Source of the DNA: Frigoribacterium sp. PhB160
GTDB lineage: Bacteria; Actinomycetota; Actinomycetes; Actinomycetales; Microbacteriaceae
Direction: 5' to 3'
Length of the DNA stretch: 64,000 nt
Assembly: GCF_003751785.1 (NCBI RefSeq)
Contig: NZ_RKIE01000001.1
Location: 186,001-250,000, forward strand
Part shown: positions 1 through 64,000 of the stretch, one piece after another
Numbering within the stretch: the stretch's first letter is position 1
How the letters are laid out: the number at the start of each line of letters is the position of its first letter
Notes under the pieces: generated by a model
The model's input: the letters and a program-made list of their open reading frames with translations, nothing else
The model's database searches: none
Told to the model about the DNA's origin: nothing
Program-made: the position numbers and the translations under genes

Positions 1-2
1 CC

Positions 3-1394
3 GGCCGCGGCTGGGCGCTGCCGCGCATCGGCGGGGCCCTGTCGCGGGGCCGCGTGCTCGCCGGCTTCGGGCTCGCCCTCGTCGTCGGCCCGCTGCTCGC
101 CCTGCTGCTCGTCGGCACCCGCAGCGAGGACTCCATCGCCGGCGACGTGCTGCTCTTCCAGCTGCTCGTCGTCGTGGTCGCCGTCGTGGGCGGCCTCTGG
201 CCCGCGCTCTTCGCCGCCCTGCTCTCCGGGGTGACGCTCGACGTGCTCTTCATCGCGCCGGTCTACGAGCTGACGATCGCCGAGCCCCTCCACCTGCTGG
301 CGCTCGTGCTCTACGTCGTCAACGCCCTGCTCGTCAGCTGGGTCGTCGACCAGGCGGCCCGGCGCAGCAGGGCCGCGGCGCGGGCCGTCGCCGAGACCGA
401 GCTGCTCGCCACGGTCTCGGGCAGCGTGCTGCGCGGCCAGGACGCCGTTCAGGCGCTCGTCAGCCGCACCCGCGAGGCGCTCGGGCTGTCGCGCGTGCGG
501 GTGCTGCAGGGCGACGTCGAGGTCGCCGTCGACGGGGCGCCCGCGAGCGGCGACGCCGTCTCCCTGGTGAGCGCCGGCGAGGGCACCTCGCTCGAGCTCT
601 CCGGCGGCGAGCTGCACGCCGCCGACCGCCGGCTGCTCGCCGTCGTCGCGGCCCAGGTCGAGGCCGCGCTCGAGCACTCGGCGCTCAGCCGCGAGGCCGG
701 GCAGGTGGCCCCGCTCGCCGAGGTCGACCGGATGCGCAGCGCGCTCCTCGCCGCCGTCGGGCACGACCTCCGGCGCCCCCTGGCCGCCGCGACCGCCGCC
801 GTCAGCGGGCTGCGGCAGGCCGACGTGACCTGGAGCGACGCCGACCGCGACGAGCTGCTCAGCACCGCGTACGAGAGCCTCGAGTCGCTCGCGACCCTCG
901 TGACGAACCTGCTCGACGTCAGCCGCGTGCAGGCCGGGGCGCTCGCCGTGACGACGACCGACGTCGACGTCGACGACGTCGTGCTCGGCGCCCTCGACGA
1001 GCTGGCGCTCGGGCCGGCCGAGGTCGAGCTCGCGCTGCGGGCCTCGGTGCCGCTCGTGCGGGCTGACCGGGTGCTGCTGCAGCGGGTGCTCGTCAACCTG
1101 CTCGACAACGCGCTGCGCTACTCGCCGAGCGGCGAGCGGGTGCGCATCTCGTCGAGCGCGTTCGCGGGCCGCGTCGAGGTGCGCGTCGTCGACCGCGGGC
1201 CGGGCGTCCCCGAAGAGCGTCGGGGCGAGATCATGGCGGCGTTCCAGCGCCTCGGCGACACCGACAACGCGGCGGGCCTCGGGCTCGGCCTCGCCCTGAG
1301 CAAGGGGTTCACCGAGGCGATGTCGGGCACGCTGACGCTCGACGACACCCCGGGCGGCGGGCTCACGATGGTCGTCTCGCTGCCGGAGGCGTGA
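3..1394 (+). CDS. kdpD: Sensor histidine kinase KdpD, C-terminal part (cut by window start)
   Basis: This is the C-terminal part of the membrane kinase that senses K+ limitation or turgor and phosphorylates KdpE. The frame is open from the first bases of the window, so the N-terminal KdpD/USP domains lie outside; a GTG at 54 is internal, not a start. The visible 463 residues begin with the four-helix DUF4118 membrane region, followed by a GAF-like linker. The H-box reads GHDLRRPLA (His codon near nt 762), the N-box LVNLLDNALRYSP, and the G-box ends in GLGLGLALSKG. The complete catalytic core is therefore present. kdpE follows 72 bp downstream on the same strand. The family call is firm. Confidence 0.93.
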   Translation, partial: GRGWALPRIGGALSRGRVLAGFGLALVVGPLLALLLVGTRSEDSIAGDVLLFQLLVVVVAVVGGLWPALFAALLSGVTLDVLFIAPVYELTIAEPLHLLALVLYVVNALLVSWVVDQAARRSRAAARAVAETELLATVSGSVLRGQDAVQALVSRTREALGLSRVRVLQGDVEVAVDGAPASGDAVSLVSAGEGTSLELSGGELHAADRRLLAVVAAQVEAALEHSALSREAGQVAPLAEVDRMRSALLAAVGHDLRRPLAAATAAVSGLRQADVTWSDADRDELLSTAYESLESLATLVTNLLDVSRVQAGALAVTTTDVDVDDVVLGALDELALGPAEVELALRASVPLVRADRVLLQRVLVNLLDNALRYSPSGERVRISSSAFAGRVEVRVVDRGPGVPEERRGEIMAAFQRLGDTDNAAGLGLGLALSKGFTEAMSGTLTLDDTPGGGLTMVVSLPEA

Positions 1395-1401
1395 GGCGGG
1401 G

Positions 1402-1422
1402 GATCCTCACGGGATCCTGACG
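1402..1422 (+). promoter_or_regulatory. Repeated GATCCTSACG motif upstream of kdpE
   Basis: GATCCTCACG (1402-1411) and GATCCTGACG (1413-1422) lie as a head-to-tail pair in the kdpD-kdpE gap. The first form recurs exactly at 2211-2220, just after the kdpE stop and before the transporter gene. Tandem sites spaced by about one helical turn are typical for OmpR-family regulators, so these may be KdpE boxes. That is an inference from position only, and the motif also occurs by chance in high-GC DNA. Confidence 0.3.
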
Positions 1423-1466
1423 CGGGGGAGCCGACCCGCGCCTCCCCGGTCGGGTACGGTCTCGAC

Positions 1467-2207
1467 GTGGCCCCCGTGACGATCCTCATCGCCGACGACG
1501 ACCCGCAGATCCTGCGAGCGTTGACGGTGACGCTCGGGGCGCGCGGCTACGTGATCCACACCGCGGCCGACGGGCGCGAGGCGCTCGACGGGGTCGTGGC
1601 GCACCACCCCGACGTCGTCATGCTCGACCTCGGCATGCCGCGGCTCGACGGGGTGCAGGTGATCGAGGGCATCCGCGGCTGGTCGACCGTGCCCATCCTC
1701 GTCGTGTCCGGGCGCACCGACGCGGCGTCGACCGTGCAGGCGCTCGACGCCGGCGCCGACGACTACGTCACGAAGCCCTTCGCGATGGAGGAGCTGCTCG
1801 CCCGCCTCCGCGCCCTCGTGCGCCGGCTGGCGCCGGGCGACGACGACGCGCCCGTCGTGGCCTTCGGCGACGTGCGGGTCGACCTCTCGGCGACGACCGT
1901 CACGCGGGGCGGGGCGCCCGTGCGGCTGACCCCGACGGAGTGGCGCGTGCTCGAGCTGCTGCTGCAGAGCCCCGGGCGGCTCGTCACGCGCGAGACGATC
2001 CTCACGCGGGTGTGGGGCCCGTTCCACGCGAAGGACACCGGCTACCTCCGCCTCTACTTCGCCCAGCTGCGCAAGAAGCTCGAGCCCGTGCCGGCCGAGC
2101 CGCGCTACCTCGTGACCGAGCTCGGCATGGGGTACCGCTTCGTGCCCGACGGGGCCGACGGGGCCGACGGCGCGGGCGGGCCGGGGGAGGCGCGGGCCGA
2201 GTCCTAA
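1467..2207 (+). CDS. kdpE: KdpE response regulator (OmpR family)
   Basis: This 246-residue protein is the DNA-binding partner of KdpD and controls K+ uptake genes. The receiver domain (about residues 4-120) has the acidic pair in IADDDP, the phospho-acceptor D54 in VVMLDLGMP and the conserved Lys in YVTKPF. The C-terminal winged helix (about 135-230) contains [12 protein letters not shown] and ends in the wing sequence [13 protein letters not shown]. The start is GTG at 1467; GTG at 1476 is an alternative. It follows kdpD in the usual order. No kdpFABC genes are downstream, so they may lie upstream of the window or elsewhere. Confidence 0.93.
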
Positions 2208-2307
2208 CGCGATCCTCACGCGGCCGCCCTGGTGGGCCTCGCGGCACGGGGCTAGCGTCGGAGGGCGCGTGCCCCGTCGTGGCCGCGCGCCGACGAGAGG
2301 TCCCGAC

Positions 2308-4296
2308 GTGTCCCGCACCGATGCCCCGCTGAACGACGCCGACGCGCTGGAGCCGAGGCCGGTGCCGGTGCCCGGCCAGCGCCTCCGGAACTGGCTGCTC
2401 GACGGGCTGACCGACCAGTCGGGCGCCCACCAGGGGCCGCACGCGGCGACGGTCGAGAAGACCCACTCGTGGTGGCGCGTCATGTGCCTGACCGGCGTCG
2501 ACTACTTCTCGACGCTCGGCTACCAGCCGGCCATCGCCGCCGTCGCCGCCGGGCTGCTGTCGCCGCTCGCGACGATCGTGCTCGTCGCCCTCACCCTGCT
2601 CGGCGCCCTGCCCGTCTACCGTCGCGTCGCCCGCGAGAGCCCGCGCGGCGAGGGCTCGATCGCCATGCTCGAGCGGCTGCTGCCCTGGTGGGGCGGCAAG
2701 GTCTTCGTGCTCGTGCTGCTGGGGTTCGCGGCGACCGACTTCATGATCACCATCACCCTGTCGGCGGCCGACGCGACCGCCCACGCGGTCGAGAACCCGT
2801 TCACGCCCGAGTGGTTCCACGGCGCCGAGGTGCCGCTGACGCTCGTGCTCGTGGCGCTGCTCGCCGCCGTGTTCCTCCGCGGCTTCAAGGAGGCGATCGG
2901 CATCGCCGTCGTCCTCGTCGGCGTCTTCCTCGCGCTGAACGCCGTCGTCATCGCCGTGGCGCTGCTGCACGTGGCCGAGAACCCCGTCGTCGTCGGGAAC
3001 TGGTGGCAGGCCCTCACCGTGCAGCACGGCAACCCGCTCGTCATGGTCGGGATCGCGCTCATCGTCTTCCCGAAGCTCGCGCTCGGGCTGTCGGGCTTCG
3101 AGACCGGCGTCGCGGTCATGCCGCAGATCACCGGCGACGCCGACGACACCCCCGAGCGGCCGACCGGGCGCATCCGCGGCGCCCGCCGCCTGCTCACCAC
3201 GGCGGCGCTCATCATGAGCTCGTTCCTCATCCTGTCGAGCTTCGTCACGACGCTGCTGATCCCCCAGGAGGAGTTCCAGGCCGGAGGCTCGGCGAACGGC
3301 CGCGCACTCGCCTACCTCGCGCACGAGTACCTGGGCAACGGCTTCGGCACGCTCTACGACGTCGCGACGATCTGCATCCTCTGGTTCGCCGGGGCGTCGG
3401 CGATGGCCGGGCTGCTCAACCTCGTGCCGCGGTACCTGCCGCGCTACGGCATGGCGCCGCAGTGGGCCCGGGCCGTGCGTCCGCTGGTGCTCGTCTTCAC
3501 GGCGATCGCCTTCGTCATCACCATCGTCTTCGACGCCGACGTCGACGCCCAGGGCGGGGCCTACGCGACGGGGGTGCTCGTGCTGATCACCAGCGCCTCC
3601 GTCGCCGTCACGCTGTCGGCCCGGCGGGCCCGCCAGCCGAAGCGCACCGTCGCGTTCGGCGCCATCGCGCTCGTCTTCGTCTACACGACGATCGTCAACG
3701 TGGTCGAGCGGCCCGACGGCGTGCGCATCGCCGCGATCTTCATCATCGGCATCATGGCGGTCTCGCTCGTGTCGCGGGTGCGGCGCTCGTTCCAGCTGCG
3801 GGCCACGTCGATCACGTTCGACGACGCCGCCCTCGGCTACGTGCGGGAGGACGCCGACGAGTACGGCAGCCTGCGCCTCATCGCCCACGAGCCGGGCCGC
3901 GAGGTCGCCGAGATCTACAAGAAGAAGCTGGCGGCCGAGCGGAAGTACAGCGGGATCCCGCAGCGCTCGCCCGTGATCTTCGTCGAGGTCCACCCCGGCG
4001 ACTCGTCGAACTTCGAGGAGGACCTCGTCGTCACCGGCCACGTCGTGCACGGCTACCGCGTGCTGCGCGTCTCGAGCGGCGCCGTGCCGAACACGCTCGC
4101 GTCGGTGCTGCTGGCCGTGCGCGACGAGACCGGCGTCGTGCCCGACATCTACTTCGAGTGGACCGAGGGCGGGCCGCTGTCGAACATGGGGCGCTTCCTC
4201 GTGACGGGGGCCGGCGAGGTGGCCCCGGTCACCCGCGAGGTGCTGCGCCAGGCCGAGCCGAACCGCTCGCGGCGCCCCGACGTGCACGTCAGCTAG
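2308..4296 (+). CDS. APC-superfamily transporter next to kdpDE, candidate K+ importer (KimA-like)
   Basis: This is a membrane protein of 662 residues with roughly twelve hydrophobic segments (about residues 55-480) and a soluble C-terminal domain of about 170 residues. The first helix carries [15 protein letters not shown], the position that reads DALSSVAYATE in KimA/YdaO-type members of the family. Proteins of this shape are usually annotated as amino acid transporters. KimA of Bacillus is a K+ importer with a similar layout, and the kdpDE neighbours point the same way, so K+ is the preferred but unproven substrate. The GTG start at 2308 is chosen because GAGAGG lies eight bases upstream; the longer frame from 2269 has no such site. 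A GATCCTCACG motif lies at 2211-2220. Confidence 0.8.
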
Positions 4297-4315
4297 CTGT
4301 ACTGCCGCTGCCCTC

Positions 4316-4377
4316 AGAACCCCGTTCCGTTCAAAGAACCACGAAGCTTCGTGGTTCTTTGAACGGAACGGGGTTCT
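4316..4377. repeat. 62-bp perfect palindrome, copy 1
   Basis: This is a perfect inverted repeat with two 31-base arms meeting at the AAGCTT centre (4346/4347), with no loop. An identical copy lies at 5530-5591, and the two bracket the AbiEi/DUF559 gene. It lies 19 bp after the transporter stop and could act as a bidirectional terminator, although no T-run follows it here. Exact duplication of a 62-bp palindrome is beyond chance; it may be a dispersed repeat family or the ends of a mobile unit. Confidence 0.95.
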
Positions 4378-4471
4378 TGCTCGGCCCTCCCCAGCTGGGC
4401 CTGGTCCGCGCGCATCCACACCGGGGAGGCGCGGTCCGAGACCCCGAGGACTGCGCCGTCAGGCTCGGCCC

Positions 4472-5512
4472 ATGTCGTCGCCGGATCCGTTCCTCGTCCG
4501 CCTCTTCTTCGCCGCCACGCACGGCGACGGGGCCAAGGAGACGCTGGCGCTCCGGAGGGGGGCGGCCAGCGGAGAGCTCGTCCGGCTGCACCGGGGGGTC
4601 TACGGCGAGAGGGCCGAGGTCGAGCGGCTCGACGCGCGTGGGCGGCACGTGGTGCTCTGCCGGGCCGTCTCCGCCGGCCTCGACCCGTCCGCCGTCGTCT
4701 CCCACGCCTCGGCCGCGGCGGTGTGGGACCTGCCGAGGATCGTCGACCCGGACGACGTCGTCGACGTGGTCGATCCTCGGCGGGAGCGCGTGCGGCGATC
4801 GACGCACCTCCGCCGCCGCCCCGGGGCGGTGCCGGACCACGACGAGCGGCGGGTGGGAGACCTCTCGGTGACGTCTCTCGAGAGGACTGCCGTCGACGTG
4901 GCGCTCACCGCCGGCTTCGCCGCCGCCGTGCTCTGCCTCGACGGCGTTCTCCGGCGCCTCGTCCTCCCGCGGGGTCACGAGCACGGGCTCGGCACGGACC
5001 GCCGGCTGCAGGAGACGCGAGCCGCTCTGTCGTCGCGCCTCGGCGGCGAGGGCAGGCGAGGAGGGGTGGCGGCCCGCCGGGCCCTCGCCTTCGCCTCTCC
5101 CTGGGCGGAGAACGGCGGGGAGTCGCTGCTGCGCCTCGTCCTCCACGAGCTGGGCGTGGGGGAGATGAGCCTGCAGCGGGAGTTCCGGCGCGACGGCCGG
5201 CTGGCCGGGCGGGTCGACGTGTTCCTCGAGCAGCACCGCACGGCGGTCGAGCTCGACGGGTTCGTCAAGCTCACCGACCCCGAGATGCTGGGCGCGCGCT
5301 CGCCCGCTGCCGCCGCTCGCGATCAGAACCGGCGCGACCAGCGCCTCCTCATGGTCCCGGAGGTCCGGCACGTGGTGCACTGCGAATACGGCGACATCGT
5401 GGTGCCCGAGCGGCTGGCCGGCCTGCTGGTCCGGGCCGGGGTCCCGCTCGACCCGCGCCGGATCCAGGCCGCGGTCCGCGCTGCTGCCCGACGCTTCGCT
5501 GCGCACCCGTGA
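4472..5512 (+). CDS. AbiEi-like antitoxin-domain / DUF559 (Vsr-fold) protein
   Basis: This is a 346-residue cytoplasmic protein. The N-terminal part (about 10-170) has the wHTH and AbiEi-type layout: an opening helical segment, then LVRLHRGVYG, a region like VVSHASAAAVWDLP, and SVTSLERTAVDVAL. The C-terminal part (about 215-320) resembles DUF559, a Vsr/PD-(D/E)XK-like fold, with E in GGESLLRLVLHELG, GRVDVFLEQHRTAVELDG and a run of charged residues. Actinomycete proteins of this kind are often called type IV antitoxins, yet no AbiEii toxin gene is adjacent, so a toxin-antitoxin role is unproven. The gene stands alone between two identical palindromes and may have moved with them. ATG at 4472 has no strong ribosome site. 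Confidence 0.75.
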   Translation: MSSPDPFLVRLFFAATHGDGAKETLALRRGAASGELVRLHRGVYGERAEVERLDARGRHVVLCRAVSAGLDPSAVVSHASAAAVWDLPRIVDPDDVVDVVDPRRERVRRSTHLRRRPGAVPDHDERRVGDLSVTSLERTAVDVALTAGFAAAVLCLDGVLRRLVLPRGHEHGLGTDRRLQETRAALSSRLGGEGRRGGVAARRALAFASPWAENGGESLLRLVLHELGVGEMSLQREFRRDGRLAGRVDVFLEQHRTAVELDGFVKLTDPEMLGARSPAAAARDQNRRDQRLLMVPEVRHVVHCEYGDIVVPERLAGLLVRAGVPLDPRRIQAAVRAAARRFAAHP

Positions 5513-5529
5513 GCACGTGTGGCGGGCTG

Positions 5530-5591
5530 AGAACCCCGTTCCGTTCAAAGAACCACGAAGCTTCGTGGTTCTTTGAACGGAACGGGGTTCT
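5530..5591. repeat. 62-bp perfect palindrome, copy 2
   Basis: Every base matches the palindrome at 4316-4377, with the centre at 5560/5561. It starts 17 bp after the AbiEi/DUF559 stop codon and is followed by TTTA, so as RNA it would form a 31-bp hairpin with a short U-tract, consistent with a terminator. About 120 bp separate it from the glgX start. Confidence 0.95.
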
Positions 5592-5711
5592 TTACGGCGG
5601 TGCCAGGCAGCCGGGCCGGGCGGCGCACCGCGCGGCCGCGGCCGGGGCGGGGTACAGCGGGCTGGGCGCTCAGCTTGGCCCGCGCCTCCGGGGGTCCTGT
5701 ATGTCTGGGTG

Positions 5712-7760
5712 ATGACCGCTTCCCGCTCCCTGCCCTACCCCCTCGGCGTCACGCCCCTCGAGGACGGCGGCGCCCACGTCGCCGTGTACTCCGAGACCGC
5801 CGACCAGATCTGGTTCTGCCTGTTCGACGACGAGGGCTCCGAGACCCGTCACGAGCTCACCGAGCGCACCGGCCACGTCTTCCACACCGTCGTCGAGGAG
5901 GCGCGCGTCGGCTCTCTCTACGGCCTCCGCGTCGCCGGCCCCTGGGACCCCGCCGCGGGCCTCCGCCACAACGAGGCGAAGCTGCTGCTCGACCCCTACG
6001 CCACCGCCCTGCACGGCCGCTTCGACTGGGGCCAGGCCGTCTTCGGCCACGACATGGACGAGCCCGAGGCCCGCGACGACACGGACTCGGCCGCGGCCAT
6101 GCCGCGCAACGTGATCGCCGACCGCGACTTCGACTGGGGCTCGGACGAACGTCCGCTCACCGCCCTCGAGGACACCGTCGTGTACGAGGTGCACGTCAAG
6201 GGCTTCACGCGCCAGCACCCCGACGTGCCCGAGGAGATCCGCGGCACCTACGCCGGCCTCGCGCACCCCGCCTCCATCAAGCACTTCACCGACCTCGGCG
6301 TCACCGCCGTCGAGCTGCTGCCCACGCACCAGTTCGTGCAGGACAGCCACCTCGAGGAGAAGGGCCTCCGCAACTACTGGGGCTACAACTCGATCGGCTT
6401 CTTCGCGCCGCACGACGAGTACGCCTCCGAGGCCGCCGGCACGCGCGGCGGCCAGGTCGCCGAGTTCAAGGCGATGGTCAAGGCCTTCCACGAGGCCGGC
6501 CTCGAGGTGTGGATGGACGTCGTCTACAACCACACCGCCGAGGGCAACCACATGGGCCCGACCATCTCGTTCAAGGGCATCGACAACGCGTCGTACTACC
6601 GCCTGGTCGAGGGCGAGGAGTCGGCGTACTTCGACACCACCGGCACGGGCAACAGCCTCAACGTCAGCCACCCGGCGGCGCTCGGCATGATCATGGACAG
6701 CCTCCGCTACTGGGTCACCGAGATGCACGTCGACGGCTTCCGCTTCGACCTCGCGACCACGCTGACCCGCCAGGGCGGCGAGGCGAGCGAGCACAGCGCG
6801 TTCCTCACGCTCATCCACCAGGACCCGGTGCTCCAGAGCGTCAAGATGATCGCCGAGCCCTGGGACACCGCGGGCTACCAGGTCGGTGGCTTCCCGGCCG
6901 ACTGGTCGGAGTGGAACGGCAAGTTCCGCGACGACGTCCGCGAGTTCTGGAACGGCGAGCCCGGCGTGCTGTCGACCTTCTCCGACCGCGTGCTCGGCAG
7001 CCCCGACGTCTACGAGGACTCGCGCCGCTCGCCGCTGTCGAGCGTCAACTTCGTCACCGCGCACGACGGCTTCACGCTGGCCGACCTGACGATGTACGCC
7101 GAGAAGCACAACGAGGCCAACGGCGAGGACAACGCCGACGGCGAGAGCGACAACAAGTCGTTCAACGGCGGCGTCGAGGGCCCGACCGACGACGGCGCCG
7201 TCAACGAGTACCGCGACCGCCAGCGTCGCAACTTCCTCGGCACCCTGCTGATCAGCGCCGGCGTGCCGATGATCCTCGGCGGCGACGAGATCGCCCGCAG
7301 CCAGGGCGGCAACAACAACGCGTACTGCCAGGACAGCGAGATCTCGTGGTTCGACTGGGAGCGCGCCGACCGCGACCTGCTCGCCTTCACGACCGAGCTG
7401 ATCACCCTGCGTCGCGAGAACCCCGCCCTGCGCCCGGACTGGTTCCGCTACGCCCCCGAGGTCGAGAGCGACGACCACGTGCAGGTGCGCCGGGCCGACG
7501 ACCACTCGTTCTCGAGCGGCGACTGGCAGCAGGGCGAGAACAAGGCGATCACCTTCGTGCTCACGCACAAGGACGCCGACGCCTTCGCGTTCCTCACCAA
7601 CGGCTCGACGAGCGTCGTCGAGTTCCAGGTGCCCGAGGCCCCGCACGCCGAGTGGGAGCTCGCCTCGTCGAGCGATCCCGACCAGCAGGTCGAGGGTCCG
7701 GTGACGACGCTGCTCGTGCGGGACGCGAGCTTCACGCTGCTGCGGTCGCGCGCCTCCTGA
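5712..7760 (+). CDS. glgX: Glycogen debranching enzyme GlgX
   Basis: This is a GH13 isoamylase-type enzyme of 682 residues that hydrolyses alpha-1,6 branches in phosphorylase-trimmed glycogen in the cytoplasm. The N-terminal CBM48 part (about 5-130) contains VAVYSETADQIWFCLFD. The (beta/alpha)8 domain then shows the family signatures: VYNHTAEGN, the nucleophile Asp in DGFRFDLA, the acid Glu in MIAEPWD, and NFVTAHDGFTLADL for the last conserved His-Asp pair. The GlgX-type ISWFDWE motif is also present. ATG at 5712 is preferred over the adjoining GTG at 5709. No other glycogen gene is nearby. It ends at a shared hairpin with the convergent small gene. Confidence 0.95.
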   Translation: MTASRSLPYPLGVTPLEDGGAHVAVYSETADQIWFCLFDDEGSETRHELTERTGHVFHTVVEEARVGSLYGLRVAGPWDPAAGLRHNEAKLLLDPYATALHGRFDWGQAVFGHDMDEPEARDDTDSAAAMPRNVIADRDFDWGSDERPLTALEDTVVYEVHVKGFTRQHPDVPEEIRGTYAGLAHPASIKHFTDLGVTAVELLPTHQFVQDSHLEEKGLRNYWGYNSIGFFAPHDEYASEAAGTRGGQVAEFKAMVKAFHEAGLEVWMDVVYNHTAEGNHMGPTISFKGIDNASYYRLVEGEESAYFDTTGTGNSLNVSHPAALGMIMDSLRYWVTEMHVDGFRFDLATTLTRQGGEASEHSAFLTLIHQDPVLQSVKMIAEPWDTAGYQVGGFPADWSEWNGKFRDDVREFWNGEPGVLSTFSDRVLGSPDVYEDSRRSPLSSVNFVTAHDGFTLADLTMYAEKHNEANGEDNADGESDNKSFNGGVEGPTDDGAVNEYRDRQRRNFLGTLLISAGVPMILGGDEIARSQGGNNNAYCQDSEISWFDWERADRDLLAFTTELITLRRENPALRPDWFRYAPEVESDDHVQVRRADDHSFSSGDWQQGENKAITFVLTHKDADAFAFLTNGSTSVVEFQVPEAPHAEWELASSSDPDQQVEGPVTTLLVRDASFTLLRSRAS

Positions 7761-7820
7761 CCGGTTGATCGACGGCGGGCCGTCGTCCTGGGCGACCGGG
7801 GCGGGGGCCCGTCGGCGAAC

Positions 7821-7863
7821 GAGAAGGGCGGGCCAGCTCCAGCGGAGCGGGCCCGCCCTTCTC
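7821..7863. terminator. Bidirectional hairpin terminator
   Basis: A 14-bp perfect stem (7821-7834 with 7850-7863, GAGAAGGGCGGGCC) encloses a loop that itself holds a 5-bp stem (GCTCC/GGAGC). It lies between the convergent glgX and the small gene at 7896-8192, so it could end both transcripts. Confidence 0.8.
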
Positions 7864-7895
7864 GGCGGTGCAGGTGGGCGCAGGGCCCGGGCGGA

Positions 7896-8192
7896 TCAGG
7901 CGGAGGCGAGCTGACGGCTCGGCGCGACGAGGAAGTCGGCGTAGGTCGGCTCGGCGGGGACGACCGCGGCGCGCGGCGCGACGGGGGCGACGGCGACGGG
8001 GGCCAGGCGCGGCGCCGCGGTGAGGCGACGACGCTTCGGGTAGGTCTCGATGCGCACGGCGGGCACGTGGGCCTCGCGGAGGTAGTGGCTCGGGCTGGTG
8101 ACGTCGGTTCGCGACCGGACGTGGCGGACGAGCTGCTCGGCGGTGAGGCCGGTGAGCTGGTGAGCCGTGAGGGGGCTGGTCTGGCTGGTCAT
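7896..8192 (-). CDS. Small hypothetical protein, 98 aa
   Basis: I do not recognise this protein. It has a polar N-terminus (MTSQTSPLTAHQL), a basic stretch TYPKRRRLTAA at about residues 50-60, then a low-complexity Ala/Val/Pro segment (APRLAPVAVAPVAP) and a short tail TYADFLVAPSRQ. There is no signal peptide or convincing membrane helix. The start is supported by AGGAACGAG upstream on the minus strand. A longer frame reaching 8277 has no ribosome site. The low-complexity middle suggests a flexible or partly disordered protein. Confidence 0.55.
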   Translation of the reverse strand: MTSQTSPLTAHQLTGLTAEQLVRHVRSRTDVTSPSHYLREAHVPAVRIETYPKRRRLTAAPRLAPVAVAPVAPRAAVVPAEPTYADFLVAPSRQLASA

Positions 8193-8347
8193 GTCGTCTC
8201 GTTCCTGTCGGCCCTGCTGCTGACTGAGGTGACTTCGTACTGGTCTGCACCGCCGTGAACCGGTGCGAGAACATCATGGCACCAGATGCCTAGATCGCCT
8301 AGCTACATGGGTGAACTGTTCGCCTCACGGACAGTCCCGCCCCGGCG

Positions 8348-9262
8348 TCAGCGGCGGCGAGCCTCGAGTGCCTCGACCAGCTGCGCCGTCAGCGCGGCGT
8401 CGACGGGCACGGCCGCGCCGTCGAGCGTCGTGATCGGCGCGATCTGGCGACCGCTCGAGACGAGCCAGAGCGCGTCGGCCGACGACAGCTGCCCGATCGG
8501 CACGAGCTCTTCCGACACGGCGTGCCCGAGCTCCGTGAGGATCTCGAAGAGCGCCGCCTGCGTCGTGCCCGGCAGGATGCCCTGGTCGGTGCGCGGCGTC
8601 ACGAACGCGTCGCCGAGCCGGAGCACGAGCGACGCCGACGGGCCCTCGAGCGCGTAGCCGTCGCTGCTGACGAACACGACGTCGTCGGCCCCGCGTCGCG
8701 CCGCCTCGCGCAGCACGGCCTTGTTGACGGCGTACGAGAGGGTCTTCGCGCCCTGGAGCAGCCACGGCGAGGTCTCGGCGACGTCGTGCCGGTAGCCGCG
8801 GTCGAGAGTGACCACGGCGATGCCGTCGCGGCGCTCGGCGTCGTGGTCGGGCAGCACCTCGGTGCGCACCCAGGCCGTGGGGCGGCCGTCGCCGCCCTCG
8901 ATGCCGCGGGTGACGACGAGCTTCTGCAGCAGCGGGGCGTCCGACCCGTGGCGTCGCGCGCCCTCGAGGCAGGCCGACCGGATCACGTCGAGGTCGAGCG
9001 CGGGCAGGTCGAGCATCGCGGCCGACCGTGCCAGGCGCCGGAGGTGCGGCTCGAGCGCCTGCACCGCACCGCCCACGACGCCCAGGCCCTCGAAGATCCC
9101 GTCCCCGCGGGTGAGGCCGAGGTCGGCGACGTCGATCTGGGGTTCGTCGGCCGGGACGACGCGCCAGCCCGTCTCGCCCGGCGCGAGGGGCGGGTCGTCG
9201 AGCGTGACCCGGTCGATCATGACGAGCACGGGCGGCGGGGTGGGGGTGGTCGTGTCGGTCAC
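8348..9262 (-). CDS. Aminotransferase class IV (PabC/BCAT-like)
   Basis: This is a PLP enzyme of 304 residues with fold-type IV layout. Family signatures are LGLTRGDGIFEGLGV near residue 50, the segment GAKTLSYAVNKAVLREA with the probable PLP-binding Lys, DDVVFVSSDGYALEGPSASL, and GILPGTTQAALFE near the phosphate-binding loop. The length and motifs fit aminodeoxychorismate lyase (PabC, folate synthesis) slightly better than branched-chain or D-amino acid aminotransferases. The substrate cannot be fixed from sequence, and no other pab gene is nearby, so I leave the symbol blank. The gene stands alone, with about 155 bp on its 3' side and about 340 bp on its 5' side. Confidence 0.85.
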   Translation of the reverse strand: MTDTTTPTPPPVLVMIDRVTLDDPPLAPGETGWRVVPADEPQIDVADLGLTRGDGIFEGLGVVGGAVQALEPHLRRLARSAAMLDLPALDLDVIRSACLEGARRHGSDAPLLQKLVVTRGIEGGDGRPTAWVRTEVLPDHDAERRDGIAVVTLDRGYRHDVAETSPWLLQGAKTLSYAVNKAVLREAARRGADDVVFVSSDGYALEGPSASLVLRLGDAFVTPRTDQGILPGTTQAALFEILTELGHAVSEELVPIGQLSSADALWLVSSGRQIAPITTLDGAAVPVDAALTAQLVEALEARRR

Positions 9263-9601
9263 GGGGTTCCTCGGGGTCGGGCGGCCGGGCGACCGGTCGG
9301 CCGCGGGGGATAGCTAGACGAACTCGCTAGGCAAACTAAGCAAAAGAGGGTCTGATCAGGCCATTCTGGGGTACGTGAGCCCTGGCGCCTTCCAGTTCCG
9401 AGCGCGTACCGTGGGACACGAGCCAGCCCTTCGAGGCAGGCCGTGGTCTCCCGTGTCGGTGCGGAGCTTCACACGCAGGGGCGCCGCTGCGGGAGACCAC
9501 CACCGCAGGGTGCCCCACGGTGCGACGACGAGGTCGCCCGTGCGGGCAGTCCGCGCAGGCAGCCCGTGCAGGCGGCCGCCGCCCGAGCCGTGGCCCGCGC
9601 C
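9263..9601. other. Noncoding stretch with nested inverted repeats
   Basis: No credible gene is seen here. The part nearest 9263 should hold the promoter of the minus-strand aminotransferase. Further on, two nested inverted repeats occur: an outer pair 9405-9419 with 9510-9524 (15 positions, one mismatch and one wobble) and an inner perfect pair 9443-9453 with 9490-9500 (GTGGTCTCCCG). Transcribed, they would form a long two-stage hairpin of about 120 nt. It could be a structured RNA, a terminator for the flanking minus-strand gene or a decayed small mobile element. Confidence 0.5.
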
Positions 9602-10618
9602 TCAACCCGAGAGCGGGTGCGAGCCGTCGTGCCACGTGCGGGTCGCGATCGCCCGGGCGAACGACGAGAGCGTCTCGTCGGAGGTGTGGCGCGGCGACCA
9701 GCCGAGCACGCGCCGCGCCTTCTCCGTCGACATGACGGGGATCTTCGCGGCGATGTCGAGCCAGCCGGGCTCCGTCGGCTGCAGGCGGAGCAGCCACGTC
9801 ACGAGCGCCGCGGTGCGGAGCACCCGGTACGGGACGGGCAGCACGCGGGTGCCGAAGGCGCGGGCGACGCGGTCGGGGTCGACGACCGGCTCCGCGGCCA
9901 GGTTGAACGCGCCTCCGGCCCTCTGGTCGATCGCCCGCCAGAAGGCGTCGGCGACGTCGTCGGCGTGGACGACCTGCGAGACGAAGCGCGGGGCGAGCGG
10001 GAGGAACGGCAGGCGGTGTCGCTGCATCCAGCGCGTCGGGACCCAGCGGCCGAGGAAGAGGCCGACGATCTCGCTGGCCGCGGCGGGCTGGAAGACGAGT
10101 CCCGGGCGCATGCGGGTGAGCGTGACGTCCGGCCACCGCTCGGCGAACTGGTCGAGCAGGCGCTCGTTCGTCGCCTTCTGCTTCGAGTAGCTCGAGCGGC
10201 GGACGCCCTTGGTGCGCCAGGTCTCGTCGACGCGGCGGCCCTTGGGGCCGCGGCTGTAGGCGCCCACCGACGACGCGGTGAGCACGTGCGGCACGCCGGC
10301 CCGGACGGAGGCGCGCAGCACGTGCGCCGTGCCCGTCACGTTCGTGCGCCACATCGCGTCGCGGTCGTGGCTCGGCTGCAGGGCCCAGCCGAGGTGCACG
10401 ACGGCGTCGGCCCCACGGAACGCGTGCGCCAGCTGGTCGACCGCGGCGTCGTCGCCGATGTCGATCGAGTACCACTCCATGCCGCCGTAGGGCGGGGTGG
10501 CCGATCGCGGCGACCGGCGCGCGACGCCGACGAGGTCGGTGACGGAGGGCTCGGCCTGGAGCCGGGTCAGGAGGGCCGTGCCCAGGTTGCCCGTGGCTCC
10601 GACGACGACCACGCGCAT
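9602..10618 (-). CDS. NAD-dependent epimerase/dehydratase family protein (extended SDR)
   Basis: This cytoplasmic oxidoreductase or epimerase has 338 residues. The N-terminal Rossmann motif is VVVGATGNLG (residues 4-13). Further family features are DAVVHLGWA in beta-4 and the segment YSKQKATNE, in which the Tyr and the following Lys match the YxxxK active-site pair. The minus-strand ATG at 10618 is chosen because GAAGGAGAA lies just upstream; the frame is open further but without a ribosome site. Substrates of this broad family range from nucleotide sugars to small carbonyls, and the neighbours give no clue. Confidence 0.85.
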   Translation of the reverse strand: MRVVVVGATGNLGTALLTRLQAEPSVTDLVGVARRSPRSATPPYGGMEWYSIDIGDDAAVDQLAHAFRGADAVVHLGWALQPSHDRDAMWRTNVTGTAHVLRASVRAGVPHVLTASSVGAYSRGPKGRRVDETWRTKGVRRSSYSKQKATNERLLDQFAERWPDVTLTRMRPGLVFQPAAASEIVGLFLGRWVPTRWMQRHRLPFLPLAPRFVSQVVHADDVADAFWRAIDQRAGGAFNLAAEPVVDPDRVARAFGTRVLPVPYRVLRTAALVTWLLRLQPTEPGWLDIAAKIPVMSTEKARRVLGWSPRHTSDETLSSFARAIATRTWHDGSHPLSG

Positions 10619-10704
10619 GGGCGTTCTCCTTCTCGCTGCTGGCTGGGTGGTGCTCGTGCTGGTGCTTCGTGCTGACGGTGCTCTGTGCGGCACCTGGGAG
10701 GAGC

Positions 10705-11673
10705 CTACGCCGGGAGGCTGGGGGCTCCGACGGCGGGGCCGGGCGCACCGGCGGCCGCGGCGATCGCGAGCACCTGGTGCTCGTCGAGCGTGAACACCTC
10801 GTCGCCGTCGCCCGGCCCGGCGACGCGCACCGGCGTCGAGCGCACGCCGTCGCGCGCCGTGGCGCCCGGGCCGGTGACGGGCAGCAGGTCGACGACGACG
10901 AAGCCCGAGCCCCGCACCGCGCGCTCGGTTCCGACGGGGGCGGCGACGTCGGTGTCGTTCGCGACGGCGGGCGCCACGACCACGGGGACGCCCGCCGCCG
11001 ACCCGACGACGTGGTGGTGGTAGTGCCCGGCCAGGACGACGCGGACGTCGGTGTCGGCGATCGTGGCGGCCAGCGCCTCCGGGGCCTGCAGGGCGAGCGA
11101 CTCGTGCAGGGTCGTCGGGGCGGGCAGGGGCGGGTGGTGCAGCACGAGCACGGTGCCCTGCTCGGCCGGGGCGGCGAGCAGGTCGCGCAGCCAGGCGAGC
11201 TGGGCGGGACGGAGCTCGCCGTAGCCGGCCCGGGGCACCGACGTGTCGAGGGTGACGACGCGCCAGCCGTCGACGACCGTGACGCCGTCGATCGGACCGG
11301 CCTCGGCGGGGGCGTCGTCGTCGTCCGCGGCCGTGTTCACGTTCTCGGACGGGGCGTGCCCGTCGCCGAGCTCGGCGGCGAAGCCCGCGCGCAGGTCGTG
11401 GTTGCCCGGGGCGAGCACGACGGCGACGCCGCGCGGCCCGGCCCAGGCCGCCAGCCGGTCGCGGAGCAGGGCGTAGGAGGCGCGGCTGCCGTCGTCCGAC
11501 AGGTCGCCCGACCCCACCAGCAGCCGCACCCCCTCGACGCGCCCGGCCTCGGCGAGCACGAGGTCGAGCGCCTCGGTCGTGTCGACGACGCCCTGGTGCA
11601 GGGCGCCGCCCGCGAGCAGGTGGGTGTCGCTGAGGTGGACGACGCGGAGCGCTCCGGGGGGCAGGGGCTGCAT
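10705..11673 (-). CDS. Metallophosphoesterase, cyclic-nucleotide phosphodiesterase (CpdA) type
   Basis: This 322-residue calcineurin-like phosphoesterase has all metal-binding motifs in order: HLSDTHL (about 13-19), GSGDLSDDG, APGNHD, VLHHPPLP and LAGHYHHHVVG. The pattern matches class III cyclic nucleotide phosphodiesterases (CpdA/Rv0805-like), so hydrolysis of cAMP or another phosphodiester is likely. An acidic low-complexity insert (ADDDDAPAEAG) after the GNHD block is unusual but lies in a variable loop. No signal peptide is seen. It is transcribed towards the epimerase gene, 86 bp away on the same strand, so the two may be co-transcribed. Confidence 0.87.
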   Translation of the reverse strand: MQPLPPGALRVVHLSDTHLLAGGALHQGVVDTTEALDLVLAEAGRVEGVRLLVGSGDLSDDGSRASYALLRDRLAAWAGPRGVAVVLAPGNHDLRAGFAAELGDGHAPSENVNTAADDDDAPAEAGPIDGVTVVDGWRVVTLDTSVPRAGYGELRPAQLAWLRDLLAAPAEQGTVLVLHHPPLPAPTTLHESLALQAPEALAATIADTDVRVVLAGHYHHHVVGSAAGVPVVVAPAVANDTDVAAPVGTERAVRGSGFVVVDLLPVTGPGATARDGVRSTPVRVAGPGDGDEVFTLDEHQVLAIAAAAGAPGPAVGAPSLPA

Positions 11674-11848
11674 GCGGCCGACCCTACCGGCGGCCGCGGG
11701 CCGCGGTGCGGTGGTTGCGGCCGCTGCGGGGTGCGGGTGCGGGGTGCGCGGGTCGCGTCATGTTCCGGGCGTCACGTCGCGCCGTGACGCGACGTGACGC
11801 GCAGAACGTGACGCCGTGCGCCGTCACGCAGGGGCAGCGGCCCGCGCC

Positions 11849-12286
11849 TCAGGTCGCGAGGTCGTCGAGCGGCACGAGGCGGGCGTCGAGCCGGGCGCCC
11901 AGCGCGGCGAACATCGACGACACGACGGCCCACTGCTCGTGCGAGGGGTTCGTCGGCTCCACGTAGAGGCCGTAGAAGCGGCGGCCGAGGGCGAGCGTCT
12001 CGAGCAGCACCGTGCCGGTGTCGTCGATCATCTGCGTGCCGTCGCGGCGGAGGTCGGCCGGCACCACGACGTCGCCGGAGACCGTGCGGAACCCCGCCGC
12101 GACCAGCGCGCGGCTCGTCTTCGCGGCCGACAGCCGGGGCAGGTGCGACCCGGCGCGGCGCCGGGCGCGCAGCGAGTCCGACCGGTCGACGACCGGCTCC
12201 GCACCGCCGAAACGAGCGCGGACGTGCGCGAACACGAGCTCGGGTTCGCGGACGGGGTGCGCACCCCGGGGGTCGTCGACGGTCAT
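11849..12286 (-). CDS. Hypothetical protein, 145 aa
   Basis: I do not recognise this soluble protein. It has a basic stretch RARRRAGSHLPRL near residue 30, then an alternating hydrophobic region GFRTVSGDVVVPADLRRDG and GRRFYGLYVEPTNPSHEQW, which suggests a small alpha/beta domain. The minus-strand ATG at 12286 (MTVDDPRG) is preferred because residues encoded further upstream are Pro/Arg-rich and look like noncoding translation. It is divergent from the VOC gene, sharing a 241-bp intergenic region rich in CCCGGCCCGG repeats. Confidence 0.55.
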   Translation of the reverse strand: MTVDDPRGAHPVREPELVFAHVRARFGGAEPVVDRSDSLRARRRAGSHLPRLSAAKTSRALVAAGFRTVSGDVVVPADLRRDGTQMIDDTGTVLLETLALGRRFYGLYVEPTNPSHEQWAVVSSMFAALGARLDARLVPLDDLAT

Positions 12287-12527
12287 GTCGTCAGCGTGGC
12301 AGCCCAGGGTGCTCTCGGGCGACGCCCAGTTCGGGTAACCCTCCGACGGGGGAGGGCGGGTGCCCCGCCCCGTCTCGCCCCGCCCGTCCCGGCCCCGCCT
12401 CAGCCCGGCCCGGCCCGGGTCTGGCTCAGCCCGGCCCGGGTGCCCGCCCTTCCCCGCGGGGCGCGTCGCTGCCATGATGCGTGCGAGACGCGGCACCCGC
12501 CGCCGCCTCGTCGATCGAGGAGGATCC

Positions 12528-12947
12528 ATGGCCGTCCAGCTCACCGCCTACCTGGCGTTCCGGTCCGAGACCCGTGAGGCGCTCGGGTTCTACGCGGAGG
12601 TGCTCGGCGGCACCCCCACCTTCAGCACCTACGGCGAGTTCGGCGTCGGCACGCCGGCCGAGGCCGACAAGGTCATGCACGGCCAGCTCGTCACGCCCGA
12701 CGGCATCACGCTGATGGCCGCCGACCGCCCCGACGAGGTGCCGCTCGAGAGCGAGAACGCGATCTCCCTGTCGCTGAGCGGCGCGGCCGAGGACGGCGAC
12801 CGGCTCCGCGCCGCCTTCGACGCCCTCTCCGCCGACGGGCGGGTGCACGAGCCGCTCGCCGCCGCGCCCTGGGGCGACTGGTTCGGCATGACCGACGACC
12901 GCTACGGCCTGCACTGGATGGTCAACATCGCCGGCGCGGCCGCCTGA
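12528..12947 (+). CDS. VOC-family protein (PhnB/glyoxalase-like)
   Basis: This is a 139-residue protein of the vicinal oxygen chelate superfamily, PhnB-like subgroup. The sequence opens with LTAYLAFRSETREALGFYAEVLGG, has the mid-chain VMHGQLVTPDGITLMAAD, and closes with WGDWFGMTDDRYGLHWMVN, the usual C-terminal strand of this subgroup. These proteins have diverse or unknown roles (metal-dependent dioxygenase, glyoxalase or resistance folds), so no reaction is assigned. The ATG at 12528 is well supported by GAGGAGG at 12516-12523; longer frames from 12360 lack a site. A strong hairpin follows the stop. Confidence 0.88.
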   Translation: MAVQLTAYLAFRSETREALGFYAEVLGGTPTFSTYGEFGVGTPAEADKVMHGQLVTPDGITLMAADRPDEVPLESENAISLSLSGAAEDGDRLRAAFDALSADGRVHEPLAAAPWGDWFGMTDDRYGLHWMVNIAGAAA

Positions 12948-12979
12948 GGCGGGGCGGGGGCGTGGCGGGCGCGCCCCGG

Positions 12980-13023
12980 CGGCCGACCCGCGCCTCCTGC
13001 CCGCCGGAGGCGCGGGTCGGCCG
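12980..13023 (+). terminator. Strong hairpin terminator
   Basis: An 18-bp perfect stem (12980-12997 with 13006-13023) closes an 8-base loop, 33 bp after the VOC stop. The stem contains the motif GGAGGCGCGGGTCGG, which recurs at several other places in the window. There is no clear T-run, as is common in high-GC actinomycetes. Confidence 0.8.
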
Positions 13024-13056
13024 ACCCCGCCCGCCCGCTCTGCGACGATGGTCGCC

Positions 13057-13468
13057 ATGACCCCCGTGGACGACGCCGCACGCTGCCCCTGCCTCAGCGG
13101 CCTGCCCTGGGGCGAGTGCTGCGGCCCGCTGCTGCGCGGCGAGCACGCGGCACCGACGGCCGAGCGGCTGATGCGCAGCCGGTACTCGGCCTTCGTCGTG
13201 CTCGACGCGGCGTACCTGCTCGGCCACCTGGCACCCGTCGACGCGGCCGGCAGGGCTCGAGCTCGACGCGGGGACGAGGTGGTTCCGGCTCGACGTCGTC
13301 CGCACCGAGGCGGGCGGGCCGCTCGACGACCGCGGCGTCGTCGAGTTCGAGGCACGGCACCGCGGGCCCGACGGGGCCGAGGTGCTGCACGAGACGAGCC
13401 GCTTCGTGCGGGAGCGCGCGGGCGGACCCGAGCGACGCTGGCTCTACGTCGACGGCGTCGTGGCCTGA
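13057..13468 (+). pseudogene. YchJ-like (UPF0225) SEC-C protein, single-base frameshift
   Basis: Residues from 13057 read MTPVDDAARCPCLSGLPWGE and continue with CCGPLL, LMRSRYSAF and YLL, exactly the start of the YchJ/UPF0225 family with its Cys-rich SEC-C metal site. The frame then fails at 13222-13223. Removing one G there restores the expected LATWHPSTRPAGLELD, and the second frame runs on through TRWFRLDVV, VVEFEARHR and WLYVDG to a TGA at 13466-13468. Both halves are well conserved, so this is either a very recent frameshift mutation or a sequencing or assembly error in the run of G and C. The intact family product would be about 137 residues, of unknown cellular role. Confidence 0.85.
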
Positions 13469-13899
13469 CCCGCGTCGGGCGCCTGCCCTGCCACGGGAGC
13501 CGTCCCGGGCGCCGTCCCGGGCCAGCCGCCCTGCGCCATCTGCTCGGTCCACGCGGCCGCGTGCCCGAGTGCCGTCGCCGCCTCGACGAAGGCTGAATGG
13601 GCCCGGGCAGCGCCGATCGCGCCGCCCTTGACCGCGGCGAGCCCGAGCTCGCGCGAGATGCGAGCGACGAGGCGGTCGTGGTCGTCGACGAAGTACTGCA
13701 CGTACAGCACGACGTGGAACCCGCGCCCGGCCAGCCCGCCGACGAGCAGCGAGGCCGCGAGGCTGCCGCGCACCGCCTTGGTCGTGCCGTTCGGCATCGC
13801 CTCGAGCCGGTAGCCCTCGTGCACGAGGGCCTGGTCGATCAGTCGGCGGGCGTCGTCGTGCGGGCCCGAGAAGAAGTAGTCGTAGCTGCTGTCAGCCAT
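13444..13899 (-). CDS. Hypothetical protein, 151 aa
   Basis: I do not recognise this protein. It starts MADSSYDYFFSGPHDDARRL and has a central segment KAVRGSLAASLLVGGLAGRG followed by HVVLYVQYFVDDHD; the middle could be a short buried or membrane-associated helix followed by strands. The C-terminal 25 residues are Gly/Ala/Pro-rich and probably disordered. Its last codons overlap, on the opposite strand, the end of the frameshifted YchJ-like gene by 25 bp, a convergent arrangement. The acidic N-terminus and conserved-looking core make it a likely real gene, but no function is claimed. Confidence 0.6.
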   Translation of the reverse strand: MADSSYDYFFSGPHDDARRLIDQALVHEGYRLEAMPNGTTKAVRGSLAASLLVGGLAGRGFHVVLYVQYFVDDHDRLVARISRELGLAAVKGGAIGAARAHSAFVEAATALGHAAAWTEQMAQGGWPGTAPGTAPVAGQAPDAGQATTPST

Positions 13900-13939
13900 G
13901 CCGCGCCCCCGGTCGTCGTGACGCCCGGCGACGTCGGGC

Positions 13940-14452
13940 TCACTGTAGCGGCAGGCGCAGCTCGACCTCGCGGGCCGTGCGGTCGAGCACGTAGGGCACC
14001 GTGACGCCGGTCGGCTCGAAGCCCCGCTTCCGGTAGAAGGCGATGGCGCGGGGGTTCGCCTCGTGCACGTGCAGGGTGAGCGACGGGCCCTCCGAGCGGG
14101 CCCAGTCGACGACGCCGTCCAGCAGCGCGTCGGCGACCCCGGCGCCCGAGCCGCGGTGCGACGGCCGCACGAAGACGCCGACGAGCATCGGGGTCGACGG
14201 GGAGTCGAGGTAGCCGCCCATCGTGCCGACCCACTCGCCCGTCTCGTCGTCGACCGCGGCGAGCAGCACGCTGTGCGGCGCCTGCCCGCGGGCCCCGCGC
14301 GACCGCCACTCGCCCTCGTCGTGGCCGAGTCCGTCGTCGAGGGTCTCGCCGAACGCGTGCGGGGTGTCGCCGAGGGCGGCGAGCCGCAGGTCGCGGATCT
14401 CGCGCCAGTCGTCGGGGGTCGTGCGGCGGATCGTGACGGTGCGGGCGGTCAT
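13940..14452 (-). CDS. GNAT-family N-acetyltransferase
   Basis: This single-domain acetyltransferase has 170 residues and would use acetyl-CoA on an unknown amine. The N-terminal strand TVTIRRTTPDDWREIRDLRLAAL is typical. Motif A reads VGVFVRPSHRGSGAGVADALL, with the RGSGAG loop that binds the CoA pyrophosphate, and the closing motif B is LHVHEANPRAIAFYRKRGFEPTG. ATG at 14452 (MTARTVTIRR) gives a full-length family member; the frame runs on upstream only through Ala/Arg-rich noncoding translation. It lies 40 bp upstream of the hypothetical gene at 13444-13899, on the same strand. Confidence 0.9.
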   Translation of the reverse strand: MTARTVTIRRTTPDDWREIRDLRLAALGDTPHAFGETLDDGLGHDEGEWRSRGARGQAPHSVLLAAVDDETGEWVGTMGGYLDSPSTPMLVGVFVRPSHRGSGAGVADALLDGVVDWARSEGPSLTLHVHEANPRAIAFYRKRGFEPTGVTVPYVLDRTAREVELRLPLQ

Positions 14453-14540
14453 CGGCCCAGCGTGCCAGACGGGGGAGGCGCGGTGCCAGCGGTCGAGGTC
14501 GCCCCGACTCGCGCGGCCCCCGCGCCCACGGCCCCCGCCC

Positions 14541-15434
14541 TCACGGCAGCGCGACCGGCGGCAGCGCGACCGGCGGCAGCGTGACCGGCGACGGCTCCCG
14601 CCGCTGCTCCGGCCGGCACGGCGCGAGGATCGTCGCCCGCCGCCCGAGCTCGTCGGGCTCGGTGCCGTGGCCGAGCACCTGGAGCCGCTCGGGGGCCTGC
14701 GCCCGCATCGACGCGGTCCACGCGCAGAGCAGGGCGTCGAGCAGGTCCTCCCGGTGCTTGTAGGCGCGGTCCACGAGAGGCGAGGGCTCGTCGAGGAGGA
14801 GACCCGACACGGGGTGCGACCCGAGCCGCAGGCCGAGCCCCGGGGGCGTCGTCGCGGCGGGGCCGCCGGCCGCGCGGTCGAGGCGCACGAGGAGGTCGTC
14901 GCAGGCGGCGGCGCGGGACGCACGCCGCGCCTCCGGCGGGAGGGTGAGGTCGGGGCGCTTGTAGCGGGGGCGGCGCTCGTCGTAGCCGAGCTCGGGGGTG
15001 CCGACCAGGGTCGTGTACGGGTAGCACTCGAAGTACCCGGCGACCCCGGCGGGCAGCGGTGCGACGCCGTCGTCGAGCACGAGGCCGGCGGCCGCCAGGC
15101 GCTCGCCGAGGGTGCGTCCGCCGAGCCACGGAAGGGAGGCGCTGCTCGCGTTGGCCGCGACCTTCCAGCGGCCGTAGGCGCGCGCCACCTCGCGCTCGCT
15201 CGCCCGCATGCCCGTCGCGTTCGGCACGAGCACGGGCGCGTCGATCGCGACGACCGAGCCCGGAGTCGTCCAGCGCAGCACCCACTCCGTGACCGCGTCG
15301 ACCCCGCGCGCCCAGCCCGCGTCGAGCACGGTGCCCTCGGCGTCGACGACCGCGAGGCCGGTCTCGTTGGCGGGCCGCCCCGGCGTCGAGTCGCGCCAGG
15401 CCAGGTCGACCCCGACGAAGCGCCTCACGGTCAC
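14541..15434 (-). CDS. DUF429 family protein (predicted RNase H-like fold)
   Basis: This 297-residue protein begins VTVRRFVGVDLAW, the first strand of DUF429 with its conserved Asp, and continues with SVVAIDAPVLVPN, ASEREVARAYGRWKV, GYFECYPYTTLVG and YKHREDLLDALLCAWTA, the last carrying the conserved Asp of the family. DUF429 proteins are predicted RNase H-fold nucleases, but the function is unproven. The GTG start at 15434 overlaps the stop of the LuxR gene (GTGA, 15431-15434), so the two are translationally coupled. The C-terminus consists of repeats of VALPP encoded by three 15-bp tandem units (14545-14589), a likely slippage-prone tail. Confidence 0.8.
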   Translation of the reverse strand: MTVRRFVGVDLAWRDSTPGRPANETGLAVVDAEGTVLDAGWARGVDAVTEWVLRWTTPGSVVAIDAPVLVPNATGMRASEREVARAYGRWKVAANASSASLPWLGGRTLGERLAAAGLVLDDGVAPLPAGVAGYFECYPYTTLVGTPELGYDERRPRYKRPDLTLPPEARRASRAAACDDLLVRLDRAAGGPAATTPPGLGLRLGSHPVSGLLLDEPSPLVDRAYKHREDLLDALLCAWTASMRAQAPERLQVLGHGTEPDELGRRATILAPCRPEQRREPSPVTLPPVALPPVALP

Positions 15435-16141
15435 GGCCCGCCGAGCCAGTGGTCGATGCGGTGGTGGTCGGGCGTGAAGCCGTTCTGCACGCCCCAGAGC
15501 ACGGCCTGCGTGCGGCTCGTCGCGCCGATGCGGCGGTAGACCGAGCGGATGTACGACTTCACCGTGTTCGGGCTGAGGTATGTCAGGGCGGCCACCTCGG
15601 CGTTGCTCTTGCCCTGCGTGATCAGCGCGAGGATCTCGCTCTCGCGGTCGGTGATGCCCTCGCGGCGGCCGGGCCAGTCGAGCCCCGGCGCGCTCGGCAT
15701 GCGCGGCCGCGTCTCGCTGACGACGAGCTCGCCGCGGTGCACGGCCTCGAGTGCCTCGACCAGGTCGCGACCGCCGAGGGTCTTCGAGAGGTAGCCGTGC
15801 ACGCCCTGCGCGAGGGCCGCCTCCACGAGCTCGGGGTGGAAGTTCCACGTGTAGACGACGACGCGGCGCGCGGCCGGGTTCGCGACGAGCGCGGCCAGCT
15901 CGTGGTGGTCGGACTCGGGCTGCGCGAACGAGTCGTAGAGCACGATGTCGACGCTGTCCGAGAGCGACGTCGTCGCGTCGATCTCGGCGACCGTGACGCG
16001 CTCGCGGTACCGGTCGAACATGTGGGCGAGTCCCGTCAGCACGACGTCGTAGTCGTCGACCAGAGCGACGGTGATCGCCCCGGGAGGCGCGGGTCGGCCC
16101 TCGGGGGAGGCGTCGGTGGGCGGGGCGGTCGGGTCGGGCAT
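15431..16141 (-). CDS. LuxR/NarL-type response regulator
   Basis: This 236-residue protein has a receiver domain (about 25-140) with VALVDDYDVVLTG at the acidic pocket, VLYDSFAQ at the acceptor Asp and YLSKTLGG with the conserved Lys. The LuxR helix-turn-helix (about 165-230) contains GITDRESEILALITQGKSNAEVAAL and LSPNTVKSYIRSVYRRIG. The unusual acceptor context YDSFA and the absence of a kinase gene nearby leave phosphorylation uncertain. The minus-strand ATG at 16141 is followed by a Pro-rich leader. It is coupled to the DUF429 gene by a 4-bp overlap, and is divergent from the GlsB-type gene, whose start is 114 bp away; it may regulate that gene. Confidence 0.87.
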   Translation of the reverse strand: MPDPTAPPTDASPEGRPAPPGAITVALVDDYDVVLTGLAHMFDRYRERVTVAEIDATTSLSDSVDIVLYDSFAQPESDHHELAALVANPAARRVVVYTWNFHPELVEAALAQGVHGYLSKTLGGRDLVEALEAVHRGELVVSETRPRMPSAPGLDWPGRREGITDRESEILALITQGKSNAEVAALTYLSPNTVKSYIRSVYRRIGATSRTQAVLWGVQNGFTPDHHRIDHWLGGP

Positions 16142-16255
16142 GGCCTGAGCTTCCCACCCCTCGGGGTGTGTCGGCACATCCCCAGGGGTGCTCTGCTGTG
16201 CCAGGCGACACCGCGGCACCGCCGGTGCCGGTCGCCCACCCGGAAGGACACCACC

Positions 16256-16534
16256 ATGATCGGTCTCATCATCAGCCTGCTCGTCATCGGCCTCATCGCG
16301 GGCTTCGTCGCGAGGGCCGTCGTGCCGGGACGTCAGAGCCTGTCGATCGCCATGACGATCCTGCTCGGCGTCATCGGCTCGTTCGTCGGCGGGCTGCTCG
16401 GCTTCCTGCTGTTCCAGCACGACCCGACCGACGGCTTCTTCCAGCCGGCCGGCATCATCGGCTCGATCATCGGCGCCATCGTGGTGCTCGTGATCTGGGT
16501 CAGCGTCTCGGGTCGCCGCACGGCTCGTCGCTGA
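16256..16534 (+). CDS. GlsB/YeaQ/YmgE-family small membrane protein
   Basis: This is a 92-residue integral membrane protein with three hydrophobic helices (about 2-26, 32-54, 62-84). It shows the family patterns LIAGFVARAVVPGRQ, ILLGVIGSFVGGLLGFLLF and GIIGSIIGAIVVLVIW. The family is called transglycosylase-associated or stress-response, but its biochemical role is unknown. ATG at 16256 has GGAAGG eight bases upstream. It is divergent from the LuxR regulator and followed by a strong hairpin. Confidence 0.9.
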   Translation: MIGLIISLLVIGLIAGFVARAVVPGRQSLSIAMTILLGVIGSFVGGLLGFLLFQHDPTDGFFQPAGIIGSIIGAIVVLVIWVSVSGRRTARR

Positions 16535-16543
16535 CCGACGGGT

Positions 16544-16572
16544 CCGGCCCGGGCCCTCACGGCCCGGGCCGG
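16544..16572 (+). terminator. Hairpin terminator
   Basis: A 12-bp perfect GC stem (CCGGCCCGGGCC, 16544-16555, with 16561-16572) closes a 5-base loop 10 bp after the GlsB-type stop. It sits between convergent genes and may serve both. Confidence 0.8.
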
Positions 16573-16593
16573 CGTCGCGGCCGACCGCGGCGG

Positions 16594-17475
16594 CTACGCG
16601 CGGCGGTCGAGCTTCCAGGCGATCCAGGCGGTGACGAGCACGACGCCCGCGGCGGCCAGCCGCGCGCCCATGAGCATCCCCTCGCCGCCGGACGAGGTCG
16701 TGAGGCTCATGTCGCTGCCGATGCCGATGCCCCACACCGCCCCCGAGAGGGCGAGGCAGACGACGAGCGCGAGCCCGATCACGATCGACGTGAGGGCGTG
16801 CGCCTTCGGGCCGACGACGTCGGTGCGCCGGGGCTCACGGGCCCAGCGGGCCGCCCCGACGCGGACGAGGCCGAGCCAGAGCAGCGCCACCGCACAGGCG
16901 CCGACGACGTCGCTGCAGCGGTGCCAGCCGTAGGCGACGGTCTGCTCGGCGACGACCGCGGCGAAGCCCGTGCCGACGACGAACACGAGGGGTCTCGCGT
17001 GACGGCCGAAGGCCGTCATGAGCGCGAGCATGACCGCGACCGCGATGGTCACGTGCCCGCTCGGGAAGCTGTTGGCGTAGACGTCGCCGCTGAGGTCGGG
17101 CCGGGGGGCGAACTGCTTCAGCACCTGCGTCGTCAGGGTCGCGCCGACGATGAGCACGCCCGACTGGACGGCCGCGGCAGGTCGTCGACGCACGAGCGCG
17201 ACCGACATCGTCAGGGCCACGACGAGCAGCACCGCCGAGGGCGAGATGGCGTCGAGGGCGCTGCCCGACTGCAGCAGGGTGTCGTCGCCGACCGAGCGCA
17301 GGATGCCGTCCTCGACCGACTGCCCGGCCGTGGTCAGCACCGCCGCGACGTAGACGCCGGCCAGGGCGAGGCCGCTGAGGCTGGACAGCACGACCCACTT
17401 GCCCGCCACGCGCCGGCGGACGGCCGGGGTCGCGGAGACGAGGGTCGAGGCAGTCACCTCCCCATGGTCACGCAC
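16594..17475 (-). CDS. PAP2-family phosphatase
   Basis: This 293-residue membrane phosphatase has about six hydrophobic helices. The three PAP2 motifs are present: KQFAPRPD (motif 1, K-x6-RP form), SFPSGHVT (motif 2) and GWHRCSDVVG (motif 3, with the catalytic His). Substrates would be lipid phosphates such as phosphatidate or undecaprenyl pyrophosphate. The GTG at 17475 overlaps the end of the MFS gene by 8 bp and has AGGAGG immediately upstream, rather close; GTG at 17457 is a possible alternative. It is the third gene of an ArsR-MFS-PAP2 run on the minus strand. Confidence 0.88.
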   Translation of the reverse strand: MRDHGEVTASTLVSATPAVRRRVAGKWVVLSSLSGLALAGVYVAAVLTTAGQSVEDGILRSVGDDTLLQSGSALDAISPSAVLLVVALTMSVALVRRRPAAAVQSGVLIVGATLTTQVLKQFAPRPDLSGDVYANSFPSGHVTIAVAVMLALMTAFGRHARPLVFVVGTGFAAVVAEQTVAYGWHRCSDVVGACAVALLWLGLVRVGAARWAREPRRTDVVGPKAHALTSIVIGLALVVCLALSGAVWGIGIGSDMSLTTSSGGEGMLMGARLAAAGVVLVTAWIAWKLDRRA

Positions 17476-18889
17476 CCCTCCTGGACGCGTCCTCCCGAGG
17501 GCCTGCCGAAGAGCGGAGAACCGGCGGACTCACAGGAGCCGCAGAGGAGGCACCAGGGGTCTCGGCGGCAGGGGCGCGTTCCATGAGCCGCCACGCGCCT
17601 CCGGAGAGGGGGGTCAGCGTGACCGCGACGTAGACGACCGCGACCGCGGCGAAGCAGGCCGCGAGGCCCACGAGGTCGGCCGAGACGCCGCCGAGCACCG
17701 CCCCGAGCGGGATGCCGGCCCACGCCCCGGCGGTGACGAGGCCGAAGACGCGGGCGCGCATGTGCTCCGGCACGCGCTCGAGCTGCACCGCCCCGAGGAT
17801 CGGGTTGATCGCCCCCGCGGCGAGCCCCGACAGCGCGGTGGCGGCGACGAGCCAGGGCAGCGGGGCGCCGAGGGCGAAGGCGGCCGACGACGGCCCGCCC
17901 GCGAGGGCGAAGCAGATCGCGAAGGTGACGCGGCGGGGCATCCGGTGCGCGACGAAGCCGAAGCCGACGCTGCCGACGAGGGCGCAGCCGCCCATCACCG
18001 CGACGAGCAGGCCGAGGTCGGCCGCGCCGCCGAGGCGGTCGGCCGCGTAGAGCGGCAGCAGCGTGGCCGAGCGGGCCGAGTCGAGCAGGTTCGTCACGAG
18101 CACCAGGCCGACGAGGAGGCGCATGAGCGGGTCGCGGACGACGAAGCGCGCTCCCTCGCGCAGGTCGGACCACCAGGAGGCGCGGGCCGGCTCCGCGCCG
18201 CCGGCGCCGCCCTGGGCTCGTGGCGACCTGCCCGACGCCGGGTCGCGCGGCACCAGCGCCCCCGTCAGCGCCGCCGACACCGCGAACGAGCCGGCGTCGA
18301 CGAACAGCGTCGCCACGGGGCCGACCGTCGCGACGAGCAGGCCCGCGACGGAGGCGCCGACGAGCTTGGCCAGGCGCTCGCTGCCGTCGAGGAGCCCGAC
18401 GCTCTGCTCGAGCCGCACCCCGGCCGCCGTGCTGAGGCGCGGCAGCATCACGCGGCGGGCGGTCTGGCCGGGGGTGTCGAGCAGGCCGCCGACGAAGACG
18501 AGGGCGAGCAGCGCCCAGAACGGCAGCCCGACGGTCAGCGCGAGGACGGGGAGCGCGAGCACGGTCGCGCCGCTGACGAGGTCGGCGACGACGGCGGCGC
18601 GACGGTGGCCGACGCGGTCGACGACGACGCCGCCGAGCGGCCCGCCGATGATCACGGGCGCCGTCGCGAAGGCGGCGGCGACGCCGACCTCCACGCCGGA
18701 GCCGCCCGAGCCGAGGACGTAGAAGGGGACGGCGAACGAGGTGACCACGTTGCCGGTCTGGGAGACGGCGTGGGCGGCGAGCAGGGCCGTCAGCGCGGTG
18801 CGGGGGCGGGCGGGGGCGGAGGTGGGGTGCGCCTCCGGGAGGACGGGGGCCCCGTCGTGCCGGGGGAGGGCCGGCTCGGGCGTCGTCAC
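17468..18889 (-). CDS. MFS transporter (DHA3-like exporter)
   Basis: This 473-residue protein has the twelve-helix MFS pattern. The A-like loop motif reads GGVVVDRVGHRRAAVVADL after helix 2, and the gene encodes LLDTPGQTARRVMLPRL and GLLDGSERLAKLVGASVAG, sequences typical of the DHA3/enterobactin-exporter group. It probably exports a drug or small metabolite. Its GTG start lies 1 bp after the ArsR-type regulator stop, so regulator and exporter are one transcript, which suggests control by that regulator. The long C-terminal tail after the last helix is Ala/Pro/Ser-rich. Confidence 0.88.
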   Translation of the reverse strand: MTTPEPALPRHDGAPVLPEAHPTSAPARPRTALTALLAAHAVSQTGNVVTSFAVPFYVLGSGGSGVEVGVAAAFATAPVIIGGPLGGVVVDRVGHRRAAVVADLVSGATVLALPVLALTVGLPFWALLALVFVGGLLDTPGQTARRVMLPRLSTAAGVRLEQSVGLLDGSERLAKLVGASVAGLLVATVGPVATLFVDAGSFAVSAALTGALVPRDPASGRSPRAQGGAGGAEPARASWWSDLREGARFVVRDPLMRLLVGLVLVTNLLDSARSATLLPLYAADRLGGAADLGLLVAVMGGCALVGSVGFGFVAHRMPRRVTFAICFALAGGPSSAAFALGAPLPWLVAATALSGLAAGAINPILGAVQLERVPEHMRARVFGLVTAGAWAGIPLGAVLGGVSADLVGLAACFAAVAVVYVAVTLTPLSGGAWRLMERAPAAETPGASSAAPVSPPVLRSSAGPREDASRRGA

Positions 18890-18890
18890 C

Positions 18891-19484
18891 TCAGGCCTCG
18901 GGGGAGCGGTACGCCTGGTAGACGAGCGTGACGCGCTCGGCGGGGGTGCGGGTGTCGGGGGCGGCGGTGCGGCCTTCGCCGACCGCGCGCCAGCGCTCGG
19001 TCAGGGCCTCGAGCTCGGCGCGCAGCTCGGCCAGCTCGGCCGCGGTGAGGCGCAGGGTGCGGTCGCCGCTGGCGGCTGCGGCGACCCACTCGCGGGGCAG
19101 GGCGGGGACCGACTCGAGGTAGCGGTCGTAGTTCGCCGCATAGAGGTGCGCGATGGTCCGCTGCATCGCCGTCGAGGCGGCGGCGGTGGCGGGGTCGTCG
19201 AGGGCGTCGGCGGGCTCCCACGTGGTGAGCTCGGACGTGGCGCGCCACCAGCGCTCGCGGCGGTCGGTGCCGGTGCCGGGCGCCTCCTCGATGAGGGCGA
19301 TGCTCGCGAGCTTGCCGAGGTGGTAGCTGATCGTGCCCGGGGCCTCGTCGACGCGGTCGCCGAGGTGGGCCGCGGTCTGCGGTCCGTGCTGGCGCAGCAG
19401 GCCGAGCAGCCGGAGGCGCGTGGGATGCGCGAGGACGCGGAGCGACGCGGCGTCGGTGAGGCGCGTGGCGCGATCGTGGGTCAT
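18891..19484 (-). CDS. ArsR-type helix-turn-helix regulator
   Basis: This 197-residue transcription factor has an N-terminal winged helix (about 10-95): LRVLAHPTRLRLLGLLRQHGPQTAAHLGDRV, followed by the recognition helix EAPGTISYHLGKLASIALIEEAP. The metal-binding Cys box of classical ArsR is absent, so it likely senses something other than metal. The C-terminal half is helical and of unknown role. The start ATG at 19484 is chosen over an in-frame upstream codon at 19505. It precedes the MFS exporter by 1 bp and probably regulates the ArsR-MFS-PAP2 operon. Confidence 0.87.
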   Translation of the reverse strand: MTHDRATRLTDAASLRVLAHPTRLRLLGLLRQHGPQTAAHLGDRVDEAPGTISYHLGKLASIALIEEAPGTGTDRRERWWRATSELTTWEPADALDDPATAAASTAMQRTIAHLYAANYDRYLESVPALPREWVAAAASGDRTLRLTAAELAELRAELEALTERWRAVGEGRTAAPDTRTPAERVTLVYQAYRSPEA

Positions 19485-19652
19485 GCGTCGACCGTAGGTG
19501 CACAAGGAGCATTGCGCAAGAGTCGTTGTGGTCTTGGTGGACGTGGCGCTTCAGGCGGGTCTCGCGTCGCGGTCCGGCGGGCATCCTGGGAGGCGCGTCG
19601 GCGGGGCGGAGCATCGTGGGGCGACCATGACCCGAGCCACTGGAGGCACGCC

Positions 19653-19940
19653 ATGACCAGCACGAACCAGAACGAGCCGCAGCAGGGCGGCGTCACCGAC
19701 GAGACCGCCGAGTTCGGCGACCGCGCCCGCGTGCCCGTCGCGGGCAGCACCGAGAACCACGGTGCCGTCGAGCAGCCGGTGTCGCCGGGCACCGACGACG
19801 AGCCCGACCACCTCACGGGCCGGGAGGCGACGGGCGACATGCACGACCGCACCGGCACGGTCGACTCAGGCGACGTCGACGAGCTGCTCGGCGAGCGCGA
19901 GGACCGCGACGACGACCACGAGGGTCCGCGCGCGCCGTAG
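19653..19940 (+). CDS. Small acidic hypothetical protein, 95 aa
   Basis: This is a very hydrophilic, acidic protein rich in Asp, Glu, Gly and Thr with no hydrophobic core, so it is probably disordered. It runs from MTSTNQNEPQQGGVTDETAE to the tail GEREDRDDDHEGPRAP. ATG at 19653 is preceded by TGGAGG at a good distance. Similar short acidic proteins are common and unannotated in actinomycetes; some are stress-related, but nothing here shows a function. It is the last chromosomal gene before the tRNA and the element. Confidence 0.65.
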   Translation: MTSTNQNEPQQGGVTDETAEFGDRARVPVAGSTENHGAVEQPVSPGTDDEPDHLTGREATGDMHDRTGTVDSGDVDELLGEREDRDDDHEGPRAP

Positions 19941-20122
19941 GTCTCGTGCTCGGCCGGCTCGTCCAGGGCGACGGTTCGTCATGTGTCGCTACGCGGGGTC
20001 TGGGTCGCTCGTGGGCCCCGCCGTGCCACAGGTGACGAGGGCTCGGGCTGCTGTGGGGGCCTCGATTCGCGAGGGCGCGCGTGGTCGTGTACAGTTTCCC
20101 TCGGTCATTCGGCCGGAGAAAT

Positions 20123-20195
20123 GCGCCTGTAGCTCAACGGATAGAGCATCTGACTACGGATCAGAAGGTTGGGGGTTCGAGTCCCTCCAGGCGCA
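20123..20195 (+). tRNA. tRNA-Arg (anticodon ACG)
   Basis: A complete 73-nt cloverleaf is visible. The acceptor stem is GCGCCTG/CAGGCGC with discriminator A at 20195, the D arm lies around TAGCTCAACGGATAGAGC, the anticodon stem-loop is CTGACTACGGATCAG with anticodon ACG, and the T arm is GGGGTTCGAGTCCC-like. CCA is not encoded. A T-rich hairpin terminator follows. The 3' end abuts a probable integrated element and may serve as its attachment site. Confidence 0.97.
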
Positions 20196-20210
20196 CAGAA
20201 CACAAGGAAA

Positions 20211-20242
20211 GGCCCGGTCTGAGACCGGGCCCTTTGCCTTTT
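20211..20242 (+). terminator. tRNA-Arg terminator
   Basis: A 10-bp stem (GGCCCGGTCT / AGACCGGGCC, 20211-20231) is followed by CCTTTGCCTTTT, a classical intrinsic terminator 15 bp after the tRNA. Confidence 0.85.
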
Positions 20243-20244
20243 CT

Positions 20245-20274
20245 GGCCTAACTCGCCCTAAACTTGCCCTAAAC
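20245..20274 (+). repeat. Direct repeats GCCCTAAAC, candidate integrase arm sites
   Basis: GCCCTAAAC occurs at 20255-20263 and 20266-20274, with a degenerate copy GGCCTAAC at 20245-20252. The spacing is about one helical turn. They lie between the tRNA and the first element gene, where arm-type sites of a tyrosine integrase are expected. The role is inferred from position. Confidence 0.5.
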
Positions 20275-20282
20275 GACTCGTC

Positions 20283-22163
20283 GTGACAATGCCTCGTTTT
20301 GTGGCCCAGTCGCGGCGAGCAAAGGTGCTCCTTGGGGGACGCTTGAGACTAGAAGCGGTAGCTGTCAAGAACTTCCGTGGCTACACGGATGAGCAAGAAG
20401 TGCTCATCGGGGACCTTACGACCATCGTCGGCCGGAACGACGTGGGCAAGTCGACCATTCTCGAAGCCCTGGCGATCTTCTTCGGCAGTGAGGTCGTCAA
20501 AGCCGACGCGGGTGACGTGAACGTCGACTCTGACGCCCAGGAGTTTGAGGTGACCTGCACCTTCAGCGAGTTGCCGGAGAAGATCGTGCTCGATGCCCAA
20601 GCGGAGACGTCGCTCAAAGATGAGTTCTTACTGACGGAAACAGGACGCCTTCGTGTCCGCAAGCGATGGACGTGCTCCGGCGCTAAGCCCAAGGAGGAGG
20701 TCTTCGTCGTCTGCCATCACCCGGTAGACGACGACCTGAATGACCTACTTCTGCTCGGCAACGCAGCCTTGAAGACACGGCTGGGCAAACATCTGGAGCC
20801 AGCTGACTCTGCGGAAGTGAACAAAGCGAGCAACCCGGCGATGCGCAAAGCGCTCTGGGCCTCCGAAGCGGAACTGGTCCTCGAGGAAAGAGATGTTCCC
20901 GTAAGTAAAGAGGACTCCAAGCGCATCTGGGAGAGGCTTGCGCCGCTGCTCCCTCACTTTGCGCTCTTCCAGTCGGATCGGTCGAGCCGCGACTCGGACA
21001 GCGAAGTTCAAGATCCGATGAAGCTTGCCATCACGGCTGCCCTGGCAGAGAACGACGTCCAGCAGGCCTTGGCCGGCGTCGTCTCGATCGTGAGGGAAAG
21101 AGCGACCGAGCTGGCGACGCGGACGCACGCGGCCCTCGAAGAACTAGATCCGGAACTCGCCGATGGTCTGGTCGCCTCGTTCAAGAACGATCCCCGGTGG
21201 TCGTCTCTCTTCGGCGTGACGCTCGAGGGTAGGAATGGAATTCCGATCAACAAGCGAGGCAGCGGTGTGCGCCGACTCGTCCTCGTGAGCTTCTTCAAGG
21301 CTGAGGCGCAGCGTCAGATCGAGGAGGGGTCGAAGAGGAGCGTGATCTACGCCATCGAAGAGCCCGAGACGTCCCAGCACCCGCGCAATCAGAAGATCCT
21401 TCTCGAGTCATTCCAGGAGATGGCCCAAAGTGAGGGTTGTCAGGTACTACTGACCACCCACAGCCCAGGTTTGGCAGGCCACCTCCCGACGGAGAGCCTT
21501 CGCTTCGTGGCGAGGAACGAGGACGGCACTCCCCAAGTTCGACCGGCCAACGAGGACACGTGGGACCGAATCGCACAGGAGCTCGGCGTTCTGCCCGATG
21601 ACCGAGTTCGAGCCCTAGTTTGTGTGGAGGGGCCGAACGATGTCGCTGGGTTGAAGGCTCTAAGTGGTGCGCTCTGCGATGGCGGAGAGTCGCTCATCGA
21701 CCTACGGACTGACAACCGCTTCGCATTCGTGCTGCTCGGTGGTGGCACACTGCACCAGTGGGTGTCGGAGCGTTATCTCAAGGGCTTCGGGCGCCCTGAG
21801 TTCCATCTTTACGACAACGACGTGTCCAGTTACCAGAAGGCGGTCGACCAAGTAAATAGTCGATCAGATGGTTCGTCAGCGCGTCTGACCACGCGCCGGG
21901 AATTGGAGAACTACCTGCATCCGGATGCGATCACGTCTGCCCTTGGTGTGACCGTGAGTTTCGGGCCAACCGATGATGTGCCTGCGCTCGTCTCAGCGGC
22001 AATGAAGGCCGACCCCAACCTCAAACCAGTCAAGGCGCAAACTGCCAAGCGGTACCTCGCGGAACGGGTGTTTCCCACGATGACCCACAGTTTGCTCATC
22101 GAGGCGGGTGGAGCGGACGAGGTGCGCAATTGGATGCAAGCCCTGCAACAGATGGCGAAATGA
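20283..22163 (+). CDS. OLD-family ATP-dependent endonuclease (AAA + TOPRIM)
   Basis: This 626-residue protein has an ABC/SMC-type ATPase followed by a nuclease. The P-loop is GRNDVGKST (50-58), the signature-like region lies near RGSGVRRLV, Walker B is VIYAIEEPE and the H-loop segment is LLTTHSPGLAGHL. The C-terminal TOPRIM domain (from about 435) begins VCVEGPNDV and has LYDNDV. OLD nucleases act in phage defence. The Gabija partner GajB is absent, so this looks like a stand-alone class 1 OLD. It is element cargo between the tRNA and the integrase, a common place for defence genes. GTG at 20283, ATG at 20289 and TTG at 20343 are all possible starts; the last begins close to the conserved LRLEAVAVKNFRG. 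Confidence 0.87.
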   Translation: MTMPRFVAQSRRAKVLLGGRLRLEAVAVKNFRGYTDEQEVLIGDLTTIVGRNDVGKSTILEALAIFFGSEVVKADAGDVNVDSDAQEFEVTCTFSELPEKIVLDAQAETSLKDEFLLTETGRLRVRKRWTCSGAKPKEEVFVVCHHPVDDDLNDLLLLGNAALKTRLGKHLEPADSAEVNKASNPAMRKALWASEAELVLEERDVPVSKEDSKRIWERLAPLLPHFALFQSDRSSRDSDSEVQDPMKLAITAALAENDVQQALAGVVSIVRERATELATRTHAALEELDPELADGLVASFKNDPRWSSLFGVTLEGRNGIPINKRGSGVRRLVLVSFFKAEAQRQIEEGSKRSVIYAIEEPETSQHPRNQKILLESFQEMAQSEGCQVLLTTHSPGLAGHLPTESLRFVARNEDGTPQVRPANEDTWDRIAQELGVLPDDRVRALVCVEGPNDVAGLKALSGALCDGGESLIDLRTDNRFAFVLLGGGTLHQWVSERYLKGFGRPEFHLYDNDVSSYQKAVDQVNSRSDGSSARLTTRRELENYLHPDAITSALGVTVSFGPTDDVPALVSAAMKADPNLKPVKAQTAKRYLAERVFPTMTHSLLIEAGGADEVRNWMQALQQMAK

Positions 22164-22172
22164 GCCCGACGC

Positions 22173-23441
22173 TCACGAAGTGACGCACGGCCGTCGAATC
22201 ACCTCGGCGCCGGGAGCAAAGGCGTCCAGAGTGGCTCGGACGTCGGCCTTGAGCTCGGCTCGCTCGACGTACGAGGCCTGGGTGATGACCGTGTTGGAGT
22301 GACCCAGGATGCTGCTGGCAGCCGCAAGCCCCTCGTGCTTGTCCACCGCCGTCGCGACTGTCTTGCGGAGGTCGTGGAGGACGAAGTACTCGACCCCGGC
22401 ATCGTCGAGAGCCTTCCTCAGCGCTCGATAGATGTTGCTTCGCGAAAGAGGCTTGCCCGACTTGGTGCAGAAGACGAGGTCACTGTTCGGGTTTCGAGGC
22501 GCTTCTGCGAGCCGGGTACGCAGCCATTCCGGCAAGCGGACGGCGCGCATGCTCGACTTCGTCTTCGTCCGTGACTGTCGGTGCAGGCCCGTTCCGTTGT
22601 TCTGGTCGTTCCTCACCTCGACGGTCGTTCCGAGCACCCGCAGGGTTGGCTCTTCGCCCTCAAGGTCGAGGTCGATCCAGCGCAGAGCGAGCGCCTCGCC
22701 GATGCGGAGTCCTCCGCCGCCCAACATGGTGTCGATGATGAGGTCGACAGGCACGCTTGGGGTCGGGCCGCCGCGTCCGGGCTCGGGTCGCATGTAGCGA
22801 GCAACTGCGTTCCGAATGCTTTCAAGCTCAGTGGCACGGAGAGCAGTTGGGGTACTCGTCTTGGGCTTGATGGCGTCTGTGGCGCGGGCCGGGTTGAACG
22901 GAACGAACTGCTTCTTGTGCGCGTAGCCGAAGACGTTCATGAGCAGGCTGCGGAGGGAACGGGCCTGTGAGATCTGCCCACGTTCGACGAACTCCTGGAG
23001 GAAGTCGTCGAGCTGCACGATGCCGATGTCACGGATGTCCTCGTCACCGAAAGCTGGCTCCAGGTGAAGCCGCAGCAGGTCTCCGTAACGAACCCGGCTC
23101 GAGATGGCCAAGCCCTCACCCTGCGACGCCCTTAGCCAGCGGTGGGCCACATACGAGAAGGAGCGGCGGTCACGTGCGCGCTTGGCGTCCTCGGCCGCTC
23201 GACTCTCTTCCTCAGCTTGTTCGATGGACTGCTTCGCACGCGCCTCGCTGGCCGCTTTGCGTTCTTCGAACTTGTCTTTCAGTGCCCTCTTGGCATCGGA
23301 GGGCGAGGTGCCCTGTGCGGAGACGCGTGTCGTCACGGTCAGGGAGTCTCGTATCGTCGCGGTCGCTGTCCACTTGTTCTTAGCCAGCTCCTCCGTTCGG
23401 ATGTGACCGTAATGGCCGACTCCGAGCGCCTTCCTGCCCAT
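22173..23441 (-). CDS. int: Tyrosine recombinase / integrase
   Basis: This 422-residue site-specific recombinase should integrate and excise the element. The N-terminal arm-binding part (about 1-60) reads GRKALGVGHYGHIRTEEL. A long charged helix follows, then the core-binding SAM-like domain (about 90-180) and the catalytic domain. The catalytic domain shows the first Arg in GGGLRIGEALALRW, HDLRKT (His-x-x-Arg), LGHSN (second His) and Tyr in QASYVERAE. All active-site residues are present. The ATG at 23441 overlaps the excisionase stop by 4 bp (ATGA), so they are coupled; the frame continues upstream to 23567 inside the excisionase gene but without a plausible start. It points towards the tRNA, with the OLD gene in between. 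Confidence 0.93.
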   Translation of the reverse strand: MGRKALGVGHYGHIRTEELAKNKWTATATIRDSLTVTTRVSAQGTSPSDAKRALKDKFEERKAASEARAKQSIEQAEEESRAAEDAKRARDRRSFSYVAHRWLRASQGEGLAISSRVRYGDLLRLHLEPAFGDEDIRDIGIVQLDDFLQEFVERGQISQARSLRSLLMNVFGYAHKKQFVPFNPARATDAIKPKTSTPTALRATELESIRNAVARYMRPEPGRGGPTPSVPVDLIIDTMLGGGGLRIGEALALRWIDLDLEGEEPTLRVLGTTVEVRNDQNNGTGLHRQSRTKTKSSMRAVRLPEWLRTRLAEAPRNPNSDLVFCTKSGKPLSRSNIYRALRKALDDAGVEYFVLHDLRKTVATAVDKHEGLAAASSILGHSNTVITQASYVERAELKADVRATLDAFAPGAEVIRRPCVTS

Positions 23442-23662
23442 CAGCGCGTTCCCGAGTTGGTGGCGATGCAGGCGTCGCCATCGGAGCGCCGGTAAAGAAC
23501 ACGGCGTCCTACCGTGAAGCCGACTGGGCCGTATCCAGGCTTGCCCTCGAGTCCCTTGAGCCGCCAAGACCTGACCGTCGAGAGGGTCACGTGGAATTCA
23601 CGGGCGAGGTCGTCTGCGGTGAGGAGGGTTGTTGGCCGGGGGGCTTCGAGGATGGTGGACAT
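23441..23662 (-). CDS. AlpA/excisionase-like helix-turn-helix protein
   Basis: This 73-residue DNA-binding protein carries the MerR/AlpA-type wHTH: LLTADDLAREFHVTLSTVRS, then WRLKGLEGKPGYGP and a short wing VGRRVLYRRSDGDACI. Such proteins next to and overlapping an integrase act as excisionases (recombination directionality factors) and sometimes as regulators. The minus-strand ATG at 23662 follows AGGAACGAAG. It is the first gene of the xis-int pair. Confidence 0.87.
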   Translation of the reverse strand: MSTILEAPRPTTLLTADDLAREFHVTLSTVRSWRLKGLEGKPGYGPVGFTVGRRVLYRRSDGDACIATNSGTR

Positions 23663-23797
23663 GTCTTCGTTCCTGGTCGAGTTCTGCCGACGGGCGCCGG
23701 CTCGCCAGCACCATGCGCGGCAGGTCGCGACTTGTGTTCCATCGGCGCTGCCACGGCTCTCCGGAGCACCAGGCGTCTCGCCGCGCATGACGTGGGC

Positions 23798-24244
23798 ATG
23801 CAGAAGTCATTCCTTCATGCCAGTGGTCCTGGCTCCCGTGGTGAGGTTCTTACCGGTACGTCCGAGCAGATCGTCGAGGCGCTCATCGGTCTGCACTTCG
23901 GGGAAGGCGTCGACCGGCCGACCGCGATGCGAGCGATCGCCGTCGTGGCAGCGACCGAGTTCCAGGCGGAGTCGATGCAGCGGGCGTCGTGCGCTGGCAC
24001 GTTCTCGCTCGACGGGTGCACGATGGCAGAGATCGACCGACTCACCAGAGACCGGACCATCCCCGACCGTGACCCGGCCCCGTGGCTCCGCCGCGACGTG
24101 CCCCTCGTTCTCGTCCACCCCGGCACCGAAGGGTGGCAGCCTCCCCAAGGAAACGTCATGACTCTCCAGCATCAGACGGCATCTGCTCTCCTGTTGAGCC
24201 TTGCCCGAAGTGGCTACCTGCGGGTGGGCGCCATCTCGATCTGA
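23798..24244 (+). CDS. Hypothetical protein in the element, 148 aa
   Basis: I do not recognise this protein. From ATG 23798 it reads MQKSFLHASGPGSRGEVL, then a helical stretch SEQIVEALIGLHFGEGVDRP, a region FQAESMQRASCAGTFSLDGC, and a C-terminal hydrophobic helix TASALLLSLARSGYLRVGAI. The frame is open upstream to 23591, but that part is antisense to the excisionase and looks noncoding. No ribosome site is evident, which keeps confidence low. It is divergent from xis and convergent with the next gene. Confidence 0.45.
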   Translation: MQKSFLHASGPGSRGEVLTGTSEQIVEALIGLHFGEGVDRPTAMRAIAVVAATEFQAESMQRASCAGTFSLDGCTMAEIDRLTRDRTIPDRDPAPWLRRDVPLVLVHPGTEGWQPPQGNVMTLQHQTASALLLSLARSGYLRVGAISI

Positions 24245-24264
24245 GGTCTGGCGCCCACGGTGGG

Positions 24265-24537
24265 TCAGGCGCGCGTGCTGGCCTGGCGGCGTCGGGCCGC
24301 GCGCTCCGCTCGGGCAGCCTCCTCGCGGTCCTCCCTGCGGTCTGCCCGGATCCGGTTGATGCTCGTCGTTCCGAGCTCGAGGCCGTTGCTGCTGAGGGTG
24401 AGCTGCAGGTCAGCAGCCGTGAGGTCGTCGTCGTCGAGGAGCCGAGCGAGGTTCTGGCGCGACACTGGGTCCAGGGTCCTGACGAACTCCTGGAACTTGC
24501 CGGCGTAGCGGCGGCGGCGGATGGGCTGTTCGAACAT
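24265..24537 (-). CDS. Small charged protein, possible DNA-binding regulator, 90 aa
   Basis: This soluble, strongly charged protein begins MFEQPIRRRRYAGKFQEFVR. Its central segment LARLLDDDDLTAADLQLTL, followed by GTTSINRIRADRRED, has the rhythm of a helix-turn-helix in which the second helix could contact DNA, and the tail is Arg/Ala-rich. AGGAAGAG precedes the minus-strand ATG at 24537. Facing the long noncoding region upstream of the primase gene, it could be an element regulator. That is inference; no family is recognised. Confidence 0.6.
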   Translation of the reverse strand: MFEQPIRRRRYAGKFQEFVRTLDPVSRQNLARLLDDDDLTAADLQLTLSSNGLELGTTSINRIRADRREDREEAARAERAARRRQASTRA

Positions 24538-25027
24538 GCTGTTCTCTTCCTACGTGTTGCGCCATCGAGGGGCGCGGATGAGTCTCTTGTGAAGACGAGG
24601 GGCTTCTTCTCCCTCACCCCATCAGATGGGTCACGATCCGGCAGAAGTTAAGCCGCCACTCGAGATTCCTTGGCTTGCATGAGATCAGGCCAGCGGTCCA
24701 GGGCTGGGGCACGGCTTGGCCAGCACCTGGGGCAGCGTCAAATTCCCGTGAAGTCAGGCCTGTTATCGCTTCTCTTCTCTCCAGACCAGCAGATCTAGAA
24801 GCAAGAGCCGCGCTCCGCGCTTCGCGGGTTCCCGCCCGCCTGCCGCTGTTGTTCCGGTCACCTGCCCCAGGCGGTCGACAGTTGGCTACCCCCCCCGTAT
24901 GCCGTGTTGGGTTCGGCCCCCGAAAGAAAGATGAGTCCGGCGCTTAACTTTCCGTCGTTCGTGCCCCCTTTCCCTTGTGTGCCGCCGAGTGGCGGTGCCC
25001 CGGAGACGGGATCACAAGGGATCGACC
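24538..25027. other. 490-bp noncoding region upstream of the primase gene, possible origin
   Basis: No gene is convincing here. The stretch separates divergent genes, so it must hold both promoters. It contains a run of eight C (24889-24896), pyrimidine-rich tracts near 24960-24980 and a short hairpin GCCGCC-gagt-GGCGGT (24981-24996). A partially matching pair GTTAAGCCGCC (about 24646) and GGCGCTTAAC (about 24939) is also seen. Its place next to a primase-helicase makes it the best candidate for the element's replication origin, but no clear iteron array is visible. Confidence 0.4.
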
Positions 25028-28000
25028 ATGGGGGAAACCACCACCGAGAGCATGGCTCTCAACGAGCAGGACTGGGCAGCGCAGCACGCTGCGATCTGGG
25101 GCAGCCACGACTGGCCCACAGGCACGGTCATGAGCATCTGCAGCCAGGCCGTCGACAAGCTCACCGGCGTCAAGGGCGCCTTCCGAGGAATCGCGGCCGT
25201 CCCCATCAGTGACGCATCAGCTGCCTGGGACGTCCTGGCGACGGCCGCGAGCATGGGCGACAACGTCTGGGTGGGAGTCGGGGGACTCCGCCCCAGCTTC
25301 GGGCCGGGACGGGGCAGGAAGGCCGACGTTGTCGCCTTGCCTGCGTTGTTCGTTGACATCGACTTCAACTCGGGCAGCCACTCCGCCGGCGACAGGAACC
25401 CGACGAAGGAACAGGCGCAGCGATGGATCGATGCTGCTCCGCCGGCAACCGTCAAGGTCTTCACCGGAGGCGGCGTCCACCTTTACTTCGTCCTCGACGA
25501 CCTCCTCGACCCGCACACCCCCGACGGCGCCGCCCTGCTCGAGGCCCACAAGAAGTTCTGGATGCAGCTCGCAGGCGAGGACGTCCTCAACATCGACGCG
25601 GGAGTCCTGGCCGATGCCGCCCGCATCCTGCGCCCCGCCGGGACCTGGAACGCGAACCAGGGCCGGCGCACCCGGCTCGAGTTCGCGGACGGCCCCCGCT
25701 ACTCCACGACCGAGCTTCTGACCCGCTATCCAGAGGCGTCACCGCTGAAACCCCGACGGACGAAGACCCGGGGCACTGAGCCGCTGCCCGCGGCGGCCGG
25801 TTCGACTCCCGGGACGTCCGAGCGTGTCGGTGACCGCTTCGCGCTGACCGTGCCAGTGAGCGTCTTCGCCGAAGCGGTCTTCGGTGCCGACGAGCGCCCC
25901 CAGAACGGACTGACGTTCCCCGGCCCCGACGGGGATCTCGGGCCGCTGGACTCAGCCCGTATCTACCGGGCCAGGAACGGTGAGCCGGAGCGGCTGACCA
26001 TCTTCGACACCGCGATCCAGAGCATCTTCGGGCTCAATGGGCAGAATCACTCCTGGTCGTCCTTCGACCTCCTCGCCCACGCCTTCGGCGGCCCCACGGG
26101 GTACCGGAGGGCTGCTCGCCTGGTCGCAGACGGCGAACGCGGCGGGACCTGGCCGCTGCCGTTCTTCACCAGCCTGCCCGCCGTGCTCGCCCCTGACGTG
26201 CTCCGCGCGTTCGGCATCACGCCAGCGCCGCAGACAGTCTCGCTGGCGCCAGCGCCAGTGACGCCCGTGGCGACCGTCACCGGGCCGCAGGCCGTTGTTC
26301 TGGCACCCGTGGGGGCGTGGGCTGACGACGCTGCCGAAGCCGCCGACGAGGCTGCGCTGCTGGACCTCCTCGGCCCGACCTCCACGTCGACCCCGGCCGC
26401 GGCGGAGGCGCCTCTGACCATCGCTCGTGCCGTGGCCGACCGTGTACCCGCCCGGTTCGAACTCGAGGACGGACTACGCGCCTACGTCTGGGACGACACC
26501 GCCTCAGGGGAGACCCGGCACGGCATCTACAAGACCGTCCGCTTCCAACTGCCCGATCTGACGCACGGGGAACGCCTCGAGCGCATCAGCAGCTGGGTCG
26601 CGTTCAAGAGCCGCAAGACCGAGCAGCTCACCGTCGACACACAGGGCCGGAAGGTCATCGCCGCCGAGGCCAAGGTCACCGTCACCCTCGCGAGGTCCGA
26701 CGGACGGGTGCGCACCCAGGCGGGCTTCACCACTGCGGAAGCGCACTCCGCGAAGACAGTCGTCGACCGCCTCGACGTCGGCGTCAGCCTCCCCATCAGC
26801 ACCGTCGCCCGCGAGCAAGTCGGCAACGCCCTGCGTGAGCTCGGCACCGACGGTGGCACCGACGTCGTCGAGGCCTACGGCACTCTCGGCTGGCTGAAGC
26901 CCGACGGCGGGGGATGGACCTACCTCGCGCCTGCCGGATCGGTCAACGCCCAGGGAACCGTCCCGGGCTTCACCGTCGGCAGCCCACCCCGAAGCGAAGA
27001 GGACTCCCTCCTCGAAGCGCAGCTCGCCTACGGCTTCCCCGACCTCCCCTCAGACGCCACCGCCATCCGGACGGCGGCGTCGGCCATCCCGGCGTTCCTC
27101 GCCATCACGCCCACGAGCCACGCCGCGTTCGCGATGCTGGGCCTCGCCTTCGCCGCCCCGCTGGCACTCTCCGAGCGGACCAGCGTGTTCCTGGTCAGCC
27201 CGCCGGACGCGGGCAAGACGCAGCTGCTGCGCGCCTTCCAGGCGTTCCTTACGGGCAACGCCTACCTCTCCTCGTGGACGGGTTCTTCCCTGCCGAGCGC
27301 CACTGCGCTCGGTGCATCCATCACCGCCAAATGGGCGCGTCACGCTGTCAGCATTCACGACGATTTCAGGGTCCCCCAGGACCGCCGCAAGGCCGACGTC
27401 GTCAACCTCGCCGTCGCGAACGTCGTCCAGGCCAGCTACGGAGGTGCTGGTTCCGGGGCGAAGTCCACCGTCGACGGCGGACTTAAGACCGCCTCCGAAG
27501 CCGAGACTTGCGCCATCATCTCCGGTGAAGCCCTGCCCGGCGGAGGAGTCGGTGTACTCTCCCGCATCCTCGCCATCGACCTCCCACCCGGAGCCGTCGC
27601 GATGACGCCCCGAGACGCATCCCCCTTCGACACCTTCCGCGAGGCGCACCCGGCTGCTGCTCAAGCGCTCTACGGCACCTACATCCGCTTCCTCGCCAGC
27701 CGCCTCGACACCGCCGGCAGCCTCCGCCAGTTCCGAACCACGAACGAGCGTCTCCGAGCTGAGAACGCACCCAGGGCGGGCCGCTCCGCGAGCAACGCCT
27801 CCGTCGTCGGCGCCGGCTGGACGATGCTCCGCCTCTTCGCCGAGACCGCCGGCTTCGCCGACCTCATCCCCACCCAGGAGGACGTCGTCAAGGCGCTCGA
27901 CGACCTCGCCGGGGCCAACACAGCCCTTGTGCTGGACGCGAACCCCGCGCAGGCCATCGTCAACGCCGCCCGCGACACCATCGCCTCGAAGACCGGTCAC

Positions 28001-28342
28001 ATCGCCCTGCACGACGGCAGCATGCCCACCGGGGAGGAAGCGACTCGCCTCGGCTGGCAGTGGACGGCCCGTACGGCGACCGCTGGCGTCTACGAGCCCA
28101 CCCGTTTCGAGGTCGGCGTGCTCTCTGAGGACCGTCAGTACGTCGTCCTCCGCAACCAGGCCGTCACGGACCTCAAGCGGCGAAACCCCGCCCTGGAAGG
28201 CCTGCCGATGGGGCAGCTCAACACCGGCTTCCTCAGCCTCGTCAAGGACGGCACGACCCCGGGAAGCAAGGCCCCCAGGTCCATCGCGGGCGAGACCCGC
28301 CCCCGCGGCTACGTCCTGCCCGCCGCCGCCTTCGACCTCTGA
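25028..28342 (+). CDS. Primase-polymerase / AAA+ helicase replication protein
   Basis: This 1,104-residue protein probably primes and unwinds element DNA. The N-terminal PrimPol-type domain shows the metal motif FVDIDFN (about 107-113), TGGGVHLYF and the closing pattern DAARILRPAGTWN, typical of phage and plasmid primases. After an Ala/Pro/Val-rich linker (about 400-480) comes a DUF927-like helicase: P-loop VSPPDAGKTQ near residue 725, Walker B VSIHDDF and a later arginine-rich segment. ATG at 25028 is favoured (AAGGGAT upstream); the frame reaches back to 24977. Pri-rep fusions of this kind characterise satellites and integrative plasmids. A short Pro-rich frame at 28408-28665 with a good ribosome site follows, but looks non-protein-like. 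Confidence 0.85.
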   Translation: MGETTTESMALNEQDWAAQHAAIWGSHDWPTGTVMSICSQAVDKLTGVKGAFRGIAAVPISDASAAWDVLATAASMGDNVWVGVGGLRPSFGPGRGRKADVVALPALFVDIDFNSGSHSAGDRNPTKEQAQRWIDAAPPATVKVFTGGGVHLYFVLDDLLDPHTPDGAALLEAHKKFWMQLAGEDVLNIDAGVLADAARILRPAGTWNANQGRRTRLEFADGPRYSTTELLTRYPEASPLKPRRTKTRGTEPLPAAAGSTPGTSERVGDRFALTVPVSVFAEAVFGADERPQNGLTFPGPDGDLGPLDSARIYRARNGEPERLTIFDTAIQSIFGLNGQNHSWSSFDLLAHAFGGPTGYRRAARLVADGERGGTWPLPFFTSLPAVLAPDVLRAFGITPAPQTVSLAPAPVTPVATVTGPQAVVLAPVGAWADDAAEAADEAALLDLLGPTSTSTPAAAEAPLTIARAVADRVPARFELEDGLRAYVWDDTASGETRHGIYKTVRFQLPDLTHGERLERISSWVAFKSRKTEQLTVDTQGRKVIAAEAKVTVTLARSDGRVRTQAGFTTAEAHSAKTVVDRLDVGVSLPISTVAREQVGNALRELGTDGGTDVVEAYGTLGWLKPDGGGWTYLAPAGSVNAQGTVPGFTVGSPPRSEEDSLLEAQLAYGFPDLPSDATAIRTAASAIPAFLAITPTSHAAFAMLGLAFAAPLALSERTSVFLVSPPDAGKTQLLRAFQAFLTGNAYLSSWTGSSLPSATALGASITAKWARHAVSIHDDFRVPQDRRKADVVNLAVANVVQASYGGAGSGAKSTVDGGLKTASEAETCAIISGEALPGGGVGVLSRILAIDLPPGAVAMTPRDASPFDTFREAHPAAAQALYGTYIRFLASRLDTAGSLRQFRTTNERLRAENAPRAGRSASNASVVGAGWTMLRLFAETAGFADLIPTQEDVVKALDDLAGANTALVLDANPAQAIVNAARDTIASKTGHIALHDGSMPTGEEATRLGWQWTARTATAGVYEPTRFEVGVLSEDRQYVVLRNQAVTDLKRRNPALEGLPMGQLNTGFLSLVKDGTTPGSKAPRSIAGETRPRGYVLPAAAFDL

Positions 28343-28564
28343 CACCCAACCTGCCGCATGCCCAACCGGTAGGAGCACCCGCGTCCTACCGATGAAAGGA
28401 ACACCTCATGACCTGTCACCTCAACTGGGGCCAGCCCAGTCCGAGGCCGCCTCCCGGAACCACTTTTTCCGCCGCATGTCTTCCAGGCGCAGGCCACAAA
28501 GCGACCGCCACCCGGCGAATCGTCCGGCCGGTAGAGCGAACGCTCGCCCACCTCAGGACGCATC

Positions 28565-29254
28565 GTGGCCACCACTTTCCTCTCCACCGCCCGAACCCTC
28601 ACAAGCCAGCAAGAAATGGACTTGGCCAGGCGCATCGCCGCCGGCTCACGGCAGGCGGCCTTTGAGCTTGCCGGTTCAGTCGGCCCACTCATCCGCTCGC
28701 AGGCACGTCGAGTCGCGGCTTCGCACCCGACACTCGATGCCGACGACCTGGATATGCGCGGCTGGCTGGGAGCGGCGAAAGCAGTCGCCCACTTCGCGCC
28801 CCAGCAGGACGGCACGAGCGAAGAAGAGGTGCGCCACCCCCAGTTCCCTGCATTCGCCGCGCCCTACGTCCACGCCGAGCTGATGGACGAGGTGCGTCGC
28901 TACGCGACCCCCGTCGTCATCCCTGAGCACGTCTTCAAGGCCCGAAAGGGACGCGACGCCGCCTCGGCCGTCATCCTGCCGTGGCTCCGTGCCATCTCGC
29001 TCGACGGGGCCAAAAGCACCACGGAGCTTGCCGCTGAGGACCAGGCTCAAGTCATCAGCAGCATCGATGTGCGGCGGGCCATCGGGCAGCTCCCCGACAA
29101 GCAGCGCTACGTGATGCTCCGCATCCTGGAAGACGCCCCCGCAACGGACATCGCAGTGGAGTTGGGCGTCGGTACTGCACGCGTCTCCCAGCTCCGCAGT
29201 AGCGCCGCGGACTTCCTGCGGGAATCTCTCGCAACATATCGAGCCGCGGCCTAA
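28565..29254 (+). CDS. Sigma-70-like factor encoded in the element
   Basis: This 229-residue protein has sigma-factor architecture. Residues about 15-135 match region 2-like helices: LTSQQEMDLARRIAAGSR, LDADDLDMRGWLGAAKAVAHF and then AAPYVHAELMDEVRRY. Residues about 165-225 match region 4: RRAIGQLPDKQRYVMLRIL followed by the helix-turn-helix TDIAVELGVGTARVSQLRS. Spacing and order fit small sigma-70 or FliA-like factors. It may direct element gene expression, or a host programme. The GTG start at 28565 lacks a strong ribosome site. It follows the primase gene by 222 bp on the same strand. Confidence 0.75.
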   Translation: MATTFLSTARTLTSQQEMDLARRIAAGSRQAAFELAGSVGPLIRSQARRVAASHPTLDADDLDMRGWLGAAKAVAHFAPQQDGTSEEEVRHPQFPAFAAPYVHAELMDEVRRYATPVVIPEHVFKARKGRDAASAVILPWLRAISLDGAKSTTELAAEDQAQVISSIDVRRAIGQLPDKQRYVMLRILEDAPATDIAVELGVGTARVSQLRSSAADFLRESLATYRAAA

Positions 29255-29344
29255 ACATTGTCGCCTCCTTGCCCCATCTACCCATCAGACGCCCCAGTAA
29301 GGGGTGCTCGACACCCACCGGCAAAACGCCAGAAAGAGGTAACC

Positions 29345-29563
29345 ATGAACATCACTCGAGCGACCTGCATCTACTGCGACATCCTGCTCGCCACCGTCGA
29401 GGCCGACGACGAGCTCGAGGCCGAGGGGCACACCCCACAGCTCGACGGAGCAGCAGGAGACGAGGTCCGTGCAGCAGCCGTCACCATCCGAACCGCTCGG
29501 ACCTACCTCGCGACGGACCACGAAGGCGCCGACTGCCCCCACCGCGAACTCATCGGCGAATGA
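29345..29563 (+). CDS. Small Cys-containing hypothetical protein, 72 aa
   Basis: The protein begins MNITRATCIYCDILLATVEA and ends HEGADCPHRELIGE, so a CxxC pair near the N-terminus and Cys/His residues near the C-terminus could bind zinc. The middle is acidic and helical. AGAGG precedes ATG at 29345. Its stop overlaps the start of the next small gene (ATGA), which supports both being real. Function unknown. Confidence 0.65.
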   Translation: MNITRATCIYCDILLATVEADDELEAEGHTPQLDGAAGDEVRAAAVTIRTARTYLATDHEGADCPHRELIGE

Positions 29564-29742
29564 CGACGCACGCCGAACCGAACCAGTCCCCAAGTCACGC
29601 TTCCCGCTCTGGGACCTGGCGTCACAGGGAACTCGTCCTCGCCGCCGCCGCCGCCATCCTCGACCACCGCAGGAGCAGCGACTACGCCTGCCGGTGCAGC
29701 ACATGCGACGCCATCGTCGCTGCAGCAGACCAGCTGATCTAG
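29560..29742 (+). CDS. Small Cys-containing hypothetical protein, 60 aa
   Basis: The start ATG at 29560 overlaps the previous stop by 4 bp, so translation is coupled. The sequence is a polar N-terminus, a helix RHRELVLAAAAAILDHRR and a C-terminal cluster YACRCSTCDAIVAA with CxCxxC, again a possible metal site. Two consecutive tiny genes with Cys motifs suggest a small metal-binding pair, but no family is recognised. Confidence 0.6.
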   Translation: MTTHAEPNQSPSHASRSGTWRHRELVLAAAAAILDHRRSSDYACRCSTCDAIVAAADQLI

Positions 29743-29775
29743 ACCGCGCAACACCACAACCAACAGGAGAACCAC

Positions 29776-30018
29776 ATGCCCACAAAGACCAAGGCCGACA
29801 TCGAGGCTGAAGCTGCACTGTTCAAGTACGAGCGACAGATCTACCTCCGCCGGAGGCTCGGTGACTACACCTACCCCGGGCTCACCCCCGAGCGGATCGA
29901 GGAGCTCCTGGACGCGGCCCACATCGTCCGTCAGCTGAACGCGGAGGACGCCTTCAGAGCTGAGCGCCGAGCGGCTCGGCGGGACCTGGCCCGAGCGCGG
30001 GCCGCGATGGCCTCGTAG
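29776..30018 (+). CDS. Small charged helical protein, 80 aa
   Basis: An almost entirely helical, charged protein: KADIEAEAALFKYERQIYLR, then LTPERIEELLDAAHIVRQLN and a basic tail ERRAARRDLARARAAMAS. AGGAGA precedes ATG at 29776. It is the last gene of the same-strand run from the primase gene onwards and is followed by a hairpin. It could be a nucleic-acid-binding or structural protein; nothing more can be said. Confidence 0.65.
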   Translation: MPTKTKADIEAEAALFKYERQIYLRRRLGDYTYPGLTPERIEELLDAAHIVRQLNAEDAFRAERRAARRDLARARAAMAS

Positions 30019-30077
30019 CCGCTCGGCCAACTGTCGTGAGTCCACCTGGTCGGACACCCTGCGACCCCGGCTCGCAA

Positions 30078-30120
30078 CGACGCCGCCCCATGTCGATTGC
30101 CGAAATGATGGGCGGCGTCG
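30078..30120 (+). terminator. Hairpin terminator at the end of the element gene run
   Basis: CGACGCCGCCC (30078-30088) pairs with GGGCGGCGTCG (30110-30120) across a 21-base AT-richer loop, 60 bp after the last small gene. There is no U-tract. Confidence 0.6.
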
Positions 30121-30526
30121 TCGCGTCGTTGTACGACTGTGCTGGTGCTTAAGTCGCCCGCCGACGACGCCGTGACGAGAGAGCAGCTGTCACACACGTG
30201 GACCGGGCTTCCGGCCCGCGGGAACTCGGCTTACGCACCTTCTGCTTCGCAGCGCGAGGACGACGATCTCCTCGAGTGCTTGCCCAGGATCACGACGTGA
30301 ACCAGCCGGTTGCGCAACAGCCGAGAAGCACCTTTGTCGGACACTCGTCCATCGCGCGGGAGACCAACCGTCCACCGCCTCCGAGGTGACGCAAACGTCG
30401 GAACACACTCTTTCGGCACAGCGCGACTTCGGATGAGCTCGACAGACACGAGAATCGCCCACCGGCTCTGAGGCGCTGGCAGCCCCTTCACTCTGCCTTA
30501 TGCCCTCCTCAGCTCGCGCGCCTCCG
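30121..30526. other. Intergenic stretch without a credible gene
   Basis: About 400 bp follow the hairpin with only short, low-quality reading frames on the minus strand (30190-30491). No repeat of the tRNA 3' end, no integrase-like site and no promoter stands out. It is the likely zone of the element's right boundary. Confidence 0.5.
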
Positions 30527-31069
30527 TCAAGAGAGAACAGGCAAGCTGTAGCCGTCCACGGGACGCATCACGAAGCCAGCAGGTAGGCGCCCCCACGTGA
30601 GCCACGAGAAGAACACATCCACACACGTCGCGGGGTCCAACAGTACGTTCGGGTCGGCAACCGAGGCGTGCGGCCAGACGTCACCCGCACGCGTCACGAC
30701 AACCGGTTCGGCACACGGTGCGCCACCCGGGGCGACGATCCCCACGCCACTGTCGAAGCCCACCTCGACAAGTAGTGGAGTGCGGCTGCCGCCCGTGCAT
30801 TGAGCCCACCGATACGTGTAGCTCATCTTGATGGCGGGTTCCACGATGAGGTAGCCGGCACGCGCTGAACCGACCCGGTCGACGAGTCGACGCACGCCTG
30901 GCCATCGCGTAACGCCGTCTGAGGCCGGGAACCGCCATTCGACGTCAGTCTCCGCCGCCTCGCCGACAGCCACAAGCTCGAGGTCGCGGAGATTCGATTG
31001 AAGGGTGAGGTGCATCTCCATCCATGCGCGGCTAGTCATCTCCCGATTGGCTTGAAACCAAGTGCTCAT
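30527..31069 (-). CDS. Hypothetical protein, 180 aa
   Basis: I do not recognise this soluble protein. It begins MSTWFQANREMTSRAWMEMH, has a helical first third (LTLQSNLRDLELVAVGEAA), then a strand-rich part with AGYLIVEPAIKMSYTYRWAQ and LLVEVGFDSGVGIVAPGG, and ends with FFSWLTWGRLPAGFVMRPVDGY. No ribosome site is obvious before the minus-strand ATG. It could be the last cargo gene of the element or a chromosomal gene. Similar small single-copy proteins occur as immunity proteins, but nothing here proves that. Confidence 0.55.
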   Translation of the reverse strand: MSTWFQANREMTSRAWMEMHLTLQSNLRDLELVAVGEAAETDVEWRFPASDGVTRWPGVRRLVDRVGSARAGYLIVEPAIKMSYTYRWAQCTGGSRTPLLVEVGFDSGVGIVAPGGAPCAEPVVVTRAGDVWPHASVADPNVLLDPATCVDVFFSWLTWGRLPAGFVMRPVDGYSLPVLS

Positions 31070-31478
31070 CGACGTTCGACGCTGAACTCTAGAAACGTCC
31101 CATGGCCTTCAGGGCCCTGAACTCGGAGACGTGGGTCCGTCCCACCGGGCCGCACGGATCTCAGTTCTCCCTCGGCGACCGCCGAATCCAGGCTCGTGAA
31201 GCACTGCCGGCGCTTGTGCTTCTGGGCCTGCAGGGGATGGCAGCGGTCGACTTGAGGCGCTCTTTCTCAGGTCCAGTGCCGAGGACGGTGGCTATCCGAG
31301 GCATCCGGTGAAACGTCACTCGCCCTCGTCCCGACGACCGGCACGGCTGACGACACGCCAGCCGCAGCGACAACCCCCGTATCGCTGTAGAAGCCGACGC
31401 TCGACGAGGGCCGAACGTCGTCGCTGCCGCAGGGCGAGGGATCCAGTGCCCGAGGCGTCCGACACCGAGCTCGAGACG

Positions 31479-31494
31479 TACTCCGAACGGAGTA
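31479..31494. promoter_or_regulatory. Palindromic operator TACTCC-N4-GGAGTA, site 1
   Basis: TACTCCGAACGGAGTA is the centre of a longer perfect palindrome (31476-31497, 10-bp arms around AA). It lies 92 bp before the small membrane gene at 31586 and matches the site at 32733-32748 in all twelve arm bases. The arrangement fits a TetR-type dimer site; the regulator is not identified. The rest of 31070-31585 shows no gene. Confidence 0.6.
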
Positions 31495-31585
31495 CGTGTT
31501 CCTGGTCTCATGGCACGACGCGGAGGCGAGCCAAGTCCGCGAACCTTGGACGAACCAAAAGCCGCAGCCACTCGAGGAGACATCG

Positions 31586-31873
31586 ATGACCACCATCAGC
31601 CACACGTCCGCCTACTTCGCCCCCGTCGCGGCCCGCACCGCGGCTCAGCAGATCACGACCACCCCTCGCCGAGCCCGCCGCGACCGCTGGCGCATCATGC
31701 GGACTGCGCTGACCCCGGCACGCTGGGCCCTCATCGTCGTCTGGGTCCTCTCGCTCGTCGTCGGTCACGTGGTCTACGCGATCGGCCTGGCGGTGCTTGC
31801 TCTCGTTGCCGCCATGACGAATCAGCCCAGCCAGGTGCACTCGACTGCGTCCGGCGAGCGAACGGCTTCCTGA
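31586..31873 (+). CDS. Small membrane protein, 95 aa
   Basis: The N-terminal 45 residues are polar and basic (TTTPRRARRDRWRIMRTAL). A single long hydrophobic segment follows (about 46-77, RWALIVVWVLSLVVGHVVYA and onward), then a short polar tail. It is thus a likely single- or hairpin-spanning inner membrane protein of unknown role. ATG at 31586 has GAGGAGA upstream. It stands 3 bp before the receiver-only regulator gene, probably in one operon controlled through the palindrome at 31479. Confidence 0.7.
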   Translation: MTTISHTSAYFAPVAARTAAQQITTTPRRARRDRWRIMRTALTPARWALIVVWVLSLVVGHVVYAIGLAVLALVAAMTNQPSQVHSTASGERTAS

Positions 31874-31875
31874 CG

Positions 31876-32391
31876 ATGATCGCCGAACACGGTGATCTGA
31901 TGGCACGTGTGTCGGTTCCCAGCGGAGACCGACTTCGTGAGTCTGGGTGGGGCACGCGTGCTCTGCGCATCCTCGTCGTCGATGAAGAAGAACCGATCAC
32001 GCGCTTGCTGGAGATCGCGCTGCAGCTCGAGGGCTGGTCGGTCGAGTCGGCTGCGTCCGTAGAATCGGCCATCGCCATGATCGAGGAGCAGCGTCCTGAC
32101 GCTGTCGTGCTCGACATGATGCTGCCGGACGGGAGTGGCGTCGAGGTCGTCCTCGAGATGCGTCGACAGGGGCTTGAAACCCCCGTGGTGTTCCTCACTG
32201 GTCGGTCCGACCTCGACGATCGTCTCGATGCATTCGGGGCCGGTGCTGACGACTACATCACCAAACCATTTGCGCTCGAGGGCGTCGTCGACAAGCTTCG
32301 CGGCCTGTTCCGGAGTCAGGGCAGGGCAGGTGCCTCGACGATCGGCAAAGACTCGTCAACAGGCTGGCGGAAGAGGGAGGGGACTTCGTGA
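31876..32391 (+). CDS. Receiver-only response regulator
   Basis: This 171-residue protein contains a receiver domain and no effector domain. The acidic pair lies in ILVVDEEEP, the phospho-acceptor is D80 in VVLDMMLPDGSG, the Thr is in FLTGRS and the Lys in YITKPF, all as in OmpR-type regulators. After KLRGLFRSQG, where a winged helix would normally start, only about 20 residues remain. It may be a truncated OmpR regulator or a true single-domain regulator that acts by protein contact. ATG at 31876 follows the small membrane gene by 2 bp, and the stop overlaps a GTG of a tiny frame. Confidence 0.8.
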   Translation: MIAEHGDLMARVSVPSGDRLRESGWGTRALRILVVDEEEPITRLLEIALQLEGWSVESAASVESAIAMIEEQRPDAVVLDMMLPDGSGVEVVLEMRRQGLETPVVFLTGRSDLDDRLDAFGAGADDYITKPFALEGVVDKLRGLFRSQGRAGASTIGKDSSTGWRKREGTS

Positions 32392-32501
32392 CGCCCAGGT
32401 CGCTGTGGGGGCTTGCCTCGAGCTGCCGCGACGCGGTGGGAGCAGACCAATGGTCCGTGCGCATCGAGGGACCAGAGCTCGTTCTGGTCGCGGCGATCTG
32501 A
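32388..32501 (+). CDS. Micro-ORF, 37 aa, coupled to the receiver gene
   Basis: GTG at 32388 overlaps the regulator stop (GTGA) and has GGGAGGGG at a good distance upstream. The peptide reads VTPRSLWGLASSCRDAVGAD and ends GPELVLVAAI. It is too short for family assignment. The overlap and ribosome site argue for translation, but it could also be the remnant of a lost effector or kinase domain. Confidence 0.4.
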   Translation: MTPRSLWGLASSCRDAVGADQWSVRIEGPELVLVAAI

Positions 32502-32614
32502 TGGCCCCCGTCAGTCATTCTCCAGGTACCGACGGCAGGCCTGCACCGCACGTGGACGCCACCGGGGAAACGCCGACCGAGCCGATCGACATGATCCCGC
32601 TCCTTGCCGAGTGA
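32501..32614 (+). CDS. Micro-ORF, 37 aa, coupled to the preceding one
   Basis: ATG at 32501 shares a base with the previous stop (TGATG). The peptide starts MAPVSHSPGTDGRPAPH and ends EPIDMIPLLAE, hydrophilic and Pro-rich. Evidence is the overlap alone, so this is a tentative call. Confidence 0.3.
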   Translation: MAPVSHSPGTDGRPAPHVDATGETPTEPIDMIPLLAE

Positions 32615-32732
32615 CGGCCGCTCTCCGCTTCGAGCACGGGCGATGGCCCGACACCACGAGCCTCCACCGCGCCGGTGGGGGCTCTTGATGTTTCGTAGGG
32701 GCGGGACGGCTCCATCCGCCAGCGCCAGGACC

Positions 32733-32748
32733 TACTCCATCTGGAGTA
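32733..32748. promoter_or_regulatory. Palindromic operator TACTCC-N4-GGAGTA, site 2
   Basis: TACTCCATCTGGAGTA has perfect 7-bp arms around TC and lies 112 bp upstream of the MMPL start. It shares all twelve arm positions with the site at 31479-31494, suggesting one repressor for the membrane-protein/receiver operon and the exporter. Confidence 0.6.
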
Positions 32749-32860
32749 CACGGGTCGATCCCGACAGACGACGGCCGGGTCATCGGATCGAGAAACGATG
32801 GGGTCATCCCGGGGTGAGCAGACCCTGGCCCCCCACCTCTCTCGCTCTCAAGGAGTCCGC

Positions 32861-35083
32861 ATGTCCCTGTTCCTCTCCCGGATCGGGCGCTTCAGCGCCC
32901 GGCACCGGTTCATCGTCACCGGCATCTGGCTGGTCTTGTTCGCCGCTCTGATCGGGGCGTTCGCCATCGGTTCGACTCGCGACAAGCCGGAGGCAGCGGC
33001 ACAGACAGCATCATCGTCGACCGCGGCCTCGGAGACCCTCGACCGGCTCGCGACCGAGTTCCCCTCCATGGGTGGCGCGCAGGACCCTGCGGCGGACTCG
33101 CTGCAGCTGGTGTTCGAGGCACCCGCCGGCAGTTCCGTCACCGACCCTGCCACCTCGGCCGTCGTCACCGACACCCTCTCCGACGCCGCGAAGCTGCCCG
33201 GTGTCGCTGCGGTCACGAACCCCCTGGACCCCGCTGCGCCGTACATCTCCTCCGACGGTTCCGTCGCCGTCGCGACCCTGTCCTATGGGGGCCTCGGCGA
33301 CACCGCCGACAAGGAGGCCGACTACGCCGCCGCGCTCGACCTGCAGGAGTCGGCCACCGGCGACGTACGCGTCGAACTCGGCGGCAACCTCCTCGAGACC
33401 CAGGCTCCCGAAGCAGGCATCGGCGAGGCCGTCGGCGTGATCGCCGCCCTGCTCGTGCTCGTGCTCACGTTCGGGTCGCTCTTGGCAGCCGGCGCCAACC
33501 TGCTCGTCGCGGCCTTCGGTGTCGGTCTCGGCACGGTCGGCATCCTCACCTACGGCGCGTTCTTCCCCATGGGCGACAACACCCTCATCCTCGCTGCCAT
33601 GCTCGGCCTCGCCGTCGGCATCGACTACAGCCTGTTCATCCTCAGCCGGTTCCGCTCCGAACTGCGCGACGGACGCAACGTCGAGGACGCCGTCGCTCGC
33701 TCTGTCGGCACGGCTGGTACCGCGGTCGTCTTCGCCGGGCTCACCGTGATCGTCGCCCTGGTCGGGCTCGTCGTGGTGAACATGCGGGCGATCACCGAGA
33801 TGGGAGTCGCCGCAGCGGTCGCCGTCGCGATCTCCGTCCTGATCGCCCTGACCCTCCTGCCCGTGCTCATGCGCACCCTCGGACGCCGTGCCCTCCCTCG
33901 ACGCGAGCGCCACCTCCGTGAGACTGCACGACTCGCGGACGAGCCCGCCCGCCGTGGTTTCCTCGCCGGCTGGGCCCGCACGGTCGTGAAGCACCCGGTC
34001 CTGGCCGTGGTCGCCGGCGTCGTCGTCCTCGTCGTCGTCGCCCTGCCCACGCTGAGCATGAAGACGGCGTACAACGTGCCCGGCGGCACCGATCCAGAGT
34101 CCACCGAACGTGCCGCGTACAACCTGGTCCTCGACGAGTTCGGTGGCGTCCAGAGCCCCCTGATCGTCCTCGCCGAGGGCACGGACATCGCCCAGGACGC
34201 CGCAGCCACGGCCGCAGAACTGAGCAGCCTCGACGGGGTCCAGTCAGTCACCCCTGGTCAGATCGCCGACAGCGGCGACGCCGTGATGTACACGGTCATC
34301 CCGACGGGCAGCCCGATCGACGACGACACCATCGACCTCGTCTCGGCGATCCGCGACGACACCTCCGTGAGCGGCGTCACCCTCGAGGTGACCGGTGAGG
34401 CAGCCATCTACATCGACGAGTCGGCCGCCCTCAACCAGGCCTTGATCAAGTACGTCATCGTGATCGCGGTGCTCTCGCTCGTCCTGCTGACCGTCATGTT
34501 CCGCTCGTTGCTGATCCCGATCGTCGCCACCCTGGGCTACCTCCTGTCGCTCCTGGCGTCCTTCGGCGGCAGCGTCGCGGTCTTCCAGTGGGGCTGGCTC
34601 GATGCCATCATCCCCGCCCCCCAGGGCGACCCGATGCTCAGCCTGCTGCCCATCCTGCTGGTCGGCGTGCTGTTCGGCCTCGCGATGGACTATCAGGTGT
34701 TCCTCGTGTCCCGCATCCAGGAGATGCACTCGAAGGGCATGACCCCGAAGGAGGCGGTGGTAGCCGGGTTCAGCAAGTCGGCCCCCGTTCTCGTGGCGGC
34801 TGGCACGATCATGACCGTGGTCTTCGCCGGGTTCGCGTCGAGCACCATGGCGATCGCCGCCTCCATCGCGTTCGGCCTCGTCGTCGGAGTGCTGGCCGAC
34901 GTGTTCATCGTCCGACTCGTGCTCATGCCGGCAGTGCTCTCTCTGCTCGGAAAGGCCGCGTGGTGGCTCCCGGCCTGGTTGGACCGCATCATCCCGCGTC
35001 TCGACATCGAGGGCCACGCCCTCGACGCTCACGACGCGGAGAGCCCGGCCCGCACGCCGGATCGCGAGCTCGTGGACGCCTGA
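32861..35083 (+). CDS. MMPL-family transporter (RND superfamily)
   Basis: This 740-residue membrane protein has the MMPL layout: helix 1 at about 15-40, an extracytoplasmic loop to about 190, five helices (about 195-370), a central cytoplasmic stretch, then the repeat with helix 7, a second loop and five more helices. Characteristic segments are GLAVGIDYSLFILSRFRSEL and, in the second half, GLAMDYQVFLVSRIQEM, where the Asp-Tyr pairs are the proton-relay positions. MMPL proteins export lipids, siderophores or drugs. ATG at 32861 has AAGGAGT. A palindromic operator lies upstream, and a histidine kinase-regulator pair follows 56 bp downstream. Confidence 0.93.
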   Translation: MSLFLSRIGRFSARHRFIVTGIWLVLFAALIGAFAIGSTRDKPEAAAQTASSSTAASETLDRLATEFPSMGGAQDPAADSLQLVFEAPAGSSVTDPATSAVVTDTLSDAAKLPGVAAVTNPLDPAAPYISSDGSVAVATLSYGGLGDTADKEADYAAALDLQESATGDVRVELGGNLLETQAPEAGIGEAVGVIAALLVLVLTFGSLLAAGANLLVAAFGVGLGTVGILTYGAFFPMGDNTLILAAMLGLAVGIDYSLFILSRFRSELRDGRNVEDAVARSVGTAGTAVVFAGLTVIVALVGLVVVNMRAITEMGVAAAVAVAISVLIALTLLPVLMRTLGRRALPRRERHLRETARLADEPARRGFLAGWARTVVKHPVLAVVAGVVVLVVVALPTLSMKTAYNVPGGTDPESTERAAYNLVLDEFGGVQSPLIVLAEGTDIAQDAAATAAELSSLDGVQSVTPGQIADSGDAVMYTVIPTGSPIDDDTIDLVSAIRDDTSVSGVTLEVTGEAAIYIDESAALNQALIKYVIVIAVLSLVLLTVMFRSLLIPIVATLGYLLSLLASFGGSVAVFQWGWLDAIIPAPQGDPMLSLLPILLVGVLFGLAMDYQVFLVSRIQEMHSKGMTPKEAVVAGFSKSAPVLVAAGTIMTVVFAGFASSTMAIAASIAFGLVVGVLADVFIVRLVLMPAVLSLLGKAAWWLPAWLDRIIPRLDIEGHALDAHDAESPARTPDRELVDA

Positions 35084-35139
35084 CCCCGCTGGCCCAGGGC
35101 ACGCCGGACCTCTCCACCGAGGCCCGGCGTGCCTCGCGC

Positions 35140-36363
35140 ATGACGACAGATCCGACCGAGACAGGACAGGATGACACCGTGACGATGGACAGTGCTGAGC
35201 AGTACCTCCGGCCCGAGCCCTGGTACCGCCGACCTGCGACCCTGGACAGGACCGCGTTCGTCGTGTCGCTGGCCGCCCTGGCGGGAGAGACCGTGCACTT
35301 GCTGGGCACGTCCTCAGCGGCTCCCGTGGGCGCCTGGTTCGCGTTCGCGCTCGCGGGGGTCGGGGTCATCGTCGCGCGCCGATCCGCCTGGGCAGGGCTC
35401 GTCTTCGTCCTCGGCGGGGCGTTGACCAGCGGTCTCGCCGGGTGGGACCCGATCACCTTGTGGACCATCGCGGTCTTCACCGTGTTCTCCGCCACCGTCC
35501 GCGGTGTCTCGGCCGTCAGGAGTGGTCTCGTGACCGCGCTGGTGACCGCACTGTCCGAGGCTCTCGCGCTCTCGTTCCAGATCGCCCAGCCCGAGGTCAC
35601 GCTGGCGGCCGCGACGTCGATCGCCGGCGCGGCCGCGGGCAGCGCCCTGCTCAGCCAACACCGCTACTGGCGCTCGCTCGAAGAACGCACCAGGGACGCC
35701 CTGCTCACGCGTGAGGCCGAGGCCGACCGCCGGGTCGCGGAGGAGAGGCTCCGGATCGCGCGGGACCTGCACGACGTCGTCGGCCACGAGGTCGCCATCG
35801 TGAGCATGCACCTCGGCGTCGCCGAGGTCAGCCTGCCCTCGGGGGCGGACGCCGCCCGACGAGCTCTCGCAGACGCACGCATCGGGGTGCAAGCCGTTCT
35901 CCACGAGACGCAGGAGATCCTGTCGCTGCTCCGCGCCTCCGGCCCGTCGTCGGACGACGACACCCGACCGGCTCCCGGCACCGCGGGACTGGAGGCGCTC
36001 GTCGCGTCGTTCGAGGGCACGGGCCTCGACGTCCGGGCACGACTGGCATGCCTGCCTCCTGGTCTCGACGCGACCATCGACACCGCCGTGTACCGGATCG
36101 TGCAAGAAGCACTGACGAACGCGCTCAAGTACGGCAGGGGCACGGTCGACCTAGACGTCCTCCTGGTGAACGCGACCATCACCATCCGTGCGCGGAACGA
36201 CCGGCGGACCGACGTCGTCGTCGCCGGGAGGCGTGCCGGGCTGGGCCTGGTGGGCATGACCGAGCGGGCTCGCAGTGCGGGCGGAGACGTGGACGTCGCC
36301 GCCGACGAGGCGACCTTCACGGTGACCGTGACCCTGGACATCGACGGAAGGCACGACTCATGA
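35140..36363 (+). CDS. NarL-type sensor histidine kinase
   Basis: This 407-residue membrane kinase has about five to six hydrophobic helices (about 35-165), then the HisKA_3 dimerisation helix with the phospho-acceptor H211 in IARDLHDVVGHEVAIVSM, and an HATPase domain (about 305-400) with RIVQEALTNALKYG and GLGLVGMTERA. No periplasmic sensor domain is visible, so sensing is probably within the membrane. ATG at 35140 lacks a ribosome site; GTG 35179 or ATG 35185, after AGGACAGGATG, are plausible true starts. Its stop overlaps the regulator start (ATGA). It probably controls the adjacent exporter. Confidence 0.9.
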   Translation: MTTDPTETGQDDTVTMDSAEQYLRPEPWYRRPATLDRTAFVVSLAALAGETVHLLGTSSAAPVGAWFAFALAGVGVIVARRSAWAGLVFVLGGALTSGLAGWDPITLWTIAVFTVFSATVRGVSAVRSGLVTALVTALSEALALSFQIAQPEVTLAAATSIAGAAAGSALLSQHRYWRSLEERTRDALLTREAEADRRVAEERLRIARDLHDVVGHEVAIVSMHLGVAEVSLPSGADAARRALADARIGVQAVLHETQEILSLLRASGPSSDDDTRPAPGTAGLEALVASFEGTGLDVRARLACLPPGLDATIDTAVYRIVQEALTNALKYGRGTVDLDVLLVNATITIRARNDRRTDVVVAGRRAGLGLVGMTERARSAGGDVDVAADEATFTVTVTLDIDGRHDS

Positions 36364-37055
36364 TCGACCACCCCATGCCGGGCGGCAGCAAGGCTCCCGT
36401 GCGCGTGCTCATCGTCGACGACCAGCTGATGATCCGACTCGGGCTGCGGGGGATGCTCGAGGCGAGCGACGGTACGGAGGTCGTGGCCGACCTGGAGGAC
36501 GGCCTGCAGGCAGTCGACTACGTCAAGGAGCATCCTGTCGACCTCGTGCTGATGGACATCCGCATGCCGGGCATCGACGGCGTGGAGGCGACCCGACGCA
36601 TCCGTGCCGACGAGGCGACCGCCGATGTCAAGATCCTCGTCCTGACCACGTTCGACAACGACTCCGTCGTCATAGCGGCCCTGCGCGCCGGAGCGAACGG
36701 CTTCCTCAGCAAGGGCGTCGGTCCGACGGAGCTGATCGCCGGGATCGTCGACGTCGCCCAGGGCGGCGGCGTGCTGTCGGCCAGGGCATCCGCGGCCCTG
36801 ATCGAGCAGGTCGCACAGACGGCATCGGCTCCCGTCGACGAGGCTCTTGCAGCGACCTTCGACCAGTTGACGCCCCGCGAGCGCGACGTCGTGATCGCGG
36901 CGGCCTCAGGCCGAGACAACCAACAGATCGCCCAGCAGCTGTTCGTCTCGCCCTTCACCGTCAAGACCCACGTCGCGCGAGCCATGATGAAGGTAGGCGC
37001 ACGAGACCGGGCCCAACTCGTCGCTCTCACCTACCAAGCCGGGTTGATCCGCTGA
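36360..37055 (+). CDS. LuxR/NarL-type response regulator
   Basis: This 231-residue partner of the kinase just upstream has a receiver domain with LIVDDQ, D66 in LVLMDIRMPG and the Lys in FLSKGVG. The C-terminal LuxR domain (about 160-225) reads LTPRERDVVIAAASGRDNQQ and then LFVSPFTVKTHVARAMMKVG. The 4-bp overlap with the kinase gene makes the pairing firm. Likely targets are the MMPL gene and its own operon. It ends 85 bp before the convergent lacI-type gene. Confidence 0.93.
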   Translation: MIDHPMPGGSKAPVRVLIVDDQLMIRLGLRGMLEASDGTEVVADLEDGLQAVDYVKEHPVDLVLMDIRMPGIDGVEATRRIRADEATADVKILVLTTFDNDSVVIAALRAGANGFLSKGVGPTELIAGIVDVAQGGGVLSARASAALIEQVAQTASAPVDEALAATFDQLTPRERDVVIAAASGRDNQQIAQQLFVSPFTVKTHVARAMMKVGARDRAQLVALTYQAGLIR

Positions 37056-37140
37056 GTCGTGGTACGACGAGTCTGTGTCCGAGGATGCCAGCTCTTCGCC
37101 GAGGGCTGCGTCTCTGGTGCTGGCCTGGGGTCCGGAGACG

Positions 37141-38103
37141 TCACGTCGTCCCGCCAGCGATGAGCTCGAGCGAGAGTTCGACCGAGCTGCCCGGAGAGCC
37201 GTGCTCGGCCCGGTCGATCGTCGCCAAGATCGACGCCACAGCTCCCCGAGCGGCTGCTGCCATGTCGTACTGGACCGTCGCGAGCGCTGGCTGCGTCAGA
37301 CGCGACAGGGGCGTGGCGTCCATGCCGATGACGGCGAGGTCGCCGGGGACGGACCAGCCCTGGGACGTCGCGACCGAGAGGAGCGCGGTCGCGACGTCGT
37401 CGTTGTAGCACCCCACGGCGACGCCTCGGTCACCGAGGTCGTCGAGGGCTCGAGCCGCCGACCCAGGGTCGATGTCGAGATGGACGATGATCGGCTGGGG
37501 CAGTCCCCGAGACACTGCGACCTCGGCGAACGCCGCTTCACGATCGGCACCGAACGGGTCGCGGCGGGCGTCCTCGAGGTGGGCGTAGGCGAGGCGTCGG
37601 TGACCGCGAGAGACGAGATGTTCGGCCTGCAGCGTCCCGATCTCCCGGTTCAGCGGGCTGCGACTCGTCGTGCCGGGATCGATGGCGTCGACGCCCCGTG
37701 CGGCCAGCAACGCGCGTTCGGCCTCGGAGAAGGAGGTCAGCGACAGCACGGCACGTGGCTGGAGGCTCGAGACGAGGCTGTCGAGCACCTCGGTCGAGGG
37801 CGTCGAGAGACGCAGGACCAAGGTGAGGCCGCGACGGGCCAGCTCATCGGTCAGCGACTCGAAGACCGTCTGCAGGTTGCCGCCGAACGTGGTGTCGGGG
37901 ATGAGCGCGACCACCACGTCGCTCGAGCCCCGAGCCAGGGCTCGGCCGGCAGCCGAAGGGCGGTACCCGAGGTCGGTGACGGCTCGGAGAACGCGGTCGC
38001 GCGTCTCTGCGGTGAAGCGAGCGCCTCGCCCGTTGAGGATCTGGCTGACCACCGCTCGCGAGACGCCCGCGTCTCTGGCGACGTCTTCACTGGTGACCGG
38101 CAC
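37141..38103 (-). CDS. LacI-family transcriptional repressor
   Basis: This 320-residue protein has the LacI helix-turn-helix at its N-terminus (VTSEDVARDAGVSRAVVSQI), the hinge region around GYRPSAAGRALA and a periplasmic-binding-protein-like effector domain to the end. It should bind DNA as a dimer and release it on binding a sugar. GTG at 38103 has GGAGGAGC upstream. It is divergent from the GH2 gene, and two LacI-type operators (38174-38189 and 43318-43333) lie at the GH2 and MFS promoters, so it is the likely local repressor of the 38-48 kb catabolic genes. Confidence 0.92.
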   Translation of the reverse strand: MPVTSEDVARDAGVSRAVVSQILNGRGARFTAETRDRVLRAVTDLGYRPSAAGRALARGSSDVVVALIPDTTFGGNLQTVFESLTDELARRGLTLVLRLSTPSTEVLDSLVSSLQPRAVLSLTSFSEAERALLAARGVDAIDPGTTSRSPLNREIGTLQAEHLVSRGHRRLAYAHLEDARRDPFGADREAAFAEVAVSRGLPQPIIVHLDIDPGSAARALDDLGDRGVAVGCYNDDVATALLSVATSQGWSVPGDLAVIGMDATPLSRLTQPALATVQYDMAAAARGAVASILATIDRAEHGSPGSSVELSLELIAGGTT

Positions 38104-38173
38104 GCCTGCTCCTCCGTCTCGGCTGTGACGATGTTACCGAGAGTTGACAGGCCCGGAGAGCCGTGGTTGAGTC

Positions 38174-38189
38174 GGTAACGCGCGATACC
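38174..38189. promoter_or_regulatory. LacI-type operator upstream of the GH2 gene
   Basis: GGTAACGCGCGATACC is a 16-bp palindrome with one mismatched pair and a central CG. It lies just after a TTGACA (38144-38149) with a 17-bp spacer to a poor -10, a normal position for repression, and 34 bp before the GH2 start. It differs from GGTAACGCGCGTTACC at one base, as does the site at 43318. Confidence 0.75.
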
Positions 38190-38222
38190 TCGCGATGACG
38201 ACGATGTTCTTGGAGGCTCCCC

Positions 38223-40673
38223 GTGGCTGTCATGGTTCTCAACGACGGCTGGTCGTTCCGGCGCAAGGTCAGTGCCTTCGCCGAACTGGGCGGGGCGGGA
38301 GGCGCGTGGACGGACGTGACGCTGCCGCACGACGCGCAGATCGCCACCACCCGCGAACCCGATCTGGCGAACGGGGCCGCGCCCGGCTACTTCGCCGGAG
38401 GCGCATGGGAGTACCGCAGGCAGCTCGAGGTGCCGGAAGAGGCGGCGGGCCAGCTGTGGGCTCTCGAGTTCGACGGCGTCCACCGCGATGCCATGGTCTA
38501 CGTGAACGGTGCCCTGGCCGGACAACACGCGTTCGGCTATTCGCGGTTCGTGGTCCGGATCGACCCCTGGCTCCGACACGGTGAGGTCAACACGATCGCG
38601 GTGCACTGCCGCACCCACCAGGACAGTCGTTGGTACACGGGGGCCGGCATCTACCGCGACGTGCGCCTCATCGTCAAGGACGCCGTTCACCTGGCCGTCG
38701 ACGGTGTCACGGTCACGACGCCCGACGTCGATGCTGATCGCGCCCTGGTCGAGATCGCCGCTGTCGTCGAGAACTCCAGCACGACCACACGCACGGTGCG
38801 GCTGTCGTCCTCCCTCGATGAGGCGGGTCTGGCCGAGGTCGCCTCTGACAGCTCTCCGGTGACCCTCCTGCCGGGAGAGCGCGCCACGGTCCGTCACCGG
38901 CTTCTCGTGTCCGACCCCGCCCTGTGGAGCGTCGAGCAGCCCTCCCTGTACACCGCGCGCCTGGCTCTAACCGACGGCGATCGTCGCCTCGACGACGAGG
39001 TCGTCCCTGTCGGCATCCGCACGTTGCAGGTCGACGCCCGCCGCGGCCTCCGGATCAACGGCGAGCCTCTCGTGCTCCGAGGCGCGTGCATCCACCACGA
39101 CAACGGGCCTCTCGGTGCGGCGTCCATCGCACGCGCTGAGGAGCGCCGGATCGAGCTCCTCAAGGCAGCCGGCTTCAACGCCGTCCGCAGCGCACACAAC
39201 CCGATCAGCACCGCCCTCCTCGCGGCCTGCGACCGGCTCGGCATGCTCGTCATGGACGAGACCTTCGACATGTGGACCTCGAGCAAGAGCGACTTCGACT
39301 ACGCCTCCGACTTCACGCAGTGGTGGGAGCGCGACGTGGAGGCACTCGTGGCCAAGGACCGCAACCACCCGAGCGTCGTGATGTACTCGATCGGGAACGA
39401 GATCCCCGAGACCGGGGCGATCAGCGGCGGCGTCTGGAGCAGGCGGCTCGCCGAGAAGGTCCGGTCGCTCGACCCCACCCGCTTCGTCACCAACGGGATC
39501 AATGGCTTCGTCTCGGTGCTCGACATGGTAACGGCAGGCATGGCACAGCAGCGCCAGGCGATGGCCTCGGCCGAACCTCAGGCCGGAGGCGGGGTGAACG
39601 CCATGATGACCCAGGTCGGCGACATGATGAACCAGATCTCGGCGTCACCACAAGTCAGCGAGCGGACCGAGGAGTCGTTCTCGGTCCTCGACATCGCAGG
39701 GATGAACTACGGCGACGGTCGCTACGAGCTCGACGCACAGCGGTTCCCGAACCGCGTCATCGTCGGCAGCGAGACGTTCCCCTCCCGCATCGCCCGCAAC
39801 TGGGAGCTCGTCGAGCAGCATGAGCACGTCATCGGTGACTTCACCTGGGTGGGCTGGGACTACCTGGGGGAGGCCGGCCTCGGCGGGGTCAGCTACCCCG
39901 ACGGTGCCACGGCGCATGCCGCGGCCAAGGCGTACCCCTGGCTCGCGGCGTCCAGTGGCGATCTCGACATCACCGGCCACCGGCGCCCCGTCTCGTACTA
40001 CCGGGAGACCGTGTTCGGTCTCCGGTCCGAGCCGTACGTCGCCGTGCAGCGGCCGGAGCGGCACGGACAGCCGGTCCAGGGGACGCCGTGGTCGTGGAGC
40101 GACGCCCTACCCAGCTGGAGCTGGGAGGGGCACGAGGGGACACCCGTCACCATCGAGGTCTACAGCGACGCCGACGAGGTCGAGCTCGTGTTGGACGGCA
40201 CGTCGCTCGGCAGGTCGTCGGTCGGTGACGAGCTGGCTTTCCGGGCGATGTTCGAGACCACGTACAGCCCGGGACAGCTGGTCGCCGTCGCCCGTCGTGG
40301 CGGCGTCGAGACCGGGAGGACGACCCTGAGATCGGCCGCGCACGAGCTCCGCCTCCAGGTGACAGCGGACCGGAGCCAGCTGGAGCAGGGCACGACCGAC
40401 CTCGCGTTCATCGACGTGTCCCTCACCGACGAGAGCGGAGTGCTCCGCCCGCTGGCCGACCGTGAGATCTCCGTCGTCGTGGAGGGAGCGGCTGTGCTCC
40501 AGGCGCTCGGCAGTGGCGACCCCGCACCCCATGAGCTGTTCTCGGGCTCGACCCGCAGCACCTACGACGGCCGCGCTCTCGCGATCGTCCGCCCGACCGG
40601 CGTCGGCCCCGTCTCCGTCGCCGTGTCCGCAGACGGGTGCGAGCCCGTCGGCCTCACGCTCACCGTCGCTTGA
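38223..40673 (+). CDS. Glycoside hydrolase family 2 (beta-galactosidase-like)
   Basis: This 816-residue enzyme has GH2 architecture: an N-terminal sugar-binding jelly roll (about 1-160, with WTDVTLPHDAQI), an Ig-like domain, the TIM barrel (about 270-600) and C-terminal beta domains including a DUF4982-like segment. The acid/base is E393 in SIGNEIPE and the nucleophile is E517 in VGSETFPS. A Met/Gln-rich insert (about 440-480) lies between them. It has no signal peptide, so it is cytoplasmic. Substrates may be beta-galactosides, glucuronides or mannosides. GTG at 38223 has TTGGAGGC upstream. It opens the LacI-regulated run. Confidence 0.9.
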   Translation: MAVMVLNDGWSFRRKVSAFAELGGAGGAWTDVTLPHDAQIATTREPDLANGAAPGYFAGGAWEYRRQLEVPEEAAGQLWALEFDGVHRDAMVYVNGALAGQHAFGYSRFVVRIDPWLRHGEVNTIAVHCRTHQDSRWYTGAGIYRDVRLIVKDAVHLAVDGVTVTTPDVDADRALVEIAAVVENSSTTTRTVRLSSSLDEAGLAEVASDSSPVTLLPGERATVRHRLLVSDPALWSVEQPSLYTARLALTDGDRRLDDEVVPVGIRTLQVDARRGLRINGEPLVLRGACIHHDNGPLGAASIARAEERRIELLKAAGFNAVRSAHNPISTALLAACDRLGMLVMDETFDMWTSSKSDFDYASDFTQWWERDVEALVAKDRNHPSVVMYSIGNEIPETGAISGGVWSRRLAEKVRSLDPTRFVTNGINGFVSVLDMVTAGMAQQRQAMASAEPQAGGGVNAMMTQVGDMMNQISASPQVSERTEESFSVLDIAGMNYGDGRYELDAQRFPNRVIVGSETFPSRIARNWELVEQHEHVIGDFTWVGWDYLGEAGLGGVSYPDGATAHAAAKAYPWLAASSGDLDITGHRRPVSYYRETVFGLRSEPYVAVQRPERHGQPVQGTPWSWSDALPSWSWEGHEGTPVTIEVYSDADEVELVLDGTSLGRSSVGDELAFRAMFETTYSPGQLVAVARRGGVETGRTTLRSAAHELRLQVTADRSQLEQGTTDLAFIDVSLTDESGVLRPLADREISVVVEGAAVLQALGSGDPAPHELFSGSTRSTYDGRALAIVRPTGVGPVSVAVSADGCEPVGLTLTVA

Positions 40674-40705
40674 CCGACATCCCCGTCACCGCCGAAGGGA
40701 CCACC

Positions 40706-43192
40706 ATGACCGACACCGGACGCCCCGCATTCATCAGCGCCGCCGAGCCGAGCGAGGAGGGAAGCCCCGCGCCATATTTCCGTCGTGGCTTCGAGGTGGG
40801 CGACGACCTCGTCCGGGCCACGCTCACCGCAACCGCCCTGGGCATCGCAGAGATCTGGGTCAACGGTCACCGAGTCGGGGATGAGGTCCTCTTCCCCGGC
40901 TGGACCTCCTACTCGCACCGCATCGTCGCGCGCACCCACGACGTCACGGACCTGGTGGCCGTGGGTGACAACGCGGTCGGCGCCATCGTCGGTGAGGGCT
41001 GGGCCGTCGGCCCCCTGACATGGGAGAACAACCGCCACAACTACGCCGACCGCCCAGCACTGCACGCGCGACTGGAGCTCGAATACGCCGACCGGACCGA
41101 CGTCGTCACGACCGATGCCTCCTTCCGCGTCGGCACGGGCGCCGTCCGGTCGAGCGGCATCTACGCGGGCGAGGTGCACGACGCCCGGGCCGAGCCGGTC
41201 GGGTGGGCCTCAGCCGGCTTCGACGACTCCTCTTGGGTCCCGGCAGCGGCCTACGACGCCGAGGTCGGACGCGTCGAGGTCGACGGGGCCCCGCCCATCC
41301 GTCGCATCGAGGAGCTGACGCCCACCTCGATCACGGAGCGCGCCTCCGGACGTTTCATCGTCGACTTCGGCCAGAACATCTCGGGCTGGGTGCGCCTCAC
41401 CGTCTCCGGCAACGCAGGGGACACGATCGTGCTGCGGCATGCCGAGCTGCTCAACCCGGAGGGCGGCCTCGAGCTCGAAACGCTCCGCAGTGCCGCGGCG
41501 ACCGACCGCTACACGCTGCGCGGCGGGGGCGAAGAGACCTGGGAGCCCGCATTCACCTTCCATGGATTCCGGTACGCCGAGGTCGCGGGATGGCCCGGGA
41601 CGCTCGGCGCCGACGACCTCCGCGCCGTCGTCGTGCACAGCGACATGGAGCGCACCGGCTGGTTCGAGACGTCCGACCCGCTCGTGACGAAGCTGCACGA
41701 GAACACGGTGTGGTCGATGCGCGACAACTTCGTGGGCGTCCCGACGGACTGCCCGCAGCGCGACGAGCGCCTCGGCTGGACCGGCGACCTCAACGCCTTC
41801 TCGCCGACGGCCACCTATCTCTACGACGTGCGGGGCGTGCTCGGGTCGTGGCTCCAGGACCTCGCAGCCGAGCAGGAGGCGGCGGGCACCGTGCCGTGGA
41901 GCGTTCCGGACGTGCTGCCCACCCCCTCCACCGCGACCGCGCTCTGGAGCGACGTCGCGGTGAGCTTGCCGTGGCAGCTCTACCAGGAGTACGGGGACAC
42001 TGAGATCCTCCGTTCCAGTTGGACGTCCATGACCTCGTTCATGGGCGAGGTCGAGGCCGCACTCGACGACGACGGGCTCTGGGGCCACGGCTTCCAGTTC
42101 GGCGACTGGCTCGACCCCGATGCCCCCTCCGACAACCCTGCCGGCGGCAAGACGGACCGATACCTCGTCGCGCAGGCCTACCTCTGCAGGACCACGCGCG
42201 AGCTCGCATCGGCGGCCGAGGTCCTCGGCAAGCGCGACGACGCCCGGCACTACGGCGCGCTCGCCGATCGCGTGCGTACAGCCTTCCGGCGGCACTTCGT
42301 GACCGAGGTCGGCCGTGTCGTGAGCGAGTCCGCGACGGGCTACGCGCTCCCCATCATGTTCGGCCTGCTCGACGACGACCAGCGGCAGGTGGCTGGAGAC
42401 CGGCTGCGCGAGATCGTCACCGCCGTCGGCGGCACCATCTCGACGGGCTTCGCGGGCACGCCCCTCATCACGGACGCGCTGAGCAGCACGGGGCACGTCG
42501 ACGTCGCCTACGACATGCTCCTGCAGAAGAAGAGCCCGTCCTTCCTCTATCCGGTCACCATGGGAGCGACGACCATCTGGGAGCGCTGGGACTCCGTACT
42601 GCCGGACGGCACGATCAACGCCACGGGCATGACGTCGCTGAACCACTACGCTCTCGGGGCCGTCGCCGACTGGCTGCACCGCGTCGTGGGCGGGCTCACC
42701 AGGACCTCGCCCGGCTGGGAGACCTTCACGGTCGCCCCTCTGCCCGGAGGTGGGCTCACCTCGGCCAGGACCGCGCACGAGACGGTACGCGGTCGCGCGG
42801 AGAGCAACTGGTACGTCGACGGCGAGGAGCTCGTGCTCGACGTGGTCGTGCCCGAAGGCGCGACCGCGACGGTCGTGCCGCCGCTCCACCCGGAGGCGCT
42901 CGTGGTGGAGGTGGGCGCGGGCCGTCACTCGTGGCGCTGGCCCCGGCCGGCCGGGTTCGGCGAGGACGTCGTGCTGACGCTCGAGTCACCCGTCAAGGAC
43001 GTCATGAAGGACGACACGGCGTGGGCGGCCGTCTTGGACGTGCTCCGCACCTACTTCCCGGGGGTTCCTGTGGAGGCGGCGGGGAGCCAGCTCGGCGACG
43101 CCCCTCTCGGGATGCTCGCACAGCGCCATCCCTCGGCCTCCGAGGACATGGCACGCGACCTGCTCGCCGCCCTTGCGACCGGCACCTCATGA
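40706..43192 (+). CDS. Alpha-L-rhamnosidase-like enzyme (GH78)
   Basis: This 828-residue protein has the GH78 order: N-terminal beta domains (from FFRRGFEV-like and IWVNGHRVGDEVLFPGWTSY), a Bac_rhamnosid-type domain with RFIVDFGQNISGWVRL, and the (alpha/alpha)6 barrel with FVGVPTDCPQRDERLGWTGD, which holds the conserved acidic residues D353/E354. There is no signal peptide, so it acts inside the cell. It should remove terminal alpha-rhamnose from small glycosides. The last 70 residues resemble a short helical cap rather than a known domain. ATG at 40706 follows GAAGGGA, 32 bp after the GH2 stop, clearly co-transcribed. Confidence 0.9.
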   Translation: MTDTGRPAFISAAEPSEEGSPAPYFRRGFEVGDDLVRATLTATALGIAEIWVNGHRVGDEVLFPGWTSYSHRIVARTHDVTDLVAVGDNAVGAIVGEGWAVGPLTWENNRHNYADRPALHARLELEYADRTDVVTTDASFRVGTGAVRSSGIYAGEVHDARAEPVGWASAGFDDSSWVPAAAYDAEVGRVEVDGAPPIRRIEELTPTSITERASGRFIVDFGQNISGWVRLTVSGNAGDTIVLRHAELLNPEGGLELETLRSAAATDRYTLRGGGEETWEPAFTFHGFRYAEVAGWPGTLGADDLRAVVVHSDMERTGWFETSDPLVTKLHENTVWSMRDNFVGVPTDCPQRDERLGWTGDLNAFSPTATYLYDVRGVLGSWLQDLAAEQEAAGTVPWSVPDVLPTPSTATALWSDVAVSLPWQLYQEYGDTEILRSSWTSMTSFMGEVEAALDDDGLWGHGFQFGDWLDPDAPSDNPAGGKTDRYLVAQAYLCRTTRELASAAEVLGKRDDARHYGALADRVRTAFRRHFVTEVGRVVSESATGYALPIMFGLLDDDQRQVAGDRLREIVTAVGGTISTGFAGTPLITDALSSTGHVDVAYDMLLQKKSPSFLYPVTMGATTIWERWDSVLPDGTINATGMTSLNHYALGAVADWLHRVVGGLTRTSPGWETFTVAPLPGGGLTSARTAHETVRGRAESNWYVDGEELVLDVVVPEGATATVVPPLHPEALVVEVGAGRHSWRWPRPAGFGEDVVLTLESPVKDVMKDDTAWAAVLDVLRTYFPGVPVEAAGSQLGDAPLGMLAQRHPSASEDMARDLLAALATGTS

Positions 43193-43317
43193 CCAGCTGA
43201 TCTCTCGAGCGAGGGGAGCGAATGGACGACGGCCCTCGTCTCAGGCCCTCGACCAGATCTCCGCTGAAACGATTCATTATTCCCATTGACGCACGCCTCG
43301 CGGTGTGATTTCCTCTT

Positions 43318-43333
43318 GGTTACGCGCGTTACC
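43318..43333. promoter_or_regulatory. LacI-type operator upstream of the MFS gene
   Basis: GGTTACGCGCGTTACC, with a central CG and one mismatched pair, lies downstream of TTGACG (43286-43291) and 29 bp before the MFS start. It shares the core ACGCGCG with the GH2 operator at 38174. A second promoter inside the island is therefore likely and under the same repressor. Confidence 0.75.
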
Positions 43334-43362
43334 CACCCGCACTCGAACAATGGAGTTCCGTC

Positions 43363-44760
43363 ATGACCGACGCACCCGGCAAGCACCCCGCCCCTCGTCC
43401 GGCGACAGACCATCCCGTTCCCGAGTTGCCGCTCTCGGCAGCAGGGAACCTCGAGATCGGCGCCGAGCAGATCAGTGAGGGCCTCCGCGAGTCCGGTGAG
43501 AGCGAACGGCCGAAGTTCCGGAAGGGCTATCTCGCTCTCCTCTTCTTGGCGCAGTTCACCCTCTACCTGGCATTCGTCGCCCCGATCGCTTACTCGCTGG
43601 CCGTTCGCATCGACCAGATCGCGCCGGACTCCCGCAACTCGCTCCTCGCGCTCGCCGCGGGCATTCCCGGCATCCTGGTGGTCGTCCTGATGCCGCTCGT
43701 CGGCATGCTCAGCGACCGGACGCGGTCCCGCTTCGGCCGGCGACGCCCCTGGCTGGTGGGAGGTGTGCTCCTCGGACTCATCGGGTCGATCGCGATCGGA
43801 TTCACCGACACTCCCTTCGCGCTCATCGCCGGCTGGTCGATCGCCTACGTCGGCTACTCCACCTCGGCAGCCATGATCGTCAACCACCTCGCAGACAAGC
43901 TGCCCGAGCAGCAGCGTGGACGCGTCACGGGCATCATCGGGGCCATCAACCAGATCGCGCCGTTGTTCGGCGTCGTCCTCGGCGGAGTCCTCGCCAGCAC
44001 CGGAGCCGGCCTCTTCCTGTACCCCGGAATCATCGCGTTCGTCGGCATGACGATCTTCGCCATCGCGATGCGGGACCCCCGCGTGACTGCGCCTCGTGTG
44101 ACCTCGAGCCCGAAGCAGATCCTCCGGGGGTTCTACTTCAACCCGAAGCGCTACCCCAACTTGGCGTGGGTGTTCCTCAGCCGGGCCTTCGTCTTCCTCG
44201 CGCTGTCCTTCTCGCTCTACAACGTCTACCTCCTCCAAGATCGGCTCGGTCTGAGCCCCGCCGAGGTGGCGCAGCTCGTCTCGCTCTCCGGCATCCTGAG
44301 CATCGTCGGCGGCATCGGCGGCGCCATGGGGTCCGGGTGGCTCTCGGACAAGCTCAAGACGCGGAAGCCCTTCCTCCTCGTCAGCGGCATCGTCATCGGG
44401 ATCGGTCTCGTCGGGACAGGTACGACAGCCAGCATCCCGCAGTACGTCGTCGCGAGCCTCCTCACCGCGTTCGGCATCGGTGTCTACGGTGCCGTCGATC
44501 AGGCCCTGGCTCTCGACGTGCTGCCCAAGGACGAGGACGAGAACGGGCGCTACCTCTCGCTCCTGCAGTTGGCGAGCTCGATCCCTCAGGCCGCTGGAGC
44601 GTTCCTGGCGGGTGGCATCCTGGCGCTCTTCAGCGGCGAGTACACCGCAGTGTTCATCGCAGGAGCGATCTGTGCCGTCCTCGGCGCCCTGGCCATCTTG
44701 CCCATCAGCGTGGGGCGGCGGGCCGAGCTCTCGACCACGAGCGTCACCGTTCCTCGCTGA
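43363..44760 (+). CDS. MFS sugar porter (GPH/SLC45-like)
   Basis: This 465-residue protein has twelve hydrophobic helices after a polar 50-residue N-terminus. The loop after helix 2 reads GMLSDRTRSRFGRRRPWLVG, the strongly basic form seen in GPH and SLC45-type sugar/H+ symporters, and the mid-chain loop is GSGWLSDKLKTRKPF. It probably imports the intact glycoside that the surrounding cytoplasmic enzymes degrade. It is followed 36 bp later by the esterase-like gene. Its own operator lies at 43318, so import and hydrolysis are co-induced. Confidence 0.9.
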   Translation: MTDAPGKHPAPRPATDHPVPELPLSAAGNLEIGAEQISEGLRESGESERPKFRKGYLALLFLAQFTLYLAFVAPIAYSLAVRIDQIAPDSRNSLLALAAGIPGILVVVLMPLVGMLSDRTRSRFGRRRPWLVGGVLLGLIGSIAIGFTDTPFALIAGWSIAYVGYSTSAAMIVNHLADKLPEQQRGRVTGIIGAINQIAPLFGVVLGGVLASTGAGLFLYPGIIAFVGMTIFAIAMRDPRVTAPRVTSSPKQILRGFYFNPKRYPNLAWVFLSRAFVFLALSFSLYNVYLLQDRLGLSPAEVAQLVSLSGILSIVGGIGGAMGSGWLSDKLKTRKPFLLVSGIVIGIGLVGTGTTASIPQYVVASLLTAFGIGVYGAVDQALALDVLPKDEDENGRYLSLLQLASSIPQAAGAFLAGGILALFSGEYTAVFIAGAICAVLGALAILPISVGRRAELSTTSVTVPR

Positions 44761-44796
44761 AACGTGGCCGACGTGGCAGACGTGGCAGACGATCGG

Positions 44797-46800
44797 ATGA
44801 GTGACGTGACTGAGCAGGCCGACGAATTCGCCGAGCCCTTCGTCGACGTCGATGAGTGGCGTGAACGCCCTGCGCCTCATCGTTACGTCCACGGGGGATT
44901 CGCGGGCACCGACACCCGGTTCTCGTTCCACCTGCCTCCGGCCCAGCAGTACGAGGGTCGTTTCTTCCAGTACATCACCCCGGTCCCCGACAGCGAGCAC
45001 TTCTCCGAGGGTCTGACGGGGGAGGAGGACAAGATCTCGTTCGCCCTCGAGAGCGGTGGTTGCTTCGTCGAGACGAACGGCGGCGGACAGGCGTCGGGCG
45101 ACCCGTTCTCCGGCGCAGACCCCACCATCGCCGCCTATCGCGCGAACGCGGCAGCGGCGAAGCACGCGCGCGTCGTCGCGTCGGAGATGTACGGCGAACA
45201 TCGCGCCTGGGGCTATGCGTTCGGAGGCAGCGGCGGCGCGTTCCGCACGATCGGCGGAGCTGAGAACACGACGGGTGTCTGGGACGGTGTCGTGCCGTTC
45301 GTGATCGGCTCGCCGTTGTCGATCCCCAACTGCTTCACGGCGCGCATGCACGCGCTGCGCGTGCTCCGGGGTCGATGGGGAGGCATCGTCGACGCCCTGG
45401 ACGCCGGAGGCAGCGGCGACCCGTACGTCGATCTCGACGCCGAGCAGGCCGACGCCCTCCGGGAGGTCACCAGCATGGGCTTCCCGCCGCGTTCCTGGTT
45501 CGGCCACGCGACGATGGGCATGCACGCCCTGGCCGTCCTGTATCCCGGGCTCCGCGCGGTCGACCCCGGGTACTTCGACGACTTCTGGACCGTCCCCGGC
45601 TACCTGGGCGCCGACTCCGGCAGCTCCGTGCACCGCGATCGCGTTCAGCTCCCGACGCGGATCACCGGTCTGCTCACCGCAGGGGACCTCGCTGGTGCCG
45701 GAGTCGGCGATGTCCCGCACCCGGGCGAGTCGACGGGTGCCGCCGACGACGCCTGGTTGGGTCTCGGTGCTGGAGGGGCCACCGTGGCCGTCCGTCTCGC
45801 CGACGTCCCCGAGGTCGACCCGCAGGCCGCCGAGCTCATCGTCACCACAGGTGCATCGGCGGGGTCCCGCCTCGTCGTGCTCCAGCTCGTCGGCGACGTG
45901 GCCGTCTTCGGGCCGCTGGACCCTCGAGAGGCTGCCGCACTCGGGGAGGGCGACGAGGTCCTACTCGACAACAGCGGGTTCCTCGCGGTCCAGACCTACC
46001 ACCGCCATCAGGTGCCCGGCCCTGAGTTCACCGTGTGGGACCAGTTCCGTGACGAGAAGGGTCGACCGCGGTACCCTCAGCGCCCGATGCTCGTGGGTCC
46101 GATGTTCGCCGCCGGAGCCGCGGGCACGGTGCAGACAGGACGATTCGGCGGTCGCATGATCGTGGTCGAGTCGTTGCTCGACCGGGAGGCGTACCCGTGG
46201 CAGGCGGACTGGTACCGATCTCAGGTCGAGGCACACCTCGGACACTCCGTCGACGACCGCTTCCGGTTGTGGATGATCGACCATGCGCTGCACGGCGACT
46301 TCACTGACCAGGAGCACCCCAGTCGAACGGTCAGCTACCTCGGCGTCGTGCACCAGGCACTTCGCGACCTGAGCGCGTGGGTCGAGCGGGGGATCGAACC
46401 CCCGGCGACGACACGCTACGAGATCGTCGACGGCCAGGTCGTAGTACCCGACACGGCCGAACAGCGGCGGGGTGTCCAGCCCCTCGTCCACCTCACCGCT
46501 GACGGGTCGGAGCACGCCGAGGTGAGCGTTGGGCAGGAGATCGTGCTGCGAGCCGAGGCCACGACCCCCGGCACGGGCACGATCGTCGCGATCGAGTGGG
46601 GCGAGGAGGCGCGGGGCATCGTCACAGCGCAGCCGGACATCGCCTCGGGCCCCGCCGTCGAGGTCGAGCGCCGTGTCTCATTCGCCTCTGCCGGGACGTA
46701 CTTCCCGACCGTGCGCGTCACGGCACATCGTGACGGCAACCGGGACGACCGTTTCGCGAGGTTGCAGAACCTCGCTCGAGTGAGGGTGACCGTTCGATGA
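44797..46800 (+). CDS. Uncharacterised alpha/beta-hydrolase-like protein, probable esterase
   Basis: This 667-residue protein is not from a family I can name with certainty. The N-terminal half shows FSFHLPPAQQYEGRFFQYIT, SGGCFVETNGGG and the nucleophile elbow YAFGGSGGAFRT with S145; a later WMIDHALHGDF could hold the catalytic His. The pattern recalls tannase/feruloyl-esterase-like hydrolases. The C-terminal 90 residues form a PKD/Ig-like beta domain (QEIVLRAEATTPGTGTIVAI). No signal peptide is seen. ATG at 44797 is used; GTG at 44764 starts a 9-bp repeat stretch (ADVADVAD). It is co-transcribed with the MFS gene and coupled (ATGA) to GH1, so it may cut acyl esters from imported glycosides. 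Confidence 0.65.
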   Translation: MSDVTEQADEFAEPFVDVDEWRERPAPHRYVHGGFAGTDTRFSFHLPPAQQYEGRFFQYITPVPDSEHFSEGLTGEEDKISFALESGGCFVETNGGGQASGDPFSGADPTIAAYRANAAAAKHARVVASEMYGEHRAWGYAFGGSGGAFRTIGGAENTTGVWDGVVPFVIGSPLSIPNCFTARMHALRVLRGRWGGIVDALDAGGSGDPYVDLDAEQADALREVTSMGFPPRSWFGHATMGMHALAVLYPGLRAVDPGYFDDFWTVPGYLGADSGSSVHRDRVQLPTRITGLLTAGDLAGAGVGDVPHPGESTGAADDAWLGLGAGGATVAVRLADVPEVDPQAAELIVTTGASAGSRLVVLQLVGDVAVFGPLDPREAAALGEGDEVLLDNSGFLAVQTYHRHQVPGPEFTVWDQFRDEKGRPRYPQRPMLVGPMFAAGAAGTVQTGRFGGRMIVVESLLDREAYPWQADWYRSQVEAHLGHSVDDRFRLWMIDHALHGDFTDQEHPSRTVSYLGVVHQALRDLSAWVERGIEPPATTRYEIVDGQVVVPDTAEQRRGVQPLVHLTADGSEHAEVSVGQEIVLRAEATTPGTGTIVAIEWGEEARGIVTAQPDIASGPAVEVERRVSFASAGTYFPTVRVTAHRDGNRDDRFARLQNLARVRVTVR

Positions 46801-48047
46801 CCGCATTCCCCGACGACTTCCTCTGGGGCGCCTCCTCGGCTCCGCACCAGAACGAGGGAAACAACACGAACAGCGACATGTGGGCCCTCGAGCAGCTGCC
46901 CGGATCATCGTTCGCCGAGCGCAGCGGCGACGGGCTCGATTTCTACCATCGGTGGAGAGAGGACATCGACCTGCTGAAGTCCTTGGGCTTGTCCGCGTTC
47001 CGCTTCGGGATCGAATGGGCCCGGGTCGAACCCGTCAGGGGCCATGTCGCGAGAGCTGAGCTCGGGCACTACCGGCGCATCATCGAGTACTGCCTCGAGG
47101 TCGGTGTCGAGCCGGTCGTGACGTTGCACCACTTCTCGAGCCCACTCTGGTTCGTACAGGCGGGCGGGTGGGCATCAGACGAGGCCGTCGACCGGTTCGG
47201 GGACTACGTCACGGCGGTCGCGCCCATCCTCGACGGGGTCACCTGGGTCGCGACGATCAACGAGCCGAACATGTTCGCCGTCATGCACCAGATGAGCACG
47301 CCGCTGCAGTACGACGATCCTCAGGCGGTGCTGGCCCGCATGCGCGAAGCGGCGTCACCCGTGAGCGGGGAAGCCGGCATCAACGCCTTCACCATGCCAG
47401 AGCCGAAGCCGGCAGCGACGGCAGTCATGATCCGAGCCCATGAGCGAGCCCGGGAGATCCTGCACGACCTCACGTCGGTCGAGGTGGGTTGGACCATCGC
47501 CGTGCAGGGCCTCGTGGCTCGATCTGGCCATGAGGAGGATCTCGCCCGGTACCGACACACGTGGGAGGGCGCCTATCTCGAGGTCAGCCGAGAGGACGAC
47601 TGGGTGGGTGTCCAGTCGTACACGAGTCAACTCGTCGGCCCGGACGGACTCGAAGGGGCTCCCGACGGGGCGGAACTGACGCAGGTCGGCTGGGCGTACC
47701 GCCCTGACGCCCTGGAGATGGCCCTCCGGCAGACGTGGCAGGCCACCGGCGGCACCCCCATGCTCATCACGGAGAACGGCATCGCCACGACCGACGACGC
47801 CCGCCGGATCGACTACACGACGGGCGCCCTCGAGGGAGTCGCCAGCGCCATCGCGGACGGGCTGGACGTGAGGGGCTACCTGCACTGGACCTTCGTCGAC
47901 AACTTCGAATGGGTGCATGGGTACGACGTCACCTTCGGTCTCGTCGCCGTGGACCTCGTGACCTTCGACAGGACCCCGAAGCCCAGTGCCCGGTGGCTGG
48001 GGCGCGTTGCCCAAGCCAATTCCCTCACTGCCGTCGCGGGTGCTTGA
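46797..48047 (+). CDS. Glycoside hydrolase family 1 (beta-glucosidase-like)
   Basis: This cytoplasmic 416-residue enzyme is shorter than the usual 440-480. The N-terminal FLWGASSAPHQNEG holds the conserved Gln, the acid/base is E156 in TINEPN, the nucleophile is E326 in LITENG, and YLHWTFVDNFEWVHGY closes the aglycone pocket. The usual HW pair after beta-3 is HF here (TLHHFSSPLW), so specificity may differ from a standard beta-glucosidase. ATG overlaps the preceding stop (ATGA). It is the last gene of the LacI island and convergent with the polyol transporter gene 6 bp away. Confidence 0.92.
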   Translation: MTAFPDDFLWGASSAPHQNEGNNTNSDMWALEQLPGSSFAERSGDGLDFYHRWREDIDLLKSLGLSAFRFGIEWARVEPVRGHVARAELGHYRRIIEYCLEVGVEPVVTLHHFSSPLWFVQAGGWASDEAVDRFGDYVTAVAPILDGVTWVATINEPNMFAVMHQMSTPLQYDDPQAVLARMREAASPVSGEAGINAFTMPEPKPAATAVMIRAHERAREILHDLTSVEVGWTIAVQGLVARSGHEEDLARYRHTWEGAYLEVSREDDWVGVQSYTSQLVGPDGLEGAPDGAELTQVGWAYRPDALEMALRQTWQATGGTPMLITENGIATTDDARRIDYTTGALEGVASAIADGLDVRGYLHWTFVDNFEWVHGYDVTFGLVAVDLVTFDRTPKPSARWLGRVAQANSLTAVAGA

Positions 48048-48053
48048 TGACAC

Positions 48054-49352
48054 TCAGCCCGGAGTGCCCGCTGGGACGGACTCGCGTGCTGGTTCCTGTC
48101 CCGGGTCCTGCGGTGTCTTCAACACGAGCGTAGCCACGGCAGCGAGGAGGTAGAGGGCCACGAAGACCCAGATGATCACGGCCATGTTGCTCACACCGCC
48201 GAGGAGTCCGACGAGGACAGGGCCCACGAAGGCCGACAGGCCCGCAGCGAGCGTGTAGACGGCGAGAGCGCTGCCCTTGTCTTCTGTCTTCACCATGGAG
48301 GGAACGAGAGCCGTAAGCGGGACGAAGCCCGCCAAGCCGATGCCGAAGACGGCCCAGCAGAGCACAGCGACCGCGAAGTTCGGGCCGACGGCAAGGGGCA
48401 CGTAGTAGAGCAGCAGTGCCCCTACGGCGCAGGTGACGCAGCCGAACCAGGTCACGGTCCGCTTCCAGCCGAATCGGTCTCCGATGAGGCCGAATGCGAG
48501 ATTCGCGAAGATGTTGGCCGTGTAGACGATGGTCACGATCTGCAGGTACTCGCCCTGTGAGAAGCCCACTTCGTTCGTGAAGAAGAACGGAGCGACGATG
48601 AACAGGGCGAAGTTGGGTGCCGTGTTCACGAGACGGGCGAAGGCGCCGGCGCTCACTCGTGGCTCGCGCCACAGGATCGAGAGGCCCTTGCCCATCTCGT
48701 GGAGGGGGCTGGTGCCGGGCGCCCCGAGCGGGCCTGCGAATGTGCGTTCCCGGACGCCTAGCAGGGCCACGACGGCGCCTATGGCAACCAGTCCGGCAGA
48801 CAGCCACAGGGTTCCGAACTCACCGAAGACAGGAATCGACGCCGAGGCAACGAGCGAGCCCAGCGTGGGGAGGCCTGCTCCGAAGACGAACCAGAACCAC
48901 CCGACGGAGCTTCCACGCTGATGCGCCGGCGTCGCGGCGTTGATCCAGACCAAGAACGCGTAGGCGAAGAAGGGATACCCGATTCCCCGGATCGAGTAAG
49001 CAACGACGGCCACCCAATGGACGTCCATCCCCACCCCGACCCCGAGGAACAACGCCTCGAAGACGACCCAGTTCAGGGCTCCGATGAACATGACCCGGCG
49101 CGGTCCGAGAATGCTCGAGAGCGTGCCGGCGAGCCACGAGCCGATCGTGACGAAGATGCCGTAAAGGCTGATCGTGATGGCGGCGGCAGACTCGGAGAAG
49201 CCCTCCGAATCGACCAGGAACGGCGACAGGTAGTTCGATTCGACGCCGTCACCCACCATGAAGAGCAAGACTCCGACGAATCCCCAGAAGAGGGGCGCGG
49301 GGATGCCGGCTCGATCAACGAGGCGCGCAGGGGCAGACAAGGTTGTGGTCAC
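48054..49352 (-). CDS. Polyol MFS transporter, RbtT/DalT/CsbX type (paralogue 1)
   Basis: This 432-residue twelve-helix transporter begins with PLFWGFVGVLLFMVGDGVES, the hallmark start of the ribitol/arabitol (RbtT/DalT) and CsbX group, and has GSWLAGTLSSILGPRRVMF after helix 2. It shares this whole pattern with the transporter at 59172-60533, so they are paralogues. It probably imports a pentitol or similar polyol by H+ symport. A weak GntR-type site (CTGTACAGACAA) lies 56 bp upstream. It is convergent with GH1 and belongs to the polyol island rather than to the glycoside island. Confidence 0.88.
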   Translation of the reverse strand: MTTTLSAPARLVDRAGIPAPLFWGFVGVLLFMVGDGVESNYLSPFLVDSEGFSESAAAITISLYGIFVTIGSWLAGTLSSILGPRRVMFIGALNWVVFEALFLGVGVGMDVHWVAVVAYSIRGIGYPFFAYAFLVWINAATPAHQRGSSVGWFWFVFGAGLPTLGSLVASASIPVFGEFGTLWLSAGLVAIGAVVALLGVRERTFAGPLGAPGTSPLHEMGKGLSILWREPRVSAGAFARLVNTAPNFALFIVAPFFFTNEVGFSQGEYLQIVTIVYTANIFANLAFGLIGDRFGWKRTVTWFGCVTCAVGALLLYYVPLAVGPNFAVAVLCWAVFGIGLAGFVPLTALVPSMVKTEDKGSALAVYTLAAGLSAFVGPVLVGLLGGVSNMAVIIWVFVALYLLAAVATLVLKTPQDPGQEPARESVPAGTPG

Positions 49353-49407
49353 GTGATGTTCCCTTTCGTCAACGGCGACGGGACCACGCTAAGTCAAAAA
49401 GTACGGA

Positions 49408-49419
49408 CTGTACAGACAA
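49408..49419. promoter_or_regulatory. Weak GntR-type operator upstream of transporter 1
   Basis: CTGTACAGACAA matches the consensus CTGTACGTACAA/G at ten of twelve bases. It lies 56 bp from the minus-strand start at 49352, next to GTACGGACTGTAC. It is the weakest of the four sites in the island. Confidence 0.45.
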
Positions 49420-49459
49420 TACGAACAACACGGACGGACGTTTCACTGCAGAGAGAAGA

Positions 49460-49482
49460 CCCCGCAGCGAACGACTGCGGGG
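49460..49482 (-). terminator. Terminator of the dehydrogenase-glpX-fba operon
   Basis: CCCCGCAG (49460-49467) pairs with CTGCGGGG (49475-49482). Read on the minus strand, it follows the fba stop by about 28 bp and ends GGGGTCTTCTCTC, pyrimidine-rich. Confidence 0.8.
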
Positions 49483-49510
49483 CCTCTCGTGTCGCGTCAG
49501 GAGGCGCGGG

Positions 49511-50539
49511 TCAGCTCCCCGACTGGCCGAACGAGCCGAGCTGCCGGGTGGCCTCGACCACGCGGGCGGCCATGGCGGACTCGGCGACCTTGCCCCAGGC
49601 GCGGGGGTCGTACTGCTTCTTGTTGCCGACCTCGCCGTCGGCCTTGATGAAGCCGTCGTAGTTCTTCAGCACCGTGTCGGCGATCGAGCGGCTGAAGGCG
49701 TACTGGGTGTCGGTGTCGAGGTTCATCTTGACGACGCCGTTCGAGACGGCCTCGCGGATCTCGGCGTCGGACGAGCCGGACCCGCCGTGGAACACGAGCT
49801 CGAGGGGCTTCTCGGCCGTGCCGAAGCGTTCCTGGATGCCCTGCTGGATCTCGCCGAGCAGCTCGGGACGGAGCTTGACGTTGCCGGGCTTGTAGACGCC
49901 GTGGACGTTGCCGAAGGTGAGGGCGGCGATGTAGCGGCCGTTCTCGCCGAGGCCCAGGGTCTCGACGGCGCGGGTCACGTCGCCGACGGTCGTGTAGAGG
50001 GCCTCGTTCGAGCCCTCGTGCTGGACGCCGTCCTCCTCGCCGCCGACGACGCCGATCTCGACCTCGAGGATCGCGTTGATCGCGGCGGTGCGCTTGAGCA
50101 TCTGCTGGGCGATCTCGAGGTTCTCGTCGAGGGGGATGGCCGAGCCGTCCCACATGTGCGACTGGAACAGCGGGTTGCGACCGGCCTTGACCTCTTCTTC
50201 GCTGGCGGCGATGAGGGGCAGCACGAAGCCGTCGAGGGCGTCCTTCGGGCAGTGGTCGGTGTGCAGCGCGACCGTGACGGGGTAGTTCTTGGCGACCTCG
50301 GTCGCGAACTTCGCGAACGCGATGGCTCCGGCGGCCCGGTTCTTGACCGTCTGGCCGGCGAAGTAGTCGGCACCGCCCGTGGTGACCTGGATGATGCCGT
50401 CGCTGCCGGCCTCCGTCAGGCCCTGGAGCACGGCGTTGATCGTCTGCGAGGACGACACGTTGACCGCGGGGTAGGCGAACCCCTTGTTCTTCGCCTTGTC
50501 CAGCATCTCGGCGTACTGCTCGGGGGTTGCGACGGGCAT
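49511..50539 (-). CDS. fba: Class II fructose-bisphosphate aldolase
   Basis: This zinc-dependent aldolase of 342 residues interconverts fructose 1,6-bisphosphate with DHAP and glyceraldehyde 3-phosphate. The zinc and catalytic residues are visible: VALHTDHCPK (His-Asp), EVEIGVVGGEEDG, FGNVHGVY and LVFHGGSGSSD, and NLDTDTQYAFSR binds phosphate. It is full length and typical of glycolytic enzymes, longer than the aldolase at 58063. It lies 73 bp after glpX on the same strand and ends at a clear terminator. The codon choice is highly biased, as in housekeeping genes. Confidence 0.95.
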   Translation of the reverse strand: MPVATPEQYAEMLDKAKNKGFAYPAVNVSSSQTINAVLQGLTEAGSDGIIQVTTGGADYFAGQTVKNRAAGAIAFAKFATEVAKNYPVTVALHTDHCPKDALDGFVLPLIAASEEEVKAGRNPLFQSHMWDGSAIPLDENLEIAQQMLKRTAAINAILEVEIGVVGGEEDGVQHEGSNEALYTTVGDVTRAVETLGLGENGRYIAALTFGNVHGVYKPGNVKLRPELLGEIQQGIQERFGTAEKPLELVFHGGSGSSDAEIREAVSNGVVKMNLDTDTQYAFSRSIADTVLKNYDGFIKADGEVGNKKQYDPRAWGKVAESAMAARVVEATRQLGSFGQSGS

Positions 50540-50612
50540 GCGTTCTTCTTTCTGATCGTCGTGCAGCAGCGGGGACGCAGCCCCTGCCGCGTTTGTCTCT
50601 GGTTGCTGTTGC

Positions 50613-51605
50613 TTATTCCGTGTCGCTGTACCACTTCGAGACGAGGTGGTCGGCCTCGACGCGGCGGATGGTGCCCGAGTGCGAGCGGAGCACGATGCTC
50701 GACGTGCGGATCATGCCCTGCTTGCGCTTGACGCCCGCGACGAGCGCGCCGTCGGTGACACCGGTGGCGACGAAGTAGGCGTTGTCGCCCTTGACGAGGT
50801 CGTCCTGGTCGAGCACGCGGTCGAGGTCGTGACCCGCGTCGATCGCCTTCTGGCGCTCCGCGTCGTCCTTCGGGGCGAGGCGCGTGAGGATGAGGCCGCC
50901 GAGCGCCTTCACGGCGCAGGCCGTGATGATGCCCTCGGGGGTGCCGCCGATGCCGACGCACATGTCGATGCGCGAGTCGGGGCGGGCCGCGTTGATGCCG
51001 CCGGCGACGTCGCCGTCGAGCAGGAGGCGGGTGCCCGCGCCGGCGGCGTGGATCTGCTGGATCAGGTCGGCGTGACGGGGACGGTCGAGCACGGCCACCT
51101 GGATGTCCTCGACGGCGAGGCCCTTCGCGTCGGCGAGGGCGCGGATGTTGTCGCCGACCGGCTTGTCGAGGTCGATCACGCCGATGCCCTCGGGGCCGGT
51201 GACGATCTTGTCCATGTAGAACACGGCGCTGGGGTCGAACATGCTGCCGCGGTCGCTGACGGCGATCACCGAGAGGGCGTTCATGCGGCCGGCGGCGGTG
51301 AGGCTCGTGCCGTCGATGGGGTCGACGGCGATGTCGCAGGCGGGGCCGAAGCCGTTGCCGACGTGCTCGCCGTTGAAGAGCATCGGCGCCTCGTCCTTCT
51401 CGCCCTCGCCGATCACGACGACGCCGTCGAAGGCGACGGTGCCGAGGAACTTGCGCATCGCGTCGACCGCGGCACCGTCGGCGGCGTTCTTGTCGCCCTT
51501 GCCGATGAACGGGGCGCTGCGGATCGCGGCGGCCTCGGTCGCCCTCACCAGCTCCATGCCGAGGTTGCGATCAGGGTGCGTGTATGACTCCGGCTGTTCG
51601 CTCAC
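50613..51605 (-). CDS. glpX: Class II fructose-1,6-bisphosphatase GlpX
   Basis: This 330-residue Mg/Mn-dependent phosphatase performs the gluconeogenic step from fructose 1,6-bisphosphate to fructose 6-phosphate. The metal-binding motif is [15 protein letters not shown], with [14 protein letters not shown] before it and [14 protein letters not shown] near the substrate site. GTG at 51605 overlaps the stop of the polyol dehydrogenase gene (GTGA), so a housekeeping enzyme is translated together with a catabolic one. fba follows. Actinomycetes commonly rely on GlpX as the only bisphosphatase, so this may be an essential gene brought under polyol control. Confidence 0.95.
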
Positions 51606-52603
51606 GCGGTCACCTGCACCTTGATCTGGTCGGGGCTCTTCGCTGCGGTCAGTGCCTCTGCGTAGTCCTCGAGCGTGAACGTCGCAGTGACGAGGCTCTT
51701 GAGCTCGTCCTGAAGATCGACCATGCGTTCGGCCGATTCGCCGTACTTCTCGGCCAATGAGTTCGAACCGATGATGCTCAGTTCCTTTGCGAACACCTCG
51801 TAGGGGTTCAAAGCGACTGTCGCGGTGGGGGAAGCCACGCCCATCTGGACGAGCCGGCCGCGGGGACCGAGGGAGGAGATCGCCTGTGAGATCGCGACGG
51901 GATGTCCACTCGCGTCGAGGGCCAGATCGAAGACCTTGTTGTCGAGGTCGTCGGCCGACGCCACTGCCTGAACAGCTCCGAGTTCGAGCGCGGCGTTGCG
52001 GCGGGCCTCGTTGGGCTCGACGACTCGGATGCCCGTTGCCCCCTCGGCGCGGCCGAGGATCACAGCCATCAGCCCGATCGACCCAGCTCCGAAGATGACG
52101 AGCTCCTGCTCCTTCCAGTCCGGCACTCGCTCAAGGGCGTGGAGGACGCACGCGAAGGGCTCGATCAGGGGTGCCGCACCGTGACTGATGGAGGTGTTCA
52201 AGGGGAAGACGATCTCGCTGGGAACGGCGACGAACTCAGCGACAGAACCGTTGATGGCCACGCCGACGGGAAGGATGTTCTGGCAAAGGTTGGTTGCCCC
52301 TCGGAGGCACCACGTGCACTTGCCGCACGACACGTTCGGGTTCACGCCCACGTAGTCGCCCTCTTGGACGGAGGTGACGCCCGCACCGACTTCCGTCACA
52401 TAGCCGGCGAATTCGTGGCCGGGAACGACGGGGAACCGCCCGTGCGGGTAGTCACCGGAGATGAGGTGGAGATCGGTGCCGCACACGCCCGTGCCGACAG
52501 GGGCGATGACGACCCATCCTTCTTGCGCCGTAGGCACGGGCAGGTCCTGGATCTCGATCCCACCTGCGCCATCGGCCACCGCGGCTCGCATCGTCTTGCT
52601 CAT
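51602..52603 (-). CDS. Zinc-dependent polyol/alcohol dehydrogenase (MDR family)
   Basis: This 333-residue NAD(P)-dependent dehydrogenase belongs to the sorbitol/threonine dehydrogenase group. Catalytic zinc ligands lie in [19 protein letters not shown] and [12 protein letters not shown]; the structural zinc loop has four Cys in [17 protein letters not shown]; the Rossmann motif is [12 protein letters not shown]. It probably oxidises an imported polyol to a ketose for the FGGY kinases. ATG at 52603 follows TTGGAGATC; the frame beyond it is noncoding. It is divergent from the GntR gene, with CTGTACGTACAG between them, and is coupled to glpX. Confidence 0.9.
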
Positions 52604-52809
52604 GTTGATCTCCAAACTTGATCTGAGACAGAGGGGCCGCCGAGTTCGATGCGCGTCACGACGCTGGGATGCCGGGGCCGCGCTTTCTCGGGGCTTGTTC
52701 CGCATGCTTCTGACTGTCCTGCGAGGACATCGCTGTTCTCGTGAAGATGTGCCTGCACACTCGCTTCCGCGTGATCCCAAAATAGCCGATCTTGTCCGCC
52801 TTGTCGATG

Positions 52810-52821
52810 CTGTACGTACAG
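52810..52821. promoter_or_regulatory. GntR operator CTGTACGTACAG between gntR and dehydrogenase
   Basis: This perfect 12-bp palindrome lies 57 bp before the gntR start and 206 bp before the divergent dehydrogenase start, suited to autoregulation and control of the dehydrogenase-glpX-fba operon. It is identical to the site at 60634-60645. Confidence 0.8.
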
Positions 52822-52878
52822 TTCCGCCGTCGTGGGCGATTGATGGCCCTGTACGCTTCCAGGCAAAGGAGAGTGGCC

Positions 52879-53625
52879 GTGACGCAGACCATCGATCGCC
52901 AGTCCCCAGTTCCGTACTGGGAGCAACTATTCGGCATTCTTCGGGACGACATCGTCAGTGGAAGGTATCCGGCCGAGGAACGACTCCCGAGTGAGCTCGA
53001 GTTGGGTCGGCAGTTCGCTCTGTCACGAGCAACGATCCGCCAGACGTTGTCCAACCTTGAAGCCGAGGGCTTCGCGAAGCGTGTCCCGCGTCGAGGTGTC
53101 TTCGCCTCGCTCCCGACTGAGCCCTCGGGGTGGACTGTCGAGCAGGGCTTCCTGGAGTCCCAGATCCATCACGGCAGAACTGGCATCGAGACCAAGGTCG
53201 TCGACGCCGCGTTCGTGGTTCCTGCTCAGCACGTCGCCGAGGCCCTCGGCATCGACGCCGGGGCGAAGGTTTTCGCCCTCCAGCGTGTTCGTTCCCTGGA
53301 CGGGCGCGTGACCATGTTCAGCACTAACTGGTTCCCGGAGGAACCGGCACGAGTCATGTCGACGGCGCCCCAGGTGCTCGATGGTTCGGGATCGGTGAAC
53401 GAGACTCTTGCCGCTGCGGGCTTCACGGTGCACGGCGGGCATCGCGTCCTCAGGGCGATGAGGGCTCCCGAGAACGTTGCGAAGCACTTGGGCGTCACGT
53501 CCAGCGACCCGGTCCTTCGTGTGCGGTCATCGTCGTGGGCTCAGGGCGACAAACGATTCGACTACTACGAGACGTGGGTGTTGACCGACATTGTTCCCCT
53601 AGAGGTCCACATCTCAGCCAGCTAG
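52879..53625 (+). CDS. GntR-family regulator (HutC/UTRA subgroup)
   Basis: This 248-residue transcription factor has the N-terminal GntR winged helix (about 10-75): YWEQLFGILRDDIVSGRYPA, then LPSELELGRQFALSRATIRQ and TLSNLEAEGFAKRVPRRGVF. The C-terminal UTRA ligand domain (about 95-245) includes VFALQRVRSLDGRVTMFSTN and FDYYETWVLTDIVPLEV. It should sense a sugar or phosphosugar of the polyol pathway. GTG at 52879 is supported by AAAGGAG; longer frames reach into the operator. Its stop overlaps the convergent FGGY kinase gene by 4 bp. CTGTACGTACAG sites across the island are its probable targets. Confidence 0.92.
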   Translation: MTQTIDRQSPVPYWEQLFGILRDDIVSGRYPAEERLPSELELGRQFALSRATIRQTLSNLEAEGFAKRVPRRGVFASLPTEPSGWTVEQGFLESQIHHGRTGIETKVVDAAFVVPAQHVAEALGIDAGAKVFALQRVRSLDGRVTMFSTNWFPEEPARVMSTAPQVLDGSGSVNETLAAAGFTVHGGHRVLRAMRAPENVAKHLGVTSSDPVLRVRSSSWAQGDKRFDYYETWVLTDIVPLEVHISAS

Positions 53626-54989
53626 TTCTCCTGACGGCCAGCAGCAGCGCCAGCGGAACCTTGCAAGGCCTCCTGAGCGTCGGGGGTCCAGCCGATCCCC
53701 CTGGCGGCCAAGAGCGCAGCGCTCACCCCCGTGAGTTCTGGTTCGGTGATGAGTCTCGGGCTGAACCCGTTCACGGCGGTCTTGATGGCGACCCAACCAG
53801 GCGACCGAGCCCACCCGCCGGCTAGCCAGACGTCGGAGCGCGCTGTTCGATCCGTGTCAGCAGATGGTCGGATGTCCCTGACGGCCTCTCGGCCGGCCAC
53901 TGCGAGTGCTCCGAGCACGGCTGTTGCTCGAGAGCGGGAATCGCTGGGGGCATCTAGCGCGTAGGCAGGCGTCCCGCCGCCACGTCGGCCCGGAATGAAG
54001 TGCCCGGCTTCCAGGATCGAGTCGATGGGAGCGGCGCCGTGGAGAAGGCGCTGGATCTGCCCCGCCACCTCGGGGTCTTGCGACGCCCACTGGACGTTCC
54101 TCGCTAGTTCTTCTACCCGCAGGAAGGTGAATCCTGGGGTGTCGATGCTGGGGGCGATGTCGAAGTGACGGCGCGCGGGGTGAGTCGAGTGAGTGGGCCG
54201 AGCAACGATCACTTCTGCTGTCCCCATGGAATCGAGGACAGCGCCTGCGCTCAGCTGTTCTGCGCCCCAACCGGCGATGAGATGATCGTGTCCACCCACG
54301 ACGACGACGGCGTCGCGTCCGAGGACTCCCTCGTCACGCAGCCGCTGAGAAAACAGCGGTCCCGCCAGGTGTCCTGTGGGGCGGACGGGGGGAAGAAGAT
54401 CTACTGACCCGAGCGTGAAGCCGATCCTGGACGACGACCACACGTGTTCTCGGGAACGCCGTGCACCGGTCCGCGACGCGAGGGACTCGCTCATGAACGG
54501 GCGACCCGTCCACCGAACCGCGGGAAGATCCGTGAGCGCGACCCAGTGGGCGGCGTCCTCGGCACCTGCCTCACTGCGGGCCCATGCCCACCCGACCATC
54601 GTGCGAGCCGGATCGCTGTCGACGTCGAAGCTCTCGTCGGACCCTAGGAGCGGCGAGAGCTCGCGGAAGATCGACTGTCGTCGCGGGTCGAACCACGCGA
54701 GCGGGGCCGAGACTCCGTGACCATCGTGGTCGACGAGGATGCCGTCCTCACCGATGCCGGCAGTGCACACCCCGACGACCGAGAAGTGGCTGCTGCACGC
54801 CTCGATGATCATGTCCTCGATGCACCTCAGGAGACCGTCGACGTCGACGGACAACCCCAGTTCATCGCGGGGCGTCGTGCGGACCACCCGAGCTACGACA
54901 GCGCCGTGACGATCCAGGACGATCACCTTGACGTTGCTCGTGCCGACGTCCACTCCGCAGACGACGTCCGTGCGCGCCCCATGGGTCAT
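53622..54989 (-). CDS. FGGY-family carbohydrate kinase (kinase 3)
   Basis: This 455-residue ATP-dependent sugar kinase begins with the phosphate-1 motif VVCGVDVGTSNVKVIVLD and has CTAGIGEDGILVD, the sugar-binding segment VVVVGGHDHLIAGWGAEQ, and the adenosine region DVWLAGGWARSPGWVAIKTAVN. It is somewhat shorter than xylulokinase. The HDHLIAGWG motif resembles the kinase at 56603 (GHDHMVGAVGAE), so these two are closer to each other than to the XylB-like one. The substrate is unknown; a ketose made by the dehydrogenase is likely. It is the last gene of the aldolase-kinase run and overlaps gntR convergently. Confidence 0.85.
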   Translation of the reverse strand: MTHGARTDVVCGVDVGTSNVKVIVLDRHGAVVARVVRTTPRDELGLSVDVDGLLRCIEDMIIEACSSHFSVVGVCTAGIGEDGILVDHDGHGVSAPLAWFDPRRQSIFRELSPLLGSDESFDVDSDPARTMVGWAWARSEAGAEDAAHWVALTDLPAVRWTGRPFMSESLASRTGARRSREHVWSSSRIGFTLGSVDLLPPVRPTGHLAGPLFSQRLRDEGVLGRDAVVVVGGHDHLIAGWGAEQLSAGAVLDSMGTAEVIVARPTHSTHPARRHFDIAPSIDTPGFTFLRVEELARNVQWASQDPEVAGQIQRLLHGAAPIDSILEAGHFIPGRRGGGTPAYALDAPSDSRSRATAVLGALAVAGREAVRDIRPSADTDRTARSDVWLAGGWARSPGWVAIKTAVNGFSPRLITEPELTGVSAALLAARGIGWTPDAQEALQGSAGAAAGRQEN

Positions 54990-55125
54990 CAGCGCACCTT
55001 CCTCGGGTCCTCGTTCGTCGCCGAGAAGTGCTTCGGGCGTGAGGGTCGAGGGCTGATGACAAGGATACCGATCAGGCGTCTGCCGCCCACGGAGACTCTT
55101 CGGTCATCGAGGTGGGTCAGTGGCG

Positions 55126-56541
55126 TCAGTACCCCAACGCGGCTTTCGCCTTCTCGTGTTGCTCGTTGATCTGCTCCTCCAGGGGCCGAGGGACGAGTTC
55201 GGAGATGGAGATGGGCCAGGCGGGGAAGTCGCCGGTGAGCGCTGCGGCGGCTTGCATGGCTGCACCTTTGGTGACGTACTCGTCGAGCAGTGGCACGTAG
55301 ACCGGGATGTCCACCATCTCGCTCAGGATGGCTTGGACTGCGACGCTCTGGGCTGCGCCGCCGATGAGGAGGAGTCGTTCAGGTTCGACGCCGCAGGAGC
55401 GCAGCGCTGTGAGCATCTCGACTTGGCTTGCCAGGGTGCCCTCGATCACTGCTCGAGCGAAGTTCGCTCGCGTGAAGTTCGTGAGGGACGCTTCGTGGAG
55501 CGAGCCGCGGGCGTGGGGAAGGTCGGGAGTCCGCTCGCCTTCGAAGTACGGCAGGAGGGTGAGTCCTTCGGCGCCTGGGGGTGCGGAGAGGGCCAGCTGT
55601 GCGAGCTCGTCGTACGTGCAGCCGAGGAGGGCTGCGCCGAGGTCGAAGTTGCGGGCGGCGTTCAGGGTGGCCACGAGGGGGAGATGGTGCCCGGTGGCGT
55701 CGGCGTAGCTGCATACGTAGCCGGCAAAGTCGTGGACCGGTGTCGCGGTCTTGGCGTAGACGACTCCCGAGGTGCCGAGGGACAGCACGGCGTCGCCTTC
55801 GTCGAGGCCGAGAGCGAGAGAGGCCGCAGCGTTGTCTCCACTGCCGACGCCGATGGGGATGCCCGCAGGGATGCCGGGAATGTCGGTCCCTGTCACTCCT
55901 GCTCGGTCGAGCGGGCCGAGAACTCGGGGGAGAAGAGCTGGTTTCCCCAAGGCAATCTCGAAGAGGTCCATGCAGTACTCGTTGGTCTCTCCCGACCAGT
56001 AGCCCGTGCCGCTCGCCTCGGAGCGGTCGGTCGTCAGGTGTTCGAGCCCACCGTCGCCGACGCCGAATCCCATGAGCCGCCACGTCAGCCAGTCATGCAC
56101 GATCGCCACTGCCTCGGTACGGAGGGCTGCCTCGGGGTGCAGATCGCGGAGCCAACGCAGCTTCGTCACGGTGTCGGACAACGTCAGAGGCAGGCCGGTG
56201 CGCCTGATCCACTCGTCCTTGCCCAACTCGTCGTTCAGATCGCCCATGTGGGAGTGGGAGCCTGTGTCGTTCCAGAGGGGTGAGTCACAGACGACCGCTC
56301 CCTGGCCGTCGAGGAAGATCGGGGTGTGCTGTTGACCGCTGACGGCTATCGCAGCGACGTCGTCCAGACCGCCCGCACGGCGAACGGCAGTGAGCAGGGC
56401 CGTCCACCAGGACTCCGGGTCGATGATCGTGCCTGGGGGGTGCGATGCCTTGCCCTCCCTGACGGTCTCTCCGCTGTGGAGGTCCCTGACCGTCACCTTG
56501 CATGCTTGCGTCGATGAATCGACTCCTGCGACGAGCACCAT
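55126..56541 (-). CDS. xylB: Xylulokinase-like FGGY kinase (kinase 2)
   Basis: This 471-residue kinase most resembles XylB, which phosphorylates D-xylulose at C5. Signatures are VAGVDSSTQACKVTVRD, ISVSGQQHT-like AIAVSGQQHTPIFLD with the catalytic region, SGTGYWSGETNEYC, GVGSGDNAAASLALG and LLLIGGAAQSVAVQAIL. It is full length for the family. ATG at 56541 is chosen for AAGGGGAC upstream; another ATG at 56568 is possible. It lies 61 bp after the kinase gene at 56603 on the same strand. A pentulose intermediate (from xylitol or arabitol) fits the RbtT/DalT-type transporters. Confidence 0.88.
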   Translation of the reverse strand: MVLVAGVDSSTQACKVTVRDLHSGETVREGKASHPPGTIIDPESWWTALLTAVRRAGGLDDVAAIAVSGQQHTPIFLDGQGAVVCDSPLWNDTGSHSHMGDLNDELGKDEWIRRTGLPLTLSDTVTKLRWLRDLHPEAALRTEAVAIVHDWLTWRLMGFGVGDGGLEHLTTDRSEASGTGYWSGETNEYCMDLFEIALGKPALLPRVLGPLDRAGVTGTDIPGIPAGIPIGVGSGDNAAASLALGLDEGDAVLSLGTSGVVYAKTATPVHDFAGYVCSYADATGHHLPLVATLNAARNFDLGAALLGCTYDELAQLALSAPPGAEGLTLLPYFEGERTPDLPHARGSLHEASLTNFTRANFARAVIEGTLASQVEMLTALRSCGVEPERLLLIGGAAQSVAVQAILSEMVDIPVYVPLLDEYVTKGAAMQAAAALTGDFPAWPISISELVPRPLEEQINEQHEKAKAALGY

Positions 56542-56602
56542 TGCGTCCCCTTGTGTGTGCGGCTTCATGAGATCTCGTTGATCGGGCAGAACGGGCGGCG
56601 GC

Positions 56603-58048
56603 TCATGAGGGCACGCCCTTGAGGTAGTCCCACCGCTCACGGACTCGGTCTGCCCATGCCTGGATGCGAAGGCTGCGTTGCTGATCATCTGCCACCTCGA
56701 ACGGGTCACACGAGAGCCAGGCACCCGCTTCCCCGGAAGCCAGCGACTGCGCACCTCGGGAGACGACTTCAGGAAAGGTCGACACGCTTAGGGGTGTCCC
56801 GAGGAGGTCGGCCTTGAGCTGCAGCCAGAGGAGGTTCTGGCTCGCGGGCCCGATGACCTTGATGCGCGTCGGAGCGGCCCTGAACAGCTCGAGGACGTCC
56901 CGGAACTGCAGCACCATCCCGAGGAAGCACCCGAGGATGATGTCATCCGAGGTCGTCGTCGAAGAAAGCCCCGCGATGATGCCTCGAGCCGACGCATCCT
57001 TCGTAGGAGGCGGGCTGCCCCGGAACTGAGGCAGGACCAGAGGCGCCGCATCCAGATCGACATTCCCAGCGACGTATCGAGCGTGGATGCCAGCGATGCG
57101 TCCGGTGATCGTCTCGGCGTCGAGGTCCAGCATGGTCTGCAGGGTCGCGAACGCGGAGCCACCCGTGGGTATGGACGCGAACAGGGTGAAGCCTTCTCCC
57201 GTGCAGGAGATGCCGTTCGCGAGCTTGGAAGCGGCGAAATTGTCGTCGAGGCTCGGAGAGTCGCGGAGGAAGAGGAGGCCTTCGGTCGTTCCTGTGGAGT
57301 TGAGGAGTTCACCGGGCAGGAGTTCTGCACCGACGGCGCCGACCATGTGGTCGTGCCCGGCCACGTGCACGACGACGTCTGGCGAGAGCCCTGATGCTGC
57401 GGCGAAGGCCGGGTCCATGCCCGAGCCGGACGAAGCAGGGCGCAGCTCGGGGAGGACCGACTTCTGCAATCCCAGCTTCTCGAGTACCTCCTCCGACCAT
57501 GAGCTGCTGGCGAGGTCGAGGGCCATGGTGCGACTGGCGAGGGAGGGCTCGGCCCAGCGCTGTCCCGTCATGCGGGCGGCCAGGTACTCGGCGACGTTCA
57601 GCCACTGGGCGTCCCCGAGGCCGCCTGCTGCCTGGTGAACAGCCCATGCGATCTTGGACAGGCCGTAGTTCGCGTTCACCGGCAGGCCCGTCACCTCGTA
57701 GATGCGGGCCCGCGCCGACGCGTCGAGCGAGTCCAGATACGGTGCGCCGCGATGGTCGTGCCACAGGACCATCGGTGAGGCCAGCGTGCCGTCTGATCGA
57801 ACGAGGCCGCCGGATTCGCCGACGGCCGTGACGGCGATGCGGGCGACCGAGGTGCGCTGCGGGTCGCTCAGGTCCCCGGCGAATGCGAGGACAGCGTCGA
57901 CGACAGCGTCCACGTCGTAGATCTCGCCCCATGCGTCTGGCAATGTCGGCGTCGGGACCCGCCCGGATTCGAGGAGGCGACCTCCAGCATCGAAGAAGCA
58001 GAGCTTGATGCTGGTGGTCCCTACATCGACGGTGATCGTAGGAAGCAC
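56603..58048 (-). CDS. FGGY-family carbohydrate kinase (kinase 1)
   Basis: This 481-residue sugar kinase has the N-terminal phosphate motif ITVDVGTTSIKLCFFDAGG, the mid-chain AVTAVGESGGLVRSDG, WHDHRGAPYLDSL, the sugar-site segment HVAGHDHMVGAVGAELLPG and the adenosine region TRIKVIGPASQNLLWLQLKA. It differs from both XylB and GlpK patterns, so the substrate cannot be named. It follows the class II aldolase gene by 14 bp and surely shares its transcript, suggesting that its phosphorylated product feeds the aldolase. Confidence 0.85.
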   Translation of the reverse strand: MLPTITVDVGTTSIKLCFFDAGGRLLESGRVPTPTLPDAWGEIYDVDAVVDAVLAFAGDLSDPQRTSVARIAVTAVGESGGLVRSDGTLASPMVLWHDHRGAPYLDSLDASARARIYEVTGLPVNANYGLSKIAWAVHQAAGGLGDAQWLNVAEYLAARMTGQRWAEPSLASRTMALDLASSSWSEEVLEKLGLQKSVLPELRPASSGSGMDPAFAAASGLSPDVVVHVAGHDHMVGAVGAELLPGELLNSTGTTEGLLFLRDSPSLDDNFAASKLANGISCTGEGFTLFASIPTGGSAFATLQTMLDLDAETITGRIAGIHARYVAGNVDLDAAPLVLPQFRGSPPPTKDASARGIIAGLSSTTTSDDIILGCFLGMVLQFRDVLELFRAAPTRIKVIGPASQNLLWLQLKADLLGTPLSVSTFPEVVSRGAQSLASGEAGAWLSCDPFEVADDQQRSLRIQAWADRVRERWDYLKGVPS

Positions 58049-58062
58049 GACGAGATCCTCGC

Positions 58063-58902
58063 TCAGTTGACGGCGGGGTTGAACGTACGGATGCGGCCCT
58101 CGACGACATCGGAGATCGCGGCGACGGCGTCCTTGGACACGCGGATGAGGGATGCTTCTCGCGGGTTGGCCGCGTACGCCTCGCCGAAGGATCGGATCAT
58201 GGCGTTTCGCAGGTCGCTGGCGACGTTGACCTTGACGACGTTGAACTCGTGGAGACGAGCGAGCTGCTCGTCAGGGAGGCCGGATCCTCCGTGGATGACC
58301 AGGGGCACGGGGCTCGCGTCCCTGACCTGGCCGAGGAGCTCGAAGTCGATCCTCGCGTTCGGGACGAATCCGTGCTGGTTGCCGACGGAGACTGCGAGCA
58401 TGTCGCAGCCGACTGCCTCGACGAACTCCTTGGCCTGGACAGGGTCCGTGTGCGCAGCGAACTCAGGAGCGACGTCGTCCTCCTTGCCGCCGATGCTGCC
58501 CAGTTCTGCCTCGAGGGCGAGGTTCCGCGGTGTCATCTCTCGGGCGATGGACGAGGTCTTGACGTTGTCCTCGAACGAGGCCTCGGAGTCGTCGATCATG
58601 ATCGACGTGAAGCGGGCCATCAGTGCGGCGTGCACGGCCGAGAGGGACTTGCCGTGGTCGAGGTGGAGCGCCACCGGCACCTTCGAGGACTCCAGGCGGC
58701 GGGCGACCATGTCGTAGATGTATTCATAGCCGGACAAGGAGACGTTCGTCGGGGCTACCTGGATGAACGTCGGGACACCGACCTTGTCGACCGCGTCGAG
58801 GATGCCGAGGGTCGTCTCGAGGTTGGTCGTGTTGAACGCGCCGGCGACGAGTCCTCGCGAGGAGCACTCCTGGATGACGTCGATGCCGCTTACGAGAGCC
58901 AT
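58063..58902 (-). CDS. Class II aldolase of the GatY/KbaY/Fba group
   Basis: This 279-residue zinc aldolase is distinct from the fba at 49511. Active-site segments are ALHLDHGKS (His-Asp), EAELGSIGGKEDD, SVGNQHGF (zinc His), LVIHGGSGLPDEQ (zinc His) and NVASDLRNAMI. It should cleave a phosphorylated ketose into DHAP and an aldehyde; tagatose-type or ketose 1-phosphate substrates are both possible. ATG at 58902 follows AAAGGACT; the frame reaches 58935. It heads the aldolase-FGGY-XylB-FGGY run, with CTGTACGTACAA 167 bp upstream. It may be the enzyme that replaces a pentose-phosphate route here. Confidence 0.88.
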   Translation of the reverse strand: MALVSGIDVIQECSSRGLVAGAFNTTNLETTLGILDAVDKVGVPTFIQVAPTNVSLSGYEYIYDMVARRLESSKVPVALHLDHGKSLSAVHAALMARFTSIMIDDSEASFEDNVKTSSIAREMTPRNLALEAELGSIGGKEDDVAPEFAAHTDPVQAKEFVEAVGCDMLAVSVGNQHGFVPNARIDFELLGQVRDASPVPLVIHGGSGLPDEQLARLHEFNVVKVNVASDLRNAMIRSFGEAYAANPREASLIRVSKDAVAAISDVVEGRIRTFNPAVN

Positions 58903-59068
58903 GGAGAGTCCTTTCGATGGTGGGTACCTGGTCACCAGCGATTCTCAGAGCGATGCTCGGCAGTGAGTCAGGATGCCGCCTCGCAGTGAGGTGCGAGGCG
59001 CCTGTCCCGTGGGGGCAGCTATCTGCTGCTTTTGACAAGCCTAGGGCGTTCAGTACGCCCCGTCCAGT

Positions 59069-59080
59069 CTGTACGTACAA
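59069..59080. promoter_or_regulatory. GntR operator CTGTACGTACAA upstream of the aldolase-kinase operon
   Basis: The core TGTACGTACA (59070-59079) is a perfect palindrome identical to the other strong sites. It lies 167 bp from the aldolase start and about 35 bp from the terminator of the next gene, so the promoter should be within 58903-59110. Confidence 0.78.
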
Positions 59081-59113
59081 AACGAACGATCAGTCACGGA
59101 GCGCAGCGACGAG

Positions 59114-59156
59114 ACGACGCACCACCCGGCCCGTGTCGGGCCGGGTGGTGCGTCGT
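59114..59156 (-). terminator. Very strong hairpin terminator of transporter 2
   Basis: A 20-bp perfect stem (59114-59133 with 59137-59156) closes a 3-base TGT loop just 15 bp beyond the transporter stop on the minus strand. It separates the transporter from the aldolase-kinase operon. Confidence 0.9.
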
Positions 59157-59171
59157 GAGTGGCGGTCGAGA

Positions 59172-60533
59172 TCAGGCGGTCGCAGCGCCCTTGCCGTTGT
59201 TCGGAGTCTCGACGATGCCTTCTTCGACGGCGCCCTGCAGCGTCCCGCCTTGTTCGACGACTCGCTGAGCGCTCTCGGGAACGCGAAGCCAGCGGACCGA
59301 GATGCCGGCCAGGACGTAGAGGGCCGCGAAGATGATCGTCACGCCACCGGCGCCGAGGGGCGCAAGGAAGATGGCGACGATGGCGGGGCCGACGAAGGTC
59401 GCGGCTCCGGCGCCGAGGTTGAGGACGGCGATCGAGTTGCCCTTCTGGTTGGGGGCCATGAGGGACATCAGCACCGAGATCGGCGTGAAGCCGGCGAGCG
59501 TGATGCCGAAGAGAGCGGCGCACAGGGCGGCTACCCAGTACTGGTCAGTGACGTACTGGGGGAGGAAGTAGAAGGCCAGCACGGCGACGGCGCTGCCGAT
59601 GCAGCCGAACCAGCGGAGGGTGCGGTGCCAGCCCATCCGATCGCTCAGGACTCCGAAGAACAGGTTGGCGAAGATGTTCGAGGCGCCCAGGATGAAGACC
59701 AGCTGCAGCCAGCCGGACGTGCCGAAGCCGAGGTCGTCGGCAAAGATCGCCGGGAAGAAGACGAACAGGCCGAACTGCGGTGCCGTGTTGACGATGCGGA
59801 CCAGGCAGCCGAGGCCCACGCGGGGGTTGGTGAAGGCGATGGCGATGCTGTTGACCAAGCTGTGCCCCGTGGAGACGCCGGGTGCTGCCAGGCGGCCGCC
59901 GCCCTGGGCCTTCCGCAGCCCTACGAGGGCGAAGATGCCACCCAGGATGACCAGCCCGAGGGACAGCCAGAAGGTGTTGTAGGCGCCGAGCAGCGGAATC
60001 GATCCGCTCGCGACGAGCGATCCGAGGGTGGGGAGCCCGCCGGTGAAGGCGAAGTAGAACCAGCCGACAGCCGAGCCCAGGCGGTGTGCAGGACTGGCCC
60101 CCAGGATCCACACGAGGAAGCCGTAGGCGAAGAAGGGGTAAGCGATCCCTCGGAGGCCGTAGATTACGAGCATCAGGGGGTAGCTCTCGCTCGGCAGGGC
60201 CACAGCGAGGAACAGAACTTGAAGAGCGGCCCACAGGACGAGACCGATGATCATGACCCGCCGCGGGCCCCACACGTCGGACAGGGCGCCTGACAGCCAC
60301 GACCCGAGGGTGACCATGAGTCCGTAGACGGAGATGATGACGGCTGCGTTCGTCTCCGACCCGGCGCCGTTGTCAGCGAGGTAGGGGGCGATGTAGCCGG
60401 ACTCGACACCGTCGCCGATCATGAAGAGCAGGAGGCCTACGAAGCCCCAGATCAGCGGTTTCGGTAGGCCCATCCGCTCGATCACGCCGTTGGAGCCGGG
60501 ACCGCCGGTGCGGATTGTCGTCGTCGTTGACAT
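59172..60533 (-). CDS. Polyol MFS transporter, RbtT/DalT/CsbX type (paralogue 2)
   Basis: This 453-residue transporter begins GLPKPLIWGFVGLLLFMIGD, then VESGYIAPYL, and has GSWLSGALSDVWGPRRVMI in the loop after helix 2. It matches the transporter at 48054 throughout, with a longer N-terminus. Two polyol porters in one regulon suggest two substrates or two affinities. A perfect GntR operator lies 101 bp upstream and an exceptionally strong terminator follows, so it forms its own transcription unit. Confidence 0.9.
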   Translation of the reverse strand: MSTTTTIRTGGPGSNGVIERMGLPKPLIWGFVGLLLFMIGDGVESGYIAPYLADNGAGSETNAAVIISVYGLMVTLGSWLSGALSDVWGPRRVMIIGLVLWAALQVLFLAVALPSESYPLMLVIYGLRGIAYPFFAYGFLVWILGASPAHRLGSAVGWFYFAFTGGLPTLGSLVASGSIPLLGAYNTFWLSLGLVILGGIFALVGLRKAQGGGRLAAPGVSTGHSLVNSIAIAFTNPRVGLGCLVRIVNTAPQFGLFVFFPAIFADDLGFGTSGWLQLVFILGASNIFANLFFGVLSDRMGWHRTLRWFGCIGSAVAVLAFYFLPQYVTDQYWVAALCAALFGITLAGFTPISVLMSLMAPNQKGNSIAVLNLGAGAATFVGPAIVAIFLAPLGAGGVTIIFAALYVLAGISVRWLRVPESAQRVVEQGGTLQGAVEEGIVETPNNGKGAATA

Positions 60534-60633
60534 CGTGACCCTTCAAAGTTTTCTCGTGCGTCATCGGGGGAGCTTTGAGTGCAGCTCGAAGGCGAGGTGC
60601 TTCGCGAACGACCTCAGATACGGTCTGTCCATG

Positions 60634-60645
60634 CTGTACGTACAG
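60634..60645. promoter_or_regulatory. GntR operator CTGTACGTACAG upstream of transporter 2
   Basis: This perfect 12-bp palindrome, identical to the site at 52810, lies 101 bp from the minus-strand start at 60533. The surrounding 60534-60750 otherwise shows no gene. Confidence 0.8.
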
Positions 60646-60750
60646 AAGGTAGCAAATGCATGTCGTGGGCGCCAGCACCATTTCATTCCGACCGCTCGGG
60701 CCTCGAGAGTCCCTGCCGCCGATCGGGGTCGGCAGCCGCTGCTCGCATGG

Positions 60751-60796
60751 TTGACACTCAAAGTGACTGCGCTCATAATTGAGTTTACTCGGTAAA
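60751..60796 (+). promoter_or_regulatory. Near-consensus promoter with overlapping operator for the oxidoreductase operon
   Basis: TTGACA (60751-60756), a 17-bp spacer and CATAAT (60774-60779) form a strong sigma-70-type promoter, unusual in this high-GC window. TTTAC-TCG-GTAAA (60784-60796) follows at the expected start site, a likely repressor operator. The TetR gene at the end of the operon is a candidate regulator, though MarR or HxlR types are equally possible. Confidence 0.75.
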
Positions 60797-60839
60797 TCGG
60801 TAGATTCTCCGAGAGCCCGACGACCCGGAAGAGACCACC

Positions 60840-61835
60840 ATGCGAGCCTTCGCCTTCGACACCTACAAGCAGCCCCTGCACGAGACCGACGTCCCCGAGC
60901 CCACCATCGGCGTCCACGACGTCCTCATCAAGGTCGAGGCCGCCGGCCTCAACCACCTCGACGCGAAGATCCGCGAGGGCGAGTTCAAGCTCATCCTCCC
61001 GTACAAGGCACCCCTGACCCTCGGGCACGACCTGGCCGGCACGGTCATCGAGGTGGGCGGCTCGGTCCGCAGCCTGAAGCCCGGCGACGCGGTCTACGCA
61101 CGCCCCCGCGACCACCGCATCGGCACCTTCGCCGAGCGCATCGCCGTCGACGAGGCCGACGTCGCCCTCGCACCGACCACGATCAGCACCATCGAGGCCG
61201 CGTCGCTGCCCCTCGTCGCGCTGACGGCCTGGCAGGCCCTCGTCGAGCGCGGCGACGTGCAGCCCGGCCAGAAGGTGCTGATCCACGCAGGCGCGGGCGG
61301 GGTCGGCTCGATCGCGATCCAGCTCGCGAAGCACCTCGGCGCACACGTCGCGACCACCGCCTCCTCGTCGAACGCCGACTTCCTCCGCGAGCTCGGGGCC
61401 GACGTCGTCGTCGACTACCGCACCCAGGACTTCGAGGAGGAGCTTTCCGGCTACGACCTCGTCCTCGACAGCCTCGGCGGTGAGAACCTGGCGAAGTCGC
61501 TCCGGGTGCTGCGCCCGGGCGGCCTCGCGATCGGCATCCAGGGCCCGCCCACGCCCGCCTTCGCCGAGGCCGCGGGCCTCAATCCCGTCGTGCGCCTCGC
61601 CATCGCTGGCCTCAGTCGCAAGGTGCGTGCCCAGGCGAAGAAGCTCGGGGTCCGATACGAGTTCCTCTTCATGCACGCCGACGGCAGCCAGCTCCGAGAG
61701 ATCGCCACACTCGTCGACGCGGGCGCGATCCGCCCGGTCGTCGGCGCGACGCACCCGTTCACCGAGACCGCCACCGCCCTCGACGGGCTCGACAAGGCCG
61801 GGATCCGCGGTAAGACCGTCATCACCCTCCCGTAG
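60840..61835 (+). CDS. NADP-dependent oxidoreductase, quinone-oxidoreductase type (MDR)
   Basis: This 331-residue enzyme is of the zinc-independent MDR branch. The N-terminal GroES-like fold has GLNHLDAKIREGEF and LGHDLAGTVIEVG with none of the zinc-binding Cys, and the Rossmann motif is IHAGAGGVGSIAIQLAKHLGA. Such enzymes reduce quinones, enones or other electrophilic carbonyls. GGAAGAG precedes ATG at 60840. It is the first gene of a three-gene operon with an alpha/beta hydrolase and an SDR, and is driven by the strong promoter at 60751. Confidence 0.92.
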   Translation: MRAFAFDTYKQPLHETDVPEPTIGVHDVLIKVEAAGLNHLDAKIREGEFKLILPYKAPLTLGHDLAGTVIEVGGSVRSLKPGDAVYARPRDHRIGTFAERIAVDEADVALAPTTISTIEAASLPLVALTAWQALVERGDVQPGQKVLIHAGAGGVGSIAIQLAKHLGAHVATTASSSNADFLRELGADVVVDYRTQDFEEELSGYDLVLDSLGGENLAKSLRVLRPGGLAIGIQGPPTPAFAEAAGLNPVVRLAIAGLSRKVRAQAKKLGVRYEFLFMHADGSQLREIATLVDAGAIRPVVGATHPFTETATALDGLDKAGIRGKTVITLP

Positions 61836-61880
61836 CTCGCCCCGCCACAGACCCGCGTCGCCCCCAAGAAGAGAACCGTC

Positions 61881-62735
61881 ATGACCACCTCAGAACCCGT
61901 CGTCAGCTCGTATGCCGACACCCCCTCGAAGACCGTCACCGCGAACGGCATCCGTTACGCCTACCGCGAGCTCGGGCCACGGGGAGGCATCCCGGTCGTG
62001 TTCTTCGTGCACCTCGCCGCTACCCTCGACAACTGGGACCCGCGCATCGTCGACGCGATCGCTGCTCATCGGCACGTCATCACCTTCGACCAGCAGGGCG
62101 TCGGCGCCTCGTCGGGGCGTGTGCCGGACACCATGGAGGAGGCGGCCGACGACGCCTACGCCTTCATCAGTGCTCTCGGTCACGACACGATCGACGTCTT
62201 CGCGCTGTCGATGGGCGGCATGATCGCCCAGGACCTCGTCGTGTCGCACCCCGAGCTCATCCGCAAGCTCGTCTTGACCGGGACCGGCCCGCGTGGCGGG
62301 AAAGACATCGACAAGGTCGTCGGCATCACCTTTTACGACGTCCTGCGATCTGTCTTGACGCGGTCCGACCCAAAGGAGTTCCTCTTCTTCAACCGCGACC
62401 GTGTCGGCAAGACCACCGGCAAGGCGTTCGTGGCCCGCCTCGCGGAACGCACCCGCGACCGCGACGCCAAGATCAGCCTCCGAGCATTCGCCACCCAGCT
62501 CAAGGCGATACAGAGCTACGGCCGCTCGAGACCGTCTGATCTGGGTGTCATTACGCAGCCGACCCTGATCGTCAACGGCGACCACGACCGCATGGTTCCC
62601 ACGGTGCTCTCGCATGACCTGCACCGCCGCATCGCCGGGTCAGAGTTGATCATCTACCCGAACTCCGGCCACGGCAGCATCTTCCAATACTGGGAGCAGT
62701 TCACGACGGCCGCGGCGAAATTCCTCACGGACTGA
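61881..62735 (+). CDS. Alpha/beta-fold hydrolase
   Basis: This 284-residue hydrolase has a complete triad: Ser in FALSMGGMIAQ, Asp in IVNGDHDRMVP and His in YPNSGHGSIFQ. The oxyanion strand is VVFFVHLAATLDNWD. The pattern resembles hydrolases of the haloperoxidase/epoxide hydrolase type that accept small esters or act in oxidative pathways. AAGAGAA lies before ATG at 61881. Its place between two reductases suggests a detoxification set, but the substrate is unknown. Confidence 0.9.
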   Translation: MTTSEPVVSSYADTPSKTVTANGIRYAYRELGPRGGIPVVFFVHLAATLDNWDPRIVDAIAAHRHVITFDQQGVGASSGRVPDTMEEAADDAYAFISALGHDTIDVFALSMGGMIAQDLVVSHPELIRKLVLTGTGPRGGKDIDKVVGITFYDVLRSVLTRSDPKEFLFFNRDRVGKTTGKAFVARLAERTRDRDAKISLRAFATQLKAIQSYGRSRPSDLGVITQPTLIVNGDHDRMVPTVLSHDLHRRIAGSELIIYPNSGHGSIFQYWEQFTTAAAKFLTD

Positions 62736-62765
62736 TCCCTCTTTTCTTCGACGAAAGCAGCCCAC

Positions 62766-63470
62766 ATGACCTCACTCCAGAACGCAGTCGTCCTTGTCAC
62801 CGGTGCGAACGGAGGCCTCGGCACCGAGTTCGTCCGTGCCGCCCTCGCTCGTGGGGCAGCCAAGGTCTATGCCACAGCCCGGGCCCCTCGGGAATGGGGC
62901 GACGAACGCGTCGTCGAGTTGACGCTCGACGTGACGGACGCCGCGTCGGTCGCCGCTGCGGCCGCCGCAGCGCCCGACGTGACCGTTCTCGTCAACAACG
63001 CAGGCGGGCTGCCGGCTACCGCGAGCATGCTCGACATCGAAGAAGCCGACCTCCGTCAGACGATGGAGATCAACTTCTTCGCTCCTGTCCGAATGGCCCA
63101 GGCCTTCGCCCCCGCTCTCGTCGCTGCCGCCGACGGAGCCCTGATCGACATCCACTCCGTGGCCAGTTGGTATGCCTTCGGCGGGGGATACAGCGCTTCG
63201 AAGGCTGCGTTCTGGTCCGCCACCAACACGCTGCGGCTCGAGCTGGCTCCCCGAGGGGTGCTGGTCACGGGCGTGCACGTCGGATACGTCGACACCGCGA
63301 TGGCCGCGCATGCAGACGGAGAGAAGATGCGCCCGGCCGAACTAGTGGCCGCCGTCCTCGACGGGGTCGAGGCGGGTGCCTTCGAGGTCGTCGCCGACGA
63401 GCTCAGCGCGGCCGTGAAAGCAGGTCTCTCCGGACCGATCGCAGAGCTCTACCCCGAACTCGCCAGCTGA
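62766..63470 (+). CDS. SDR-family oxidoreductase
   Basis: This 234-residue classical short-chain dehydrogenase has the cofactor loop VTGANGGLGTEF, NNAGG after beta-4, the catalytic Ser in DIHSVASWYAFGG and the YSASK motif with Tyr and Lys. The Ala/Arg residues after beta-2 suggest NADP(H) use. It probably reduces a carbonyl compound. It is the last gene of the oxidoreductase-hydrolase-SDR operon, starting 30 bp after the hydrolase stop, and is convergent with the TetR gene. Confidence 0.92.
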   Translation: MTSLQNAVVLVTGANGGLGTEFVRAALARGAAKVYATARAPREWGDERVVELTLDVTDAASVAAAAAAAPDVTVLVNNAGGLPATASMLDIEEADLRQTMEINFFAPVRMAQAFAPALVAAADGALIDIHSVASWYAFGGGYSASKAAFWSATNTLRLELAPRGVLVTGVHVGYVDTAMAAHADGEKMRPAELVAAVLDGVEAGAFEVVADELSAAVKAGLSGPIAELYPELAS

Positions 63471-63491
63471 CCGCCTGGGGGCCTGCTGGGC

Positions 63492-64000
63492 TCACCGAGG
63501 CGGCAGGATCACCTCGAGCTGACGTCGCACCCCCGCGACGATCTCGTCGTCCGGGACGGACTCGTCGACCGCCGACGACATCGCGAGCATCATCACCGCC
63601 GACACGACGTGGGCGAGCGCGGCCGCGTCGGCGGGCGTCGCCGAGGTGAGGCGCACCACGATCCCGGCCACCGCCTCCTCTGTCCGGGCCGCGATCGCGA
63701 GCGCCTGGGCGTGGTGCGGCTCCGTCGCGTCGCCGAACGCCATCTCGCGGAGGTAGGTGCGGCCGTTCTCGACCTGGGCCCGGTTGCAGTGCACGATCGG
63801 CTCGAGCACGGCGACGACGGCGTCGAGCGCGGTCGTGGCAGTCGAGGAGGCGCGGATCCCCTCGTCGAGGGAGCGCGCGTACGCCGCGTTCTGCACGAGC
63901 AGCAGCAGCTCGCCCTTCGTGCGCGCGTAGAGGAACAGCGTGCCGGCGCCCACGTCGGCCGCCTCGGCGATCTGCTGCGTCGTGACCTCGTCGACCCCGT
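63492..64000 (-). CDS. TetR/AcrR-family regulator, N-terminus cut by window end
   Basis: The minus-strand frame is open to the window edge, and the visible part begins at the helix-turn-helix: VTTQQIAEAADVGAGTLFLY, then ARTKGELLLLVQNAAY, the classical TetR recognition region. The C-terminal ligand domain is helical (LVVRLTSATPADAAALAHVV-like) and ends EVILPPR. Its true start lies outside, so the GTG at 63953 is internal. It is convergent with the SDR gene and may repress the oxidoreductase operon through TTTACTCGGTAAA at 60784. Confidence 0.9.
   Translation of the reverse strand, partial: GVDEVTTQQIAEAADVGAGTLFLYARTKGELLLLVQNAAYARSLDEGIRASSTATTALDAVVAVLEPIVHCNRAQVENGRTYLREMAFGDATEPHHAQALAIAARTEEAVAGIVVRLTSATPADAAALAHVVSAVMMLAMSSAVDESVPDDEIVAGVRRQLEVILPPR

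Follow-up and report, generated by a model that had tools for sequence, protein, structure and literature searches.

The 10-kb stretch of Frigoribacterium sp. PhB160 that was originally predicted to be a phage satellite is only the control end of an integrative island of about 63 kb. The island forms one unit of ~63.4 kb running from attL, in a tRNA-Arg(ACG) gene, to attR, and the part between about 20.2 and 31.3 kb of the window (the whole 64-kb stretch of DNA analysed) is best explained as its left end, comprising a defence slot and a core of integration, replication and regulation genes (Table 1). We consider it probable that this is a single integrative element in which an integrase and an excisionase (INT, XIS) would provide mobility, a primase-like protein (PRI) replication and a sigma factor (SIG) the switch, with carbohydrate-use genes spread in a helper-dependent manner. 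Judged from its sequence, the best reading is a transfer-deficient, cargo-carrying integrative element that would be most similar to tycheposons and to mobilizable elements derived from AICEs.

Table 1. Features of the island within the window
Feature	Position	Strand	Basis or remark
tRNA-Arg(ACG), integration target	20123..20196	+	ARAGORN; Rfam tRNA 71.4 bits
attL	20156-20197		tRNA-Arg(ACG) 3' end
OLD-type nuclease, occupant of slot between attL and int	20283..22163	+	AAA_15 E 7.7e-74
Tyrosine integrase (INT)	22173..23441	-	PF00589 2.7e-18; phrog_1 8.3e-44
Candidate excisionase/AlpA-like HTH protein (XIS)	23441..23665	-	Overlaps int start
148-aa ORF, conserved	23798..24244	+	88.5% identity in G303, dN/dS 0.12
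90-aa protein, no assigned function	24265..24537	-	97% identity in G305 and G218, dN/dS 0.07-0.08
PRI, primase-polymerase/P-loop ATPase-like replication protein	25028..28342	+	phrog_2478 1.7e-9
SIG, sigma-70 family sigma factor, regions 2 and 4	28565..29254	+	TIGR02937 44.7 bits, cut-off 42.9
Replaceable cassette: SIG from ~codon 47, C72, small ORFs	28704..30540		blastn identity drop
C72, 72-aa CxxC...H...C protein	29345..29563	+	67-68% identity in G218 and G305
60-aa Cys ORF, not seen in the other allele	29560..29742	+	No match in loci searched, including G305 and G218
80-aa ORF	29776..30018	+	Other allele: different 71-aa ORF here, 28-32% identity
p180, 180-aa conserved protein	30527..31069	-	dN/dS 0.15 with G305
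p180 partial paralogue	31270-31611	-	E 6.5e-5
Cargo	31586..64000		Runs on to attR, 19.6 kb past window

Extent of the island and its cargo

The attachment repeats delimit the island. A 42-bp exact direct repeat of the tRNA 3' end lies outside the window, at extended coordinate 83570-83611 (G000:C1:269570-269611), and it is the single long direct repeat of this end in the 94 kb scanned downstream; because it lies 63.4 kb away, the unit measures about 63.4 kb. The original prediction correctly recognized the tRNA-Arg gene but ended the element at 30120, with a repeat of the tRNA 3' end expected between 30 and 33 kb. No direct-strand copy of at least 13 bp occurs in that interval, and a search that tolerated as many as 3 mismatches in 23 bp found none elsewhere in the 64-kb window. 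In 1-kb steps, the GC content falls from 0.73-0.79 in the 14-20 kb region to 0.60 between 20 and 21 kb.

The idea of an integrative element that is linked to a tRNA and has a sigma factor of its own is itself supported, and sites unoccupied by the element exist: in two relatives (G299 and G307) the left and right flanks are contiguous, leaving the junction without the island. Rather than being present at this site in all relatives, the integrase was seen at this tRNA in 3 of 16 genomes of the genus, and PRI together with SIG in 2 of these 16. The integrase, the att repeat and the unoccupied junctions together point to site-specific integration, a trait of AICEs, as the predicted activity of INT.

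The Pfam scan of the cargo took in 20 of the 39 called genes, and the remainder was read by eye. The families comprise an MMPL transporter, a response regulator, GH2, GH78, GH1, MFS, FGGY kinase, class II aldolase and dehydrogenase, with a second GH78 beyond the window, and the scanned cargo is largely devoted to carbohydrate metabolism. Neither a conjugation gene nor a phage structural gene was detected by Pfam in the 10 core proteins and these 20 cargo genes, and PHROGs gave no packaging or structural match in the proteins compared, 10 from the core and 10 from the cargo. In whole-genome searches, all FtsK (PF01580) matches listed for PhB160 (G000) lie outside C1:206123-269616, the TrwC relaxase was found in 2 of 6 genomes, PhB160 not among them, and neither VirB4-type AAA_10 (0 of 4 genomes) nor Relaxase PF03432 (0 of 6) was found. 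The predicted lack of structural and transfer genes thus holds across the core proteins, the scanned cargo and these family searches, and among the genes scanned none of either kind was found to belong to the unit.

Genes of the control end

Most gene identities given in the original prediction stand. The nuclease is an OLD-type AAA_15 protein that matches AriA (1.3e-58), Old (1.3e-25) and GajA (1.2e-21) in PADLOC, and the OLD endonuclease structure 6p74 in PDB (1.9e-13, over residues 319-422 only); its ATPase is clear, and TOPRIM-like motifs were read by eye at the C-terminus, with no OLD-like_TOPRIM match in the Pfam scan. Defence cargo near att, as had been claimed, recurs in all three elements that share this integrase, each with a different cassette (OLD, Gabija or HEC-07-like) between att and the integrase; in strain PhB24 (G305) GajA and GajB occupy the slot in place of OLD. 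The tyrosine integrase is confirmed (dN/dS 0.12-0.16 in three genomes), and the overlapping excisionase is borne out as a candidate, a MerR-like protein with matches to HTH_17 (2.5e-4, below the Pfam cut-off) and the phrog_66 excisionase (7.7e-4) and a dN/dS of 0.10. The 148-aa ORF is also present in G305 and G218. Between 24538 and 25027, an iteron search returned one two-copy 12-mer and weak inverted repeats. The dN/dS values of seven core genes and the 148-aa ORF, a set without OLD and the 60-aa ORF, range from 0.07 to 0.37, indicating purifying selection.

For PRI, the claim of a primase-polymerase/AAA+ protein holds in part. Residues 48-210 match phrog_2478 ('DNA polymerase/primase'), phrog_25314 is matched as well, and DxD, GxH, D..R and Walker-like residues, read by eye as what we take to be primase-type and Walker-like motifs, are invariant in four homologues; Pfam gave no match at E 0.1, including its models of AICE Rep proteins. 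The PRI profile has no match in PDB and the AlphaFold model (pLDDT 37.4) is unusable, and the assignment as a primase is weak. The gene is under constraint (dN/dS 0.16-0.17). Three loci with PRI were found in a genome contig collection, and an order-wide search of 396 genomes returned G443 and the genome itself. In one distant homologue, from a metagenome-assembled genome of another genus (RYN_99), PRI is flanked by two sigma genes with general sigma likeness only to SIG (28% identity); the locus is only putatively one element, because about 25 kb separate PRI from the integrase and tRNA-Ala, and a search for attR at this locus found none. In G226, G212 and G208, none of the genes seen next to PRI encodes a sigma factor.

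The predicted sigma-like factor is a real member of the sigma-70 family, scoring above the curated TIGR02937 cut-off and matching phrog_351 (9.3e-16) and sigma factors in PDB (from 6.7e-11), while its matches to the Pfam sigma region models fall below their cut-offs. Foldseek comparison of its AlphaFold model (pLDDT 57.1) returned sigma or RNA polymerase entries, 7 of them at E<=0.001, and their TM-scores of 0.3-0.4 lend the sigma identity weak, model-based support. SIG is element-specific; it was found in 2 of 299 genomes of the family at E<=1e-8, with PRI adjacent in both, and the SIG of PhB24 also accompanies PRI.

SIG lies, from about codon 47 on, in a 1.8-kb cassette that has two very different alleles. 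Against G305 and G218, blastn identity stays high as far as 28704 and recovers at 30540, and 250-bp bins between 28750 and 30499 show 22-69%; the dS with G305 is 1.14 for SIG versus 0.077 for PRI. Across alleles, dN/dS is 0.68-0.73 for C72, possibly a zinc protein by a motif read by eye, and 0.8-1.1 for the small ORF, with no clear purifying selection on either. The small Cys proteins of the original prediction are present as ORFs, but they match no family in the Pfam, PHROGs, PADLOC and TIGR-type scans.

No convincing shared promoter motif was found in the element. Two dyads shared by 3 of the 10 regions before gene starts were rejected as not promoter-like and borderline: among 40 controls shuffled within 20-bp blocks, 9 reached 3 regions and 1 had two such dyads. 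The core at 20-31 kb has no SOS box at up to 2 mismatches. Over the whole window, 8 such boxes were counted against 3.6 expected, a number reached in none of 100 shuffles.

Relatives and transfer history

PhB24 carries the same island at the same tRNA, from the integrase to the attR repeat (extended coordinates 22210-83419). Its identity to the PhB160 island is 98.7-99.0% over 53 kb of cargo versus 76-89% in the aligned segments of the left flank, and the right flank has no match of at least 200 bp. Since the island is ~99% identical and the left flank 76-89%, the whole unit seems to have been transferred between species recently, as far as sequence comparison can tell. An immobile genomic island moved between species by homologous recombination, with int, PRI and SIG as relics, would agree with the absence of transfer genes from the scans and with the mosaic islands at this tRNA, whose modules differ in age; we regard it as unlikely, because the difference between flank and island fits site-specific insertion and purifying selection acts on most core genes.

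At 92%, the identity of the left core to PhB24 is lower than that of the cargo (99%), and parts of the core therefore have separate histories; a core nested in an older island keeps a small probability. This difference is also what one would expect if a ~10-kb phage satellite, packaged by a helper phage, sat beside an older, unrelated metabolic island. Such a satellite is suggested as well by the int, xis and primase set with a defence gene near att, by a PRI-SIG core without this cargo at ychF in PhB116, by integrase matches under 60% in 354 phage records, and by PRI, whose N-terminal (primase) part matches a phage protein family and nine loci in a viral contig collection at 28-34% identity. 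Against it, the att copy is missing from 30-33 kb, the core-cargo junction lies at the same 30.5 kb in two species, neither PRI nor SIG has a match in 50,697 phage records, and none of the 10 core proteins matched a packaging or capsid family in PHROGs. Together with the ~63 kb between att sites, the carbohydrate cargo and PRI homologues near FtsK, these results make the original satellite reading improbable, and we retain that of one large integrative element.

None of the papers listed in literature searches is on this element. For F. adelgis, 10 islands are predicted (PMC12823222); tRNAs accompany two of them, and one, derived from a prophage, has a tyrosine integrase.

Proposed mechanism and known systems

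From the att repeats and unoccupied junctions, we propose that INT and XIS excise the island and integrate it into the 3' end of the tRNA gene, and that PRI would replicate the excised circle. By analogy with SigN and the pBS32 regulon, SIG would redirect host RNA polymerase to promoters of the element and would probably act as a switch that turns on PRI and excision. Since the searches detected no transfer machinery, the island should move with help, the most likely helpers being a phage or an element of the FtsK/Tra type. Carbohydrate-use genes would in this way be spread among Frigoribacterium, and defence, integrase and sigma cassettes would be exchanged by recombination at the shared tRNA hot spot. 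With tRNA-Arg and ychF, the PRI-SIG core has two insertion sites, and we suggest, tentatively and with more doubt than conviction, that these islands form a distinct family of helper-dependent Microbacteriaceae cargo islands in which the primase is coupled to a dedicated, swappable sigma cassette and the element, not the host, times excision and replication.

Here a 63-kb metabolic island in which no transfer gene was found appears to have recently passed from one species to another, and unoccupied sites, a nearly identical counterpart and a compact core that could be knocked out make the case a concrete one. The link between a sigma factor and the replication gene offers a switch for island mobility that can be put to the test, and in the SIG allele swap nature has already varied the sigma factor whose recognition is in question.

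P4-like and PICI phage satellites carry a gene set of int, an AlpA-like regulator and a primase; they are compact, with att sites close around these genes. The island shares this set and the defence genes, which have also been described in satellites (PMC11389934), but its att sites are 63.4 kb apart with no nearer repeat, it carries metabolic cargo, no packaging or capsid gene was found among those scanned, and PRI and SIG lack phage-record matches.

AICEs use a tyrosine integrase, an excisionase and Prim-Pol or other Rep proteins, and members that lack tra or rep have been classed as remnant or mobilizable (PMC3218068). The island resembles them in its integrase, candidate excisionase and putative primase-type replication protein, and a reduced AICE that has lost its FtsK-type Tra and now depends on a related element in the same cell for its mobilization is a serious possibility, if somewhat short of an even chance, which overlaps with our best reading. 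Two of the four distant PRI homologues have an FtsK-like gene nearby, at ~4 kb in G226 and ~7 kb in RYN_99, although the latter match is marginal (26.5 bits in one search, 23.9 against a cut-off of 24 in another), and the PRI contigs of G212 and G208 gave no FtsK match. The FtsK/SpoIIIE-domain Tra expected of an AICE was not found in the island, and PRI matches none of the Pfam models that found AICE Rep proteins (RepSA, RepAM or Prim-Pol, PF09250), only phrog_2478. The island further differs from AICEs in its large metabolic cargo and its sigma factor, a term absent from the main text of that AICE study.

The plasmid pBS32 of Bacillus subtilis likewise is a replicon that encodes a sigma factor, SigN (ZpdN), which switches on its own expression and that of a regulon on the plasmid and increases the copy number of pBS32 (PMC6751061). 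The sigN gene has a LexA-repressed promoter; SIG is compared with it by role, not by homology, and pBS32 belongs to another phylum, its LexA control contrasting with an island core in which no SOS box was found. Tycheposons, described in Prochlorococcus and reported also in Methylophilaceae as large tRNA islands that carry metabolic cargo and a tyrosine recombinase (PMC10872708), and listed as a proposed satellite family (PMC11389934), resemble the island by gene content in these traits. They belong to another phylum, and the Frigoribacterium island adds a sigma factor beside its replication gene and a defence slot.

Boundaries and content of the element

The genes described in the original prediction are real, but the end of the element, placed at 30120, was drawn too early. 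The 3' end of the tRNA-Arg gene (attL) recurs in the 94 kb searched as an exact 42-bp direct repeat (attR), 63,414 bp from attL and 19.6 kb outside the window, and no copy is found at 30-33 kb, where a search for one had been suggested. The second-best direct match genome-wide (81%, on contig C2) is probably another tRNA gene. Two 13-bp inverted matches to the tRNA 3' end lie directly past the attR repeat in the same 94 kb, and inverted short copies of the tRNA T-arm adjoin attR. The joined left and right flanks align across the junction in two relatives, G299 (query 11-656, 75.6%) and G307 (query 445-630, 89.5%), and these genomes therefore have tRNAs without this element; G307 carries another att copy 38 kb beyond the junction. 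The site, the repeats and the unoccupied junctions are established. A more distal flank gene lies downstream of the tRNA within about 0.6 kb in G035 and PhB116 (G218), and in our genome a further 9.3 kb separates it from attR; this stretch may be what is left of an earlier insertion. Part of it is 84-91% identical to part of an island in G167.

Coordinates of the element and related features (numbering of the window, G000:C1:186001-250000, continued past 64000 on the same contig, unless another locus is named)
Feature	Location	Remark
tRNA-Arg(ACG)	20123-20196	
attL	20156-20197	tRNA 3' end
p180 partial paralogue	31270-31611	
Class II aldolase	49511-50539	
GlpX-type FBPase	50613-51557	
attR	83570-83611	
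attR-to-flank stretch	83612-93000	locus L008
G167-like part	85014-90474	
Distal flank gene	93017	
Other aldolase copy	C2:490712	
PhB116 ychF-like 3' end	L035 4174-7173; G218 C2 ~661437-687938	
G167 tandem islands	C9 ~78765-145646	
PhB24 relaxase match	G305 C9:9274-10467	TrwC-type
RYN_99 sigma genes	L021 12461-13282; 17396-18379	

The tRNA is followed by an OLD-type nuclease gene, a tyrosine integrase gene with an overlapping excisionase-like HTH gene (INT and XIS), small conserved ORFs, a primase-like replication protein (PRI), a sigma-70 family factor (SIG) and a 72-aa Cys protein (C72). The sigma assignment is confirmed: the SIG score exceeds the curated TIGR02937 cut-off, and sigma factors of known structure in the PDB match the SIG profile (best 6.7e-11). 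The primase-polymerase/AAA+ name stands in part: it is based on a match to phrog_2478 together with residues unchanged in four homologues (D110, D112, H151, D190, R199; G729-K730; D778-D779), which we take to be AEP and P-loop motifs, but profile searches gave no Pfam or PDB match. The 180-aa conserved protein p180 has a partial paralogue in the window, and PhB116 also has a second p180 copy.

Two Pfam scans took in 20 of the 39 called cargo genes, the other 19 being read by eye only. Carbohydrate enzymes or sugar-type transporters account for 11 of the 20 scanned proteins, and the remainder include MMPL, a response regulator, a flavin monooxygenase, a carbonic anhydrase and unknowns; the rhamnosidases lead us to guess that the sugars come from plants. 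Two central-carbon genes named by eye, an aldolase (95% identical to another copy on C2) and an FBPase, are apparent second copies, and they share 95-96% DNA identity with a pair on a PhB116 contig, outside the PhB116 island.

Transfer between species and the two sigma alleles

The whole unit moved recently between species. PhB24 (G305) carries extended positions 22210-83419 at the same tRNA, with identities of 92.3% (22210-28704), 98.97% (30540-48040) and 98.73% (48064-83419). In the PhB24 chromosome to the left of the island, segments at 76-89% identity correspond to window 1-19531; to the right, no match reaches 200 bp. The PhB24 copy differs in having Gabija in place of OLD and in insertions of ~5.5 kb between 48040 and 48064 and ~7.5 kb just inside attR. 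A different PhB24 contig has a TrwC-type relaxase match and is a possible conjugative plasmid or helper.

SIG and its neighbours fall into two alleles. Between our genome and PhB24, SIG is 54% identical (dS 1.14) and the adjoining PRI 97.5% (dS 0.077); between PhB24 and PhB116, SIG is 96.5% identical. Binned identity to PhB24 is 92-100% over 25000-28249, falls to 86 and then 74% in the two bins that follow, is 22-69% over 28750-30499 and returns to 84-100% up to 32749, a pattern better explained by recombinational replacement of the cassette than by fast mutation. Judged by dN/dS, selection acts on most core genes (0.07-0.37 for INT, XIS, a 148-aa ORF, a 90-aa ORF, PRI, SIG and p180); values for C72 across alleles (0.68-0.73) and for the small ORF of 80 or 71 aa (0.8-1.1) indicate no clear purifying selection.

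PhB116 has PRI (94%), SIG, C72 and p180 without an integrase, and PF00589 has no match on its island contig. The island adjoins the 3' end of a gene that, by eye, resembles ychF. Several degenerate copies of this gene end and a 25-bp outer repeat occur there, which makes the site an apparent second hot spot for insertion.

Occupancy of the tRNA and distribution of PRI and SIG

The tRNA-Arg site is an insertion hot spot, and its region is matched in all 16 genus genomes. A second tRNA 3'-end copy lies 35-77 kb downstream in five (our genome, G167 with two copies, G303, PhB24 and G307); in G299 and G300, the contigs end too near the tRNA to show one. The integrase was seen at this tRNA in three of the 16 (ours, G303 and PhB24), and PRI and SIG in two; for 11 of the 15 relatives these counts cover 11-20 kb. 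The slot between tRNA and integrase holds one system per element: OLD, GajA with GajB (1.1e-177, 9.6e-112), or in G303 a gene like HEC-07, a candidate defence family (1.9e-21). G167 has a tandem pair of islands here; the spacing of the att copies gives them lengths of 35 and 31 kb, and they contain numerous apparent sugar transport and glycan use genes.

Counting our own genome, PRI homologues occur in 6 of 299 family and 2 of 396 order genomes, and SIG (E<=1e-8) in 2 of 299 family genomes. The 50,697 phage records searched contain no PRI or SIG match, and plasmids contain two partial PRI matches (30-32%) and no SIG match. The MAG RYN_99 has a distant PRI (33-38% by segment) between two sigma-domain genes, with a tRNA-Ala, an integrase and an AlpA-like ORF (by eye) ~25 kb away and a marginally scoring FtsK-like gene ~7 kb away; no attR was found at this locus. 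The two sigma genes differ, one having regions 1.2 to 4. An FtsK-domain gene lies ~4 kb from PRI in G226, with no sigma gene nearby, and the same searches found neither near PRI in G212 and G208.

Proposed working and relation to known elements

We propose that INT and XIS would excise the element, PRI would replicate it, SIG would turn on its promoters and a helper would move it. The search for shared promoter motifs was borderline at best and no SOS box was found in the core (20-31 kb), so the support for SIG as a switch comes from gene order, element-specificity and analogy. The window has eight SOS-box-like sites (<=2 mismatches, most with 2), all outside 20-31 kb, a count exceeding all of 100 shuffles. 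The analogy is with SigN of pBS32, evidence that a sigma factor carried by a replicon can drive a regulon on that replicon (PMC6751061). We judge the earlier likening to phage satellites unsupported. The element belongs with the transfer-deficient integrative elements that carry cargo. It is a new variant among them, most unusual in its sigma cassette.
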